From NCBI RefSeq assembly GCF_038967635.1, contig NZ_CP152413.1, forward strand, positions 1 to 64,000: a stretch of DNA of 64,000 bases, given 5' to 3'. The notes below the pieces were generated by a model, which searched no databases, had not been told where the DNA came from, and was given only the letters and a program-made list of their open reading frames with translations. The stretch's first letter is position 1. Every line of letters begins with the position of its first letter. This DNA comes from Bradyrhizobium sp. B124 (GTDB taxonomy: Bacteria > Pseudomonadota > Alphaproteobacteria > Rhizobiales > Xanthobacteraceae). Of this stretch, positions 1 to 64,000 are shown piece by piece. The position numbers were made by a program, and so were the translations under genes.

Positions 1-3000
1 CAGCGGCGCGTTCAGCGAGGCTGCCAACACCACCGGCTCGACCGCGCCGGACACGGCCTCGGGTTCGATCGCCTTTGCCGATGTCGACCTCTCCGACCAC
101 CACACGGTGAGCGTCACCGGCGTCACCGCGAGCGGCACCACCTCCGGCCTGGCCGGCAACGCCACGCTGCTGAGCTGGTTCACCCTGGGGGCGGAGACCG
201 ACTCCACCAATGGTGCCACCGGCACGCAGGCCTGGAGCTTCTCGGCACAGGACAAGAGCTTCGACTATCTCGCCAATGGCGAGAGCGTCACGCTGACCTA
301 CAGCGTGCAGGTCGATGACGGCCACGGCGGCACGGTTTCGCAGCCCGTCACCATCACCGTCACCGGCACCAACGATCTGCCGACCATCGTCGCCGGCTCG
401 ACCACCGCCAGCGGCGCGTTCAGCGAGGCTGCCAACACCACCGGCTCGACCGCGCCGGACACGGCCTCGGGTTCGATCGCCTTTGCCGATGTCGACCTCT
501 CCGACCACCACACGGTGAGCGTCACCGGCGTCACCGCGAGCGGCACCACCTCCGGCCTGGCCGGCAACGCCACGCTGCTGAGCTGGTTCACCCTGGGGGC
601 GGAGACCGACTCCACCAATGGTGCCACCGGCACGCAGGCCTGGAGCTTCTCGGCACAGGACAAGAGCTTCGACTATCTCGCCAATGGCGAGAGCGTCACG
701 CTGACCTACAGCGTGCAGGTCGATGACGGCCACGGCGGCACGGTTTCGCAGCCCGTCACCATCACCGTCACCGGCACCAACGATCTGCCGACCATCGTCG
801 CCGGCTCGACCACCGCCAGCGGCGCGTTCAGCGAGGCTGCCAACACCACCGGCTCGACCGCGCCGGACACGGCCTCGGGTTCGATCGCCTTTGCCGATGT
901 CGACCTCTCCGACCACCACACGGTGAGCGTCACCGGCGTCACCGCGAGCGGCACCACCTCCGGCCTGGCCGGCAACGCCACGCTGCTGAGCTGGTTCACC
1001 CTGGGGGCGGAGACCGACTCCACCAATGGTGCCACCGGCACGCAGGCCTGGAGCTTCTCGGCACAGGACAAGAGCTTCGACTATCTCGCCAATGGCGAGA
1101 GCGTCACGCTGACCTACAGCGTGCAGGTCGATGACGGCCACGGCGGCACGGTTTCGCAGCCCGTCACCATCACCGTCACCGGCACCAACGATCTGCCGAC
1201 CATCGTCGCCGGCTCGACCACCGCCAGCGGCGCGTTCAGCGAGGCTGCCAACACCACCGGCTCGACCGCGCCGGACACGGCCTCGGGTTCGATCGCCTTT
1301 GCCGATGTCGACCTCTCCGACCACCACACGGTGAGCGTCACCGGCGTCACCGCGAGCGGCACCACCTCCGGCCTGGCCGGCAACGCCACGCTGCTGAGCT
1401 GGTTCACCCTGGGGGCGGAGACCGACTCCACCAATGGTGCCACCGGCACGCAGGCCTGGAGCTTCTCGGCACAGGACAAGAGCTTCGACTATCTCGCCAA
1501 TGGCGAGAGCGTCACGCTGACCTACAGCGTGCAGGTCGATGACGGCCACGGCGGCACGGTTTCGCAGCCCGTCACCATCACCGTCACCGGCACCAACGAT
1601 CTGCCGACCATCGTCGCCGGCTCGACCACCGCCAGCGGCGCGTTCAGCGAGGCTGCCAACACCACCGGCTCGACCGCGCCGGACACGGCCTCGGGTTCGA
1701 TCGCCTTTGCCGATGTCGACCTCTCCGACCACCACACGGTGAGCGTCACCGGCGTCACCGCGAGCGGCACCACCTCCGGCCTGGCCGGCAACGCCACGCT
1801 GCTGAGCTGGTTCACCCTGGGGGCGGAGACCGACTCCACCAATGGTGCCACCGGCACGCAGGCCTGGAGCTTCTCGGCACAGGACAAGAGCTTCGACTAT
1901 CTCGCCAATGGCGAGAGCGTCACGCTGACCTACAGCGTGCAGGTCGATGACGGCCACGGCGGCACGGTTTCGCAGCCCGTCACCATCACCGTCACCGGCA
2001 CCAACGATCTGCCGACCATCGTCGCCGGCTCGACCACCGCCAGCGGCGCGTTCAGCGAGGCTGCCAACACCACCGGCTCGACCGCGCCGGACACGGCCTC
2101 GGGTTCGATCGCCTTTGCCGATGTCGACCTCTCCGACCACCACACGGTGAGCGTCACCGGCGTCACCGCGAGCGGCACCACCTCCGGCCTGGCCGGCAAC
2201 GCCACGCTGCTGAGCTGGTTCACCCTGGGGGCGGAGACCGACTCCACCAATGGTGCCACCGGCACGCAGGCCTGGAGCTTCTCGGCACAGGACAAGAGCT
2301 TCGACTATCTCGCCAATGGCGAGAGCGTCACGCTGACCTACAGCGTGCAGGTCGATGACGGCCACGGCGGCACGGTTTCGCAGCCCGTCACCATCACCGT
2401 CACCGGCACCAACGATCTGCCGACCATCGTCGCCGGCTCGACCACCGCCAGCGGCGCGTTCAGCGAGGCTGCCAACACCACCGGCTCGACCGCGCCGGAC
2501 ACGGCCTCGGGTTCGATCGCCTTTGCCGATGTCGACCTCTCCGACCACCACACGGTGAGCGTCACCGGCGTCACCGCGAGCGGCACCACCTCCGGCCTGG
2601 CCGGCAACGCCACGCTGCTGAGCTGGTTCACCCTGGGGGCGGAGACCGACTCCACCAATGGTGCCACCGGCACGCAGGCCTGGAGCTTCTCGGCACAGGA
2701 CAAGAGCTTCGACTATCTCGCCAATGGCGAGAGCGTCACGCTGACCTACAGCGTGCAGGTCGATGACGGCCACGGCGGCACGGTTTCGCAGCCCGTCACC
2801 ATCACCGTCACCGGCACCAACGATCTGCCGACCATCGTCGCCGGCTCGACCACCGCCAGCGGCGCGTTCAGCGAGGCTGCCAACACCACCGGCTCGACCG
2901 CGCCGGACACGGCCTCGGGTTCGATCGCCTTTGCCGATGTCGACCTCTCCGACCACCACACGGTGAGCGTCACCGGCGTCACCGCGAGCGGCACCACCTC

Positions 3001-5280
3001 CGGCCTGGCCGGCAACGCCACGCTGCTGAGCTGGTTCACCCTGGGGGCGGAGACCGACTCCACCAATGGTGCCACCGGCACGCAGGCCTGGAGCTTCTCG
3101 GCACAGGACAAGAGCTTCGACTATCTCGCCAATGGCGAGAGCGTCACGCTGACCTACAGCGTGCAGGTCGATGACGGCCACGGCGGCACGGTTTCGCAGC
3201 CCGTCACCATCACCGTCACCGGCACCAACGATCTGCCGACCATCGTCGCCGGCTCGACCACCGCCAGCGGCGCGTTCAGCGAGGCTGCCAACACCACCGG
3301 CTCGACCGCGCCGGACACGGCCTCGGGTTCGATCGCCTTTGCCGATGTCGACCTCTCCGACCACCACACGGTGAGCGTCACCGGCGTCACCGCGAGCGGC
3401 ACCACCTCCGGCCTGGCCGGCAACGCCACGCTGCTGAGCTGGTTCACCCTGGGGGCGGAGACCGACTCCACCAATGGTGCCACCGGCACGCAGGCCTGGA
3501 GCTTCTCGGCACAGGACAAGAGCTTCGACTATCTCGCCAATGGCGAGAGCGTCACGCTGACCTACAGCGTGCAGGTCGATGACGGCCACGGCGGCACGGT
3601 TTCGCAGCCCGTCACCATCACCGTCACCGGCACCAACGATCTGCCGACCATCGTCGCCGGCTCGACCACCGCCAGCGGCGCGTTCAGCGAGGCTGCCAAC
3701 ACCACCGGCTCGACCGCGCCGGACACGGCCTCGGGTTCGATCGCCTTTGCCGATGTCGACCTCTCCGACCACCACACGGTGAGCGTCACCGGCGTCACCG
3801 CGAGCGGCACCACCTCCGGCCTGGCCGGCAACGCCACGCTGCTGAGCTGGTTCACCCTGGGGGCGGAGACCGACTCCACCAATGGTGCCACCGGCACGCA
3901 GGCCTGGAGCTTCTCGGCACAGGACAAGAGCTTCGACTATCTCGCCAATGGCGAGAGCGTCACGCTGACCTACAGCGTGCAGGTCGATGACGGCCACGGC
4001 GGCACGGTTTCGCAGCCCGTCACCATCACCGTCACCGGCACCAACGATCTGCCGACCATCGTCGCCGGCTCGACCACCGCCAGCGGCGCGTTCAGCGAGG
4101 CTGCCAACACCACCGGCTCGACCGCGCCGGACACGGCCTCGGGTTCGATCGCCTTTGCCGATGTCGACCTCTCCGACCACCACACGGTGAGCGTCACCGG
4201 CGTCACCGCGAGCGGCACCACCTCCGGCCTGGCCGGCAACGCCACGCTGCTGAGCTGGTTCACCCTGGGGGCGGAGACCGACTCCACCAATGGTGCCACC
4301 GGCACGCAGGCCTGGAGCTTCTCGGCACAGGACAAGAGCTTCGACTATCTCGCCAATGGCGAGAGCGTCACGCTGACCTACAGCGTGCAGGTCGATGACG
4401 GCCACGGCGGCACGGTTTCGCAGCCCGTCACCATCACCGTCACCGGCACCAACGATCTGCCGACCATCGTCGCCGGCTCGACCACCGCCAGCGGCGCGTT
4501 CAGCGAGGCTGCCAACACCACCGGCTCGACCGCGCCGGACACGGCCTCGGGTTCGATCGCCTTTGCCGATGTCGACCTCTCCGACCACCACACGGTGAGC
4601 GTCACCGGCGTCACCGCGAGCGGCACCACCTCCGGCCTGGCCGGCAACGCCACGCTGCTGAGCTGGTTCACCCTGGGGGCGGAGACCGACTCCACCAATG
4701 GTGCCACCGGCACGCAGGCCTGGAGCTTCTCGGCACAGGACAAGAGCTTCGACTATCTCGCCAATGGCGAGAGCGTCACGCTGACCTACAGCGTGCAGGT
4801 CGATGACGGCCACGGCGGCACGGTTTCGCAGCCCGTCACCATCACCGTCACCGGCACCAACGATCTGCCGACCATCGTCGCCGGCTCGACCACCGCCAGC
4901 GGCGCGTTCAGCGAGGCTGCCAACACCACCGGCTCGACCGCGCCGGACACGGCCTCGGGTTCGATCGCCTTTGCCGATGTCGACCTCTCCGACCACCACA
5001 CGGTGAGCGTCACCGGCGTCACCGCGAGCGGCACCACCTCCGGCCTGGCCGGCAACGCCACGCTGCTGAGCTGGTTCACCCTGGGGGCGGAGACCGACTC
5101 CACCAATGGTGCCACCGGCACGCAGGCCTGGAGCTTCTCGGCACAGGACAAGAGCTTCGACTATCTCGCCAATGGCGAGAGCGTCACGCTGACCTACAGC
5201 GTGCAGGTCGATGACGGCCACGGCGGCACGGTTTCGCAGCCCGTCACCATCACCGTCACCGGCACCAACGATCTGCCGAC
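1..5280 (+). repeat. 13 tandem 408-bp identical VCBS repeats
   Basis: The same 408-bp unit (136 codons) recurs in register from base 1, with copy starts at 1, 409, 817 and so on to 4897. I see no base differences between copies, including at synonymous positions. The last copy diverges after about 384 bp, where the next, related but different, VCBS repeat begins at 5281. The array continues past the left edge. Confidence 0.95.
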
Positions 5281-8200
5281 GGTGACGGTGACGGCGACCG
5301 GCTCGGTGACGGAAGATACGCCGGCCGGCGCCACCGAGGCGACCTCGGGCACCATCAGCTATGCCGACGCCGATGTGACTGACAGCCACACGGTATCGGC
5401 GACGTTTGTGTCGTCGACCAATGCGGGCGGCGTCCAGCTGGGCGCGTTGACTGCCTCCAAGACGCTCGACACGTCGGGCGGTACCGGCGGCACGGGAAGC
5501 TGGAACTACAGCGTCAATAACTCGGCGATCCAGTTCCTGGGCGCTGGCCAGAGCATTCAGGAGACCTACCAGGTCAAGGTTGACGACGGCCATGGCGGCA
5601 CCGCCACCCAGAACGTGGTGGTGACCATCAACGGAACCAACGATGCGCCCACATTGACCGTCACACCAGAAGCCTTGAGCAACGAAGCGCAGAATTCAGG
5701 CGCTCCGATCGGCGCCGTTGGCACGTTGGTGTCCTCCTTGGTCAGCATTGGGGGCAACGTAACGGACGTCGACAGTGATTCTGTCACTGGCGTCGCCATT
5801 ACTGCAGCCGATACCTCGCACGGCACTTGGTTCTATTCCACCAACAACGGAAGCACATGGACCGCTCTGAGCGCCGTCAGTGTTTCGTCAGCACAACTGT
5901 TAGCGGCCGACGCCAACACGCGTATTTATTTTCAACCCACCTCCGGCTTTGCCGGAACGATCTCCAACGCCATTACTTTCCAAGCCTGGGATCAAACGAA
6001 CGGAAGCAACGGCGGAACGGGCAACGCTAGCGTTAGCGGCGGATCGACCGCTTTCTCGACAGCCTCCGATATAGCTTCAATTTCCGTTGTCAGCACGACA
6101 CCCTTCACGCTAACGACAGGCGCTGATACGGTGTTCTTCCTCAGCGGCACCAACACGGTCAGTGGTGCAATCGGGGCGGGCGCGACGCTCAACAATGCCG
6201 ACAGTCTGACCGGCGGCAGCGGCACGGATACGCTGGCGATCTCGGGCAACAGCGGCACGTTCAACCTCAACAGCCTAGCGAGCTTCACCGGCTTCGAGAA
6301 CGTGACGCTGAGCGGCACAGGCGACAGCCTGACGCTGAAGAATGGTCAGAACCAAACGATCAATGCCGGCAGCGGCAACACGATCACGCTTGGCACCGGC
6401 AATGACACCGTGTCGTTCACCTCGGGCACCAATACCGTGAACGCCACGAGTGCGACGCTCAACGCCGGTGACAGCCTGACGGGTGGGTCTGGTACGGATA
6501 CGCTGGCACTGAGCGGCGGCGGGACCATCAACTTGAATACGACGCCGGGTGTGTTCACCGGTTTCGAGAACGTCACGACCGACAATACAGTTACAACGCT
6601 GACGCTGAAGAACTCCGCCACGCTCGCGGTGACGCTCGGCAATACGACGGGGACGGCAAGCACAGTTACGGGCGGCACTGGATCCGCCAACGCCACGGTG
6701 ACGCTCAACACTGGCACGGCTACGGTGAATTTGGGCGCCGGCAGTGGCACCAATACCGTGAATGGGGTGATCGGGACGGGAGCCACGCTGCTCGCGGCCG
6801 ACAGCCTGACTGGTGGGTCGGGAACCGATACGCTGGCGATCTCGGGCAACAGCGGCACGTTCGATCTCAACAGCCTGGCGACCTTTACCGGCTTCGAGAA
6901 TGTGACGCTGAGCGGCACAGGCGACAGCCTGACGCTGAAGAACGGTCAGAACCAGACGATCAATGCCGGCAGCGGCAACACGATAACGCTTGGCACCGGC
7001 AATGACACCGTGTCGTTCACCTCGGGCACCAATACCGTGAACGCCACGAGTGCGACGCTCAACGCCGGTGACAGCCTGACGGGTGGGTCTGGTACGGATA
7101 CGCTGGCACTGGGCGGCGGCGGGACCATCAACCTGAACACGACGCCGGGTGTGTTCACCGGTTTCGAGAACGTCACGACCGACAATACAGTTACAACGCT
7201 GACGCTGAAGAACTCCGCCACGCTCGCGGTGACGCTCGGCAATACGACGGGGACGGCAAGCACAGTTACGGGCGGCACTGGATCCGCCAACGCCACGGTG
7301 ACGCTCAACACTGGCACGGCTACGGTGAATTTGGGCGCCGGCAGTGGCACCAATACCGTGAATGGGGTGATCGGGACGGGAGCCACGCTGCTCGCGGCCG
7401 ACAGCCTGACTGGTGGGTCGGGAACCGATACGCTGGCGATCTCGGGCAACAGCGGCACGTTCGATCTCAACAGCCTGGTGACCTTTACCGGCTTCGAGAA
7501 CGTGACGGTGAGCGGCACAGGCGACAGCCTGACGCTGAAGAACGGTCAGAACCAGACGATCAACGCCGGCAGCGGCAACACGATAACGCTGGGCACTGGC
7601 AACGACTCAGTGTCGTTCACGTCCGGTATCAATACCGTAAACGGGGCGATCGGAACCGGCGCGACGCTCAACACGGGCGACAGCCTGACCGGTGGCACCG
7701 GCACGGACACGCTAGCGATCTCCGGGAGTAGCGGCTCGTTCGATCTCAACAGTCTTGCGACCTTTACCGGCTTTGAGAACGTGACGCTGAGCGGCACGGG
7801 CGACAGCCTGACGCTGAAGAACGGTCAGAACCTGACGGTCAACGCCGGCAGCGGCAACACCATAACGCTGGGCACTGGCAATGACGCCGTGTCGTTCACT
7901 TCCGGTACCAATACGGTGAACGCGACGATCGGAACGGGGGCGACGCTGAACAGCGGCGACAGCCTGACCGGCGGCACGGGCACCGACACGCTGGCGATCT
8001 CCGGCAATAGCGCGACGTTCGACCTGAACAGTTTGGCCGTGTTCAGCGGGCTCGAGAATGTGACGCTGAGCGGCACTGGCGACAGCTTGACCTTGAAGAA
8101 CGGTCAGAACCTGACGGTCAACGCCGGCAGCGGCAACACGATAACCCTGGGCACTGGCAACGACACAGTGTCGTTCACTTCCGGTGCCAATGCGGTGAAT

Positions 8201-11200
8201 GCGATAAGCTCGACTCTTAACAACGGCGACAGCCTGACCGGCGGTTCGGGTACCGATACGCTCGCCCTGACCGGTGGCGGCGGTTTCAATCTGAACAGCC
8301 TGACCGCATTTACCGGATTTGAGAATATCACAGTCGACAACGGCAATACGACGCTGACGCTGAAGAATGCGGCGACGATCAATGTCACCTTGGGTAACGG
8401 CACTGATTCGTTGACCGGCGGCACAGGCGTTGCGAACACCACTGTCACCCTCGGAACGGGTACAGACACGGTCAACTTGGGCAGCGGCAGCGGCAGCAAC
8501 ACAATCAATGCAACCGCTACGGCTCTCTCCGGCTTTGCTGATAGTCTTACGGGTGGCAGCGGAATCGATAGATTGGTCGTGACGGGGGCGGGGTCGAGCG
8601 GTGCGCACCTTCTTGGCGGACTGGCTACTGGGTTGCCAAACTTCGAACAGGTTGATCTAACGGGGTCGATCTTTGTCGATCTTCAGTTGGGCGGCAGCAG
8701 CCAGACGATTACGGTTACTGAGGGAAGCAACGACACCATTGCCTTCTCAGGAAACAGCAATCTCATAACACTAGGTAGTACGGGAGGTACGCTCAACTTC
8801 ATTGGCGTAGCGTCTTCAGGTAACACCGCAACACTTGGTACTGGGGTCGACACTGTTTCGTTCGTCGCTGGCACCAACGCGGTGAACGCGACCAGCACGA
8901 CGCTGAACAGCACCGACAGCTTGACCGGCGGGTCGGGCACGGACACGCTGACGTTGATTGGTGGAGGAACGTTCAGCCTGAACAGTCTGGCGGCGTTCAA
9001 CGGGTTTGAGACCGTGACGGTCGACAACGCGGCGACGTCTCTCACCTTGCGGAACGGCGGCACCATTGCGGTGACGCTCGGCAACGGCACCGACACCGTG
9101 ACGGGTGGCACCGGCGCATCGAACGCGACCATTACGCTGGGGACCGGCACCGACACCATCAGCCTGGGTGGCGGCAACGGCACGAATGTCGTCAAGGCGA
9201 CGAGCGCTACCCTGGTTTCGACGGACAGCCTGACCGGCGGCACGGGGGCGACGGATACGCTGGCGCTGAGCGGCGGCGGGACGTTCAACCTGAACAGTCT
9301 GGCGGCGTTCAACGGGTTTGAGACGGTGACGGTCGACAACGCGGCGACGTCTCTCACATTGCGGAACGGCGGCACCATTGCGGTGACGCTCGGCAACGGC
9401 ACCGACACCGTGACGGGTGGCACCGGCGCATCGAACGCGACCATTACGCTGGGGACCGGCACCGACACCATCAGCCTGGGTGGCGGCAGCGGCACGAATG
9501 TCGTCAATGCCACGAGCGCTACCCTGGTTTCGACGGACAGCCTGACCGGCGGCACGGGGGCGACGGATACGCTGGCGCTGAGCGGCGGCGGGACGTTCAA
9601 CCTGAACAACCTGGCAGCGTTCACCGGGTTTGAGACCGTGACGGTCGACAACGCGGCGACGTCTCTCACCTTGCGGAACGGCGGCGCCATTGCGGTGACG
9701 CTCGGCAACGGTACCGACACCGTGACGGGTGGCACCGGCGCGTCGAACGCGACCATTACGCTGGGGACAGGCACCGACACCATCAGCCTGGGTGGCGGCA
9801 GCGGCACGAATGTCGTCAATGCCACGAGCGCTACCCTGGTTTCGACGGACAGCCTGACCGGCGGCACGGGAGCGACGGATACGCTGGCGCTGAGCGGCGG
9901 CGGGACGTTCAACCTGAACAACCTGGCGGCGTTCAACGGGTTTGAGACCGTGACGGTCGACACCGCGGCGACGTCTCTCACGTTGCGGAACGGCGGCTCC
10001 ATTGCGGTGACGCTCGGCAACGGCACCGACACCGTGACGGGTGGCACCGGCGCATCGAACGCGACCATTACGCTGGGGACCGGTACCGACACCATCAGCC
10101 TCGGAGGCGGCAGCGGCACGAACGTCGTCAATGCGACAGCAAGCACACTGCTTGCCGGCGATAGCCTAACAGGTGGCAGCGGCACGGATAAACTGGTGCT
10201 GACCGGCTCGGCAACCTTGGCCGTCGCGAGAATTAACCTGAGCACGGGTCACTTTTTGGACAGCTCAGGCTCACTGCTGTCAGGAGGTATTTCTGGATTC
10301 GAAACGATAGACGCGACGAATTATACCGGCACCACTGGCCTGGTCCTGACAGGCACACCCGGAGCCAATACGCTGATAGGTGGATCGGGTGCCGACGTTC
10401 TGAATGGGCTTGGCGGTGCCGACACCCTGACCGGCGGTAGTGGCAACGATCAATTCCGGCTGCAGACTAATGGAGGTGGAGTCGCAACGATTACGGATTT
10501 CAGCAAAGTAGCCGGTAATCAAGATACAATCGGATTCCTCGGCGGAACGGGTGCTGGTGCTGTGTCGTTTGCCAACACGACAGCCACCAATGCAGGCGCA
10601 ACAATTTCTGCTGCAGACTTCGATAAAACACAGAACAGCATATCTGCTATCGCAAACGATGAGTCAAATAAGGTCATCGTCATACAAGCTTCACTGACGA
10701 CTTCGCAGATTCAAACTCAGACTGGCGGAAACGGGCCGCATCCACCCCTCAACGATTATGTTGTCGTATTCAACTCAACTGACGGCAAGGCTGAAATTTG
10801 GTTTGACACTAATTGGGCCGATACAGGGAGCAGGGTGCAAGTAGCCACCCTAAACAACATCACTACACTTGCGGGCGTCACCAGTCTAAGTGCGTCGGAT
10901 TTCGTAGTCTACACTAGCACCTACGCTACGCAGCCTGCCGGTATCTCTGGCGCCCCGATAAATCTTGGTCTGGACAGCCAGGCGCCCGACGACTCGCTCG
11001 TGACTGTTTCTGCCTCGGATCTTCTCCCTGGATGGACACTCAATGGCGCTACCCAAAATGCGGATGGCTCCTGGTCGCTGCAGACTGGCGACGTGCGATC
11101 GTTGACCGTTAATACGCCGGCCAACTTCACAGGCGCGGCAGTGCTTCACCTGTCACTCACCTGGACGAACCCGGACGGGACAATCGGCAACAGCTCCGTG

Positions 11201-12361
11201 CCGGACAACGTGGAAGCATATGCACCGGGCTCACCGATATTTGCATGGTCCGGAAACGACCATCTCACCGGATCAAGCGGCAACGACCTGTTCGTCTTCT
11301 CTCAACCGATCGGCAACGATGTCATCCATAGCTTCGACATTTCAGCCGACACTCTCGACCTGATCAGCTACGGCTGGCAGAGCTTCAGCGACGTTCAGGC
11401 CCATACCGCCGACGATGGCAACGGAAACGCCGTGGTCACGCTTGCTGATGGCCAGACGATCACCCTCGACGGCGTCCATGCGGCAGACCTCACCGCAGCA
11501 AACTTCGAATTCGACGTAATGCCCACAGTCGAAAATCCGGGCGCGATGACCATCGGCGACGGCGCGATGCTACCGCTGTCGGGGGTCATCCACAACACCG
11601 GCGAGATCGACTTGCAGGCCTCCGGCGACGACACGCTGCTGCAGCTGATCCAGACCGGGATCACGCTCAACGGCGGCGGTCATGTGGTCCTGTCCGACGA
11701 TGACCACAACGTCATCGCCGGCACGGCCTCCAACGTCACGCTCGACAACGTCGACAACGTGATATCCGGTGCGGGCCAGATCGGGCAGGGCAGCCTCACG
11801 CTGAGCAACGAGGGCATCATCGATGCCACCGGCACCCATGCCCTGGTGATCGATACTGGCGCCAACCTGATTGCCAACGACGGCACGTTGGAAGCGACCG
11901 GTGCGGGTGGGCTGGTGCTCGCCAGCGCGGTGGCCAACAGCGGCCTGATCTGGGCCAATGGCGGCGCGGTCACAGCGGAGGGAGAGGTTACCGGCAGCGG
12001 CAACGCCTTGATTAGTGGGGCCGGCACCATCGAGTTCGGGTCAGCCTCGGCGGCAGGCGTCACCTTCGACACGACCGCCGCTGGTCACCTGATCCTGGAC
12101 GATGCCTTCCACTTCTCCGGCACGGTGAGCGGCCTCGATGGCAATGACGACATCGACATCAAGGGCGTCGGCTTCGGCGCTGGCACCACGTTGAGCTTCA
12201 CGGAGAACCAGGCGGGGACCGGCGGCACCCTGTCGGTGTCGGATGGCGCTCACACGGCCAACATCGTCCTGCTCGGTCAATACGATCCGACCGGCTTTGC
12301 CGAGAAGGCCGACACCACGAACGGCACGTTGATCACCTATGATCCGCACCACGTCGGCTGA
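2..12361 (+). CDS. Giant VCBS/RTX surface adhesin, 5' end outside window
   Basis: Probable type I-secreted adhesin. The frame is already open at base 2, so the true start lies off the left edge. Seen in order: about 13 identical 136-residue VCBS-type repeats to 5280, each carrying a VDDGHGGT motif; one diverged VCBS repeat to ~5640; a Ser/Asn-rich segment to ~6100; a long beta-roll-like stretch with many [14 protein letters not shown] units to ~10150; classic Gly/Asp RTX nonapeptides near 10370-10470 and 11250-11330; and a beta-helix-like C-terminus to the TGA at 12359. VCBS/RTX proteins of this kind are usually calcium-binding adhesins exported in one step with a C-terminal signal. An ABC exporter and HlyD adaptor follow on the same strand, which supports export by that pair. 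A role in attachment or biofilm is inferred. The exact repeat number depends on the assembly. Confidence 0.93.
6340..7540 (+). repeat. Two near-identical 600-bp units in the adhesin
   Basis: Bases ~6340-6940 and ~6940-7540 are almost the same sequence (period 600 bp, 200 residues) inside the beta-roll-like part of the adhesin. Shorter related units with a period near 279 bp continue to ~8100. This is a second, slightly diverged tier of internal amplification. Confidence 0.85.
8900..10147 (+). repeat. Four 312-bp units in the adhesin
   Basis: A 104-residue unit recurs with a period of exactly 312 bp; the GFETVTVD motif codons start near 9008, 9320, 9632 and 9944. The copies differ by only a few bases. 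This is a third independent amplification within the same gene. Confidence 0.85.
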
Positions 12362-12446
12362 GGGGCGTGAACGCATCTACCATGGGAGAGAACCACGCGA
12401 GGAAAAGGCGAACCCCGTATGTTTACTCTCCTGCCTGTTTTGCGCC

Positions 12447-12474
12447 GGCGGCGGCTATCAACGCGGCCGCCGCC
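12447..12474 (+). promoter_or_regulatory. Strong stem-loop between adhesin and exporter genes
   Basis: A perfect 9-bp GC-only stem (GGCGGCGGC / GCCGCCGCC) encloses a 10-base loop in the 196-bp gap after the adhesin stop. A run of seven T lies about 30 bases downstream (12504-12510), too far for a classic intrinsic terminator. It could protect the adhesin mRNA 3' end or attenuate transcription into the exporter genes. Confidence 0.5.
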
Positions 12475-12557
12475 CATGCTAAATGGGGGGATTGGATGAT
12501 TGATTTTTTTGAATCGTTCGACTGCTGCCCAGGGCAGCCAGCGATCATGTTTAGAAG

Positions 12558-14291
12558 GTGGCTCCGGCCAATTTCCGCGTGAGTATTTCCCGTAAAAAAG
12601 CGGATGAATTCCGGCAGTCGCTGCAAGCCTGCCAGACCTATTTTGTCACTGCGGCCATATTCAGCCTGGCCATTAACCTTCTCTATCTGGCTGGCCCACT
12701 TTTCATGCTGCAGGTCTATGACCGCGTGATCTCAAGCGCCAGCGAGATCACGCTCCTGATGCTGACGCTTGCGCTGTTGCTGGCGTTCATGGCGCTAGCT
12801 GGACTCGATGCGGTCCGCGCACGTGTACTGACACGCACCAGCATTCGCCTCGATCGGATGATCGCGCCGCGGGTGATGACCGCCATCATCGACCATTCGG
12901 CAAAAATCGGCGGCGCGCGCAGCCAGCTGCTGCGCGATTTTGATACGTTTCGCCAGTTCATAACCGGGTCTGGAATTCACGCAGTCTTCGATCTACCGTG
13001 GTCGCCCATCTACATCGCGGTGATCTTTTGCCTGCACCCGTTCCTGGGCGCTTTTGCGCTGGGGTGCTCGATTATCCTAGTTCTAATGGCCTTTCTCAAC
13101 GAATCGATCGTCAAACCTCCGCTCTCCGAATCCAGCGAGGCGGCAAATCGAAATTACAGTTTTACGGAGATGAGCCTGCGCAACACCGAAGTGGTACGCG
13201 CCATGGGGATGACCGCGGGCCTTCTGAATCGCTGGAGTAAGGACCGCGACCGAATGCTGGAGCGCCAGGTCGCCGCGAGCGATCGCGCGGCAACGATGCA
13301 GAGCATGATCCGTTTCCTGCGGCTGTCGATGCAATCGTTGATCCTTGGTCTCGGTGCCTATCTCGTGATAGAGCGCATGACCACCGCCGGTGCCATGTTT
13401 GCCGCCAGCATCCTGCTTGGCCGTGCGTTGCAGCCGATTGAACAGATCGTCGGATCCTGGCGCAGCCTCATCTCCGCCCGCGGTGCATTCCTGCGGGTGC
13501 GCGAGTTGTTGGGAGCCAATCCGCCGCGCCAATCTGGACTGACGCTGCCGCGACCCGAGGGCCGTCTTTCCGTCGAAGCGCTGTCTTTTGCCGCGCCTGG
13601 AACATCAAAGCCCATTCTGCGCGGCGTCACCTTCCAAATCGAACCGGGTGAAGTCTTGGGGATTATCGGCCCCTCTGGCGCCGGCAAATCCACGCTCGCG
13701 CGCCATATCGTTGGCGTTCAGGCACCGTCCGCAGGTGCCGTCCGGCTTGACGGATCCGATGTTTCGACCTGGATCAGGTCGTCACTTGGCCAGCATCTCG
13801 GCTATCTTCCGCAGGATATCGAGCTGTTTGCCGACAGTATCGCGGCCAACATCTGCCGGTTCGATCGAAAAAAGGACAGCGAGATCATTGCGGCGGCGAA
13901 GATGGCCGGTGTGCACGAGATGATCCTGCGGCTGCCCGAGGGTTATGATACGCAAGTCGGGGAGGGCGGCGCAATTCTGTCCGGTGGCATTCGCCAGCGC
14001 ATCGCCCTTGCTCGTGCGGTTTACGGCAATCCGAGCCTCGTTGTACTCGATGAGCCAAGCTCGAACCTCGATTCGGAAGGGGATGCCGCGCTCTCAGAGT
14101 GCATCATGGAGCTAAAAAAGCGCGGAACCACCGTGGTGATCATTTCGCATCGGCCGGCCACCATCGGCGTGGTGGATAAGGTCTTGGTGTTGCGTGAGGG
14201 CGTCGCCGAGATGTTCGGGCCCCGCCACGAAATCCTCTCGCGTCTCACGCGGCCCGTGCCGGTTCCGGCGGTTCGGGGAGCGGCCGGTTAG
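12558..14291 (+). CDS. prtD: Type I secretion ABC exporter (PrtD/HlyB-like)
   Basis: Inner-membrane ABC exporter that energises type I secretion, presumably of the adhesin upstream. It has 577 residues, typical of the PrtD class without an N-terminal C39 domain. A membrane domain occupies roughly residues 25-310, beginning with a hydrophobic helix near 28-50. The nucleotide-binding domain follows, with Walker A GPSGAGKST near 371, the signature LSGGIRQR near 474 (a slight LSGGQ variant), Walker B LVVLDEP near 494 and a SHRP switch histidine. The GTG at 12558 opens the frame; a GTG at 12579 is an alternative start, and neither has an ideal ribosome site. The HlyD-type adaptor begins 9 bases after its stop. 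Confidence 0.93.
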   Translation: MAPANFRVSISRKKADEFRQSLQACQTYFVTAAIFSLAINLLYLAGPLFMLQVYDRVISSASEITLLMLTLALLLAFMALAGLDAVRARVLTRTSIRLDRMIAPRVMTAIIDHSAKIGGARSQLLRDFDTFRQFITGSGIHAVFDLPWSPIYIAVIFCLHPFLGAFALGCSIILVLMAFLNESIVKPPLSESSEAANRNYSFTEMSLRNTEVVRAMGMTAGLLNRWSKDRDRMLERQVAASDRAATMQSMIRFLRLSMQSLILGLGAYLVIERMTTAGAMFAASILLGRALQPIEQIVGSWRSLISARGAFLRVRELLGANPPRQSGLTLPRPEGRLSVEALSFAAPGTSKPILRGVTFQIEPGEVLGIIGPSGAGKSTLARHIVGVQAPSAGAVRLDGSDVSTWIRSSLGQHLGYLPQDIELFADSIAANICRFDRKKDSEIIAAAKMAGVHEMILRLPEGYDTQVGEGGAILSGGIRQRIALARAVYGNPSLVVLDEPSSNLDSEGDAALSECIMELKKRGTTVVIISHRPATIGVVDKVLVLREGVAEMFGPRHEILSRLTRPVPVPAVRGAAG

Positions 14292-14299
14292 GAAAAATC

Positions 14300-15667
14300 A
14301 TGGCATTGCTTGATGTCCCAGACTTATCGATGCGCCCCGCCGCCCCACGCGGGACAAAGCGCGCGAACCAGGACAGCGCGCCAAGCGACTCCATTCGCAA
14401 GATTGCGTTGGCAGGATGGCTGATCATCGCCATCTTTTTCGGCGGTATCGGGACCTGGGCGGTGACAGCGCCGCTCAACGGCGCGGTGGTTGCGAACGCG
14501 GTCGTGAAGGTCGATGGCAACCGCAAGAGCCTCCAGCACCTCGATGGCGGGATCGTCAAGGAATTGCATGTGAGGGAAGGTGACAGGGTGCTCGCAGGCG
14601 ATTTGCTGATCGTCCTGGACGAAACCCAGGCTCGCGCCGAACATGAGGTGCTGACGCAGCAATATGCCGTGCTTCGTGCGTCGGAAGTCCGGCTCCTAAC
14701 CGAGCTCGACCATGGCTCCCAACTTGTCATGCCGCCGGATCTGAAGGCGCGCTCTGACGATCCCTATTTCAAGAGCGTCTGGAACGGGCAGCTCAGTCAG
14801 TTTGACACCCGCCGAGCATCGCTCGAAGGGCAACGAAGCGTTGTCCGCGAGAAGATCAATCAGCTGGGGTCCCAGATCGTTGGCGCGGAAGCGCAGGTGA
14901 AGTCGTACACCAACCAGATCGACTCAGTGCGCAAGGAGGCCAAGGACGTCGCTCCGCTCGTCGAGCGAGGGCTAATCGCCCGTCCACGCATCCTGCAGCT
15001 GGAGCGGACCGCGTACGGCCTCGAGGGCCAGATCGCCGATGCAAACGCCAGCATCGCCAAGGCGCGCCAGGCGATTGCGGAACAGGAACAGCAGATCGCG
15101 CAGTTCGACAACGACCGGATGACCGATGTCACCAAGGACTTGCGCGACACCCAAGCCAAGCTGCTGGAGGTTATCCCGAAGGCGATGAACGCCAAGGCGG
15201 TGCTGGGCCGAATGGAAATTCGTGCGCCCTATACCGGACGCGTGGTTGGCCTTAGCGTGTTTTCGATGGGAGGCGTGATCCAACGCGGCGACAAGATCCT
15301 GGACATCGTACCTGATGAGGATTCGCTGACGATCGAAGCGCAGGTGGCGGTCGAAGATATCAGCGACGTCCATCCGGACACGCGCGCCGAAGTTCACCTG
15401 ACGGCCTACAAGCAGCGCATCGTTCCAATCATTCACGGCGACGTCATTCAGATCTCGGCGGACCGTTTGACGGATCCCAAGACCAACAACCCCTACTACA
15501 CGGCCTTCGTTCGGATCGACCAGAACGAATTGGCCGCCATGCCCAACATCCGCCTCTACCCGGGGATGCCGGCAACCGTGATGATCCCAACGGTCCAGCG
15601 AACCGCTTTTGATTACATCGTGGGGCCGCTGGTGATGTCGTTCAATCACGCGTTCCGGCAGAAGTGA
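14300..15667 (+). CDS. prtE: Type I secretion membrane-fusion adaptor (HlyD/PrtE-like)
   Basis: Periplasmic adaptor that links the ABC exporter to an outer-membrane TolC-type channel (no channel gene is in the window). It has 455 residues, the usual PrtE length. A short cytoplasmic N-terminus precedes one membrane helix at about residues 35-56. Next comes a lipoyl/barrel-sandwich half with GGIVKELHVREGDRV, a long coiled-coil hairpin (~110-290) and a second half with MEIRAPYTGRVVGL. ATG at 14300 is preceded by AGGA with good spacing, just after the exporter stop, so the two genes are cotranscribed. Confidence 0.93.
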   Translation: MALLDVPDLSMRPAAPRGTKRANQDSAPSDSIRKIALAGWLIIAIFFGGIGTWAVTAPLNGAVVANAVVKVDGNRKSLQHLDGGIVKELHVREGDRVLAGDLLIVLDETQARAEHEVLTQQYAVLRASEVRLLTELDHGSQLVMPPDLKARSDDPYFKSVWNGQLSQFDTRRASLEGQRSVVREKINQLGSQIVGAEAQVKSYTNQIDSVRKEAKDVAPLVERGLIARPRILQLERTAYGLEGQIADANASIAKARQAIAEQEQQIAQFDNDRMTDVTKDLRDTQAKLLEVIPKAMNAKAVLGRMEIRAPYTGRVVGLSVFSMGGVIQRGDKILDIVPDEDSLTIEAQVAVEDISDVHPDTRAEVHLTAYKQRIVPIIHGDVIQISADRLTDPKTNNPYYTAFVRIDQNELAAMPNIRLYPGMPATVMIPTVQRTAFDYIVGPLVMSFNHAFRQK

Positions 15668-15800
15668 GTGAGTCTTGGACCGATCCCTTGAGGCCAGTCT
15701 GGTTCGCTGGCGCCCAATTGTTTTGAAGTCGCTGTTGCACCTTCGCCACCAATAACGCTGCTGTGCAGGTCTATGCTGCTCCCTGCAACAGGGCGCTCTC

Positions 15801-15989
15801 ATGTATGACGTATATTTGGGTAGGAAAAACGATCTGCTGGTGATCCGGCGTGGGCTTCCCATCCCTTCGAAGTTGGGCGGAAGCTGGCGCAAAAAGAAGC
15901 GCACCGTGTGATCGGTGAGCAAAAGTATTCGGGAGGACGCCGAAAAGCGTGGCTACCACTGGCGCAAGCTGGCCAGTCGGGTTCGGTGA
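15801..15989 (+). pseudogene. Small ORF with in-frame TGA, possible decayed gene
   Basis: From ATG 15801 the frame reads MYDVYLGRKNDLLVIRR and ends in a basic WRKKKRTV segment before a TGA at 15909. The same frame then continues with plausible protein sequence (SVSKSIREDAEKRGYHWRK) to a second TGA at 15987. I recall similar ~60-residue Bradyrhizobium proteins spanning both halves, which suggests an Arg codon (CGA) became TGA. It could instead be a genuine 36-residue protein. Function unknown. Confidence 0.4.
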
Positions 15990-16162
15990 GACAGCTACGT
16001 TGAAGAGCACGTTCTGCTCTAACGCTCGCCTTAAGGCTCTGGTTACCGTTTTCGGCCAGCATTCGCTATTGTAGGTAGGTCGTGATCAGCGACAGCGAAG
16101 TTTCGATCCAATGTGAAACTCTGACAGCCCGGTTGGCGGTCTCTTTCGTAGGGGGGCCCATT

Positions 16163-16297
16163 ATGATCAAGGGCTTTGCAATAGCCGCATTGGCGATGTT
16201 GGGAGCATCGCAGGTAGATCAGTATCTCACACATGGTCGGTACACCGACGCGACGCTGGCCATGCTGAGGCAGATCAGGCACTCATTTCGCATTTGA
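16163..16297 (+). CDS. Small hypothetical protein, 44 residues
   Basis: ATG 16163 follows a G-rich stretch (AGGGGGG at 16150-16156) that can serve as a ribosome site. The product has a short hydrophobic N-terminus (MIKGFAIAALAMLGAS) that could be a signal peptide or membrane anchor, then DQYLTHGRYTDATLAMLRQI. I recall this pattern from small Bradyrhizobium proteins of unknown role; no function is assigned. The frame can extend upstream to 16082, but the ATG chosen starts where the recognisable protein begins. Confidence 0.6.
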   Translation: MIKGFAIAALAMLGASQVDQYLTHGRYTDATLAMLRQIRHSFRI

Positions 16298-16361
16298 AAC
16301 GCCCGGCGCGTCAACACACGCAGCAGCTCCAGCCTCTCTGCCTGTTCGAGCGAACATTCAG

Positions 16362-16410
16362 GTCCAGAAGCTTCATTCGCAGCTCCTCGACGAGGAACGC
16401 AGCAGGCAAT
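16362..16410 (+). repeat. Direct repeat, left copy (flanks coiled-coil gene)
   Basis: These 49 bases match 18877-18925 at 46 positions. In one frame both copies encode a KLHSQLLxEERSRQ-type peptide, so they look like remnants of one coding sequence on either side of the intervening gene. The left copy's frame ends with TAG about 50 bases later. Confidence 0.75.
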
Positions 16411-16498
16411 CCGCGGCGCCGGTGGGCGCGAGCAAGCCGCCGCTGCCGATCACGCAGTAGCGACAATCGATGAGCGCCATCATCGCTGCCATACTGGA

Positions 16499-18550
16499 CT
16501 AATGCAACGCGACAGATCGATCCCTAGCCCGCTGGATGCCACCGGCAAGCGCCTTTGCGTATAGCTCGCGTGCCTTCGTCACATCGCCGCGTGTTCCGTA
16601 CGTCTTCCACGTGGAAAGAACGAGGGGATCATATGTCTCCGCGAGCATGAAGCTCGCCTGTGCGTTACCCGTCTCGACAGCGTGTTCGAGCACGATCCGC
16701 GCTGCACCGATATCCCCCTGGCCGAGCAGGGCGCTGGCGCGCATCAGCAACCTAGCCGCTTCCGGACCGCCTTGCGCCTCAGCGACCGCTGGCTGCTCTG
16801 TCGCAGCCGCCTCCGCGGCTTGAGCCAGCGTGGGTTCGCGGCCCGGCGCCTCGGTCCGGTCACGCTCCTTCTTCAGAGACTGTCGCAGCTCCGCCGTCAT
16901 GCTCTCGGCAGCTTCCTTGAGTTGCTTGAGCTGCGCCGCTTCGTCACCCGCCCTGCTCGCCAGCGCCACCTGCCTCTCGATGTCCCGCTGCGCCCTCGCG
17001 AGCTCGCTCGTCAGTGCCTCGGCCCTGTCGTGCTCTTTCTGCAGAGACTGTCGCAACTCTGCCGTCGCGCTCTCGGCGGCCTTCTTCTCCTGCGTAGCCA
17101 CGTCGCCCGCCTTGCTTGATAGCGCCACCTGCGTCTCGAGGTCCCGCCGCACCCTCGCAAGCTCGGCAGTCAGTGCCTCGGCCCTGTCGTGCTCCTTCTG
17201 CAGAGACTGTCGCAGCTCCGCGGTCGCGCTCTCGGCTGCCTTCTTCACCTGCACCGCTTCGTCACCGGCCTTGCTTGACAGCGCCAGCCGGGTCTCTAGG
17301 TCCTGTCGCGCCCTCGCAAGCTCGCCAGTCAGCGCCTCAGCCCTGTCATGCTCCGTCTTCAATGACTGTCGGAGCTCCGCCGTCGCGCTCTCGGCGGCCT
17401 TCTTCACCTGCATCGCCTCGTCACCGGCCTTGCTTGACAGCGCCAGGTGCGTGTCGAGGTCCCGCCGGGCCTTCGCGAGCTCACCAGTCAGTGCCTCGGC
17501 CCTGTCGTGCTCCGTCTTCAAAGACTGTCGAAACTCCGCCGTCGCCTTCTCGGCGGCCTGATTGCGCTGCGCCGCCTGGTCGCGCGCCTTGCTCGGCACC
17601 GCCAGTTGCGTTTCGATGTCACGTCGTGCCTTCGCCAGCTCGTCCGCCAGTGCCTCGGCCCTGTCGTGTTCCTTCTGCAGAGACTGTCGCATCTCCGCCA
17701 TCCCGCTTTCCGCGGCTTGACGGAGCTGCGTCGCCTGATCGCGCGCCTTATTCGCCCGCGCTACCTGCATCTCAATGATCTGCTTCGCGCTCGCCAGTTC
17801 ATTTGCTGGGGCCTCTGCGCGGCGCCGCTCCTTTTCCAAAGACTGCTGCGCTTCCGGCTGCATTGCCTCCGCACCTTGCTTGCCCTGCGCAGTATCCCGC
17901 GGTGCCGGTGGGATCGCTCGGTCGGCTTGCTGATGAGGAGCCGAATCCCGCGCCGATGAACCGGCTTTTTGGAGGTCCTCTACTGGGACTTGGGTCTCTT
18001 GCTTGACGGCCTCCACGCCAACTGTGCCAGGGCTGACGTTATCCTGCTCACCAATGTATCGCGTCACATAGGAGCCGAGCTCGGCGTGGAAATACCAGCC
18101 GATGAGCGACGTCCCGACCATCAGCGCGGCGATCGAGGCGATGGAGCGCCGCGCAGTCGGTCCGCGCTGCTGTCTGCTCTGCGCGGCCCGCACATCAGCG
18201 AGGACGCCAGTGACCGAGTCCGCGTTCGTAACCAGACGAGTTAATTCCGTCACCCTCGCGCGTTCGGCCAGGCCCGAGGGGAAACAAAAGGAGCGCGGCG
18301 ACGCCGGGGGAGCGATCGATCCAGTTTCCCTCGGCGGAAGAGATTCATCTTGCAGAATAAATTCATCACCTTCCTCGGGAAGGTGCATTGTTAGCCAATG
18401 CGTCGCCGTGATCTCGCTTGGCTCGCCATTTTTCTTAATCCACCCGCGCCCGTCGGCCGACCACTGAGCAGATTCGAAGCTTCCGCTCACGTCATCCTCA
18501 AGAATGACGAATGTCCCATCCTTTGGAGCGGTGTCGATCAAGCGGCGCAT
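16499..18550 (-). CDS. Membrane-anchored coiled-coil protein with Sel1/TPR-like C-terminus
   Basis: 683 residues, function unknown. The N-terminus (~1-60, LIDTAPKDGTFVILEDD and HWLTMH) resembles a small domain seen in rhizobial hypothetical proteins. One membrane helix lies at ~137-153. Residues ~230-580 contain about seven imperfect ~50-residue repeats around LRQSLQKEHDRAEAL, with strong heptad character, predicting a long periplasmic coiled coil. The C-terminus (~605-683) has Sel1/TPR-like features (ARIVLEHAVETGNAQASFMLAETYD). ATG start at 18550. It stands alone between two direct-repeat remnants. A scaffold or envelope-spanning role is only a guess. Confidence 0.8.
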   Translation of the reverse strand: MRRLIDTAPKDGTFVILEDDVSGSFESAQWSADGRGWIKKNGEPSEITATHWLTMHLPEEGDEFILQDESLPPRETGSIAPPASPRSFCFPSGLAERARVTELTRLVTNADSVTGVLADVRAAQSRQQRGPTARRSIASIAALMVGTSLIGWYFHAELGSYVTRYIGEQDNVSPGTVGVEAVKQETQVPVEDLQKAGSSARDSAPHQQADRAIPPAPRDTAQGKQGAEAMQPEAQQSLEKERRRAEAPANELASAKQIIEMQVARANKARDQATQLRQAAESGMAEMRQSLQKEHDRAEALADELAKARRDIETQLAVPSKARDQAAQRNQAAEKATAEFRQSLKTEHDRAEALTGELAKARRDLDTHLALSSKAGDEAMQVKKAAESATAELRQSLKTEHDRAEALTGELARARQDLETRLALSSKAGDEAVQVKKAAESATAELRQSLQKEHDRAEALTAELARVRRDLETQVALSSKAGDVATQEKKAAESATAELRQSLQKEHDRAEALTSELARAQRDIERQVALASRAGDEAAQLKQLKEAAESMTAELRQSLKKERDRTEAPGREPTLAQAAEAAATEQPAVAEAQGGPEAARLLMRASALLGQGDIGAARIVLEHAVETGNAQASFMLAETYDPLVLSTWKTYGTRGDVTKARELYAKALAGGIQRARDRSVALH

Positions 18551-19416
18551 GAAAAAGACGCCTATTCGAAGCGGCTATCCAATTTTTCAGAAGGACTTCG
18601 CGAATACACAGACCGTACTCCACCCCATCAAAGGCCTCAAGATAATAGTCATTTGGGTGCCTGAGCTGGAGGCGGACTCGCTGCAGAGCGCGAGGGGCTG
18701 GAGACTTCGGTTGCGGTCCGATCGTGGATGGCGTGGCCCGCATCCGATCTACCAGGCTGCGCGCGCCACGGCCGCGAGCCGAAACTTGTCCGCCCGTGCC
18801 GCCAAAGCAGATTACCGCTTATGCGCGTCGACGCGGAGCAGGTTCAAGCAAGAACAATGTCCTGCCGGAGCGAAACGTCCAGAAGCTTCATTCGCAGCTC
18901 CTCGAGGAAGAGCGCAGCAGGCAATGGGCAGCGGCGGCCAACGCGGAAAAAGCCGCCGGCGGTCACCCAGTGGCGGCAATCGACCGCCGAGAGTTGCGGG
19001 GGCCCGGAGGGATTCCGGGACCTGTTTCTGAGACGTGCGAACCTTGAGAACGACGGATTTACCGATTTTTCCCGGAAAGACATGCCGTCGATCGGATTTT
19101 GAGGCTTCATTTCGGATGGTCGTTTTCGCGGAATCTTCCTCGGTTTCGAACTTGGCGGGCTGTCACCGTATTTGCACGGAGCAGCCAGGCTTGCAATGTC
19201 CTGAAATGCAAAAACCCCTATAATTCAAGAGATTTCGCGCGTTCGGCTCGAAGCATCCTCCGCCAAAGAGGCTGTCAGCAGCTGCACCGGTAGGGTTAAC
19301 GAACGATTACCAATCGACAGCATTCTCGCAGCGGATTATAAGAAAATCCTAGTTGGCACCGGATTTTGCCCCGCCAACACGTTGCGTAAATTCATTCGTA
19401 AAAGGGATATTTTCCT
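18551..19416. other. Gene-poor region upstream of the flp genes
   Basis: About 870 bp. It holds the right direct-repeat remnant and, towards its end, the presumed leader and promoter region of the pilin genes. The last ~150 bp are more AT-rich. I see no confident gene and no promoter I would assign. Confidence 0.5.
18877..18925 (+). repeat. Direct repeat, right copy
   Basis: Partner of 16362-16410 (46 of 49 bases the same). It lies in a longer open stretch (~18724-19047) without convincing coding quality beyond the shared peptide. Confidence 0.75.
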
Positions 19417-19626
19417 ATGCTCAAGATTTACATTCAGACCTCGGAAGCCTTCAAGCGTCTCGGCTCGGACAAGGACGGCGTTGTGTCGTTCGAGTACGTG
19501 ATCGTCGCTGCCTGTATCGTCGGCGCCGTTGCCGCTGCGTTCGGCACCGACGCTAACGGTGCCATCGGCAAGGCGCTGACCACTGCGATCGGCAAGATCA
19601 CCACCGCGGTCGCCAACGCGGCCTGA
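19417..19626 (+). CDS. flp: Flp/Fap type IVb prepilin, copy 1
   Basis: Major pilin subunit of the Tad (Flp) pilus, 69 residues. A 21-residue leader ends in KDG, followed by the processed motif with Glu at +5 and Tyr at +6 (G|VVSFEY), cut by the prepilin peptidase encoded downstream. A hydrophobic helix (VIVAACIVGAVAAAFG) follows, then a short Gly/Ala/Thr-rich tail. ATG 19417 follows AAAAGGGA. It is the first of three tandem copies spaced 332 and 334 bp apart. Confidence 0.95.
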   Translation: MLKIYIQTSEAFKRLGSDKDGVVSFEYVIVAACIVGAVAAAFGTDANGAIGKALTTAIGKITTAVANAA

Positions 19627-19674
19627 TTGATCAGCTGCAGCCAGAGGCGCGACCTGGGCTCGTTCGCAGCCGAC

Positions 19675-19699
19675 CCGTTGGCGGGTTTTCTGCCAACGG
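19675..19699 (+). promoter_or_regulatory. Conserved stem-loop between flp1 and flp2
   Basis: CCGTTGGC and GCCAACGG form a perfect 8-bp stem around a 9-base loop in the flp1-flp2 spacer. The same structure recurs, with one changed base, between flp2 and flp3. There is no T run, so mRNA processing or stabilisation is likelier than termination. Confidence 0.5.
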
Positions 19700-19748
19700 T
19701 GCCTTACGATTACGCGCATCATTCATTGTCAAAGCAGGGATTACCTCT

Positions 19749-19958
19749 ATGCTCAAGATTTACATCCAGACCTCGGAAGCCCTCAAACGTTTCGCCTCGG
19801 ACAAGGACGGCGTTGTGTCGTTCGAGTACGTGATCGTCGCCGCCTGTATCGTCGGCGCCGTTGCCGCTGCGTTCGGCACCGACGCTCAGGGTGCCATCGG
19901 CAAGGCGCTGACCACTGCGATCGGCAAGATCACGACCGCGGTCGCCAACGCGGCCTGA
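19749..19958 (+). CDS. flp: Flp/Fap type IVb prepilin, copy 2
   Basis: 69 residues, nearly identical to copy 1; differences are mainly in the leader (ALKRFAS for AFKRLGS) and one Asn-to-Gln change in the mature part. It has the same G|VVSFEY processing site. ATG 19749 follows AGGGATTACCTCT. The upstream spacer is also duplicated, so the gene arose by tandem duplication of gene plus leader. Confidence 0.95.
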   Translation: MLKIYIQTSEALKRFASDKDGVVSFEYVIVAACIVGAVAAAFGTDAQGAIGKALTTAIGKITTAVANAA

Positions 19959-20007
19959 TTGATCGCCTGCGGCGAGAAGCGAGCCCTGGGCTTGTTTGCA
20001 ACCGATG

Positions 20008-20033
20008 CCGTTGACGGGATTTTCTGCCAACGG
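20008..20033 (+). promoter_or_regulatory. Stem-loop between flp2 and flp3
   Basis: CCGTTGAC / GCCAACGG around a 10-base loop, with seven of eight pairs kept compared with the first spacer. Its conservation despite drift in the surrounding spacer hints at a function in the pilin mRNA. Confidence 0.4.
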
Positions 20034-20082
20034 TGCTTCACGATTACGCGCATCATTCATTGTCAAAGCAGGGACTACCCCT

Positions 20083-20310
20083 ATGCTGAAATATCACATT
20101 ATGCTGAAATATTACATCAAGGCGAAAGAAGCCTTGGCACTTCTGCGCACGGACAGGGACGGCGTTGTGTCGTTCGAGTACGTGATTGTCGCCGCCTGCA
20201 TCGTCGGCGCCGTTGCCGCTGCGTTCGGCACCGACGCTCAGGGTGCCATCGGGACTGCGCTCACGACTGCAATCGGCAAGATCACCACCGCGGTCGCCAA
20301 TGCCGCTTGA
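20083..20310 (+). CDS. flp: Flp/Fap type IVb prepilin, copy 3, longer leader
   Basis: 75 residues from ATG 20083, chosen because the bases before it (CAGGGACTACCCCT) match the leader of copy 2. The prepilin leader has a small internal duplication (MLKYHIMLKYYI), so ATG 20101 is an alternative that would give a 69-residue protein. The G|VVSFEY site and hydrophobic helix are unchanged. The leader and early region (KAKEALALLRTDRDG) have diverged more than copies 1 and 2. Confidence 0.92.
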   Translation: MLKYHIMLKYYIKAKEALALLRTDRDGVVSFEYVIVAACIVGAVAAAFGTDAQGAIGTALTTAIGKITTAVANAA

Positions 20311-20374
20311 GGCAGAGACCGTCTGACGATGGGGGCATTGCTATGTGCCCCCATCTCGCCCGAGGCAGAGTTTC

Positions 20375-20884
20375 ATGAGCTGGATTGCGTCCACGACCTC
20401 GTGTCTGGAAATCGCATTGTTGTTGTATGTCGCAACGATCGATATCGCGACACGGTTGATCCGCAACGAAATCTGTCTGGCACTGGCGCTCCTTGGGATC
20501 GCTGGTCAATTGGCCAGCCCGATGCAGATCGGCCAGTCGTTGATCGTTGCCGCAATCCTGTTTCTGGTGCTGTTCGTGATGTACCAGCGCGGAATGATCG
20601 GCGGCGGTGACGTCAAGTTGCTGGTTGCTCTGGCGGTCGGTCTGCCTTTGGAAGGCGTGATTGGGCTGTTGACCGTAACTGGATTGGCCGGCGGCGTCCT
20701 CGCTGCGGTGCACCTGATGATGCGCCGCCTGCCGCATCCGAAGCTGGCGCCCGCCGGATCGTCGCTGGTGCGAAGGGTCTACGCGGTCGAGCGCTGGCGT
20801 CATTTGCGACATGCGCCGCTGCCCTACGGGGTTGCCATCGCATGCGGCGGTATCTGGACTATTTTGAACGAAGGACTTTTTTGA
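20375..20884 (+). CDS. cpaA: Prepilin peptidase CpaA/TadV
   Basis: A24-family aspartic peptidase that removes Flp prepilin leaders at the inner membrane. 169 residues. The two catalytic aspartates are visible: D23 in the TIDI segment and D79 in GGGD. It is the short form, without the N-terminal domain that methylates the new pilin N-terminus in classical PilD enzymes. ATG 20375 has GAGG 9 bases upstream; longer in-frame starts lack this. cpaB begins 15 bases after its stop. Confidence 0.93.
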   Translation: MSWIASTTSCLEIALLLYVATIDIATRLIRNEICLALALLGIAGQLASPMQIGQSLIVAAILFLVLFVMYQRGMIGGGDVKLLVALAVGLPLEGVIGLLTVTGLAGGVLAAVHLMMRRLPHPKLAPAGSSLVRRVYAVERWRHLRHAPLPYGVAIACGGIWTILNEGLF

Positions 20885-20899
20885 GCAAAGGATTTTGAC

Positions 20900-21862
20900 A
20901 TGTCGTCCGCTTTGCGCGTCTCAATCATTATGGTGCTGTTGCTTGCGGCTACGGCGCTCGGGCTAATTGCCTTCAACCTGAACCAGCCGAGAGACGCTGT
21001 CGTGGCGCAGGTGGTCGCGGAAAAGGCGCCGCCCGCGCCGGCGACCGTCGGTTACTTTGTTACGACACGTGCGCTTTCGAAAGGGACGCTGGCGCGCGAC
21101 GAGGATTTCGCGGTGCGCCAGGCGGCGCCGAACCGCATCCCCGCTGGGGCGATCCTCGAAACGCCTGACTCCAAGGCCGGACTTCCCGGATCTCTGGTTC
21201 GCAAGTTCGTCGAAGCCGGCAGCGCGATTACCCTGGAGGACATTCTGCGTCCGAAGGATCGTGGCTTCCTTGCCAGCGTTCTGGCGCCGGACAGCCGCGC
21301 GATCAGCATCAAGGTCGACGAGGAAACCGGCGTCTCGGGGCTGATCAGGCCCGGCGACAATGTCGACGTGGTGTTGACCCAGGTGTTCGAGAAGGTGGAT
21401 CCAGCGCGTCGCGCCGTGAGCGAGACCGTTCTTTCCAACGTTCGCGTGATCGCGATCGATCAGGAGATCGCGCAAGGCGGGCGTACCGTCACAAATGCTG
21501 TTGTAGGCAAGACGGCGCAAACCGTATCATTGGAGCTCACTCCGGAGCAGGTCAAGAAGGTCTCGGTCGCAAAACAGCTTGGAACGCTCTCGCTCGTGGT
21601 TCGAGCGGCGGCTGAGCAGTGGGACAGGGCCGATACGGGTGCGACATCTAGCTGCGATGTGTCGCCCGAACTGGCGCGACAGAACGCGGTCGCCGGCCAG
21701 AGCACAACGGTGGCGATCTACACTGGCAGTGACGTCAAGCAATACTCGGTCAGGAAACAGGACCAGGGTGGCTCCGTCCTCGTCGGTTGCGACGGAGTAT
21801 CAGAGGTCCGTCAGTCGAGAGCGGTGGTGGGTGACGCCAGCAAGGGGCCGGAGAAACGTTGA
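20900..21862 (+). CDS. cpaB: Flp pilus assembly protein CpaB/RcpC
   Basis: Periplasmic, membrane-anchored protein that works with the secretin in Tad pilus assembly. 320 residues. An N-terminal helix (~5-25, IIMVLLLAATALGLIAF) is followed by a SAF domain (~50-115, TTRALSKGTLARDEDF) and a second domain with ISIKVDEETGVSGLI and RPGDNVDVVLT, standard for the family. The C-terminus contains one CDV segment. Its TGA overlaps the ATG of cpaE by one base, showing translational coupling. Confidence 0.93.
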   Translation: MSSALRVSIIMVLLLAATALGLIAFNLNQPRDAVVAQVVAEKAPPAPATVGYFVTTRALSKGTLARDEDFAVRQAAPNRIPAGAILETPDSKAGLPGSLVRKFVEAGSAITLEDILRPKDRGFLASVLAPDSRAISIKVDEETGVSGLIRPGDNVDVVLTQVFEKVDPARRAVSETVLSNVRVIAIDQEIAQGGRTVTNAVVGKTAQTVSLELTPEQVKKVSVAKQLGTLSLVVRAAAEQWDRADTGATSSCDVSPELARQNAVAGQSTTVAIYTGSDVKQYSVRKQDQGGSVLVGCDGVSEVRQSRAVVGDASKGPEKR

Positions 21863-23064
21863 TGAGTGTGAACATGGCTGTGATGGAAACACCCGAAGAG
21901 ACGACGTCTGTTCTCACGCGTAACCGTATCGTCTGCTTCGTGAACGATGAGCTGAGCGCTGCGGCCCTGCGCAAGGGACTCGATGGCAGTAACCTGGTGA
22001 TCCGGCGTGGCACCATCCGTCATGCAACACGCATGCTCGAGACCGACACCGAGCTGTCCGCGCTGGTGACCGATATCAGCGGGATGGATGATCCCTTTAC
22101 TGAACTTGAGCGTCTGGCCAGCGTCTGCCCGCCCGATGTCAAGGTGTGCTTGATCGGCGACAACAGGGAGATCACCTTCTACCGCGAGTTGATGGAGATC
22201 GGTCTTACCGAGTATCTTCCGACGCCGATTACCCGCGACATGGTGCTCGACCAGTTGCGTCCCAAACTGGTCGGTGATGTTACGCCGACCCAGAATGATC
22301 GTGGCGGCCATGTGGTCTCGATCTGTGGTGCGCAGGGTGGCGCAGGTGCCACGAGCATCGCCATCAATCTCGCGCTGCAACTGGCCGAAACCACAAAGGC
22401 CAAGGTTGCGCTGCTCGACCTGCATCTGCAGAACGGCGAGACCGCGGTGATGCTAGGTGTCCGTCCGGGACCTGGCTTGCGCATTGCCCTTGAAAACCCA
22501 ATGCGGGCCGACACGCTGTTTCTGGAGCGGACGGCGATCGAAGTGAACGATCGGGTTGTCCTGATTTCCGGCGACGAAGAGCTTGATGCCAAGCTCGACA
22601 TCACCGAGGCGGGCGTGCGGCATGTGCTGGGTCTGCTCCGCCAGCGGTTCAACTACGTCGTCGTCGACGTGCCGGTGCCCTTCCCGGCCTCGATCTATCC
22701 GGTCATCCAGATGTCGCGTCACGTGCTGGTGCTGCTGGAAGCCGAGGTGACCGGTCTGCGAAACGCGCACGCGCTGCGCAACGCGGTCACCAACATCGCG
22801 GGCAAGGATCGTGTCTTTACGTTGCTCAATCGTGCCGACCGCCCCGGCGGTCTGCCCAGAGCGACCATCGTCAAGGCCCTCGGTGCAGAGCCGGATATGA
22901 TCATCCCCGATCTCGGCAAGGGAATGACCCAGGCGGTCAACCTCGGAATTCCGGCGCTGAAGCACGTATCCAGGCTGCGGCGTCACCTCGCGCCGATCGT
23001 ACGGGAGATCACTGGCGTCGGCTCCATGAAAAAGGCCGGCTGGAAGAGGTGGCTCGGGCTATGA
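21862..23064 (+). CDS. cpaE: Pilus localisation ATPase-like protein CpaE/TadZ
   Basis: ParA/MinD-superfamily protein that positions the Tad machine. 400 residues. An N-terminal receiver-like domain (~20-140) precedes the ParA-like domain. The phosphate-loop segment reads GAQGGAGATS near residue 156: the usual Walker lysine is absent, as in atypical TadZ proteins, so ATP hydrolysis is doubtful. ATG 21862 overlaps the cpaB stop and has GGAG ahead; its own stop overlaps cpaF by four bases (ATGA). Confidence 0.9.
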   Translation: MSVNMAVMETPEETTSVLTRNRIVCFVNDELSAAALRKGLDGSNLVIRRGTIRHATRMLETDTELSALVTDISGMDDPFTELERLASVCPPDVKVCLIGDNREITFYRELMEIGLTEYLPTPITRDMVLDQLRPKLVGDVTPTQNDRGGHVVSICGAQGGAGATSIAINLALQLAETTKAKVALLDLHLQNGETAVMLGVRPGPGLRIALENPMRADTLFLERTAIEVNDRVVLISGDEELDAKLDITEAGVRHVLGLLRQRFNYVVVDVPVPFPASIYPVIQMSRHVLVLLEAEVTGLRNAHALRNAVTNIAGKDRVFTLLNRADRPGGLPRATIVKALGAEPDMIIPDLGKGMTQAVNLGIPALKHVSRLRRHLAPIVREITGVGSMKKAGWKRWLGL

Positions 23065-24521
23065 AAAGGTTTGGCAGGCGCGCAGACGACGCACCACTTC
23101 GTTTGCCCACACTGATGAAAGGTTCGCCGACGGCTGCACCCAGCGTGCCGCCGGTGCTGCTTGCCACGTCGCCCGCCGCGCCAGATGTGGCGGCGTCGGC
23201 GCCGCATGTGGAGCCACCGCCGCTGCCCACGTCGATGCCGAGGCGCGAGGAGCCTCCGACACATCTTCCGGCGATGTCGGCCTCGTTGCGCGAACGCGTT
23301 ATCGAGCAGATCGAGCCGGCAGCAGCCGCGTCGGTCTCGCGCGAGGTACTTCGGCGGCAGATCGAGGAGATCATTCACGGCATAGCCAACCAGGAACGAC
23401 TGGAGTTGTCGGGCCGCGAGCAGTTGCTGTTGGCGGAGGAAATTGCGGACGACATGACTGGCTACGGGCCGCTTCGTCCGCTTCTGCTCGATGAGACCAT
23501 CAACGACATCATGATCAACGGGCCGAGCAACGTCTACGTCGAGCGGAGCGGCAAGCTGGAGCGGATCGCGGTGCGGTTCCGCGACAACGACCATATTGCC
23601 GCGGTCGGGCAAAAGATTGCCGCGCAGGTCGGCCGGCGCGTGGATGAATCCAGCCCGATGGTGGACTGCCGCCTGCCGGACGGCAGCCGCGTCAACATCA
23701 TCCTGCCACCGCTGGCCATCCACAGTCCCTGCATCTCGATCCGAAAATTTCCGAGCCGGCGTCTGAACATCAATGGGATGATCGAGAACGGATCGATGAC
23801 CCCCGCTCTCGGACAGCTGTTGGAAATTGCCTCCCGCTGCCGGCTCAATGTTCTGGTCTCCGGCGGCACGGGGTCGGGCAAGACGACACTACTGAACGCC
23901 CTTAGCCAGTTCATCGACCACAGCGAACGCATCGTTACGATCGAGGACGCCGCTGAGCTGCAATTGCAGCAACCGCACGTGATCAGCCTGGAGACGCGGC
24001 CGCCCAGCCTCGAGGGTACGGGGCAGGTCACGCAACGCGATCTCCTTTGGAACGCCCTGCGCATGCGGCCGGATCGCATCATCGTGGGCGAGGTCCGCGG
24101 CGCCGAAGCATTCGACATGCTGCAAGCAATGAACACCGGCCATGACGGATCGATCTCGACGGTGCATGCAAACAGTGCGCGCGATGCGTTGACGCGCGTC
24201 GAGAACATGGTGCAGATGGGGCAGGTCAATCTGCCATCGCGCGCGATCCGCTCCCAGATCGTCGCCGCGCTTGACCTGATCGTGCAGATCGAACGCATGC
24301 GGGACGGACAGCGTCGGATCGTCCAGATCACCGAGGTGATCGGGCTGGAAGGCGAGGTGATCACCACCAACGACGTCGCGTTGTTCGAATACAAGGAAGA
24401 GGATGTGCACGGACGGATATCCGGCACCTATCGATCCACTCAGGCAGTCCCGAAATTCAAGAGCCGCCTTGTCTATTACGGGCTCGATCGAGCCTGGGCC
24501 GAGGCGATGAGGCACATCTGA
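23061..24521 (+). CDS. cpaF: Tad secretion ATPase CpaF/TadA
   Basis: Hexameric type II/IV secretion ATPase that powers Flp pilus extension. 486 residues. A Pro/Ala-rich N-terminus (~10-80) leads to the core, with Walker A GGTGSGKTT near 268-276, an Asp-box region IEDAAELQL, Walker B GEVRGAEAFDML and the His-containing STVHANS. ATG 23061 was chosen over GTG 23049 because of the ATGA overlap with cpaE and the GAGG at 23046-23049. Its stop overlaps the start of tadB. Confidence 0.96.
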   Translation: MKRFGRRADDAPLRLPTLMKGSPTAAPSVPPVLLATSPAAPDVAASAPHVEPPPLPTSMPRREEPPTHLPAMSASLRERVIEQIEPAAAASVSREVLRRQIEEIIHGIANQERLELSGREQLLLAEEIADDMTGYGPLRPLLLDETINDIMINGPSNVYVERSGKLERIAVRFRDNDHIAAVGQKIAAQVGRRVDESSPMVDCRLPDGSRVNIILPPLAIHSPCISIRKFPSRRLNINGMIENGSMTPALGQLLEIASRCRLNVLVSGGTGSGKTTLLNALSQFIDHSERIVTIEDAAELQLQQPHVISLETRPPSLEGTGQVTQRDLLWNALRMRPDRIIVGEVRGAEAFDMLQAMNTGHDGSISTVHANSARDALTRVENMVQMGQVNLPSRAIRSQIVAALDLIVQIERMRDGQRRIVQITEVIGLEGEVITTNDVALFEYKEEDVHGRISGTYRSTQAVPKFKSRLVYYGLDRAWAEAMRHI

Positions 24522-25450
24522 TGTCGGCGCCCCTGATCATCGTTCTGCTGCTTCTGCTGTGCGCGACGGTCAATACGCTGTGGCTCGACTCGCGACAGCG
24601 GCAGATGGACCGCCAGATTGAGATTGCTCTGCCGGCGTCCGAGGCGGCAACTCTGGTGTCCATCCGTCGTGCGGAAAAGGCTTCGCGTTGGGATATGCTC
24701 CGGCGCGTCGCCAATTATCAGCCTGACATCACTTACGTTCTGCATCCGGCCTACGTATTTCTGGCTGGCGCGACGGCCGCAGGTCTGGTCGTTTACGCCA
24801 ATCATCGCCTGCTGCAATGGTCCACGCCCACGGTATCGATCGTTGCTGGTGGCGTCGCCCTGCTGGTGGTGCGGGGCATGTTCGGATGGCAGCGCAGTCG
24901 CTTCATTAATCAGCTTTTCGGCCAGCTTCCCGACGCAATCCAGCTGGTGACCAGCACTGTTCGGTCGGGATTGCCCGTCAACGAGGCCTTTCGCGCCATC
25001 GCTCGGGAAATGCCGGAGCCAACATCCGGCCAGTTCAAGATCGTCTGCAGCGAGCTGGCGATGGGGGGGGCTCCGGAAGAGGCTGTCGAAGGCATCTATC
25101 AGCGAACGCTGGTTCCTGAATACGCGATGTTTGCAGTAACGCTTGCAGTCCAATTGAAGGCCGGCGGAAGTCTGGCAGAAACCTTGCAGATCCTGGCCGA
25201 CACCGTAAGCCAGCGGGTTGCGTTGGCTGCACGTGCGAAGGCTCTGGCCGGAGAGGTCATCTTCTCGTCGCGTGCGCTTTCACTATCGCCGTTCATCATT
25301 GGCGGATTGCTCTACGCGATCAATCCACAATCGGTCGACCTGCTGTTCTATGACCCAACCGGAAATATGCTGCTGGCGTACGCGCTCGGATCGGTCGTTG
25401 TCGGACACTTCGTGATACGCTGGATGATCAAGAGGGAGACGGCCCTATGA
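24521..25450 (+). CDS. tadB: Tad inner-membrane platform protein TadB
   Basis: T2SSF/GspF-family platform protein. 309 residues: N-terminal helix (~1-20), two further helices near 80-125, a cytoplasmic four-helix T2SSF domain (~145-270, with TVRSGLPVNEAFRAIAREM) and C-terminal helices. A run of eight G (25063-25070) lies inside the coding sequence at AMGGA. The gene overlaps its neighbours on both sides, as is usual in tad operons. Confidence 0.94.
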   Translation: MSAPLIIVLLLLLCATVNTLWLDSRQRQMDRQIEIALPASEAATLVSIRRAEKASRWDMLRRVANYQPDITYVLHPAYVFLAGATAAGLVVYANHRLLQWSTPTVSIVAGGVALLVVRGMFGWQRSRFINQLFGQLPDAIQLVTSTVRSGLPVNEAFRAIAREMPEPTSGQFKIVCSELAMGGAPEEAVEGIYQRTLVPEYAMFAVTLAVQLKAGGSLAETLQILADTVSQRVALAARAKALAGEVIFSSRALSLSPFIIGGLLYAINPQSVDLLFYDPTGNMLLAYALGSVVVGHFVIRWMIKRETAL

Positions 25451-26343
25451 CTGCTGTCTTCGGTTTTGCTGCCCTTGCCACGGTCGTTGCAGCCGCAATG
25501 TGCATTCTGATCATTCGCGAAGTGCATAGCCGCGCGCTGGATACGCGCGTGGCGAATGCCGTGCTGGGCATCCCACACCGCTCAAGTTCCTCGCAGGACC
25601 TGATCGGCTGGCTTTCCTCGATCGGCGCTCGCTATAAGCGCTTCTATGCCGAGGAAAATCTTGAGCAGCTCAGAACCGTCATTCAGGCGGCGGGCTTCAA
25701 CCATTACCGAACCTTGCCGATCTGGATTGGCGTCAAAGCGGTCAGCATGTTCCTGTTTCCGTTGGCGGCCTTCTTTGCGGCGCAGTTTCTCAGAAAGCCG
25801 TTCTCGGAAGTGATGATCTTCACGCTGTTCGGGGTGGTCGCCGGAATCATGGGGCCGCGTTTGATCCTTCTGTTCATGAAAAGGCGCTTTGATGCCGCCA
25901 TTCGGCTCGGGACTCCGGATACCATCGATCTGCTCGTTGTATGCAGCGAGGCGGGAATGGGCCTTGAGGGCGGGCTTGAGCGGGTGGCGGCGGAGATGAA
26001 GCAAACGAACCCGGCGATGACCCAGGTATTGCGCGGTCTGCTCGACGATCTCCGCATATTGCCGAACCGCACCGAGGCGTTCGAGAAACTGGGCGCCAAG
26101 TCGGAAGGGCTTCGCCGCTTCGGAACGGTGATCGCTCAAAGCCTGCAGTATGGAACGCCGCTTGGGCAGGCCCTGCGCGGCATCGCCGTTGACCTGCGGC
26201 GGGAGCGCATCACCAAGCTGGAGGAGCGGGCGCACAAGCTCGGCGCCAAGCTGACCATTCCGATGGTGCTGTTCATGCTTCCCGCCATGTTTGTCATTCT
26301 GGGCGGGAGCCCGTTTTTGCATCTCATTAATGCGTTCAAGTAG
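25447..26343 (+). CDS. tadC: Tad inner-membrane platform protein TadC
   Basis: Second T2SSF-family platform protein, partner of TadB. 298 residues. It has an N-terminal helix, a pair of helices near 95-150, the T2SSF domain with PDTIDLLVVCSEAGMGLE, and a C-terminal hydrophobic stretch (MVLFMLPAMFVILGG). It starts four bases inside tadB (ATGA). The methyltransferase gene begins eight bases after its stop. Confidence 0.94.
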   Translation: MTAVFGFAALATVVAAAMCILIIREVHSRALDTRVANAVLGIPHRSSSSQDLIGWLSSIGARYKRFYAEENLEQLRTVIQAAGFNHYRTLPIWIGVKAVSMFLFPLAAFFAAQFLRKPFSEVMIFTLFGVVAGIMGPRLILLFMKRRFDAAIRLGTPDTIDLLVVCSEAGMGLEGGLERVAAEMKQTNPAMTQVLRGLLDDLRILPNRTEAFEKLGAKSEGLRRFGTVIAQSLQYGTPLGQALRGIAVDLRRERITKLEERAHKLGAKLTIPMVLFMLPAMFVILGGSPFLHLINAFK

Positions 26344-26351
26344 GAAAATTC

Positions 26352-26996
26352 ATGAGCACCGTCACTCTATCGAATAATTCGACTTACGAGCGGACGATGC
26401 AACTGCTCGGCGGCATCTGGTTCATGCTGCTGGCGCTCTGCTACGCCATCAAAGTCGGATCGTTTTCTGATTCCTGGCTGGTGCTCCTGTCGAGTTTTTG
26501 TCTCGCCAGTTTCTACGTCGTTCTCGGGCTGTTGGTCATGACTCGGCCGCCGGCAAAGGCGCTTGCGGATGGTTGGCTGCCAAGAATGGCGGCATTTGTC
26601 GGCACCTATATGCCATGGACGATCGGCTTCTTCGGCGAGACCGATAAAGCGTTGCCAAACCTTGCGTCCACAATTTGCGTGTTGATCGGCATGTTCATGA
26701 TGTTCGTCACGATCAGGCACCTCGGCAAGTCCTTCAGCCTGGTGCCGCAGGCGCGCTCCGTGGTGCAAACGGGTCCGTATCGATGGATCAAGCACCCGCT
26801 CTATCTGGCGGAGGAGATCGCAATATTCGGCGTGGTGCTCAAGGTCATTTCGCCGGTGACGCTGGCGCTGTTTGTGCTACACATCGGCGTTCAAGTATGC
26901 CGGATTTACTACGAGGAGGATTTGCTCCGGCGCAACTGCCCAGAGTACGCGAGTTACGAGGCCTCGCGCTGGAGATTGATACCGTATGTCTGGTGA
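26352..26996 (+). CDS. Membrane methyltransferase (isoprenylcysteine methyltransferase family)
   Basis: 214 residues with about five membrane helices. The C-terminal half carries family marks: VQTGPYRWIKHPLYLAEE, a later YYEEDLL, then YASYEASRWRLIPY. ICMT/PEMT-type enzymes use SAM to methylate carboxyl, phospholipid or other membrane-associated groups. It sits inside the tad gene run, eight bases after tadC and before the tadE-like genes, so a link to pilus biogenesis is plausible; the substrate is unknown. Nine consecutive G follow the stop (27002-27010). Confidence 0.82.
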   Translation: MSTVTLSNNSTYERTMQLLGGIWFMLLALCYAIKVGSFSDSWLVLLSSFCLASFYVVLGLLVMTRPPAKALADGWLPRMAAFVGTYMPWTIGFFGETDKALPNLASTICVLIGMFMMFVTIRHLGKSFSLVPQARSVVQTGPYRWIKHPLYLAEEIAIFGVVLKVISPVTLALFVLHIGVQVCRIYYEEDLLRRNCPEYASYEASRWRLIPYVW

Positions 26997-27077
26997 TCGG
27001 CGGGGGGGGGCGCGAGATTTGCCGCGGGCGATACGTTTTGAGATGCATCGGTCTAGCTGAAGTGTGAGGGTGCCAAC

Positions 27078-27563
27078 GTGCTGCATTCTTTGCTCTGTCG
27101 AAAAAGGATTGTGAGAGGCAAACGCTCTCTGATCGCCGATCAGCGCGGCAGCGTCGCGTTCGAGATGCCGTTCGTCTACCTTATTCTGCTGATAGTGATC
27201 CTTTTGCCGCTGGCTGATCTTGCAGTGGCCGGCTACCGCTACATTTCTGCGCTTGCGGCGTTGCGCGCGTTCGGGCAATCCATCCTGTATTCCCCGCCAC
27301 CCGACGTCACGAATGCGTCCAGTTGGGCATCGGCCGCGCTCGCGAAGGCCGATAGCCGCTTTCCGATCCCCAGCATCACACTGATTTGCGGCGACAGCAA
27401 TGCGGTCTGCACGTCGGCAAACTCCGGTCCTGCGCTGGCGAAGTATTATTCGTACTCAACGACGATCACGTTGGCGCCGATCGTGCTGACGTCCGTGTTG
27501 TGCACGAGCACCAGCGGCAATGCCTGTTCGTTCACACTGACTTACTCAGAACGGTTTCAATAG
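27078..27563 (+). CDS. tadE: TadE-like pseudopilin 1
   Basis: 161 residues. A basic N-terminus ends in ADQRG, followed by SVAFEMPFVYLILLIVILL, matching the TadE pattern of a Gly cleavage site, Glu at +5 and a hydrophobic helix. The remainder is a small periplasmic domain with three Cys. TadE/F/G are minor pseudopilins cut by the same peptidase as Flp. The GTG start at 27078 has AGGG upstream. The next gene starts 8 bases after its stop. Confidence 0.82.
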   Translation: MLHSLLCRKRIVRGKRSLIADQRGSVAFEMPFVYLILLIVILLPLADLAVAGYRYISALAALRAFGQSILYSPPPDVTNASSWASAALAKADSRFPIPSITLICGDSNAVCTSANSGPALAKYYSYSTTITLAPIVLTSVLCTSTSGNACSFTLTYSERFQ

Positions 27564-27570
27564 GTGTCCC

Positions 27571-28887
27571 ATGCGTAACATGCTTCGTTGCCGTCGAGGG
27601 TCCGCCGCGTTCGCGACCGTGGTTGCTCTTGTGCCGTTGATCGGAGCGATGGCGCTCGGCGGTGAGGCTGGCTCCTGGTACGTGACCTGGCAACGCGCCC
27701 AGGGCGCGGCCGATGCGGCTGCCTATTCGGGGGCCTTGCGGCTGGCGTGCGACAATGCGCCGCAGCCTGGCGTGACCTGCAGCAATACACAGACGGTCGA
27801 TTGGCGCGGCAAGCAGGTTGCAGCCCAGAATTCGTTCTGCAATTCAGGCGACACGTCCTATCCCGGCGCCACCTGCGCTGCGAGCCTTCCGACAGGCGTG
27901 TCGAAAACGGTCCAGATCGCTACATTGGGGTCATGGAACGGGACCGCGGGAAATTATGTCCAGGCCACTGTGAGTCAGCAGCAACCGACATACCTGGCCC
28001 AGTTGCTTGGCTTATCGACGATCAATGTGGTCGCGACGGCGGTTGCCGGCGTTGACAGCTTGGCGAAACCTCCATGCGTGTTGTCGCTGAAGGACCCCAT
28101 TACGTTCCAGGGAAGCCCCACGGTATCGTCGCCGACGTGTGGCATCTCGTCGAACAGTACGGCCGACAACGCAATTGGCTTCAAGGGCAATTCCGGCATC
28201 CAGGTGAATGCGCCGAGCTACACGGTCGGCGGCTGCTCCCAGACGGGGGGAAGCCAATGCACGGGCGTGAAAACCTATCAGCAACCGATTCCCAATCCGC
28301 TGAGTGGATTAAGCGCAGCGATCGGAGCTTTGAAGGTGCCGGGTAGTTTTCCCAACGGGTCGTGCGGTGGGACAGTCAAATCGTATGAGACGGGTGCCTG
28401 TTACAATACTGCCACCTCGCTCCCTTCGACGCTGAGCGGCACATATTATTTTACGGGAAATGTCAGAATCAATGGCAGTCCAACCATAACCGGAACGGCT
28501 ACCTTGATATTTTTCAGTGGAGGATCGCTCACCATTACGGGAAACCCGACGATCCAACTGACAGCGATGAAGTCACCGACGGGGCCGTCCGCATTGTCAG
28601 CATCGGCAAAGGCTCTGATGAAAGATCTTCTCATCTATGATGATGAATCGACCCCGGGCGGTGTCAACATCAGTGGCAGCTCCACTAGTTATTTCAATGG
28701 CACGGTCTACGTACCGAATAGTCCCATCACGTACGCAGGCAACAGCTCGGGTGCGCCCGCTACCGGGTGCTATCAGGTCATTGCCTATTCGGTGAAATTC
28801 CAGGGCAATACGTCGCTGGACAATTCCAACTGTACAGGCGATGGGGCGGTCAGGCCGAATATTCAAACCGTGCGTTTGGTGCAGTGA
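27571..28887 (+). CDS. tadG: TadG-like pilus protein
   Basis: 438 residues. The N-terminus (RRGSAAFATVVALVPLIGAMALGGEAGSW) fits the TadE/G-like family of large pseudopilins with a periplasmic, Gly/Ser/Thr-rich body. Several paired Cys (for example CDNAPQPGVTC) suggest disulfides. The usual von Willebrand A fold is not obvious; the body instead has beta-rich repeats around ITGNPTIQL and INGSPTITG. Its stop overlaps the next start by one base. Confidence 0.78.
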   Translation: MRNMLRCRRGSAAFATVVALVPLIGAMALGGEAGSWYVTWQRAQGAADAAAYSGALRLACDNAPQPGVTCSNTQTVDWRGKQVAAQNSFCNSGDTSYPGATCAASLPTGVSKTVQIATLGSWNGTAGNYVQATVSQQQPTYLAQLLGLSTINVVATAVAGVDSLAKPPCVLSLKDPITFQGSPTVSSPTCGISSNSTADNAIGFKGNSGIQVNAPSYTVGGCSQTGGSQCTGVKTYQQPIPNPLSGLSAAIGALKVPGSFPNGSCGGTVKSYETGACYNTATSLPSTLSGTYYFTGNVRINGSPTITGTATLIFFSGGSLTITGNPTIQLTAMKSPTGPSALSASAKALMKDLLIYDDESTPGGVNISGSSTSYFNGTVYVPNSPITYAGNSSGAPATGCYQVIAYSVKFQGNTSLDNSNCTGDGAVRPNIQTVRLVQ

Positions 28888-29300
28888 TGAGAAAGCTCGA
28901 CCAGCGCGGGGTGGCGGCCTTCGAGTTCTGTCTCGTCGGCGGGTTCTTGTTCACGCTGATGTTCGCCATCATTGATTTCGGGCGATATGCGATCACGGTG
29001 CAATCGTTGCGCATGCTTGCGAGTGCCGGCGCGCGGGCGAACATCGTGACTTGCTACACGCCTGCGGTGATAGCGGGCACATCCCCATCCGCTTGTACCG
29101 CCGACTATCTGTCGGCCGCACAGAAGCAGGCTATCTCTCCCTTCCTGTACGGCGGGAATGTCGCTGCGCCGACAGTGACCACGACGGCCGGAGCCTCCGC
29201 GCTGACGATAACGGCATCGCAGACGGGCTTCACCATGCTGGTGCCCGTATGGGGCACGTCGCTCAACGCGCCGAGCGTGTCCACCCAAATTCCGTTCTGA
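28887..29300 (+). CDS. TadE-like pseudopilin 2
   Basis: 137 residues from ATG 28887, which overlaps the upstream TGA. The N-terminus DQRGVAAFEFCLVGGFLFTLMF has the Gly plus AAFEF pattern of a TadE/TadF pseudopilin, with Glu at +5 after the Gly. A short periplasmic domain with two Cys follows. Together with the two genes before it, it supplies the three minor subunits common in Tad systems. Confidence 0.82.
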   Translation: MRKLDQRGVAAFEFCLVGGFLFTLMFAIIDFGRYAITVQSLRMLASAGARANIVTCYTPAVIAGTSPSACTADYLSAAQKQAISPFLYGGNVAAPTVTTTAGASALTITASQTGFTMLVPVWGTSLNAPSVSTQIPF

Positions 29301-29709
29301 GGAGACCCGAATCGTTGGAGTTTATCGGGGGAGCAGCCTGGCGGAGGTGGCCAGGCCGGGCTCGGCCCGCTGGCGATTGGCCCAAGTGGGCTACGGAAGT
29401 GGTGCGCGCTGGCAACATCGCGGAGTTTTCTCCCGAGTTGCCACGGCCTTACGAAGCTCTCTCCTTGCAATCAGGGCGCGCGGCGGGAGATGATCTGGGA
29501 GCCGCCATTGCGGCCTGGCGCCGGGACGGGTCCGGACCGAACGGGGTGGTTCCTCAAAGGCGTGCCAGGGAATGGGAATTTGCGAGTAACGATTTGTAGT
29601 CGGACAGACTGTAAGCTCTGCGGCGTGGTGCGCGAAGGAGAGCGATCAGGAAGTCGGGGGCCGTAAATCTACGGGATTGGCCGTAGGCAACACGGCAAAG
29701 GGGATTCGC
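29301..29709. other. Gap before the secretin gene
   Basis: About 410 bp. An open frame from TTG 29314 to 29599 has no recognisable protein. The last bases hold the ribosome site of cpaC. A separate promoter for cpaC is plausible, but I cannot point to one. Confidence 0.4.
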
Positions 29710-31341
29710 ATGGTTGGTGGTCGCGTTTGGGGTAGCGCGGGACACGTGATTGTCGCCTTGAGCATGACGGCTCTTGGCGCTTCGGTCGCCTTGTTTGATT
29801 CCACGGACCGCGCAAGGGCAGCAGACCGCCGGGGCAATTCGGGCGGCGGCGTCTTCGTCAACGAAATGAGCGACGTCCAGCGGGTCCGGGTGACAGTCAA
29901 CAAGTCACGCACGTTCAGGGTCGATTCGGCGTTTGCGACGATCGTCGCAGGCTCGCCGGATGTTGCCGACGTGAAGTCGCTGAGCGACCACCTGATCTAT
30001 GTCCAGGGCAAGAAGACCGGCACCACCAACGTTATCCTGTTCGACAGCTCGATGAAGCAGATCGGCATTCTCGATGTCGAGGTCACCGTCGATATCGGCA
30101 ATTTGCAGCAGAACATCGCGTCGAGCACGGGCACGCGCGGCATTCGCGTGTCAGCCTCCGAAGGCCAGGTGGTGCTGAGCGGGACGGCATCCGATGCGGT
30201 CGTCGCGGAGCGGGCGATGACGATCGCCAAGGGCAGCGTTCCCGAGGGCGGCATCGTCGTCAACGCCATGAGCGTTGCGGCGCCGCAGCAGGTGATGCTC
30301 GAGGTGCGCTTCCTTGAGGTCAACCGGCAGGCGGGACGCGACCTCGGGGTGAACCTTTGGGCGGCAAACGCCAATGGCACGAATGTCGCGAATACGGGAT
30401 TGGGGTCGGCCACGGCGGCGCGAGTGCCGATTGGTGGCATCAATACCAACGGCAATGTCGGTGCTCCTCCCACCGGGAGCCTTCCCGTGCTTGCTACGGC
30501 AGGCACGCTGATAGGTTCCGCCAGTGGCGTAGCTCCAGCTCCGTTCGGAAGCCTGCTGACGAGCATCTTGCGGACCAACAACGGCAGTTCGGTGGACCTG
30601 CTGATTACCGCACTGGAAACGAAGGGACTGATTCGCCGACTGGCGGAGCCGAACCTGACCACGCTTTCCGGCGATGCCGCACGCTTCCTGGCCGGCGGCG
30701 AATTTCCGGTGCCGATCCCGAACACAACGACAAATGGCTTCCCCACTGTCACGATCGAATACAAGAAGTTTGGTGTCGAGCTGGCCTTCGTGCCCACCGT
30801 GCTCTCGCGGGGCGTGATCAACCTCCGCGTCGAGCCATCGGTCAGCGAACTCGACTTCACCAATGCGATTACGATCCAGGGCACCACCGTTCCCTCACTA
30901 ACTCGCCGCGACGCGCGTACCACGGTCGAGCTGCGCGATGGCCAGAGCTTTGCCATCGCCGGCCTGCTGCAGACCCGCAACCGGCAGGATGTCTCGCAAC
31001 TGCCCTGGATCGGCTCAGTGCCGGTGATTGGAAGCCTGTTCGGCAGCAAGTCGTACCAGCAGGAGGAAACCGATCTGGTCATCATCGTGACGCCGCGCCT
31101 GGTCGCGCCGGCGGCACCCGGCCAGCAACTGGCATCACCGCTGGACTCGCGCCTGCCGGCCAACGACGTCGATTTCTTCCTCAACGGCCAGATGGAAGTC
31201 CGCAAGCGTTACGACGACTACGTCAATTCCGGCGGCGAGGTGAAGGGGCCCTACGGCCACATCATTGCGCCCGATGCGGTCGTGCGCGCTCCACCACCGG
31301 CCGTTGGTGCGAACCAGCCGGTCGTGAAAACCCTGAACTAG
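29710..31341 (+). CDS. cpaC: Tad outer-membrane secretin CpaC/RcpA
   Basis: Outer-membrane ring through which the Flp pilus passes. 543 residues from ATG 29710, chosen because AAGGGG lies 7 bases upstream and a signal peptide (VIVALSMTALGASVALF) follows at once; an upstream TTG (29677) is less likely. N-terminal pilus-formation domain with VTVNKSRTFRVDSAFATI, a BON-like segment (GTRGIRVSASEGQVVLSG), and the secretin core with FLAGGEFPVPIP, VEPSVSELD and WIGSVPVIGSLFGS. In this locus it lies after the tadE/G genes rather than between cpaB and cpaE. Confidence 0.94.
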   Translation: MVGGRVWGSAGHVIVALSMTALGASVALFDSTDRARAADRRGNSGGGVFVNEMSDVQRVRVTVNKSRTFRVDSAFATIVAGSPDVADVKSLSDHLIYVQGKKTGTTNVILFDSSMKQIGILDVEVTVDIGNLQQNIASSTGTRGIRVSASEGQVVLSGTASDAVVAERAMTIAKGSVPEGGIVVNAMSVAAPQQVMLEVRFLEVNRQAGRDLGVNLWAANANGTNVANTGLGSATAARVPIGGINTNGNVGAPPTGSLPVLATAGTLIGSASGVAPAPFGSLLTSILRTNNGSSVDLLITALETKGLIRRLAEPNLTTLSGDAARFLAGGEFPVPIPNTTTNGFPTVTIEYKKFGVELAFVPTVLSRGVINLRVEPSVSELDFTNAITIQGTTVPSLTRRDARTTVELRDGQSFAIAGLLQTRNRQDVSQLPWIGSVPVIGSLFGSKSYQQEETDLVIIVTPRLVAPAAPGQQLASPLDSRLPANDVDFFLNGQMEVRKRYDDYVNSGGEVKGPYGHIIAPDAVVRAPPPAVGANQPVVKTLN

Positions 31342-31353
31342 AGGAGCCGGGCG

Positions 31354-31746
31354 ATGACCATCAGGTATCTGGCTCTGCTCGCACCCGTCCTGCTCGGCGG
31401 CTGCTACGGCGTCTACGGGCATGACGAGATGGACCGCTACGTCCAGCGTTCCGACACCATCACGATGAGTGCCGGCAATGCGAAAGAGGTCAACGCCGTC
31501 ACCCACACGATCCACCCGTGGCCGGCCTATGTCGGCGATCGCAGGATCGCGTACGACGCGCGGCGGACGGGTGAGGCCGTGAAGCGCTACGGCACCACAA
31601 CACGGCCAGTCGATCAGCTTCCCGACATGGGTGATCCGACCAAGGCGATGGGTCAGCCGCCGCCCGTCACCACCATTCAGAATGTCAACACAACCGGACT
31701 GGGGGCAGGGACCGGAGGATCGGTGGCCGTCGGGGTAGGCAAGTAA
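31354..31746 (+). CDS. Small lipoprotein of the tad locus
   Basis: 130 residues. An N-terminal signal with lipobox LLGGC (Cys ~17) predicts an outer-membrane lipoprotein. Later motifs are SAGNAKEVNAVTHTIHPWP and VGDRRIAYDARRTGEA. It starts 12 bases after cpaC. It occupies the place where a CpaD/RcpB lipoprotein would be expected but is shorter, and I do not see CpaD features. It may be a rhizobial substitute or a secretin pilotin; this is inference. Confidence 0.75.
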   Translation: MTIRYLALLAPVLLGGCYGVYGHDEMDRYVQRSDTITMSAGNAKEVNAVTHTIHPWPAYVGDRRIAYDARRTGEAVKRYGTTTRPVDQLPDMGDPTKAMGQPPPVTTIQNVNTTGLGAGTGGSVAVGVGK

Positions 31747-31872
31747 CCAGCTGAAGGTTCAGCCTCTCAGGTACGTCCGTCTGTTGGGACAGAGAGTCTG
31801 GAAGTGAGGCTGTGACGTTGTGTTCTGGCGCTGACAGTGTCGTGCCGTCTGTTTCCTTTAGGTAGTTTCACA

Positions 31873-32463
31873 ATGGTTTGTCTGATGACGCAGGGAAGTC
31901 GCCGGAGCTGGGACATGGGACGAGGATTGCGGCGTCTCATTCCGGCGCTTGCCTGCTGCTGGCTGGCGGTGGGCCTTGGGGCCTGCGACTACACGACGCG
32001 GGAGGCCGCGATCGTGGCGCCGGTGGATCCGCCCGGCGGCGACCCCGTGCAGGAGCCGACCGACGTCAAATACTATCCCTCCGATGAGCCGGTGCGGATG
32101 GGGCTCGAGCAATACAACCGCGGCAATTACGGTATCGCCCAGCGCTATTTCAAGGACGCCGTCGAGAAATCGCCGAAGGACATCACGGCTTGGGTCGGGC
32201 TCGCGGCGAGCTATGATCGGATACGCCGCTTCGATCTTGCCGACCAGGCCTATGCGTCGGCGATCCGGCTTGGCGGCGAGACCGTTCAGATCCTGAACGA
32301 CCAGGGATATTCCTACATGCTGCGCGGCAATCTGAGCGCGGCGCGGAAAAAGTTCGAGAAGGCGTATTCGCTCGATCCGGGCAATCCGGTGATCGCCAAC
32401 AACCTTGAGCTTCTCAACGGCAGCCGGAAGTTCATCGAGCGACCGCCGAACAATCAGCCATAG
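31873..32463 (+). CDS. tadD: TadD-like TPR lipoprotein
   Basis: 196 residues from ATG 31873, with AGG about 10 bases upstream; GTG 31837, ATG 31885 and ATG 31915 are alternatives. A signal ends in a lipobox (VGLGAC). At least three TPR units follow (for example YNRGNYGIAQRYFKDAVEKS and DQGYSYMLRGNLSAARKKFE). TadD proteins are TPR lipoproteins required for Tad pilus assembly. A perfect 9-bp inverted repeat overlaps its stop codon. Confidence 0.82.
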   Translation: MVCLMTQGSRRSWDMGRGLRRLIPALACCWLAVGLGACDYTTREAAIVAPVDPPGGDPVQEPTDVKYYPSDEPVRMGLEQYNRGNYGIAQRYFKDAVEKSPKDITAWVGLAASYDRIRRFDLADQAYASAIRLGGETVQILNDQGYSYMLRGNLSAARKKFEKAYSLDPGNPVIANNLELLNGSRKFIERPPNNQP

Positions 32464-32471
32464 GCTGATTG
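32451..32471. terminator. Perfect inverted repeat at the convergent gene ends
   Basis: CAATCAGCC, a 3-base centre, then GGCTGATTG, overlapping the TAG stop of the TPR gene. It lies between two converging genes and could act as a bidirectional terminator. No T run follows on either strand and the loop is tight, so confidence is low. Confidence 0.35.
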
Positions 32472-32522
32472 CGAAACGGTAGCCTGATCTTAACGAGGCG
32501 TTTGGACGGTGGGGTCGATGCT

Positions 32523-34778
32523 TCACCAGCGCCCGAGCTTGGCATCGAGAACGGCGCCGAGAATGTTAGCATAGTCATCGGTCCAGGCAACCCGCGCGCC
32601 GGGATCGAGGCGCGTCCATCCCTGCGACGGTAGATCGCCAAGGTCCTTTACGTCCCGGGCAAACACGACCACGTCAGATGCAGTCCTTGCATCTTCTTGT
32701 GGAGTCGTCGGGGGAAGCTCAGCTTTGCCAAAGGCGACGAGGCCTTCGGCAAGGCCGACCGCGGCGGCCGGCCCCCGCAGCGCCATGTGCCGGTTCGAGA
32801 TGTGCAGAACGATGACGCCATGGGCAGTGAGGTGTGCCATATATCCGGTAAACGCTTCGCGGGTCAGCAAGTGCACGGGAATCGCATCGGAGGAGAAGGC
32901 GTCGAGCACGATCAGATCGTAGCGCTCCGGTGACGCCGTCAGGGTGAGCCGCGCATCTCCGAGCACAATGCGGATATCCGGTCCGCATTCCGACAGGAAA
33001 TGAAACAGTGCCGGGTCGCGCGCGATGCGGACCACTTGCGGATCGAGTTCGAAGTACGTCCACTCCTCGCCGTCCTGCCGATGGCAGGCGAGGCTGCCGG
33101 TGCCGAGCCCCACTGCTGCCACGCGCGTCAGCCGCCCCTGTGCATGCCGGGCCGCCGCGATCGCGTCGCTGATCGGCCCGCCGACATAATAATACGTGGT
33201 CGGTTCGGGACGGCCTTTGATCGGCGTCCCATCGGCATTGCGTACACGCTCGGCGCCGTGCGCGGTCGTGCCATGCATCAGGAGACGAAATTGCCCGGAG
33301 CGGTCCTCGACCACGCGATGCACGCCGAAGAAGCTGCGGACTTGCTCAATCGGTGCGAAGAGGGGATCGATCCTGGCAATCGCGAAGGCGAACACCGCAA
33401 GGCCGAAGAATACGGCCGGTTGCCGACGCACCAGTACCATCGCGCCGGCCAGCAAAATTAGCACGATGTCGATCGGCCGCGCCGCGCTGGCCGGAATGTG
33501 AAGGTGCAGCCAGACGATGCCGAGGGTCAGCGCGGCCAATGCCAGACCGGGGCCACTTTGCCGCAACATCCGGTGCGGCCCACCGTCAAACGCGCCGGGC
33601 ATTGCCAGCAACGCGGCCAGCACCAGGATGGGATACTCGGCGACACCATCAAATATGTGCGGCGCGATCAACCCGGCAAAGATTCCGCCGATCATGCCGC
33701 CGAATGATGTCCACAGGTAGAATTCCGTCAGGCGCGCCGGCTCAGGCCGGCGGCGATAGAGTTCGCCGTGGCAAGCGAGTGCGATCACCAGGAAGCTCGC
33801 GAGATGCATCACCAGCAGGACGCCAAAATACGGCCGCACCACGACAGATGCAGTGGAGACGAGCGCCACAGCGGCAAACGGCACCAGCTTCAATACGGTC
33901 TTGTGCGCGACCCAGGCACGCTCGCGAAAGATCGCCACAAAGGTCAGAAGGTAGAGTGACAGCGGCAATACCCACAGAAACGGCGCTGCCGCCAGGTCGA
34001 CTGAGATCGCAGCCGTGACGGCGACCACGAGGCCGGCCGGAATCGCGGCGAGCACGGTCCACATCGTTCGTTCGGCGGCCGTGGGGGCAGCGGCCGTTCC
34101 GGGACTTGCCTGGTCGATCGAGCGCCCGGCCGCGCCAGCGACGACGATCGCCGCGGCCACGATCAGCAAGGTCAAAAGAAAATAGCCGAACGACCACAGC
34201 TGGATCTGTGTCCGCAACGTCAACAGCGGCTCGACCACAAAGGGATAGGTCATGAGCGCGACGAACGAGCCCAGATTGGAAGCCGCATACAAGAGGTAGG
34301 GATTGGCAGCCTGCGGATGACCGCTCGCCGCGAACCAGTTTTGCAGCAGGGGAGCGGTCGCGGCGAGTGCGACGAACACCAAGCCGATCGAGGCGGCAAA
34401 TAATGCCAACAGCCAGAGTTCGAGCCCTTGCTGTGACGCCGCTTCGAAGCCATGAGCTATGCCGACCGGCAATGTCGCGGCGGCAATTGCCAGCAACCCC
34501 AGATGAACGAGAGCCGATGGCCCTGGCGACAACGTACGGCTGAGCACGTGAGCGTAGGCGTAGCCCAGCAGCAGCGCTGACTGGAAGAAGACCATTGCAA
34601 CCGACCAGATGGCTGCAGCACCGCCAAGCCGGGGCAGCACCATCTTTGCAAACATCGGTTCAATCGCAAACAGCAGGAGCGCAGAGAGGAAAAGCGCCGC
34701 AGGATATATCACGGGCGCAAAACGCAGTGCGGGCGCGGATATCATCGTTTGGAGGTTTACCTGGCCATCAAAATGCAT
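32523..34778 (-). CDS. Membrane-fused spermidine synthase-like protein
   Basis: 751 residues. The N-terminal ~480 residues form about 12-14 membrane helices, starting ALFLSALLLFAIEPMFAKMV, typical of the MFS-like domain fused to spermidine synthase in this family. The C-terminus (~520-751) is a SAM/dcSAM Rossmann domain with VGLGTGSLA, YFELDPQVVRIA and LIVLDAFSSDAIPVHLLT, as in polyamine aminopropyltransferases. Whether it makes a polyamine is not established for the family. ATG 34778 opens the frame; ATG 34745 (MISAPALRF) is an alternative. Confidence 0.85.
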   Translation of the reverse strand: MHFDGQVNLQTMISAPALRFAPVIYPAALFLSALLLFAIEPMFAKMVLPRLGGAAAIWSVAMVFFQSALLLGYAYAHVLSRTLSPGPSALVHLGLLAIAAATLPVGIAHGFEAASQQGLELWLLALFAASIGLVFVALAATAPLLQNWFAASGHPQAANPYLLYAASNLGSFVALMTYPFVVEPLLTLRTQIQLWSFGYFLLTLLIVAAAIVVAGAAGRSIDQASPGTAAAPTAAERTMWTVLAAIPAGLVVAVTAAISVDLAAAPFLWVLPLSLYLLTFVAIFRERAWVAHKTVLKLVPFAAVALVSTASVVVRPYFGVLLVMHLASFLVIALACHGELYRRRPEPARLTEFYLWTSFGGMIGGIFAGLIAPHIFDGVAEYPILVLAALLAMPGAFDGGPHRMLRQSGPGLALAALTLGIVWLHLHIPASAARPIDIVLILLAGAMVLVRRQPAVFFGLAVFAFAIARIDPLFAPIEQVRSFFGVHRVVEDRSGQFRLLMHGTTAHGAERVRNADGTPIKGRPEPTTYYYVGGPISDAIAAARHAQGRLTRVAAVGLGTGSLACHRQDGEEWTYFELDPQVVRIARDPALFHFLSECGPDIRIVLGDARLTLTASPERYDLIVLDAFSSDAIPVHLLTREAFTGYMAHLTAHGVIVLHISNRHMALRGPAAAVGLAEGLVAFGKAELPPTTPQEDARTASDVVVFARDVKDLGDLPSQGWTRLDPGARVAWTDDYANILGAVLDAKLGRW

Positions 34779-35109
34779 GTTGTTTCTGAATTGTCATGCG
34801 GCACGCCGTGCCAAACTAACGTCTAAAAATCGCCGGTATCGAAACTGAAAAGGCTACGAGATCGCCAGGATGGTCTCATCCCCGAAGAAAAACATGTCCA
34901 AGAATAGCATCATCGCGTGGATTCAGGAAACTCTACCTGTCGGGCCTACCAAGGCACCCAGAGTCCGGTGGTGTGACCCTAGTTCGGCATCAACACCGCA
35001 TCGACATGGCGGCTGTTTCTTCCGCTGATGATGATCGCGCCTTTGCGGGTCGCTAATCTCGCACCGATCAGTCGCGGCATTTTCTCCGTCAGCGGTGACG
35101 GCAGCGGAA
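34779..35109. other. Gap with no confident gene
   Basis: About 330 bp between two leftward genes. The left part is AT-richer and is the likely promoter region of the membrane spermidine-synthase-like gene. The right part has an open minus frame that looks like a decayed coding fragment, but I cannot identify it. Confidence 0.4.
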
Positions 35110-35961
35110 TCATTCCGCCGGTGACGGGATCACCGACGTTGATCGGCGTTCCGCCGGCGCCGGCCGAAGGGGTTGCCCGGACGCTCGATGCCGCAAATGT
35201 CGGATTGGCCAGATCACGCTATTGATGATGTCCACGCGTTCGGCCGGCACGAGCCCCGTTGCAGGATATTCGTCTGGTTTCGGCACGCACGCCGTGCCAA
35301 ACAGAATGTCCCAGAACGGAAAAAAGGCGGCAAAGTTTTTGTCCCGATGCTCGGGCAGGACCGAGTGATGGACGCGATGCCATTGCGGGTTGTTGATCCA
35401 CGTCACATACCGACCGAGCGGGATGCGCACGTTCAGGTGAGCACAAGCGTCGGGAAGAAAAAAGATGACGCCCGTGGCGATCGCTATATCCGGTGGGATT
35501 CGAAATAGGATCGCCAGAATAGGAAGTAAGGCGTCAGCCAGGACGCGCTCGAGCCAATAGTGCCGGGCACCGGTAATGAACGTCACGGCGTTTGCGCTGT
35601 GATGGAACGAATGCATCGACCAAAGAAACGGGATGGCATGCTGGAGACGATGGAATGTGTACTTGTAGAGATCTAGCACCACCACCACGAATGCGAGAGA
35701 GACGTACCACCAGTAGCCTTCGGTCGGTAGGTGAATCCAGCCGACCCCGGTAATGCTCGCTATCTTGCCCGCGACAATTGCTGCTAGTGGAGCGAGCGAG
35801 ATTGACAATCCGAGGTTGGCAATAACCGCAAGCCAATCGTCCTGAAATTCGGAGGCGGGGACGTCCGCGATAGGCCATTTCTTCTCAACAAGGCGACTGC
35901 CGTAGATGGCTCCCAGCAACAGCGCCAAGTAAAAGGCAGCATGCGCAATTTCACTCGACAT
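35110..35961 (-). CDS. Sterol desaturase/fatty-acid hydroxylase family protein 1
   Basis: 283 residues. Non-haem di-iron membrane hydroxylase family: the three His clusters are visible as HRLQH, HSFHHS and HRVHHS, within several membrane helices (for example AAFYLALLLGAIYGS at the N-terminus). Members hydroxylate or desaturate lipids such as sterols, hopanoids or fatty acids; the substrate here is unknown. The last ~35 residues look non-conserved. A second family member is encoded at 36951 on the other strand. Confidence 0.88.
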   Translation of the reverse strand: MSSEIAHAAFYLALLLGAIYGSRLVEKKWPIADVPASEFQDDWLAVIANLGLSISLAPLAAIVAGKIASITGVGWIHLPTEGYWWYVSLAFVVVVLDLYKYTFHRLQHAIPFLWSMHSFHHSANAVTFITGARHYWLERVLADALLPILAILFRIPPDIAIATGVIFFLPDACAHLNVRIPLGRYVTWINNPQWHRVHHSVLPEHRDKNFAAFFPFWDILFGTACVPKPDEYPATGLVPAERVDIINSVIWPIRHLRHRASGQPLRPAPAERRSTSVIPSPAE

Positions 35962-36540
35962 ACGAAATGACTCGCCGATTAAATGTAGTCCTTGGTCGGT
36001 AGGGCAGGCCCTTGGCGTTGCCAGCGAAAATCAAATGCCAATAAAAATACGAGACAAGATCGAAAGCATCCGCCGTCTGGATGCTGAAAAAGTTATACTT
36101 CCTCAAACCTCAAGCAAGCGCAAGCCGGGATTTTTGCGGGATTCCGTCGCGTGTTGGTCCCAACTCGCTTGGACTGAGGAAAGATAACGCGCGTCGCGCA
36201 GCGCTTCCTTAAGGAAGGCTTGGATCACCGCTTTAACCATATTTGGCTTACGGCTGCCGTGCGAACGAGCCAGCAGGAGACGAGCTTTCGATCGACCGAA
36301 ATATAGCTGCGTTCTCTATATGTTCAATGTTCCAGGGGCAAGGCGTTTGCTCTGCTGCCCAATTGCACGTTCGAGCTGGCCGCTCGGGCAGCAACAAATC
36401 CGGAGGAAGCGCCATTGAGGCGCGGGGCGGCTCGGTGAACGCCGGAAGCTTGGGAAAATATAAAGGTTTTTGGCTTAGACACCCTCCAATTGCATCCTCG
36501 CCGGTCCTTTCAACTTCGCCATTGCCTCAGGATCCTTCGA
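35962..36540. other. Divergent intergenic region
   Basis: About 580 bp between divergent genes, expected to hold promoters for both sides. A 14-bp perfect palindrome (CTTCCTTAAGGAAG) lies at 36205-36218. An open frame from 36243 shows no protein-like composition. No gene is called. Confidence 0.45.
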
Positions 36541-36870
36541 ATGACCAAACCAGGCATCTTCAGCATCGAGGGCCTAAAGGCGAATTGGGTCAAAACGCTC
36601 TGGCTGCTTTCCTGCTTACTGCTGGGGTGCGCCGACCTCGTGACGACGAATGTGATCCTGGATCTCGGGATGGGCGAACTGAACCCGTTCATGAGGCTGG
36701 CTCAGACCTGGCTCGGCGTCTGGTGGCTTGTTCCCAAGCTCGGTTTGACGTTTCTCGTGACGTGGCTCCTTTGGCGCAGCAAGAACGTTTACAACGTTGC
36801 CCTTGTGGTGGCCTTCTGCTCCACGCCCGTACTGAACAACCTCGTCCTCATCATCGCCGGCACGAACTGA
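36541..36870 (+). CDS. DUF5658-like small membrane protein
   Basis: 109 residues with about three membrane helices. Its core LADLVTTNVILDLGMGELNPFM and TWLGVWWLVPKLGL fits the DUF5658 pattern as I remember it; function unknown. A paralogue with an extra N-terminal domain lies at 38372-38809 on the other strand. ATG 36541 is preceded by GGA at good spacing; a longer frame from 36490 adds an unlikely basic extension. Confidence 0.7.
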   Translation: MTKPGIFSIEGLKANWVKTLWLLSCLLLGCADLVTTNVILDLGMGELNPFMRLAQTWLGVWWLVPKLGLTFLVTWLLWRSKNVYNVALVVAFCSTPVLNNLVLIIAGTN

Positions 36871-36950
36871 ACCGGTCGCTTCGCCTCAGCACAATTGGCG
36901 AATTGGTAGGCAAGTGGTAGAGTTCCGCTATCTTCGAGGCGGCCATTTGC

Positions 36951-37811
36951 ATGGATGAGCTATTTGGACTGAGCAAATTTTTGCTGACGCTTTTGATCTT
37001 CGTTCCGATCGAGCGGTTGTTTGCTGCGAGGCCTCAGAAGATATTCAGACGCGGCCTGCTGACCGATCTGGCCTTCCAGTTTGTCAACGGGTGGCTGATC
37101 CTGATCGGCGTGATTGTTATCGTCACGATGGCCATTCTGGTCAATCAATCCATGCTGCCGTCGGCGGTGAAGCATATGATCGACGGTCTTCCTTATTGGG
37201 TGCAAGTGGTCCTCGTGATCCTGATCGGGGACCTCGGGGTCTACTGGACCCACCGCATCCTGCATGCCGTGCCCGCCATGTGGCAGATGCATGCGGTCCA
37301 TCACGCTGTCGAAGAACTGGACTGGCTCGCTGCGGTTCATCAGCACCCGCTTGACGTGGCATTCATGAAAGCCGGCTCGCTGTTTCCGCTCTACGCGCTC
37401 GGCTTCTCCACAGAAGCGATCGGGACTTACTTCCTCGTCTACTACTGGCAGGCCTATCTCGTTCACGCCAATGTATGCTTGAGCTACGGCCCTCTACGGT
37501 ACGTCTTGGTGTCGCCCGAGTTTCATCACTGGCACCACAGCAGCGAGGTGGAAGCCAAGGATAAAAACTTCGCCGGCGTATTCTCGTTCTACGATTGGCT
37601 GTTCGGAAGTGTCTACCTTCCAAGGGAGAAAAAGCCGAAGACATTTGGCGTTGGTCATCCGATGCCATCCGGATATTTGCGGCTTTTGGCGCACCCGTTT
37701 CGCGTATGGACATCGCGCCAAAGGCGCGATGATCAGTTAAGTCGTGCATCGTCTTCCGGCGTAGTTCGTCCGGGCCAAGACGAACTGACCTCGCGGGAAC
37801 GATCGCGCTAG
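36951..37811 (+). CDS. Sterol desaturase/fatty-acid hydroxylase family protein 2
   Basis: 286 residues. The di-iron His clusters are visible: HRILH, HAVHHAVEE and HHWHHSSE, plus HQHP between them. Membrane helices fill the first ~100 residues. It is paralogous in family, though not closely, to the protein at 35110. The C-terminal ~35 residues are basic and probably not conserved. ATG 36951 follows a GGCGGCC stretch. Lipid hydroxylation is the expected activity; substrate unknown. Confidence 0.88.
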   Translation: MDELFGLSKFLLTLLIFVPIERLFAARPQKIFRRGLLTDLAFQFVNGWLILIGVIVIVTMAILVNQSMLPSAVKHMIDGLPYWVQVVLVILIGDLGVYWTHRILHAVPAMWQMHAVHHAVEELDWLAAVHQHPLDVAFMKAGSLFPLYALGFSTEAIGTYFLVYYWQAYLVHANVCLSYGPLRYVLVSPEFHHWHHSSEVEAKDKNFAGVFSFYDWLFGSVYLPREKKPKTFGVGHPMPSGYLRLLAHPFRVWTSRQRRDDQLSRASSSGVVRPGQDELTSRERSR

Positions 37812-38290
37812 GTCTGAAAGCGATGTCTCTTAATCTCCCTTGGGAGCAACAAACGTCTAGTCTGAGCAGAATTGAGCAGCCCTTCGAATAAGACGAAGAC
37901 CTCGCGCGCCTGGACGTAGACATCGGTGTTGATGGAATGCTGATCAAAGCCGTGCGACGCCAGACGCGTCTCGATCTCGGACGACATCCATTCTCCGGAC
38001 GAATGAGCGAGGACCGTTGTTAAATGAACAAGGCCCGTCGCTTGGTCGATACCTGTCGTTTCAATCGTTGCGATCTCATGGTTCCCTAGGCACTTGCGGA
38101 ATAAATCCAATCCACCTCCAATGACCCCGGCAAACTCCGCCCCTGCATTGCAGGCGCTCCTATCGACCATTCGGAGCGCTGCGATCCGAGGTCACGGGAG
38201 CTTAATGCCGAACAACTGAGGAGCCTCGCCGGTCTCGACGCAGCGCCAGAATTTCTTTCTCGCCGTCAGTCGTAAGTGTTGGTGCATCTT
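37808..38290 (-). pseudogene. Chimeric remnant of YqaJ-ERF cassette
   Basis: Reading leftward, this piece starts with sequence matching the end of the YqaJ exonuclease gene at 42.7 kb (KKFWRCVETGE type). It then has an ERF N-terminal fragment ([29 protein letters not shown]) and jumps directly to the C-terminus of the third cassette gene (EIETRLASHGFDQHS to LLNSAQTRRLLL). The internal deletions join parts of three genes, so it is a relic, not a functional protein. At the YqaJ-like end it preserves the ungapped reading that the 42.7-kb copy has lost. Confidence 0.75.
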
Positions 38291-38371
38291 ATCCAACGCT
38301 ATCCTCGGCGGTTGCGTGTGCTGGAACGTTATTGGAGGCCTCGTGGCAACCGCGGAAATATGCTGAGCGTT

Positions 38372-38809
38372 TCAGTTCGATCCAGTGATAATGAGCAAAT
38401 TGTTTAATACAGGCGTACAGCAGAACGCCACCACCAGAGCGATGTTGTACGGGTTGTTGCTTCGCCAAAGCAACCACATCATGACATACGTCAAGCCGAG
38501 CTTAGGGATCAGCCACCAAGCACCGAGCCATGTTTGAGCAATGTGCATAAACGGGTTCAACTCACCGAGACCAAGATTCAGGATCGTGTTGGTAGTGAAG
38601 AGATCGGCTAGTCCAAGAAGTAAAACGGAAAGCACCAGGAATGTCTTAGCCAGGTAACCCGGCTCTAAGATGATTTCGTAAGCGATTGCGACGCCGTGAG
38701 GGTCGTTCTGCTTAAGCCAAGGCTGCGCGGCCTCGCTGGTCGCAAAAACCTTCAGGTACTGCGGATCGCCAATGTTCTTGCTTGTGTCTGTGTAGATCCA
38801 AACTTTCAT
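38372..38809 (-). CDS. DUF5658-like membrane protein with N-terminal extension
   Basis: 145 residues. The first ~50 (KVWIYTDTSKNIGDPQYLKVF) resemble a small soluble domain seen as a free-standing protein in Bradyrhizobium. The rest is a three-helix DUF5658-like part (LADLFTTNTILNLGLGELNP), paralogous to the protein at 36541. It therefore looks like a domain fusion. ATG at 38809. Function unknown. Confidence 0.7.
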   Translation of the reverse strand: MKVWIYTDTSKNIGDPQYLKVFATSEAAQPWLKQNDPHGVAIAYEIILEPGYLAKTFLVLSVLLLGLADLFTTNTILNLGLGELNPFMHIAQTWLGAWWLIPKLGLTYVMMWLLWRSNNPYNIALVVAFCCTPVLNNLLIITGSN

Positions 38810-38986
38810 TTTTACATCTCAAACAAGGATAGAGTTTAATCTCGGCGAGCCCGGAGAAAATTCAACTAAAGGGTCATGACCTCGGTTAGCGCATCTGCTC
38901 TAGCTCCAACAAGCATAACGGCAATTCAAGATCGGTACCACCGCAACTGCCGCTCGGAGCGCAAGGCGAGGCGCCGACGCGCGGGT

Positions 38987-39543
38987 TTAGTCGGGGAGTC
39001 GCCTCCTGATATCCCTAATGAGCAACAACCGCCTCGTTTGGGCGGCATTGAGCAGGGCCTCGAACAAAACGAGGGCCTCACGTGGCCGGATGTAACCTCC
39101 GTGTTGATGGAATGCTGATCAAAGCCGTACGACGCCAGACGCGTCTCGATTTCGGTCGTGACGGCGGGATCGAGCCGCCAGCTAAGCGCATTTTGACGCG
39201 CGTAGTACTCAGCCTCGCCCTCTAGTTCGGGCACGACCCCGGCCATGTCGACGCCGCGTAAGGCAGCCTCAATGGCTTTTTGCCGGAAGATCGACAGCAG
39301 CCGGTGCCGCAGGCTGCGATGGCGCTGGATCTCCGAGGACAGTTCGGCGACGTCGATCGCAAGCAGCCATTCGATGGTCGACCGCGGCCCCAAATCAGCG
39401 AAAACCGCCTGGCGCAGCGCATGGTGGTGGTCAAGGCGTTCACCGGGAAGCAGAAGGGCAGGTGCCGCCAATACCTCGAACTCGACCGGCACCGTCGTTG
39501 TCAGCCCCTGTGCGGTATGGGTGGTTTGGAATGGCCTGTTCAT
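38987..39543 (-). pseudogene. Frameshifted third gene of the recombination cassette
   Basis: ATG 39543 (MNRPFQTTHTAQGL) overlaps the stop of an upstream HNH remnant by ATGA, so the two were once an operon. The frame is good to SYGFDQHSINTEV, then a one-base deletion near 39101-39106 shifts it. The correct continuation (IRPREALVLFEALLNAAQTRRLL) lies in the next frame and ends with TAA at 38987-38989. The homologous stretch at 37.8-37.95 kb has the missing base. I recognise it only as a rhizobial phage-associated hypothetical protein. Confidence 0.75.
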
Positions 39544-39785
39544 CTGGGACGAGCCTCCGACCGCAGGCGGGAGGAGGTCGTCGCGCTGACGACGGCGGTG
39601 AGCGGGCTGTGGATTGGGCTTGCCGCCTATAGGTCATGCGCCACCTCAACGGTTCGATCTTCAGGTTCGCCCACCAGGCCCTTTCGTTGATCTGTCGATG
39701 CAACTCGTGGTGATGGGCGCGGCACAACGGAACGGTGGACTCGTCGCTGACGCGGCCGAGAGCCCTAGGTTGCTCCATTTGATTG
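39540..39785 (-). pseudogene. HNH-domain remnant (copy 2 of ERF-HNH C-terminus)
   Basis: Encodes QPRALGRVSDESTVPLCRAHHHELHR and ERAWW, the zinc/HNH core also present at 41.4-41.5 kb, but the Cys-rich part and all ERF sequence upstream are missing, and a stop codon interrupts the frame after KIEPL. Its final TGA overlaps the ATG of the next decayed gene. Confidence 0.7.
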
Positions 39786-39830
39786 TTGCGCTGATCTCTG
39801 ATCTCTGCCGCGCTCCCGGAGCCTGCCGGG

Positions 39831-40553
39831 GGGCGGGACCGTCGCTCTCTGAGCTCGAGCGGCGATCCCTCATCGCACGATATGCATGGTCGGGGTGTGG
39901 GGTTCGGTCGGCCAATCCGCACGATTAGGCAGATCGTAAATCGACAAATGCCCGCGGCAAGTGCCATTCCGAACTAGCAAGCGGATAGGGCAAGGTCGAG
40001 CTCTGGCGCAAAGGTGGTAGCGCGCCGCACCAATTGCGATAACCATCGTAGAAACACGGGAATTTCCAGAGAGGACAATAGCGGCACAAGCCGCACATAG
40101 CAGTTGGCAGCAATCCTGTCACGAAACTAAAATGCGACAAGCGCTTCGAGGAGCTTTTTGCGTGCAAGTCATACGAAATGGATTTCTATCGCTTCTGGCC
40201 TTAGGGGTGTTGACCCTGGAAGGTCACGCGCAAACTCTGGTCGCATCCTTGGAGTGCGATTTTCCGCCCGCTTCGACTGGTGACTGGAACATGGCCGCGT
40301 CGACCCTGCAGTACTACATCGACACAGCAAGAGGTTGGAGAGTGAACGAAGATTCGTTCTCCTTTGATGGCCCTGCAAACATTACTGTCGATGGAAAGGA
40401 TCACGTAGTTTCGCTTTCGATCACTATTTCCAGACAGTCAGGCAAAGCTAACAAAACCCTGTCGTCGGAAGGGAAATCCCTTGCAGTCAGCGGGGAATGC
40501 AGAAAAATGGAATCCTCCGGACGGAAGTTCTAAGCGCCGGGGCATGGAGGACA
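39831..40553 (+). repeat. Duplicated ~0.73-kb segment, copy 1
   Basis: Matches 43844-44599 at roughly 85 percent by eye, starting at GGGCGGGACCGTCGCT and running through the small secreted protein gene to just past its stop. The most constant parts are the block GCAAAGGTGGTAGCGCG and the gene itself. Confidence 0.8.
40162..40533 (+). CDS. Small secreted protein, copy 1
   Basis: 123 residues. A signal peptide (IRNGFLSLLALGVLTLEGHAQ) predicts export; the mature ~100 residues contain two Cys and beta-rich sequence with WNMAASTLQYYIDTARGW. The GTG start is inferred because GAGGAG lies about 8 bases upstream in both copies; the frame can be extended to 40132 but that part is not shared. I do not recognise the family. 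A close paralogue is at 44206. Confidence 0.72.
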   Translation: MQVIRNGFLSLLALGVLTLEGHAQTLVASLECDFPPASTGDWNMAASTLQYYIDTARGWRVNEDSFSFDGPANITVDGKDHVVSLSITISRQSGKANKTLSSEGKSLAVSGECRKMESSGRKF

Positions 40554-41341
40554 CTGAGAAATTAATGCTCGGGTTGTCCTTTCGGAGTGGGCTTTTCACC
40601 CGCAGGGCCTATTGGCTTAGGACCGGCCAGGGGCGCGGGGCTTATGGGTGGAAAAGAGATCTGATCTGCATCGTTGGTTGATTTGTCCGGTCGTTTTTTG
40701 GAGCGACTCTCATTGTCCAACCAGGGTCAGATCTTCTCCCAGCCTGGACTGTATGCCGTGTCTAGAAAATCGATCTGATCAGTCTTGAAGGTTTGAACAA
40801 TTCGCTGCTTACTGCAGCCTGGGACGACTGCGATTCTTGCAACGCTGTCGAGGGGGCTCTTGACCAAATAGCGCATCACTACCGGTGGCCGCAACGATTC
40901 ACGACAGTCCAGTTTTGCAACGAGCCGTCCTTCGTTTTGATGGGCCTCTCGCAGTGAGCTCAGTGATTCGGCAAGCCAGAAGGACGATGCAGCGCCAAGA
41001 GGCGACCCTCACTGCGCACAATTCGTGCGCTGAGTGAGATGTTCGCCCGTACCTTCCCGGATTTTGCTGCAAATGCGAAGGGCGCTAATACTCTCAATAC
41101 CGGGGATAGATTCATCAAGGTCAATATTGCGGATTTCCGAGTAAAGGGGCCGCCTCGCGCGCGGCCCCTTTTCATTTCACGCCATGACGAGTGCTCCGGC
41201 TGACCCTCCCGCCAAAAAGCGTCTGGCTAAGTTGATCTGCGATCCTGAACAGACAGTTGAAGTATGCCGTTGACAGCTTGACATCCTCGACCTTGAACTC
41301 GCGACTGAACTTACGTCTTCGCATGACCAACTTGGTGTCCA
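40534..41341. other. Gene-poor region ending in a terminator
   Basis: About 800 bp. A plus-strand frame around 41020-41145 reads like protein (MFARTFPDFAANAKG and RFIKVNIADF) and ends near the hairpin at 41143, but it has no clear start and I do not recognise it. The rest shows no gene. Confidence 0.4.
41143..41172 (+). terminator. Intrinsic terminator
   Basis: An 11-bp perfect stem (AAAGGGGCCGC / GCGGCCCCTTT) with a 7-base loop, followed directly by T. It is the clearest rho-independent terminator in the window, yet no intact gene ends just upstream on the plus strand, so it probably belonged to a now-decayed gene. Confidence 0.75.
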
Positions 41342-42441
41342 TCAAACCGGCAGCAGCTCAGCCGTGCCAACCACGGCCGACGTGGGCGGGCTGTGGATCG
41401 GGCTTGCCGTCCACAAATCATGGGCCAGCCGCAAAGGCTCGATCTTCGAGTTCGCCCACCAAGCCCGTTCGTTGCCGTGTCGATGCAGTTCTTGGTGATG
41501 AGTGCGACACAACGGAACGGTGAACTCGTCGCTGACCTTGCGGCTGAGAGCCCTGGGTTGGGCGAACTTCAAATGGTGGGCATCGCACGGGCTTTTCCGG
41601 CAAACGAGGCAAGGCTGTTCCCGGACAAACTGCAGGTGGGCCTTGCTGCGCTTGCGCACGGGCTCTTTGGGAAAAGCAAGATTGGCCGTCGCATCAATCG
41701 GGAGGGCCTCAACGGACACATCCGTTTGTGAGCAGTCGTTTGTGGCAGGAGGCACCTGCGGCACGCCTGCGAGCTTCTCAGGGTAGGCAGACTAATTGCA
41801 CGGGCATCTGCCTCTAGTAGGGTGTTCTTTTTGGGCAGTCCGACTGAGGCCCAAGCGAGAAGGTCTTTCTCACTCGTTAAGCAATCGAGCTCCGCCAACA
41901 TCTCCTCCCTCAGTTGGACTGATTGATCCAGGCTGAGTAGCGGAGGCCGCTGCGCAGCGCCTTTATTTCCTTTGACGTCGGGCCGATTGCCGGCCCTAAA
42001 CTCGGGGGGCGGCGGGGCCGCTGTCGCGTCCGGCGCATCTAAGTCGTCCTCGCCCGCGATACCCACAAGGGCGAAGAGAGCGTATCGCCGGGCATAAGTG
42101 AGGGCAGCTCCCATCCGGTGTGGAGCATTGATTTCGCTGACGGGACACACCGGCCACTCGAAGACATCCATTCTCCGGACGAATGCGCGAGGACCGTTGT
42201 CAAACGAACAAGGCCCGTCGCTTGGTCGATACCTGTCGTTTGAACCGTTGCGATCTCGTGGCTCCCTAGGCACTTGCGGACCAAATCCAGTCCGCTCGCC
42301 AGAGAGGCGTATCTGAAGCTGCGTGCCTCTTCGCGCGGAAAGACTGCAGGGATGGTCGCAGTCAGCGCCTTTTCGAAGTTGGAAAGTTCGAGTTGGGCCT
42401 TGGCCAGCGATCGCGCCGATCGTTTCGCTAGACTGCTGCAT
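41342..42441 (-). pseudogene. ERF-family annealing protein with HNH C-terminus, frameshifted
   Basis: ERF proteins are phage-type single-strand annealing recombinases. Starting at ATG 42441 ([13 protein letters not shown]), the coding sequence must be pieced from several frames. The ERF core ([46 protein letters not shown]) needs at least two shifts, one early after GAIAG and one after EWMSS. Another leads into CLVCRKSPCDAHHLKF and PLCRTHHQELHR, an HNH-like zinc domain. I recall the fused ERF-HNH form from rhizobia. With three or more frameshifts it is not functional. It overlaps the end of the YqaJ pseudogene. Confidence 0.78.
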
Positions 42442-43280
42442 GACCGGCCTCCTGAATAACATGAAAGCTGATTGAACCGGATTTCGAGCGGGTGGCCCTA
42501 AGCCCGTGGCCAGTCGCTTCTCTTGCGTCTTCTGGCATCAACTTCTTCAGCTCAGATTTTGCGGCATCGTGCTCGAGATGGGCTGAGCGCGTCCGATGAA
42601 AGACCCCGGCAAACTCCGTCCAAGCATTGGAGGCGCTCATATCCACGGTTCGAACAGCTTCAACCCGGGGGCGTGGGGATTCTATGCCGAACAGCTGAGG
42701 GAGCTCGCCGGTCTCGACGCAGCGCCCAGAATTTCTTCTCTGCCGTAAGCAGCAAGTGTTGGTACAGCGGGTCGGCCGGAATGGTCATCTCTACCCATTT
42801 GCCGCCGCCAGTAATGATTGACAGCACCGCCGTTCTTGACGCGGAAACCCACATATTGTGCTGCAATTGTGCGATATGTTTTTCGGCAGCCGCTTCTTCA
42901 GAAAACGACCAAGGCAGCATGAACTTGGCCTCGAATACCGCGCCGGTGGCCTCCACCATGCCGTCGAGGGTTGCCGCCATCCAGCGCTTGACGGGGTGGA
43001 AGACCCGCCGCTGCACCTGAGTTACGACTTGGCCGGTGTTCTTCTCGTACCAGTGACGGTTAAGCTGCTCGGTCGCCGTGCCCAGCTGGACGATCAAGTT
43101 GCTTGATAAATCCTCGGGCTCGATTTCGCCCCGCTTCTCTCGCCAGAGACGGACCAAAGCGGCTTCATCAGCCCCCATGATAATGCGGGCATCAGATCCG
43201 CCTACGAAGCGACGACGATCCGTCTTAAAAGCAATGTGAGATTTTGATTGGGAATCATTGCATTCTCCACGTTTGTACAA
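42428..43280 (-). pseudogene. YqaJ-type phage exonuclease, frameshifted
   Basis: Lambda-exonuclease-fold recombination nuclease, usual partner of an annealing protein. Family marks: GGSDARIIMG, GTATEQLN, ATLDG, FEAKF (E-x-K active site) and QLQHNMWV. The frame opens at TTG 43280 and is intact to KKFW. There an extra G (TGGGCGC against TGGCGC in the 38.25-kb relic) shifts it to an early stop; the true C-terminus continues in another frame to TAG 42428. The break is near residue 186, so the catalytic core might still be made. Confidence 0.78.
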
Positions 43281-43304
43281 AATGTTGATAAGGCATCAGG
43301 ATAG

Positions 43305-43321
43305 TCAACATAAAATGTTGA
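43305..43321. promoter_or_regulatory. Palindromic operator over the XRE start codon
   Basis: TCAACAT-AAA-ATGTTGA is a perfect 7-bp inverted repeat whose right arm includes the ATG of the XRE gene. A further ATGTTGA half-site lies at 43282-43288, next to the start of the divergent YqaJ gene. This layout fits autorepression and control of the divergent cassette by the XRE protein. Confidence 0.65.
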
Positions 43322-43542
43322 AAATCATTTCTCCTGCTCAATGCCGCGGAGGACGGGCGCTGCTCGATATGACCCAGCATCAGCTGGCGTCGATCGCCGG
43401 CCTCGGCCTCTCAACGGTCGTTGATTTTGAGCGGCAGCGGCGAACTGTGTCGGAAGAAGCGGTTCGGAAAATGCAGGAGGCGCTCGAAAAAGCCGGGCCG
43501 CACGCACTCAGGACAAACAATTTGGCAAACAGATTGTCTTAG
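43315..43542 (+). CDS. XRE-family HTH repressor
   Basis: 75 residues. The helix-turn-helix covers about residues 8-60 (ALLDMTQHQLASIAGLGLS then TVVDFERQRRTVSEEAVRKM), the compact XRE type that is common as a phage or toxin-antitoxin regulator. ATG 43315 is the only sensible start in the conserved region and is covered by the palindrome. It is divergent from the decayed YqaJ-ERF cassette, of which it is probably the old repressor. It appears intact. Confidence 0.8.
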   Translation: MLKIISPAQCRGGRALLDMTQHQLASIAGLGLSTVVDFERQRRTVSEEAVRKMQEALEKAGPHALRTNNLANRLS

Positions 43543-43619
43543 TGGACTTCGGCGACGAGGTGCCCGATCAACACCAAGCCGATTGCAAATCCCCTGATCG
43601 CATCCAGCCCCGAGCTGTG

Positions 43620-43870
43620 CTTCATTCTAAAATCTGCATTCCAAAATCTGCGGTGAAAGAATTCAGCCCCATTCAGTCGCGGCCAGCATATGCCTGATGC
43701 CGACCGCGTTCTGGTCGCGTTGGATATATCCCGTCGGTGTGAAAGGTCCTGCATGTCCGCTGCAACTTGGTGGGCGACCTCGGGCGGGATCTCGATCGGC
43801 TTTCGTTTGATGGACATCCAAGGACGGATCGCCTCCACGATAGGGGCGGGACCGTCGCTCCGTGTGGGCT
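43620..43870 (-). pseudogene. Decayed small hypothetical gene
   Basis: The frame reads MSIKRKPIEIPPEVAHQ, like a small Bradyrhizobium protein that usually continues as an amphipathic helix; here that continuation (GYIQRDQNAVGIRHML) lies in a different frame. The shift and early stop suggest decay. It lies just left of the second copy of the duplicated segment. Confidence 0.4.
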
Positions 43871-44599
43871 GAGAGTGGCGGTCCCTCATCGCGCGATATG
43901 CATGGTCGGGGTGTGGGGTTGGGTCGGCCAATCCGCACGACTGGCACATCGTAAATCGGCAAATGCCCACGGCAATTGCCATTCCTAGCTAGCCAGGGGG
44001 ATATAGCGGGAAGGTCAGTTCGTGGCGCAAAGGTGGTAGCGCGTCGCACCAATTGCGAATCTCGGCCACCGTAGAAACACGGGAATTTCGGGTGGGGAGA
44101 CACGGTTGCATGGCCCGCACATTACGGATGGCACCAATCCCGTCACGAAACTAAAATGCAGGATGATTTGGTGAGACCGCGATAAGCGCTTCGAGGAGTT
44201 CTTACGTGCAAGTCATACGCAACGGATTTCTATCGCTTCTGGCCTTTGGAGCGTTGACGCTGGAAAGTCACGCGCAAAATCTGGTCGCATCATTGGAGTG
44301 CGATTTTCCGCTCGCTTCGACTGGTGATTGGAACATGGCCGCGTCGACCTTGCAGTACTACATCGACACAACAAGAGGTTGGAGAGTGAACGAAGATTCC
44401 TTCTCCTTCGATGGCCCGGCAAGCATTACTGTCGGTGGAACGGATCACGCAGCTTCGCTTTCGATCACTATTTCCCGACAGTCAGGCAAAGCTACCAAAA
44501 CCCTGTCGTCGGAAGGGAAACCCCTTGCAGTCAGCGGGGAATGCAGAAAAATGGAATCGTCCGGACGGAGGTTCTAAGCGCACCACGGGTCGTGGAGGA
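43844..44599 (+). repeat. Duplicated ~0.75-kb segment, copy 2
   Basis: Counterpart of 39831-40553, about 4 kb away and in the same orientation. It carries the second small secreted protein gene and a slightly longer leader before it. Confidence 0.8.
44206..44577 (+). CDS. Small secreted protein, copy 2
   Basis: 123 residues, about 90 percent identical by eye to the protein at 40162, with the same signal peptide (FLSLLAFGALTLESHAQ), both Cys and the WNMAAS segment. GTG 44206 has GAGGAG about 8 bases upstream. Unknown family. That both copies keep open frames while the neighbouring cassette genes have decayed suggests selection on this protein. Confidence 0.75.
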   Translation: MQVIRNGFLSLLAFGALTLESHAQNLVASLECDFPLASTGDWNMAASTLQYYIDTTRGWRVNEDSFSFDGPASITVGGTDHAASLSITISRQSGKATKTLSSEGKPLAVSGECRKMESSGRRF

Positions 44600-44613
44600 C
44601 GAAAGGCGAGACA

Positions 44614-44640
44614 ATGACGACCACAACGCCTGACCGTTGA
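44614..44640 (+). CDS. Possible 8-codon leader ORF coupled to the next gene
   Basis: ATG ACG ... TGA encodes MTTTTPDR. It has a good ribosome site (GGAGG at 44594-44598), and its TGA overlaps the ATG of the downstream membrane glycosyltransferase by one base. The downstream gene itself lacks a ribosome site, so it may be translated by coupling. Alternatively, MTTTTPDR was the original N-terminus and a small indel split it off. Confidence 0.35.
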   Translation: MTTTTPDR

Positions 44641-46142
44641 TGCAATCTTCTTCGCTCGTTATCGAACTGATCCAGGTCCGGCCGCGGCTCGCGGTCTGGA
44701 TCGCAGTGCTGCTGCAGGCCACGTTGTGGCTCGCGGTCGCGCTGCTGTTCTATGCAGGTCCACCACCCAATCTTGCGATCGTGCTCGCTTATGGCCGCGA
44801 ATATCAGCTCGGCACCGATCTCGGTCCTCCACTGGCGTTCTGGCTTGCCGACATCGCCTTTCGCGCCGCCGGCAATCATGTCTTCGGTGTCTACCTCCTG
44901 GCGCAGCTGTGCTCGATCGTGACTTTCTCGGCACTCTATCATCTAGCGCGCGCCATCGTCGGCAGCCAGCAGGCGGTGCTGGCCGTGCTTTTGACCATGA
45001 CGGTCACGGCGTTCTACGGGCCGAATTTTGGTCCGCTGGTGGCAGCGCGGCCGCTTTGGGCGTTGTTGCTGCTGCATTCCTGGCGGTTGATCGGGCAGAA
45101 CCGGCGCAATGTCTGGCTTGCATGGTCGATCGAAGCCGGCCTCTTGCTGCTGACCACGTCCGTCGCCCCCGGCCTGTTGCTCCTCATAACGTGCTTTGCG
45201 CTGGCGACCGCGCAGGGGCGCCGCGTCTTGATGTCGGTCGATCCGCTGTACGCGCTGCTCGTCATCATCGCACTGACGCTGCCCTATCTGAACTGGCTGA
45301 TCCGAGCCGATACCGTGGCGGTCCAGCCACTGCCGGAGCTTTCGGACTTGAAAGCACTGGTGACGGGTTGGGCTTTGCAGGCCGGCGGCCTGCTGTCGGC
45401 GAACGGGGAAATTTTGCTGCTGATGGTGTTCAATTCCCGCATGTTCGGCCGCTCGCCCGAGGATACGCCGACCATCTATCGGCCGCCGCTCGAGCGTCTG
45501 GCGCGCAACTTCGTGTATTTCTTCGCGATTGCGCCTGCGCTCGGCGCAAGTCTGTTCTGGGGTCTATTCGGCTTCGATCTTGTAGCGGGCGGATTGGGAG
45601 TTCCGCTCATGATGACCGGGCTCGCCGCGATCGTCGCCAGCGGCAATCCGATTCACCTTCGGCGCCCGCGGCTGTTGCGGACGTTGTGGGTTGGGGCCAT
45701 CGTGGCTCCGGGGCTTCTGGTCATCGCCTCGACCCTGCTCCTGCCATGGACCGGCGGCAGTGCGGTTGCGATCTCGTTGCCAGCCCAGCCGATCGCGCGG
45801 TTCTTCGTCGACGGTTTTGAGCGGCGAACCGACAAGCAGCTTCGTGCGGTAGCCGGTGATGCGGAGATCGCCAGTCTGATCTCGCTGGATCGGGGGCGGC
45901 CGCATCTTTTTCTTGATGCCACTCCGGAGCGGACGCCTTGGCTGACGTCGCAAAAATTCAACGAAACAGGTGGCATCGTGGTCTGGCGTGCCTTCGATAC
46001 CATCGGTAGGCCGCCCGCGCCGATCGCGCAGCGCTTTCCGGGCCTCGTGCCGGAAATCCCGCGCGCGTTCGAATTGTGGGTGAATGGACGCCAGCCCCCA
46101 TTGCGGATCGGATGGGCCATTGTGCGGCCGAAGGCGCAGTAG
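44640..46142 (+). CDS. GT39-like membrane glycosyltransferase
   Basis: 500 residues with about ten membrane helices. The first loop contains AYGREYQLGTDLGPPLAFWL, placed like the acidic catalytic loop of polyprenyl-phosphate-sugar-dependent GT39/ArnT enzymes. A soluble C-terminal part (~385-500) follows. Members transfer a sugar from a lipid carrier to lipid A, glycans or proteins on the periplasmic side; acceptor unknown. Start ATG 44640 is coupled to a tiny upstream ORF. It lies 1.4 kb from the large multidomain glycosyltransferase, so a shared pathway is possible but unproven. Confidence 0.75.
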   Translation: MQSSSLVIELIQVRPRLAVWIAVLLQATLWLAVALLFYAGPPPNLAIVLAYGREYQLGTDLGPPLAFWLADIAFRAAGNHVFGVYLLAQLCSIVTFSALYHLARAIVGSQQAVLAVLLTMTVTAFYGPNFGPLVAARPLWALLLLHSWRLIGQNRRNVWLAWSIEAGLLLLTTSVAPGLLLLITCFALATAQGRRVLMSVDPLYALLVIIALTLPYLNWLIRADTVAVQPLPELSDLKALVTGWALQAGGLLSANGEILLLMVFNSRMFGRSPEDTPTIYRPPLERLARNFVYFFAIAPALGASLFWGLFGFDLVAGGLGVPLMMTGLAAIVASGNPIHLRRPRLLRTLWVGAIVAPGLLVIASTLLLPWTGGSAVAISLPAQPIARFFVDGFERRTDKQLRAVAGDAEIASLISLDRGRPHLFLDATPERTPWLTSQKFNETGGIVVWRAFDTIGRPPAPIAQRFPGLVPEIPRAFELWVNGRQPPLRIGWAIVRPKAQ

Positions 46143-46924
46143 GAGCGGTTAATGTATGGCGACCGCGAGCGTCGCATCCGGGATTTGAGAGGTGCGGCGT
46201 GGAGCCTTGCATACAAGCCGCTACTTCACCTCTAGCCCGATCTTGTCCAGCCGTCGGCTATTGTGCGGACAGCGGGCGCCGGGTAACAAGAACGGGCCGG
46301 CTGCGAGACGGAACACGGTGTGCTCGAAACCTCAAGACGAAGATTGAATACGAAATAACCTAAGTTCCCGGGGCAACGAGGCAATGTCCGACTTCAGGGT
46401 AGAGTTCCGGCCGAGCGCAATTGCGACGGCAACGCGCGCAACGACCGAGATAAGGCTTAGACAGGCGGCGGCGAGCCCCGTCACTCCAGATCGCGGGCCT
46501 TCCGATTTTCACTGCAAGTCGGGCAGATGTATCATTTGTCCGCGAGCGCTTTGGGAAAGGGACCGGGTAGATCCGACGGTACGCTGCCGCGCTCGCACAT
46601 AGGTAGCAGGACTAGCAGCAGCCCGCATTGTCTCGTTCCAGCTCTCGCGGAGCAGGTCGTCGGCCTCACGGATCAGCGCCTCGTCACCGGCACGCTTCAC
46701 GGCAGAACGGGTCGCTTGTTCCCGTCAACTCTACCGAAACGATCCGGCTTTCTGGATTCTGGTCTCCAAAAGGGACAGCCGGAATGCTGTGCCTTTGCCT
46801 GCGACTAGCCGCCACTTCACGTCCGGCTCGCGCGAGCTGCCGATCCGGATCGAATTATGCGAGCGTTGAAAGCAAGCGCGCATCGGAAGAAGAAATAGTG
46901 CCTGGCGACTGCGACATGCAGATA
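46143..46924. other. Gap with no confident gene
   Basis: About 780 bp. Short open frames on both strands (for example a minus frame near 46509-46700 reading DEALIREADDLLRESWNE) look like fragments. Nothing here is supported enough to call. Confidence 0.4.
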
Positions 46925-47494
46925 TCACCGACGAGCGAGATTCAGTCCGTCCTCTACTACCAGACCTGACGGAAGATAAGCGAGCAACTTTCCGTCCGGT
47001 GGACCGTACTTCCAGAAGCGGGCGGCACGATGAAAGCCGTCGATCAATATCGGAAAGCTGAACGAGCGACCAAACGTGATCGGATCTGTGGGAAATTCAT
47101 AGCTCGTTCCTTTGGGAAGTACGCTTCGAGGATCGTCGAGATCGACGCTGGTCGTCGTCATATATTCCTCGAACGAAACAAAACGTCCCTCGCTTTCGGG
47201 ATGCCATACATTCGGTGGCACGAACATCGAGCCCAACCTCGCTCGCCCGACCTTAACGACCTCAAACGAAATTACGCCGGTCAGAAATGCGAGCAGGACC
47301 GGCCGAGCGCACGCGGTACCCAAGGCGAGTTCATACTGCTCATCCTCAGAGAGCTGCTCGAATGAAGTCCCGCTTGATCGCTTCGCGACGAGATGCCCTA
47401 GATCCGCATAGTGCCGGGCGGCCGGAGAATCCGTCAACTCGCTGTAACCCCATCGGGCTTGAACTTCCAACAGGGGTACATTTTGCAGTCTCAA
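46925..47494 (-). CDS. Hypothetical protein downstream of the giant glycosyltransferase
   Basis: 189 residues. TTG 47494 is supported by a strong AAGGGGA ribosome site about 5 bases upstream. The C-terminal part has ILIDGFHRAARFW then LLAYLPSG, reminiscent of the DGxHR motif of ParB/sulfiredoxin-like folds; the middle has VPPNVWHPESEGRFVSFEEY. I do not recognise the family as a whole. It lies 85 bp downstream of the 1894-residue glycosyltransferase on the same strand, so it is probably cotranscribed and may belong to that pathway. Confidence 0.68.
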   Translation of the reverse strand: MRLQNVPLLEVQARWGYSELTDSPAARHYADLGHLVAKRSSGTSFEQLSEDEQYELALGTACARPVLLAFLTGVISFEVVKVGRARLGSMFVPPNVWHPESEGRFVSFEEYMTTTSVDLDDPRSVLPKGTSYEFPTDPITFGRSFSFPILIDGFHRAARFWKYGPPDGKLLAYLPSGLVVEDGLNLARR

Positions 47495-47579
47495 ACCGTT
47501 CCCCTTGCTTCTACAGGTGTCACACGAAACTGTTTTTTGCCTATGCTCAATGGCCGAGCGGCATCGATGGGATTTGCGA

Positions 47580-50500
47580 CTACCTGGTCTTCAAGCGGTC
47601 GCTGACACCTTCGTCGCGCTGGACGACGAGGGGCGGCACACAAACAAAACTGCGCATAGCTTGGTAAGCGGTGTTCATCGCCCCATCGATCCCCTGATCC
47701 TCGATTACGATCGGTGTTCCAGGAAACGGTATGAGCTGCTTCTTGAGAGGCAACACAGCACTCAGGAGGCGGCTCGCTCCGCTTGGGCTAATCGAGTATG
47801 CCTGCGTTCCGAAGGCGTGTCTGAGCCGCTGGGGACGATAAATGGGTCGGCCGTCCGAGGTATCGCTCCAGGTAAAAGGTTCGGTTCGATCGTAAAATCG
47901 AAGTTCCGCAGCTGAAAATCCGAGATCGATCCAAAGAAAAAGCGGATCGTAAACATAGCCCCATAGGATCACGTCCCAGTCGGCGGGAAGTCGTGCCAAC
48001 ACGGCCGATCGATGCTCATCGAACGCGGGATGGCTAAGGGCGTCGTCCTCGAAAACCGTCATAGGTTGATCCTGAGACGCGGCATTTTGCCAAAGTTGGA
48101 TGTGAGAGAGTGCGCAACCCAAGGCTCCGGCACTGTAATCAAGTCCGAGGGCAATTAGCCCCTGTCTTTCGAGTTGCGAGCGATCTAGCTTGCTCCCATC
48201 GATCGCGGAGACTCGTTTAAATCTGCCTAGGTGGGCATTGCGGGTTCTGAACTTTTCCCAGCGACTGGTGCTTTGGTCCAAGTTGAGTACACAAATCTCA
48301 TCCGTTGATTGCGTGGCCTTCTTGGGTCGGCCAGGAACGCTTGCTTCCTGCGCGAGCAAGAACGAACCGAGGCCATCTGCAATGATCGAGCGCGCCACGA
48401 CCTCTGCGCCGACCGAATTTAGGTGAAATTCATCCTGATAAATATCGGAGCGGTTGGCCAGCTTCGCTTCTAAATCGCACAAGGTGTGCCCAGCCGCACG
48501 AGCGGCCGCGCGAGTCGTCTCGTTGACGGATGCGCGAGTTCTGGTCACTGCTGGGTTGACCCCTTCGCCTTGCAAATGGGGAATGGTCGCGAACCAAAGC
48601 TCGATGCCAAAGGATCGAGCGGCGAGCGAAAAGAGATCTAGCAGCCGACGACGATCCGTGAAGTTCGGAGCGGGAAGCAGACTATGGTCCCGCCACGAGT
48701 TGTTTGTGTTGAGGTCAACGATCGGCTCGAGCCAGCAGTCATGACTCCAGAAGCTAGCCCCCAGGCTCGCCACATCGACGTCGACAATTCCCGTCATCAG
48801 AATGACGAGGTCGGGCTTGAGCGGTATGATCTTGTTGAGAAACAGATTCAACATGTGGAGGGTTGTCGCTCCACTGTAGCCACCGTTTCTTACTATGACA
48901 TCTAGAGCACTCTCACTCCGCAGAATCGTCTCGAGTTTGGCGCAAAACCGTTCATCGGGGTCGAGATACATGCCCTCGACCACGCTGTCGCCGAGAACGA
49001 TCACTGTTCGAGCCGCCGTATCCGAAGACTTGGATCCGCGAATGAAGCCGAGGGCGTCGGTCTCCATGAGATATGGCTTCCGGACGAGTGTATGCTTTCG
49101 GCTTTCGACGTACTCATCTGAAGGCGTGTGAGACAAGGATACGTTCGCTGGATATTCCTTCAATCGTATCGTCCTTTTTCCATTGCCAGCCGGAACAGTC
49201 TCCTTTCCCGGTGTCTCCTGTGAGGGTTTTGCTACAAGTTCTCCAGCGATCAGCGGTCGAATTGCCTCCCCATCGGATGCGAACGTCAACCATCCGTAAA
49301 TCTCGCGAGTGTCCAACGTTTGCGAAATGCCCGCGCGACGCGCGCTATGGGAAAATATGACATATTCATACCGGCCCGAACCATCATCGTAGGTCAGTTG
49401 CGGTATGGCGTCTGCGCGAACCAGATATGTGCAATGGACGACAGGTACCTCGTAGAGCCCTGGCGAGGAGCGGCTCAGGATAATGTTGTATTCATCGCTG
49501 GGTAGAAAATATCCGTTCGCGTCGATCTTTTGATGGTAGTTTGAGTACAGCGGTCTGTCCCCGTCTACGCATTTGAGTAGCGGCGCTACGATCGGACGAT
49601 TCAAATCTACGAGGCTTCGTAGGGTGAGGGGGCGCAGATAATTGTCGACGTCGACCACGAGATAGTAGTCGCACCCCAGGGCCAGAGTCCGGTTCATGCT
49701 GTGCTGGCGAATTCGACCCAGCACGGAGAAGCGAGTGGCATTCCACTCGTGGTCGGCAAAGTCCTGGACGCGTTCCGATACGTCGCTGTCGTCAAACTCT
49801 ACGTGCGAGTATCGCGGTCCGACACGTTTGAGCCAGTCTCGGAGAATTTGGCCGGTGTCATCTTGATTGTTGTTGGTCCGGATGTGAATCGCAATTCGAT
49901 CCGGCGGATAGTCGAGCGCCTCAATGCATTCCAGGAATAATGGCAGATGGCCAGCCTTGTTTTTAGCGAGAATTGCAATCAGCACCTTGGGAAGAAGACG
50001 CGCTGCGCCGGGCTGCCTGGGCACATCCGCAGGCTTAACCTTTTCGGAAATCTGGTCTTTCGCAAAACGCAGATTGTCTTCTACGCGTTTCCTCAGACCT
50101 TCATCGATTGATGAAATTTGAAGGATGCGAGTGCAGGCGTCGATGCAGCCTTGATAATCGCCAGACCAATAGGCATTAACCGAGAATTCGTCGAGGAGCC
50201 CGAATTCATAAATCCATTCTTCGGCGAACAGCGCTCCAATAGGCATCGGCAAATCTATGCCACGGCGAGCGAAGTCAGCTCCCTGCTTGTTGCGGCCCTT
50301 TAGACGGCAATAACGGCTGGCTCCGTGTAACGCTTCAGCTCTCGCGGGCTGTGAGTCGCTGGCTCGCTGATAAGCCGCAATGACGTCCTCTTCAGGATGG
50401 GCAAGAGCCTCCTTAAGCCGCGCCGCACCATAAAGGGACATGAAGACCTCTTCCTGCCAGAAGCCCATTTCAGCCCGGGCCAGGTAGAAGGTGAGTGCTT

Positions 50501-53264
50501 TTTCCGGCTCATTGCAGTCGCGATAGCTCTGAGCAAGGTAGAACGTATAACGAGAGCGGAGGAACGGGTCCGTCTCGTTCTGCAGCGCGCTCTCTAAAAG
50601 CGCAGCATCTTTGCGGTATTTCTTGGGATCTTGGCTGCGCGCGCCGCCGCCACCGATCTGGATCGCGAAGCCGGAGGCGGTCTCCCGACCGTGGGCATCG
50701 GCCGGCGCCTCCACGAACTCGTGCAGGACGCCTCGGAAATAGAATTCTTTTCGATTGCTGCATATGTGCGGTCGATAGTGACGGATGCCATTGTGGTTGA
50801 TGGTCACGTCATAGAGGTCTGCGGTCATGCCGGACTTGAAGGCAGCGACATCAAATTTGGGCTCGATGGTGAGGGCGTCATCGGCGTCGACGATGAGGGC
50901 GTAGTCGACGTCCGGGTTACGGCGCAGGCAAGCGAGCGCATGCGATCGATTGTATGCGAAATCCCGCCAAGGCTCGTCGATGACTTCGCCTGCCAGTTTA
51001 TTTCTGTCGAGCCACTGTCTTATAATGTCCTGTGTGCCGTCGGTTGATCCTGTGTCTTCGATCAGCACATAGTCGATCAATGGTCGAACGCTGTCGAGAC
51101 AACGGACGATGACCGCCGCCTCGTTCTTGACGATCATGCATAGGCCGATCGACTTTCCCTTTCGCGGTGACAATCCAGACTCCTTAACCACGGGCTCTTT
51201 ATTTCTGCGTGCGTTCTCGGACGGCGGGGGAGGCGGTGCAGCGGAAACCGCGGCCAACGACGTCGGATCACTCTCAAGTGCGGCACGGACCTCGGCCGCA
51301 TCGATCGAGGCGATCCAGGACTCACTGTCGGCGACCCCGTAGGATACGAGCAAGCGACAGCCGTCGGGATGCCAAGCCAGACCAGCCGCGAATTCGACCC
51401 CTTTGTCCTTGAAATAGAACGGGCGACTAAGCCGGCGCAGACCATTATCGCGATCGAACCAGACAAAGCGATGCTGATAGAACCGTCGACCGCTCTGCCA
51501 CTGAACTTCATGAACGAGCGCGAGCCAGCCATCGTCAAATTCGACGAGTTGCGTTCCGCCTCGGAAATGCTCGACGGCAAAGTTAGCAACACTTTCTGAG
51601 ACGATATCGCCCCTGTCGCTTACGATCCTGGTCGGGTCGCACGAGTAGACGAAACGCAGACTTGCACCGTTGGCCTGTGGCATCCAGTTCTTTTCGTGCC
51701 GTCGAGGACCCTTAGGACGAACCACGCGCCAGTCAGTAAGCCGAATTTCGGAGCTGCTTTGGTGTTCAATCCGGGCGATTAACTGCTCGCACCAACCTTG
51801 AGCGTTCAGCTCGCGCACGCATGCGCTGCCCCACAATGAACCATTCCAACTGAACAGACGGATATCCTCAAGTCCTTGCACGTCTTCGAATTGGGCTTTT
51901 GGGAAGTCGGCAGGCGGCAGGATCTCGGCCGCCGTTTGCACTCCAAGATGGGTGTTGAGCCGTAGCAAGAAATTGCGCGTCCGAATGGGCGTATTGTCGT
52001 CCGTTTCATATGAGCCGTCTTCGAGCAAGCGAAAATTCACCGCGCGCTGCGCGAGATAGAGGTCATCTCCATGAAGCGAAACGGAAGGATTGGTCAGCCG
52101 GTAGCCTTGGGACGCATCGTAATCCACCGGCCGGGCAGAAAAAGATGCAAAGAGCGTTTGCGCTGGCCGCAGGTAAAAAAACAGGTTCGTCCGGGCGAGG
52201 TCGCGGGGACCGTCCGGAATTGCTCGGTTAAGCGCTAGGCCATTGCAGATCGAGAATCCCCGATTCCAGCGAGCCGCGTCCTGACTGTAGTTTGCAGCAA
52301 TCGAAAATTCCTCACGTAGACCGGTCTGATAAACATCGCTTTCGATGAAAAGGATGTCGTTCTCAGGGGTTGTTATCGAAAGTCCACGCTCGGAAAAAGG
52401 GAGGCTCGTCTCATGCATCCCGCGTTCCCGATAGTACCGTGCGAGATCGTACAGCGGCTCAGCGCGTGCCGGCCGTTGCTTGAACGCTTCAAGCGCCTTG
52501 CCGACAAACCCGTCTTCATCACCTAGGTCTCGCAGGCAGCGCGCGTGCTGCAGCCGTGCCATCCACGCCTCTTCGTCCCAGCCTCCCATATCCGCGCGCT
52601 TGGCAAAGGTAGCAGCGGCCTCGGCGTGTCGGCCGGCATCTCGATAGGACCACGCGAGGTAGAACCAGTACCGGGTGTTGTCGGGCTCGCTTTCGAGCGC
52701 AGCTTCGAGCAGTCGAATATCCCGCTCCGATTTGTCGCCGCGGTTCGCTCCACTGGCGTGATCGAGATACCAGGCGCCCTGCAATTCCGTGACCTCTCCG
52801 GGGACGTCGACGTATTCGTGCGTGACTCCAACATATCTCGAGCCGCTGTCACGCCGCACCAATCGCGTATTCCAGTAGCTCAATCCCCCCGACGCGCGCT
52901 GCAAGAGGCGGTAACCGGGGCCGGTAAGGGTTTTGCGAAAGTCGGCGTCGTCGACAATGAACTCCATATCTGCGTCGTTGAACAGGACGTAGTCGAAATC
53001 AAGCTTTGAGGCGCAGGCACGATCAAGCGCGTTGTTTCGGGCCTGCCCGAAATCGTGGAAGGGAATTGTATGGAGTTCGCCCGGAAGATTGCGCCGGGCA
53101 AAGAATGTCTTGATGAAGTCTTGGGTGCCGTCGGACGAGCCGGTATCGCAGATGACCCAACAATTGATGTGGTCAGCGACTGCCGCCAGGCAGCGCTCGA
53201 GATTTGCCATCTCGTTCTTAACGATCATGTTCAGGCAAATGCGTTTGTTTTCTACCACCGCCAA
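47580..53264 (-). CDS. Giant multidomain glycosyltransferase with COLGALT-like halves
   Basis: 1894 residues; no signal or membrane helix, so probably cytoplasmic. Domains by position: GT2 domain 1 (~8-170; MIVKNE, DTGSSDGTQ, DxD at D97/D99) with TPR-like helices (~180-295); a beta-propeller-like segment (~370-690); GT2 domain 2 (~705-870; MIVKNE, D793-A-D795) with TPR-like helices (~920-1080); a GT-A domain (~1093-1325) resembling the N-terminal half of procollagen galactosyltransferases (LIAILAKNKAGHLPLFLE, DVDN at 1205-1208, VPVVHCTYLV); an SGNH hydrolase-like domain (~1420-1630; GDS with S1427, D1611-x-x-H1614); and a GT25 domain (~1656-1894; ICVLNLDQSTSRW, GALGCALSHIQLW, FEDD at 1738-1741). 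TTG 53264 starts the frame; a GTG two codons on is possible. Divergent from the collagen-like gene. COLGALT similarity is from memory. Confidence 0.85.
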   Translation of the reverse strand: MAVVENKRICLNMIVKNEMANLERCLAAVADHINCWVICDTGSSDGTQDFIKTFFARRNLPGELHTIPFHDFGQARNNALDRACASKLDFDYVLFNDADMEFIVDDADFRKTLTGPGYRLLQRASGGLSYWNTRLVRRDSGSRYVGVTHEYVDVPGEVTELQGAWYLDHASGANRGDKSERDIRLLEAALESEPDNTRYWFYLAWSYRDAGRHAEAAATFAKRADMGGWDEEAWMARLQHARCLRDLGDEDGFVGKALEAFKQRPARAEPLYDLARYYRERGMHETSLPFSERGLSITTPENDILFIESDVYQTGLREEFSIAANYSQDAARWNRGFSICNGLALNRAIPDGPRDLARTNLFFYLRPAQTLFASFSARPVDYDASQGYRLTNPSVSLHGDDLYLAQRAVNFRLLEDGSYETDDNTPIRTRNFLLRLNTHLGVQTAAEILPPADFPKAQFEDVQGLEDIRLFSWNGSLWGSACVRELNAQGWCEQLIARIEHQSSSEIRLTDWRVVRPKGPRRHEKNWMPQANGASLRFVYSCDPTRIVSDRGDIVSESVANFAVEHFRGGTQLVEFDDGWLALVHEVQWQSGRRFYQHRFVWFDRDNGLRRLSRPFYFKDKGVEFAAGLAWHPDGCRLLVSYGVADSESWIASIDAAEVRAALESDPTSLAAVSAAPPPPPSENARRNKEPVVKESGLSPRKGKSIGLCMIVKNEAAVIVRCLDSVRPLIDYVLIEDTGSTDGTQDIIRQWLDRNKLAGEVIDEPWRDFAYNRSHALACLRRNPDVDYALIVDADDALTIEPKFDVAAFKSGMTADLYDVTINHNGIRHYRPHICSNRKEFYFRGVLHEFVEAPADAHGRETASGFAIQIGGGGARSQDPKKYRKDAALLESALQNETDPFLRSRYTFYLAQSYRDCNEPEKALTFYLARAEMGFWQEEVFMSLYGAARLKEALAHPEEDVIAAYQRASDSQPARAEALHGASRYCRLKGRNKQGADFARRGIDLPMPIGALFAEEWIYEFGLLDEFSVNAYWSGDYQGCIDACTRILQISSIDEGLRKRVEDNLRFAKDQISEKVKPADVPRQPGAARLLPKVLIAILAKNKAGHLPLFLECIEALDYPPDRIAIHIRTNNNQDDTGQILRDWLKRVGPRYSHVEFDDSDVSERVQDFADHEWNATRFSVLGRIRQHSMNRTLALGCDYYLVVDVDNYLRPLTLRSLVDLNRPIVAPLLKCVDGDRPLYSNYHQKIDANGYFLPSDEYNIILSRSSPGLYEVPVVHCTYLVRADAIPQLTYDDGSGRYEYVIFSHSARRAGISQTLDTREIYGWLTFASDGEAIRPLIAGELVAKPSQETPGKETVPAGNGKRTIRLKEYPANVSLSHTPSDEYVESRKHTLVRKPYLMETDALGFIRGSKSSDTAARTVIVLGDSVVEGMYLDPDERFCAKLETILRSESALDVIVRNGGYSGATTLHMLNLFLNKIIPLKPDLVILMTGIVDVDVASLGASFWSHDCWLEPIVDLNTNNSWRDHSLLPAPNFTDRRRLLDLFSLAARSFGIELWFATIPHLQGEGVNPAVTRTRASVNETTRAAARAAGHTLCDLEAKLANRSDIYQDEFHLNSVGAEVVARSIIADGLGSFLLAQEASVPGRPKKATQSTDEICVLNLDQSTSRWEKFRTRNAHLGRFKRVSAIDGSKLDRSQLERQGLIALGLDYSAGALGCALSHIQLWQNAASQDQPMTVFEDDALSHPAFDEHRSAVLARLPADWDVILWGYVYDPLFLWIDLGFSAAELRFYDRTEPFTWSDTSDGRPIYRPQRLRHAFGTQAYSISPSGASRLLSAVLPLKKQLIPFPGTPIVIEDQGIDGAMNTAYQAMRSFVCVPPLVVQRDEGVSDRLKTR

Positions 53265-53764
53265 ACTTTTTTGGTTGCTGCAAGAAATTGCGAAAAGCTT
53301 AAATTAGATGAAAATTGACCTGCGGGACGCGCGAGGGTGACGCGGATCTTTGGTTCCATCAGCGGACCTCACTGAAAGCGCTAACAACTTAGCTGAAAAT
53401 GTTCGGGCAGCAAATTCAGCAGGTTGTCGGCCTTAATGCGAAATCAACTCGCTGCTTATTGGAACTCGTCATGAAATAATTTGACTTAAGTCGTGTTAGA
53501 TTCTGAATTTTCTTGCGCTGTTTTTCCCAATCTGCTTATGCTTAAAGAATAATTAATTTTTCGCGGTCCGTCTGCGCTTCAGGCGGGGGTATTTGGAATG
53601 ACGTTCAATCTTGGAATGTGGTCGTCGGTTCGTTGCTGATGGCCTAAGTGAATCTAGCGAACAACCACCCAAGGTTGAATCACTGTTTTGTAGTTGGTTC
53701 GAGGGCGATCTCCGGACGTACGTGCTCCGGGTGTCGACCTCGTCCGTACGTTGGGTGGTATCGT
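53265..53764. other. AT-rich divergent promoter region
   Basis: About 500 bp between the leftward glycosyltransferase and the rightward collagen cluster. Bases ~53440-53570 are markedly AT-rich for this genome, as expected for promoters. The frame upstream of ATG 53765 stays open to 53648 but its sequence is not protein-like. Confidence 0.55.
53481..53509 (+). promoter_or_regulatory. Weak candidate promoter for the collagen cluster
   Basis: TTGACT, then 17 bases, then TGAATT. The -35 is good and the -10 is poor, within the AT-rich stretch and pointing towards the collagen genes. It is a guess from sequence only. Confidence 0.25.
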
Positions 53765-54166
53765 ATGGTTAAGTCAGGTCGAGCCGACAAGTCGGCGATT
53801 TCCCACAGCATTCCGTCCATTGCACCTCCGATAACGGCGCTAGGCGTTGCCAAGTATGCAGGGCTTCTCTCTGCGGGCATCTCTAACGAGATCCTGGTGA
53901 CCGGATCGTTGCCGCGAGGCGAGACCACCCAAAACGTCACCTACTTCGTCGTCGACCAAGCTACGAAGACGATCGTTTCCCAGGTCATTCTGCCGGATGC
54001 GTCCGATCGCTTTAACGCGGTTGAGATGCGAGTGAAGGTCGGGCGCTATGTGAGCGCCTACGACATCGGCACCTTTAACGCGAACGGAGAGTTTACGGTT
54101 TGCCCGTTCCTGTCCGTCCGCAGTTCTCTGAATCTATCACCACCTGGCGGACCGAGCAGCGGATGA
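53765..54166 (+). CDS. Small protein sharing the pre-collagen domain
   Basis: 133 residues from ATG 53765, with GGGTGG ~9 bases upstream; the frame can extend to GTG 53648. The segment NVTYFVVDQATKTIVSQVILPD, together with a later VGRYVSAYD and TFNANGEF, aligns by eye with residues ~170-270 of the collagen-like protein ([38 protein letters not shown]). It is therefore a free-standing copy of the domain lying between the DUF4347-type region and the collagen repeat. It may be an accessory or capping subunit; function unknown. Confidence 0.62.
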   Translation: MVKSGRADKSAISHSIPSIAPPITALGVAKYAGLLSAGISNEILVTGSLPRGETTQNVTYFVVDQATKTIVSQVILPDASDRFNAVEMRVKVGRYVSAYDIGTFNANGEFTVCPFLSVRSSLNLSPPGGPSSG

Positions 54167-54254
54167 TTTAACCGCGCTACGGGGAAGTCTGCATTTTGAT
54201 TTTGGGTCGAGGCGGCACTCCGCGATCGGCGCGATGTGAATTGTTGTGAGCTAA

Positions 54255-59213
<4,959 letters not shown>

Positions 59214-59239
59214 GGTCGGCGGCTGACGAAGTGACGAAC

Positions 59240-59274
59240 GAGGAAGCCATGGATCGCGCATCCCTGGCTTCCTC
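59240..59274 (+). promoter_or_regulatory. Strong stem-loop after the collagen gene
   Basis: GAGGAAGCCA and TGGCTTCCTC form a 10-bp stem, extended past one mismatch by GGAT/ATCC around a 5-base loop. It begins 26 bases after the stop and has no T run. It may stabilise the collagen mRNA or reduce read-through into the protease and exporter genes. Confidence 0.55.
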
Positions 59275-59298
59275 TCCGATCAAGGCCCGGAATAGCCG

Positions 59299-60186
59299 AT
59301 GGTTGGCACTACCATGATCGACCGCCGACGCTTCCTCGCTCTCGTGGGCAGTGCGGCGGCTCTCTTGGTCGAGAGCAGAAGGTCTTTCGGGCGCGAGATC
59401 CCTCCGACAGAAAGCCTCCTGAGTGCTCCGATCGAATTGTCGGGCGATTGGCATGCAGCACCGAACGACGCGGTGATGCGTGTGCTCACCCGGATCCGCG
59501 AAATCGATCTGTCAGGACTGCGATTGCTGTCGGATCGGCAACCCAAGAAGCTACGTATCGAAAATCAGGGTGAAGGTGCGCCCGCGATCTGGCTGCATAG
59601 CGATCAACCTGACATGGCATCCATCATCGTGAACGTCGGCTATGCCGATTGGTGTAGACTCGCCTATCAATTCGGTCACGAGCTTGGGCATGTCTTGAGC
59701 AACAGCTGGCAGCTCTCCGCCAAGCCGCAACCTCCGACACAATGGCTCGAGGAGGTACTGGTGGAGACATTTTCGGTTCGCGGTCTGCGGCTGCTCGCCG
59801 GCAGTTGGGAGAGATCACCGCCATTTGCGGGAGACGCAGGTTTCGCGCGGGCCATTCGTCAATATGGCTCAGCGCTGCTGGACAAGTTCAAAGCGGACGA
59901 TCTTTCACCGTCTGAGTGGTTCCGTACAAATCGGGCGAAGCTGGAAGTTAGATCTGGAAAGGAAGTTCCGTGGGGACCCGCGGTGGTCGGCATCCTGCAG
60001 ATCTACGAGGACGTCAAAGCAGGGAAACCAACCTGTCTCGATGATTTGGGAGCCTTGAACCGCTGGCCGGAGCGGACATCCGTTCCGATCGAGCGTTACC
60101 TGGATTTGTGGACGGAAAGCTGTGTTGCGATTGGTTCCACCGGCGAATTGCCGGCCCGGCTACGACAACTGTTCGCGATCGCGTGA
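59299..60186 (+). CDS. Tat-signal HExxH zincin-like protein
   Basis: 295 residues. The N-terminus has a twin-arginine type signal (DRRRFLALVGSAAALLV), predicting folded export to the periplasm. H127-E-L-G-H131 within FGHELGHVLSN is a zinc-protease HExxH motif; acidic residues in WLEEVLVE (~149-156) are candidates for the third ligand. The rest (SEWFRTNRAKLE, VVGILQIYEDV) is unfamiliar. It lies between the collagen-like gene and its presumed exporter, so processing of the exported collagen is a reasonable inference. ATG 59314 is an alternative start giving a more standard Tat signal. Confidence 0.7.
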   Translation: MVGTTMIDRRRFLALVGSAAALLVESRRSFGREIPPTESLLSAPIELSGDWHAAPNDAVMRVLTRIREIDLSGLRLLSDRQPKKLRIENQGEGAPAIWLHSDQPDMASIIVNVGYADWCRLAYQFGHELGHVLSNSWQLSAKPQPPTQWLEEVLVETFSVRGLRLLAGSWERSPPFAGDAGFARAIRQYGSALLDKFKADDLSPSEWFRTNRAKLEVRSGKEVPWGPAVVGILQIYEDVKAGKPTCLDDLGALNRWPERTSVPIERYLDLWTESCVAIGSTGELPARLRQLFAIA

Positions 60187-60317
60187 GATGTCGGTGGGCA
60201 GGGTCGCAATCGCATCAACCACGTGCAGGGATTTCGGTGTCGCGGCCTGTCGAATTCGTCTAGATTGCCGCGAGATAGTGAAGAATTTTATTCTGTTATT
60301 GATTTTGGAGGGTGACC

Positions 60318-63152
60318 GTGGACCCGCATAGGGGAGCCTTTGGGGAGCCTGGGCCCGACAAGTATGTCCGCTTGCTGCGGAAGGCCATTGACGACCTTCA
60401 TGCGAGCGATGAGGCGTCGCGCAATGCGCTTTACAGCCGGGCACGCACCTTGTTGGACAGCCGGCTAGCCGCCAGAAAAGATCTATCGCAGGCCGAAATC
60501 GACAATGAGAAGTTTGATTTCGACGAGGCGATGTGGCGCGTCGAGGGGCAGGTCCACCTCTGCGCAACGGCACCGGTCAGAACTCAGTCGGGTGTGCACG
60601 GCGACCTGCACATCATTCCTGCGCGGGAAAGCGACAGATCGCAGCTGGTGGCATCACCCGACGTCGTGCATCCGCGTGTCGCCAAAGGGCCGACCAAATC
60701 GCGACGTGCTTCCTCGCCGACGGCGAAAGCGCAATTCACAAGGCGATGGTCCGGTCAGTTGCGCGCATCCCTGGATCTCGCCCATCGGGGCTCCGAATTA
60801 TTGACTGATCTCGGTGTCCGCGCGCGTGTCTCCGTGCAACGGGCCCGCGCTGAGTTTGCCGCAAAGGCTCAATCCAAACGGCAGGCCGTCTCAGCCGAGC
60901 GGAAGTCAAGCGATCTTGCTTCGCAGCAGGGGCATTCGATCGACCGCCTGGAGGCGCAACGCAGCCCGCAATATCAGGCGCGATTGCAAGCGGTTGTCCA
61001 GGTCGCGCGTCATCACGGCGTCGAGCTCGATGTCGCCGAGTTGAGAACTGGTGAATCCGATATCTATCCATCGGCTGCGGCGCTCTCGGCCTGGGCGCAG
61101 AATGCGGGCCTATGGTCCCGCGCGGTGCGAACCAGCTGGCGCCTATTGCTCGGGATGAGCGAAGGCGGGCCCGTCATCTTACTGTTTGCCGACGGTAGCG
61201 CCGCGCTCATGGTTGGTGCGAACGCCGATCAGAATATCGTTATGCTGAAGGATCCAGGCGCCTCCGCGGACGGAGCCGTACCCGTCGACGAGTTGCGCCT
61301 TTCCCAGGTGTGGAACGGTGAGGCCATCCTGGTGCGCGCGAGCCGAAGCCGCGCCGCTGCCGACGCGCCGTTTGACCTGCGCTGGCTCTTCGATCTCGTT
61401 CTGCACGAAAGGCGCTTGTTGCGGGACATCGGAATCGCCTCGCTCACCATCAGCTTCCTGACCATTTTCCCACCGCTGCTGGTGATGACGATGGTGAACA
61501 AGGTCCTGCAATTCCACAGTACGTCCACCTTGGTCATGCTTGCCGCCGTCATGGCGGTCGTAATCGTCTATGAAGCCCTCTTGGGGCACGCGCGACGTCA
61601 TATCATTGCAGTCGTCGGCGCCAGGCTTGACGCAAAACTCAATCTGCACGTCTTCAATCGGCTGCTTCGCCTGCCGCTCGATTACTTCGAGCGTCATCCT
61701 GCGGGTGAAACGATGTACCGTATCGCGCAGGTCTATCGCGTTCGCGAATTTCTGACCGGCCGCCTTCTGACGACCTTTCTCGACCTGATGACGCTTTGCG
61801 TGCTGCTCCCGTTCCTGTTCTATCTCAGCCCGATCCTGGCGAGCATTGTGCTCGGCTGTGCCGGCGCAATCTTGCTGATCATCATCGCATTCCTGAAGCC
61901 GATGCGAGAGATGTACGGACGGGTCACCACGGCCGAGACGTGGAAGTCGGCAACGCTCGGCGAGACGATCGTGGGTATCAAGACGGTCAAGGCTTTGGCT
62001 CTCGAGCCACAACGTCGCGCCCTTTGGGACGAGCGGATTGCAGAGGCCGGAAAATGGCGATTGGAATTTGGCCGTCTGTCGAACTGGCCGCAGACTCTGG
62101 TTACTCCGATCGAGCGCTTTATGGTGCTCGGCACGACCATGCTTGGTGCGTATCTCGCGATGCACGACTCGTCAGGCTACATGGTGGGCGGATTGTTCGC
62201 GTTCCTGATGCTGAGCGCGCGGGTTGCCCAGCCACTCGTTGGGATGGCGCGGTTGATCGAGGACTATGAGGAGGTCGGGGCAGCGATCGGAGAGGCAAGC
62301 TCCGTGCTCAATCGGCCAGCCGAGAGCAGCGCGCGAGCGGCGGGCTTGAGACCGAAGTTCGCAGGCGAGATAGCCTTCCAGGACGTCAGCTTCACGTACC
62401 TCAACACAACCGTCCCAGCGCTCGACAGGGTCAGCTTCTCGGTTCCGGCCGGTTCGACGTTAGGGATCGTCGGTCGCAGCGGATCGGGCAAGTCGACGGT
62501 TACGCGCCTACTGCAGGGAATCAATCGTGATTATAAGGGATTTGTGAAGATCGATGGCGCCGACCTGCGCGATGTTGATCTGCGTCACCTTCGGCAGAGC
62601 CTCGGTGTCGTCTTGCAGGAGAACTTCCTGTTTCGTGGCTCCATCAGAGATAACATTATCGCTGGTCGACCGGGCCTGACGCTGTCGGATGCTGTCTATG
62701 CGGCAAGGCTCGCTGGCGCTGAGGAATTCATCGAGCGGATGCCCAATGGCTTCGAGACTTACATCGAGGAAGGATCTCCAAACCTGTCTGGCGGACAACG
62801 GCAGCGGTTGGCGATCGCGCGAGCGCTCATCACGGATCCGCGCATCCTGGTGCTGGACGAAGCGACCAGTGCGCTCGATCCCGAAAGCGAAGCCGTCGTG
62901 ACAGGCAACCTCGAACGGATCGCGAGCGGACGGACGATGATCATCGTTTCGCACCGGCTGTCGTCGTTGGTTGGCTGCGATCAGATTTTGGTTCTAGATC
63001 AGGGTAAGATCGTTGATTGCGGCGCGCACAATGTTTTGGTCGAGCGTTGCGCGATCTATCGACAGCTTTGGAGTCAGCAAAACCGCCATAGCGAACCGAC
63101 GCGCCAGTCCGTTACTCCGAAGCTGGTCTCGGGCGGAGCGAACGAACCATGA
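60318..63152 (+). CDS. Type I secretion ABC exporter with C39-like domain
   Basis: 944 residues. An unusual N-terminal extension (~1-205), helical and with a basic, low-complexity part, precedes a C39-like domain (~210-345) that lacks the catalytic Cys and His, as in HlyB/LapB-type exporters of unprocessed substrates. The membrane domain follows (~355-640) and then the nucleotide-binding domain: Walker A GRSGSGKST near 718, signature LSGGQRQRLAIARA, Walker B ILVLDEATSALD, switch VSHRLSSL. GTG 60318 was chosen because GGAGG ends 6 bases upstream; GTG 60312 is too close to it. It probably exports the collagen-like protein. Its stop overlaps the HlyD gene (ATGA). Confidence 0.92.
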   Translation: MDPHRGAFGEPGPDKYVRLLRKAIDDLHASDEASRNALYSRARTLLDSRLAARKDLSQAEIDNEKFDFDEAMWRVEGQVHLCATAPVRTQSGVHGDLHIIPARESDRSQLVASPDVVHPRVAKGPTKSRRASSPTAKAQFTRRWSGQLRASLDLAHRGSELLTDLGVRARVSVQRARAEFAAKAQSKRQAVSAERKSSDLASQQGHSIDRLEAQRSPQYQARLQAVVQVARHHGVELDVAELRTGESDIYPSAAALSAWAQNAGLWSRAVRTSWRLLLGMSEGGPVILLFADGSAALMVGANADQNIVMLKDPGASADGAVPVDELRLSQVWNGEAILVRASRSRAAADAPFDLRWLFDLVLHERRLLRDIGIASLTISFLTIFPPLLVMTMVNKVLQFHSTSTLVMLAAVMAVVIVYEALLGHARRHIIAVVGARLDAKLNLHVFNRLLRLPLDYFERHPAGETMYRIAQVYRVREFLTGRLLTTFLDLMTLCVLLPFLFYLSPILASIVLGCAGAILLIIIAFLKPMREMYGRVTTAETWKSATLGETIVGIKTVKALALEPQRRALWDERIAEAGKWRLEFGRLSNWPQTLVTPIERFMVLGTTMLGAYLAMHDSSGYMVGGLFAFLMLSARVAQPLVGMARLIEDYEEVGAAIGEASSVLNRPAESSARAAGLRPKFAGEIAFQDVSFTYLNTTVPALDRVSFSVPAGSTLGIVGRSGSGKSTVTRLLQGINRDYKGFVKIDGADLRDVDLRHLRQSLGVVLQENFLFRGSIRDNIIAGRPGLTLSDAVYAARLAGAEEFIERMPNGFETYIEEGSPNLSGGQRQRLAIARALITDPRILVLDEATSALDPESEAVVTGNLERIASGRTMIIVSHRLSSLVGCDQILVLDQGKIVDCGAHNVLVERCAIYRQLWSQQNRHSEPTRQSVTPKLVSGGANEP

Positions 63153-64000
63153 GCGAAGTCCAGGCCAATTTGCTGCCACTGCCGTTCAAGTCGAAGAAGA
63201 GCGACCCGACGTTGCCGGTGATTCTTGAGTTCCAGCAACCGTCAACGGCGATCATCAACGCTCCTGTACCCCGCGCGGCCCGTGGCACGATCTGGATCGT
63301 CTCCAGCATGGTCGCTGCTCTGGTCCTTGTTGCGGGAGTATTACCTGTCGATCAGGTCATCACTGCGCGCGGCCTGGTGGTCTCGCAATCTTCCACCATC
63401 CTCGTACAGCCGCTGGAAACGGCAATCGTTCGTTCGATTGACGTAAGCGAAGGCCAGCATGTGCGGGCGGGCGATGTGCTGGCGCGTCTCGATCCGACCT
63501 TCGCCGAAGCAGATCGAATGGCCCTCGAGGGGCAGCTGAACAGCCTTGAGCCCGAACTCGCGCGTCTGCGTGCCGAGGCAGATGGCCAGCCGTTTACATA
63601 CTCCAGCAGCGATCCAAACTGGGTCCTGCAGGCTTCGATTTTCAGTCATCGCAAAGCGCAGTTCGACTCCAAGATCGAAAACTATGAGCACCGACTTCAG
63701 GAACTGAACTCCGTAATAGCGAGATCGGAATCCGATGCCGTCGGCTACCGCGAGCGCCTCGGCGTGGCTCAGAGCATCGAGGATATGCGCAAGCAGTTGG
63801 AGGCGACCCAAACCGGTAGCCGGCTGAACTCGCTGATCGCCAAGGATACACGCGTTGAAATGCAGCGGTCGCTTTCCAACGCGGTCGCTACCGGAGAGGG
63901 CGCGAAGCGCGATCAGTCGGCGCTTGCTTCGGACCGCGACGCATACGTCCGCGGCTGGAAGGCGGAAGCTTCGCAAAAGTTGCAGGAGATCAGTGTCAAG
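63149..64000 (+). CDS. HlyD-family adaptor, cut by the window's right edge
   Basis: At least 284 residues are encoded, with no stop before the edge. ATG 63149 overlaps the exporter stop (ATGA). A ~45-residue cytoplasmic segment leads to one membrane helix (~46-67, IWIVSSMVAALVLVAGVL), then the first lipoyl half (VRSIDVSEGQHVRAGDVLARLDP) and the start of a coiled-coil hairpin (LNSLEPELARLRAEA). This is the periplasmic adaptor that pairs with the ABC exporter upstream. Confidence 0.92.
   Translation, partial: MSEVQANLLPLPFKSKKSDPTLPVILEFQQPSTAIINAPVPRAARGTIWIVSSMVAALVLVAGVLPVDQVITARGLVVSQSSTILVQPLETAIVRSIDVSEGQHVRAGDVLARLDPTFAEADRMALEGQLNSLEPELARLRAEADGQPFTYSSSDPNWVLQASIFSHRKAQFDSKIENYEHRLQELNSVIARSESDAVGYRERLGVAQSIEDMRKQLEATQTGSRLNSLIAKDTRVEMQRSLSNAVATGEGAKRDQSALASDRDAYVRGWKAEASQKLQEISVK

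Follow-up and report, generated by a model that had tools for sequence, protein, structure and literature searches.

A predicted locus for glycosylation and type I export of a Gly-X-Thr collagen in a Bradyrhizobium-type genome

What would a bacterium do with a collagen-like protein that carries threonine in almost every triplet, and is encoded beside a giant glycosyltransferase and a type I-type exporter? These genes lie together in the window, the whole 64,000-nucleotide stretch of DNA analysed here, which is the start of a 9.17-Mb Bradyrhizobium-type contig. A preliminary description had read them as a dedicated collagen glycosylation and export locus; ORF calls, Pfam searches and a motif scan recovered all the genes, coordinates, motifs, gene order and overlap that it had noted, and its overall reading is supported by gene content, domain matches and co-occurrence in relatives. 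We are fairly confident that this locus produces a surface collagen, glycosylates it and sends it out of the cell by the steps proposed below, and predict a new form of bacterial collagen O-glycosylation. Its features are:

46925..47494, minus strand: 189-residue protein of a family not recognised, adjoining the glycosyltransferase gene
47580..53264, minus strand: 1894-residue multidomain glycosyltransferase, divergent from the collagen gene
53648..54166, plus strand: small conserved protein adjoining the collagen, true start likely about 53765
54270..59213, plus strand: 1647-residue DUF4347-collagen (Pfam DUF4347, E=1e-36; Collagen, E=6e-173)
54288..54779, plus strand: DUF4347 domain (Pfam and alignment)
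55104..58904, plus strand: Gly-X-Thr repeat region, 404 triplets
58905..59213, plus strand: C-terminal tail of the collagen
59299..60186, plus strand: 295-residue HExxH protein with an RRRFL (Tat-type) start and a WLEE helix
60312..63152, plus strand: 946-residue HlyB-type ABC exporter, extended by an additional N-terminal region (Pfam, NCBIfam)
63149..64000 and on past the window (L002:8150-9547), plus strand: 465-residue HlyD-type adaptor (HlyD_3)
Downstream of the HlyD-type adaptor gene: Sel1-repeat and FkbM-domain proteins

The window also holds a giant RTX protein (2-12361) and a second ABC/HlyD pair, and the Erf/RecE-like genes found close to the locus point to a possible island.

The 1647-residue protein contains the long Gly-X-Y run that marks bacterial collagen-like proteins, with threonine occupying Y in 98.3% of triplets. 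All four ACN codons are used for these threonines (174/137/50/36), indicating that threonine is maintained at the protein level. Yet threonine at Y is common among bacterial collagens (31.6% over all bacteria and 48.3% in Gram-positives, according to the available part of a review), meaning that threonine richness by itself proves nothing. Lysine occurs once across the 404 triplets, and hydroxylysine was therefore rejected as the acceptor. Upstream of the repeat, the His-Gly and Trp-Ser-Cys of DUF4347 are unchanged in all 24 aligned copies, with no relative of this domain found in the PDB (best E=0.28); downstream, the C-terminal tail is kept at 41-45% identity in three genus relatives (L036/L055, L037/L053 and L041), and is likely a secretion signal.

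Genomic co-occurrence of the collagen and the giant enzyme, which the preliminary description had proposed to look for, was found both within and beyond the genus. Strong matches to the glycosyltransferase (at least 356 bits) were present in 9 of 195 genus genomes, the next genome reaching 112 bits through GT25 only. The same nine had repeat matches, among those listed, at least 74% identical, with the next at 33-41%. The resulting association (9/9 versus 0/186; Fisher p=1e-15, uncorrected for relatedness) was obtained with two glycosyltransferase candidates and up to 18 repeat matches per genome, a depth at which weak or short copies may escape. In G042, a small contig distinct from that of the glycosyltransferase carries the repeat match, and 12 triplets stand at the edge of the glycosyltransferase contig (L050). 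The idea that any collagen will do was rejected, as 20 other collagens of the genus, hand-picked among the PF01391 matches listed (mainly long frames and one short), had threonine at 0-7% of Y positions, and no match to the glycosyltransferase or HlyD queries in their stretches. In the order sample, the full core was found in three further genomes, all three with the collagen, one of which (G797) is the same locus as the named L046; the pairing was also seen in loci of Mesorhizobium, Rhodomicrobium-type and Blastochloris genomes, among others. Named loci and sampled genomes overlap in 6 of 13 cases (L044 is G069, L045 and L091 are G941, L046 is G797, L050 is G042, L053 is G044 and L055 is G077), L113, L114 and L118 are a single species, and a fourth Mesorhizobium plasmid match, H3, was left out of the loci examined; any locus enters a given count once.

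This distribution bears on whether the enzyme mainly modifies some other surface protein, such as flagellin or the giant RTX protein. Flagellin is indeed the substrate of GmaR, which resembles parts of the enzyme, and the window has a second ABC/HlyD pair, but the tight genetic linkage to a Gly-X-Thr collagen across genera, and the absence of strong glycosyltransferase matches from all 186 genomes of the genus sample without such a collagen, make this extremely unlikely. We turn now to the enzyme itself. Two relatives align with it over their full length (85% and 83% identical), giving whole-enzyme dN/dS values of 0.12 and 0.15. Pfam recognises two GT2 stretches, Anp1, SGNH (Lipase_GDSL_2) and GT25 within this arrangement:

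52725..53264, minus strand: GT2 domain a, SunS/GmaR-like, residues 1-180
52233..52724, minus strand: TPR region, residues about 181-344 (Pfam TPR matches and model helices)
51300..52142, minus strand: beta-propeller, GH130 mannosyl-phosphorylase-like, residues about 375-655 (AlphaFold model)
50010..51167, minus strand: GT2 domain b and TPR-like region, residues 700-1085 (Pfam GT2)
49284..50000, minus strand: COLGALT N-domain-like glycosyltransferase, residues 1089-1327, DVD at 1205-1207
48387..49013, minus strand: SGNH hydrolase domain, residues 1418-1626 (Pfam, Foldseek, motifs)
47595..48299, minus strand: GT25 domain, residues 1656-1890, FEDD at 1738-1741 and DWD at 1762-1764

GT2 domain a matches SunS over residues 9-204 (phmmer against the PDB, E=6e-5), and its profile A1 finds SunS at E=4e-8 and GmaR at 7e-6; domain b has a partial NCBIfam SunS match under the family cut-off (E=7e-16), and its profile A5 finds GmaR at E=3e-18. 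In the SunS and ThuS glycocin S-glycosyltransferases, and in GmaR, the flagellin O-GlcNAc transferase (PMC9638930), a GT2-type domain is likewise followed by a TPR or TPR-like region, and the acceptors are peptides or proteins; they differ from the window enzyme in what they modify, and have none of its extra domains. An AlphaFold model of residues 2-700 is of middling confidence (pLDDT 68.2), aligning to SunS with TM 0.25-0.31. The modelled propeller matches 4kmi (Foldseek E=1e-8; TM by target 0.5-0.6), with no GH130 match in a sequence search of the PDB. The SGNH domain has its GDS at 1425-1427, and its Asp and His within DEFH at 1611-1614.

The claim that the enzyme holds both halves of a COLGALT is borne out by sequence, as human COLGALT1 is matched with E=5.1e-37 (phmmer against the PDB; best stretch 1089-1327, second 1652-1768). 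The accompanying expectation of a structural match held by Foldseek E-value, though with low TM-scores (0.25-0.28, rmsd about 29) and a low-confidence model (residues 1085-1894, pLDDT 58.6). As in human COLGALT1 (PDB 9evj, 9u7j) and the glycosyltransferase domain of LH3, an N-terminal GT-A domain precedes a C-terminal GT25 domain, and the partner is a collagen. The DxD motifs at 166-168 and 461-463 that are essential in COLGALT1 (GLT25D1), according to the available part of PMC3244457, correspond to DVD 1205-1207 and DWD 1762-1764. Unlike COLGALT1, the window enzyme is bacterial, is fused to GT2-TPR, has an SGNH domain separating its halves, likely uses threonine rather than hydroxylysine as its acceptor, and lacks the RMQV stretch that the same source places after the second DxD, where the window has DWDVILWGYVYDPLFLW. 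The COLGALT1 match found in Mesorhizobium ciceri runs unbroken through one alignment, with no SGNH between the halves.

The COLGALT-like module has thousands of database relatives, with the neighbourhood count resting on 15 loci, 11 of which have a collagen with threonine at 92-100% of Y positions in the same stretch. Of the other four, L090 is without a collagen, the protein at L089 is rich in Gly but not a collagen, the collagen at L087 is mixed (threonine at 49% of Y), and L084 stops at a contig edge. None of 16 hand-picked weak GT2/propeller controls (L097-L112) has a Gly-X-Thr collagen, giving Fisher p=3e-5 for 10/14 versus 0/16, a tally made before L118 was added, the collagen of which has threonine at 99% of Y; two controls (L097 and L101) also have a weak COLGALT-domain match (45-48 bits) and no collagen. 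Outside both counts, L092 and L093 (GT2b module without the COLGALT part) and L094-L096 (propeller only) have no Gly-X-Thr collagen. In the class sample, 65 of 385 genomes match profile A5, but of the matches listed, that of the window alone spans the module, and the others are partial and weak; the COLGALT-domain fragment was found in the window alone (1/385), and no relative was found in viral contigs.

The COLGALT-like and GT25 domains might be thought to start the threonine glycan themselves, which would make the enzyme a true collagen galactosyltransferase of bacteria: the best PDB match is COLGALT1, both essential DxD motifs are retained, and a Gly-X-Thr collagen lies nearby in 11 of the 15 loci. 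We regard this as unlikely, since six of the nine genus loci keep the collagen and GT2-TPR with no match to the COLGALT and GT25 domains in the fetched stretch, RMQV is missing, and the near-absence of lysine is not what a hydroxylysine acceptor would predict. The COLGALT-like half was rejected as a universal collagen partner, as it is found in only 3/9 genus loci; the COLGALT-like/GT25 part was added in particular clades. The suggestion that the large enzyme modifies threonine gains comparative support, with a different part at its centre: what accompanies the collagen constantly is the GT2-TPR module, which has the architecture of SgtA.

In Clostridioides difficile, SgtA, a GT-A and TPR protein encoded next to bclA3, adds GlcNAc to collagen threonine (PMC7157674, in its available part). 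Both systems have a GT2 (GT-A) domain followed by TPR, encoded by a gene adjoining the collagen gene. However, SgtA has 358 residues and one glycosyltransferase domain, whereas the window enzyme has 1894, with further glycosyltransferase, SGNH and propeller domains; and BclA3 is a Gram-positive spore-surface protein, with no type I exporter mentioned in that part of the source, whereas here there is a near-perfect Gly-X-Thr repeat and an adjacent T1SS-type exporter. As SgtA/BclA3 already pairs a collagen with a neighbouring threonine O-glycosyltransferase, the earlier statement that no such system had been described was wrong in principle.

In the mechanism that we propose, the cytosolic GT2-TPR part or parts would place the first sugar on Y-position threonine, as SgtA does on BclA3, a starting role suggested by architecture, co-occurrence and the match of acceptors. 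The remaining domains, here the COLGALT-like GT-A and GT25 domains (probably transferring hexose or galactose), the SGNH esterase-like domain and the GH130-like propeller, would extend or trim the glycan; accessory domains differ between loci, and no single sugar chemistry is therefore implied. The conserved C-terminus of the unfolded, glycosylated chain would direct it out of the cell by way of the HlyB/HlyD-type exporter encoded next door. Outside, the chains would trimerise, with the threonine sugar replacing proline or hydroxyproline as the stabiliser. There is a precedent in Riftia cuticle collagen, in which galactosylated threonine is linked to thermal stability, although this is an animal protein, the enzyme of which is not named in the available part of PMC10141479. 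A triple helix stabilised in this way would be nearly proline-free, and the threonine sugar possibly holds it without proline. As relatives keep the collagen and glycosyltransferase as a pair, these bacteria probably sugar-coat their collagen threads.

Variation in the accessory glycosyltransferase, FkbM and other domains between loci, the LPS synthesis role of GT25 enzymes in the Pfam description, and the island suggested by the Erf/RecE-like genes would also suit a locus that makes or decorates surface polysaccharide or LPS, its place beside the collagen and exporter being no more than shared residence in a cell-surface island. This is nevertheless very unlikely, as enzymes with the GT2-TPR fold modify proteins, and a polysaccharide role would not lead us to expect glycosyltransferase presence to match threonine at Y. 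A broader form of the collagen glycosylation reading is a real possibility, but on balance doubtful: that Proteobacteria have their own collagen-sugar system, in which dense threonine O-glycans, attached ahead of type I export, both stabilise proline-poor Gly-X-Thr collagens and give them function, the enzyme combining a starter of SgtA type with a two-domain extender of COLGALT type, and that bacteria coupled the COLGALT N-domain/GT25 pair to collagen independently of animals, or else the animal COLGALT and LH3 glycosyltransferase domains have a common origin with this collagen-modifying lineage of bacteria, or were taken over from it. If true, bacteria, symbiotic soil species among them, would stabilise collagen without hydroxyproline through threonine sugars, using enzymes that are in part of the COLGALT type known from animals. 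Two questions thereby become testable: whether sugars on threonine suffice to keep a proline-free triple helix together, and from where animals obtained their collagen glycosyltransferase domains. The locus also supplies a set of enzymes for making recombinant glyco-collagens.

The exporter matches TIGR01846 at E=2e-160, its 535.7 bits falling below the cut-off of 725.55, and has a relative annotated 'peptidase domain-containing ABC transporter'. The HlyD gene, starting at 63149, overlaps it by 4 bases; the full protein matches HlyD_3 (Pfam, E=7e-14, 52.9 bits against a cut-off of 22.2), and a 62% identical relative is annotated as a HlyD type I adaptor. No type I substrate glycosylated in such a manner is known to us. 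In the HExxH protein, this motif, a Trp and two Glu are invariant in all 14 aligned copies, with no Pfam or NCBIfam family and no convincing PDB match (best E=0.36); its RRRFL start, which we take to fit the Tat consensus, predicts Tat export. Co-occurrence hints that this putative gluzincin-type metallopeptidase might mature the collagen, and DUF4347 and the HExxH protein could be candidate processing activities.

The small protein represents a conserved family, beside a Gly-X-Thr-type collagen in every one of 12 aligned loci; the proposal that it shares the pre-collagen domain is the weakest item of the preliminary description, being a single 27-residue match (E=2e-4). The 189-residue protein has no match in Pfam or NCBIfam, and copies 87-88% identical adjoin both full-length relatives of the glycosyltransferase (L034 and L035).

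The collagen locus right of 46 kb is built around two divergent genes, one encoding a multidomain glycosyltransferase (GT) and the other a collagen. Re-examination of the open reading frames and Pfam domains bore out the coordinates, motifs and gene order of the preliminary description throughout. The window covers bases 1-64000 of a single contig of 9,169,800 bases, and close relatives of the GT carry Bradyrhizobium labels. The genes are as follows:

Right of 46 kb, minus strand: 189-aa protein
47580-53264, minus strand: 1894-aa GT
Right of 46 kb, plus strand: small protein
54270-59213, plus strand: 1647-aa DUF4347-collagen
Then, plus strand: 295-aa HExxH protein with RRRFL and HELGH motifs
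Then, plus strand: 946-aa ABC exporter
Then, plus strand: HlyD adaptor, extending beyond the window end
Past HlyD: Sel1-repeat protein
Then: FkbM-domain protein (Pfam)
L002:12707-13501 (L002, a further stretch of this contig), minus strand, downstream of the locus: second HExxH protein

The collagen repeat comprises 404 Gly-X-Y triplets, of which 98.3% have threonine in the third position (Y=Thr), with Ala (67%), Ser (21%) or Asp (7%) at X, proline in 2% of triplets and a single lysine. All four ACN codons encode these threonines (ACC 174, ACG 137, ACA 50, ACT 36), hence it is the residue, not the DNA, that is kept constant. As Thr is common at Y in bacterial collagens at large (31.6% according to a review, PMC8968730), the contrast that counts is between 24 Gly-X-Y rows of at least 12 triplets from GT-linked loci (Y=Thr 88-100%; at most two rows per locus, some loci fetched twice, none from loci L038 and L056) and 20 other sampled collagens of the genus, including two from the GT-carrying genome G070 (Y=Thr 0-7%, Y being mostly Pro, Arg or Gln). 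Within 12.7-19.9 kb around each of these 20, GT and HlyD queries had no match, and two of the 20 stretches held a weak ABC match (26-27%). Bradyrhizobium loci L057-L064 encode a separate class of collagens of about 425-620 aa that carry Glu at X and Arg, Gln or Pro at Y; neither GT nor HlyD genes adjoin them.

The proposed co-occurrence of the collagen gene and the giant GT held within the genus, as the same 9/195 sampled genomes have both. Strong GT matches (at least 356 bits) were confined to these nine, the next genome scoring 112 bits through GT25 only; the nine also have matches at least 74% identical to a 163-aa piece of the Gly-X-Thr repeat, the others, among the matches listed, being 33-41% identical. 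All six strong matches to the DUF4347-collagen front (at least 187 bits) fall inside the nine. PF01391 occurs in 181/195 genomes, so the association does not extend to collagens as such. The association (9/9 against 0/186, Fisher p=1e-15) is uncorrected for shared descent; pure descent is argued against by the later GT domains, which differ between loci. The COLGALT-like, SGNH and GT25 part is present in only three of the nine (the window, G069 and G151). At L036/L055 (G077, Bradyrhizobium viridifuturi) the long GT is intact but the neighbouring collagen frame is broken into two short parts, which may reflect decay or misassembly of this copy.

Beyond the genus, 12/13 named loci (one genome-contig scan; four from genomes already in the genus sample) had, within the sequence retrieved, a Gly-X-Y frame with Y=Thr of at least 88%; Mesorhizobium accounts for six of the 12. 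Methylobacterium locus L056 has ten triplets at a contig edge (Y=Thr 60%). Among 397 genomes of the order, the full GT2-TPR-propeller core occurred in three more, each with collagen (Y=Thr 91-96%), although one, G797, is the same locus as the named L046. This search also recovered an enzyme of about 650-690 aa, a GT2-TPR part with a COLGALT-like domain, in other families; one shares 97% identity with a protein of Rhodomicrobium vannielii, and others are apparently from Blastochloris sulfoviridis and Aestuariivirga litoralis.

Loci with the COLGALT-like module, the part resembling human collagen galactosyltransferase COLGALT1 (GLT25D1), were accompanied by a collagen with 92-100% Thr at Y in 11/15 cases examined (the window, L034, L035, L080, L081, L082, L086, L091, L113, L114 and L118), in the same stretch, directly adjoining to about 7 kb away. 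Of the remaining four, L084 is cut off by the contig edge, L087 encodes a mixed collagen (Y=Thr 49%), L089 a protein that is rich in Gly but not a collagen, and L090 no collagen. By contrast, 16 loci with weaker GT2 or propeller matches, taken as controls, had no Gly-X-Thr collagen in the stretch (Fisher 3e-5 for 10/14 against 0/16, before L118 was added). L080-L082 and L084 also carry exporter, HlyD, Sel1 and HExxH genes, and L086 the first three. In L083, L085 and L088, Gly-X-Thr collagen (Y=Thr 92, 100 and 94%) is accompanied by shorter GT2-TPR frames that lack the COLGALT part, the L083 collagen being that of L082. Of 7,999 database proteins scored against the module profile, 7,680 were relatives, with neighbourhoods seen for very few; in a sample of 385 genomes of the class, only the window had the complete module among the matches listed.

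The cleanest relative is Mesorhizobium ciceri, whose plasmids encode a 932-933-aa protein combining GT2-TPR, COLGALT N-domain and GT25 without SGNH, its gene pointing away from that of a collagen whose Y residues are 98-100% Thr; on one plasmid, L114, ABC, HlyD and TPR genes follow the collagen, and residues 404-804 of the L114 protein align contiguously with human COLGALT1 11-428 (E=1.1e-41). In the betaproteobacterium Cupriavidus metallidurans CH34, a 399-aa GT2-TPR gene directly follows a collagen (Y=Thr 67%), and in Methylobacterium aquaticum such a gene adjoins one with Thr (50%) or Gln (46%) at Y. The constant partner of Gly-X-Thr collagen is the GT2-TPR enzyme.

By Pfam, the window GT contains two GT2 stretches, TPR, Anp1, SGNH and GT25. 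Its best PDB match is human COLGALT1 (plain phmmer, E=5.1e-37), covering residues 1089-1327 and, in a further segment, 1652-1768; LH3 comes next, over the first COLGALT-like domain (E=3.5e-13); the module profile matched COLGALT1 (6e-41), LH3 (3e-20), GmaR (3e-18), SunS (2e-11) and mimivirus R699 (2.5e-6). Foldseek of the modelled residues 1085-1894 (mean pLDDT 58.6) placed eight COLGALT1 chains on top (E 2e-18 to 1e-15), with poor overall superposition given TM of 0.25-0.28 and rmsd of about 28-30, followed by acetylxylan-esterase-type SGNH proteins and GT25 galactosyltransferases. A GLT25D1 study (PMC3244457) gives D166-D168 and D461-D463 as essential and D585-D587 as dispensable; DVD 1205-1207 and DWD 1762-1764 align with the two essential motifs, whereas the RMQV stretch reported there in active enzymes is absent from the window GT. 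The 2-700 model (mean pLDDT 68.2) resembles GH130 phosphorylase propellers at E about 1e-8 and SunS/ThuS peptide glycosyltransferases at E about 1e-10, with TM by target of 0.5-0.6 and 0.25-0.31, respectively, and a profile of 13 such N-terminal cores matches designed TPR proteins, SunS (4e-8) and GmaR (7e-6) in the PDB. With dN/dS of 0.08-0.20 per domain and 0.16-0.29 in a linker, every GT domain is under purifying selection.

A mechanism can be proposed from the directly seen domain content, motif conservation, linkage and Thr enrichment. According to PMC7157674, Clostridioides difficile SgtA (358 aa, GT-A plus TPR), encoded directly upstream of the collagen gene bclA3, adds beta-O-GlcNAc to Thr of collagen-repeat peptides in vitro. 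The window enzyme likewise carries GT-A (GT2) and TPR parts and is encoded near a collagen. Since SgtA, of the same architecture, glycosylates collagen Thr, the GT2-TPR part is proposed as the glycan starter, and by analogy would begin a glycan on Y-Thr. This first sugar would be built upon by the variable domains, which in the window are COLGALT-like, GT25, SGNH and propeller, in a presumed order and with presumed sugars. Glycosylation would take place before the neighbouring type I-type system exports the collagen; this fits a review in which animal collagen chains cannot be modified after trimer formation (PMC8968730). The glycan would stabilise the collagen, galactosylated Thr having been linked to thermal stability in Riftia, as cited in a sponge-collagen paper (PMC10141479). 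Dedicated O-glycosylation of bacterial collagen is already known in kind; unusual here are the animal-type COLGALT module and the size. A literature search found no paper on such loci, weak evidence of absence with most subscription journals outside its coverage. On a Citrobacter plasmid (L116), a GT2-type gene directly follows an autotransporter gene, with equal-scoring matches on Enterobacter and E. coli plasmids; this is possibly the same principle, a dedicated glycosyltransferase beside a surface protein, combined with another secretion route.

The collagen's N-terminal part is DUF4347 (Pfam, E=1e-36), in which His-Gly and Trp-Ser-Cys are invariant in all 24 copies aligned, several of which share a locus or species. 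DUF4347 presumably resembles clan CD peptidases, and the invariant His and Cys could be the catalytic pair of a self-processing protease. The C-terminal tail keeps 41-45% identity in three genus relatives. The HExxH family (14 aligned members) matched nothing in Pfam or NCBIfam and nothing convincingly in the PDB, and the earlier proposal that it matures the collagen is only a guess. The L002 paralogue is 46% identical and lacks the RRRFL start, and G165 (L041) likewise has two HExxH proteins.

A giant DUF4347/RTX adhesin gene apparently spans the contig seam, with an open frame of 3092 aa at the contig end (L003:10526-19801) and one of 4119 aa where the window begins. Window bases 1-5280 comprise 12.9 copies of a 408-base repeat, and as these match at 100%, the copy number is possibly assembly-dependent. 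A second ABC and HlyD pair, at 12558-15667, follows this giant RTX gene, so that a stretch of about 50 kb holds two type I-type systems. The collagen locus lies between an Erf-like match (41569-42462) and Erf/HNH and RecE-like genes (L002:14395-16414), and these genes on both sides suggest that it is part of a genomic island.
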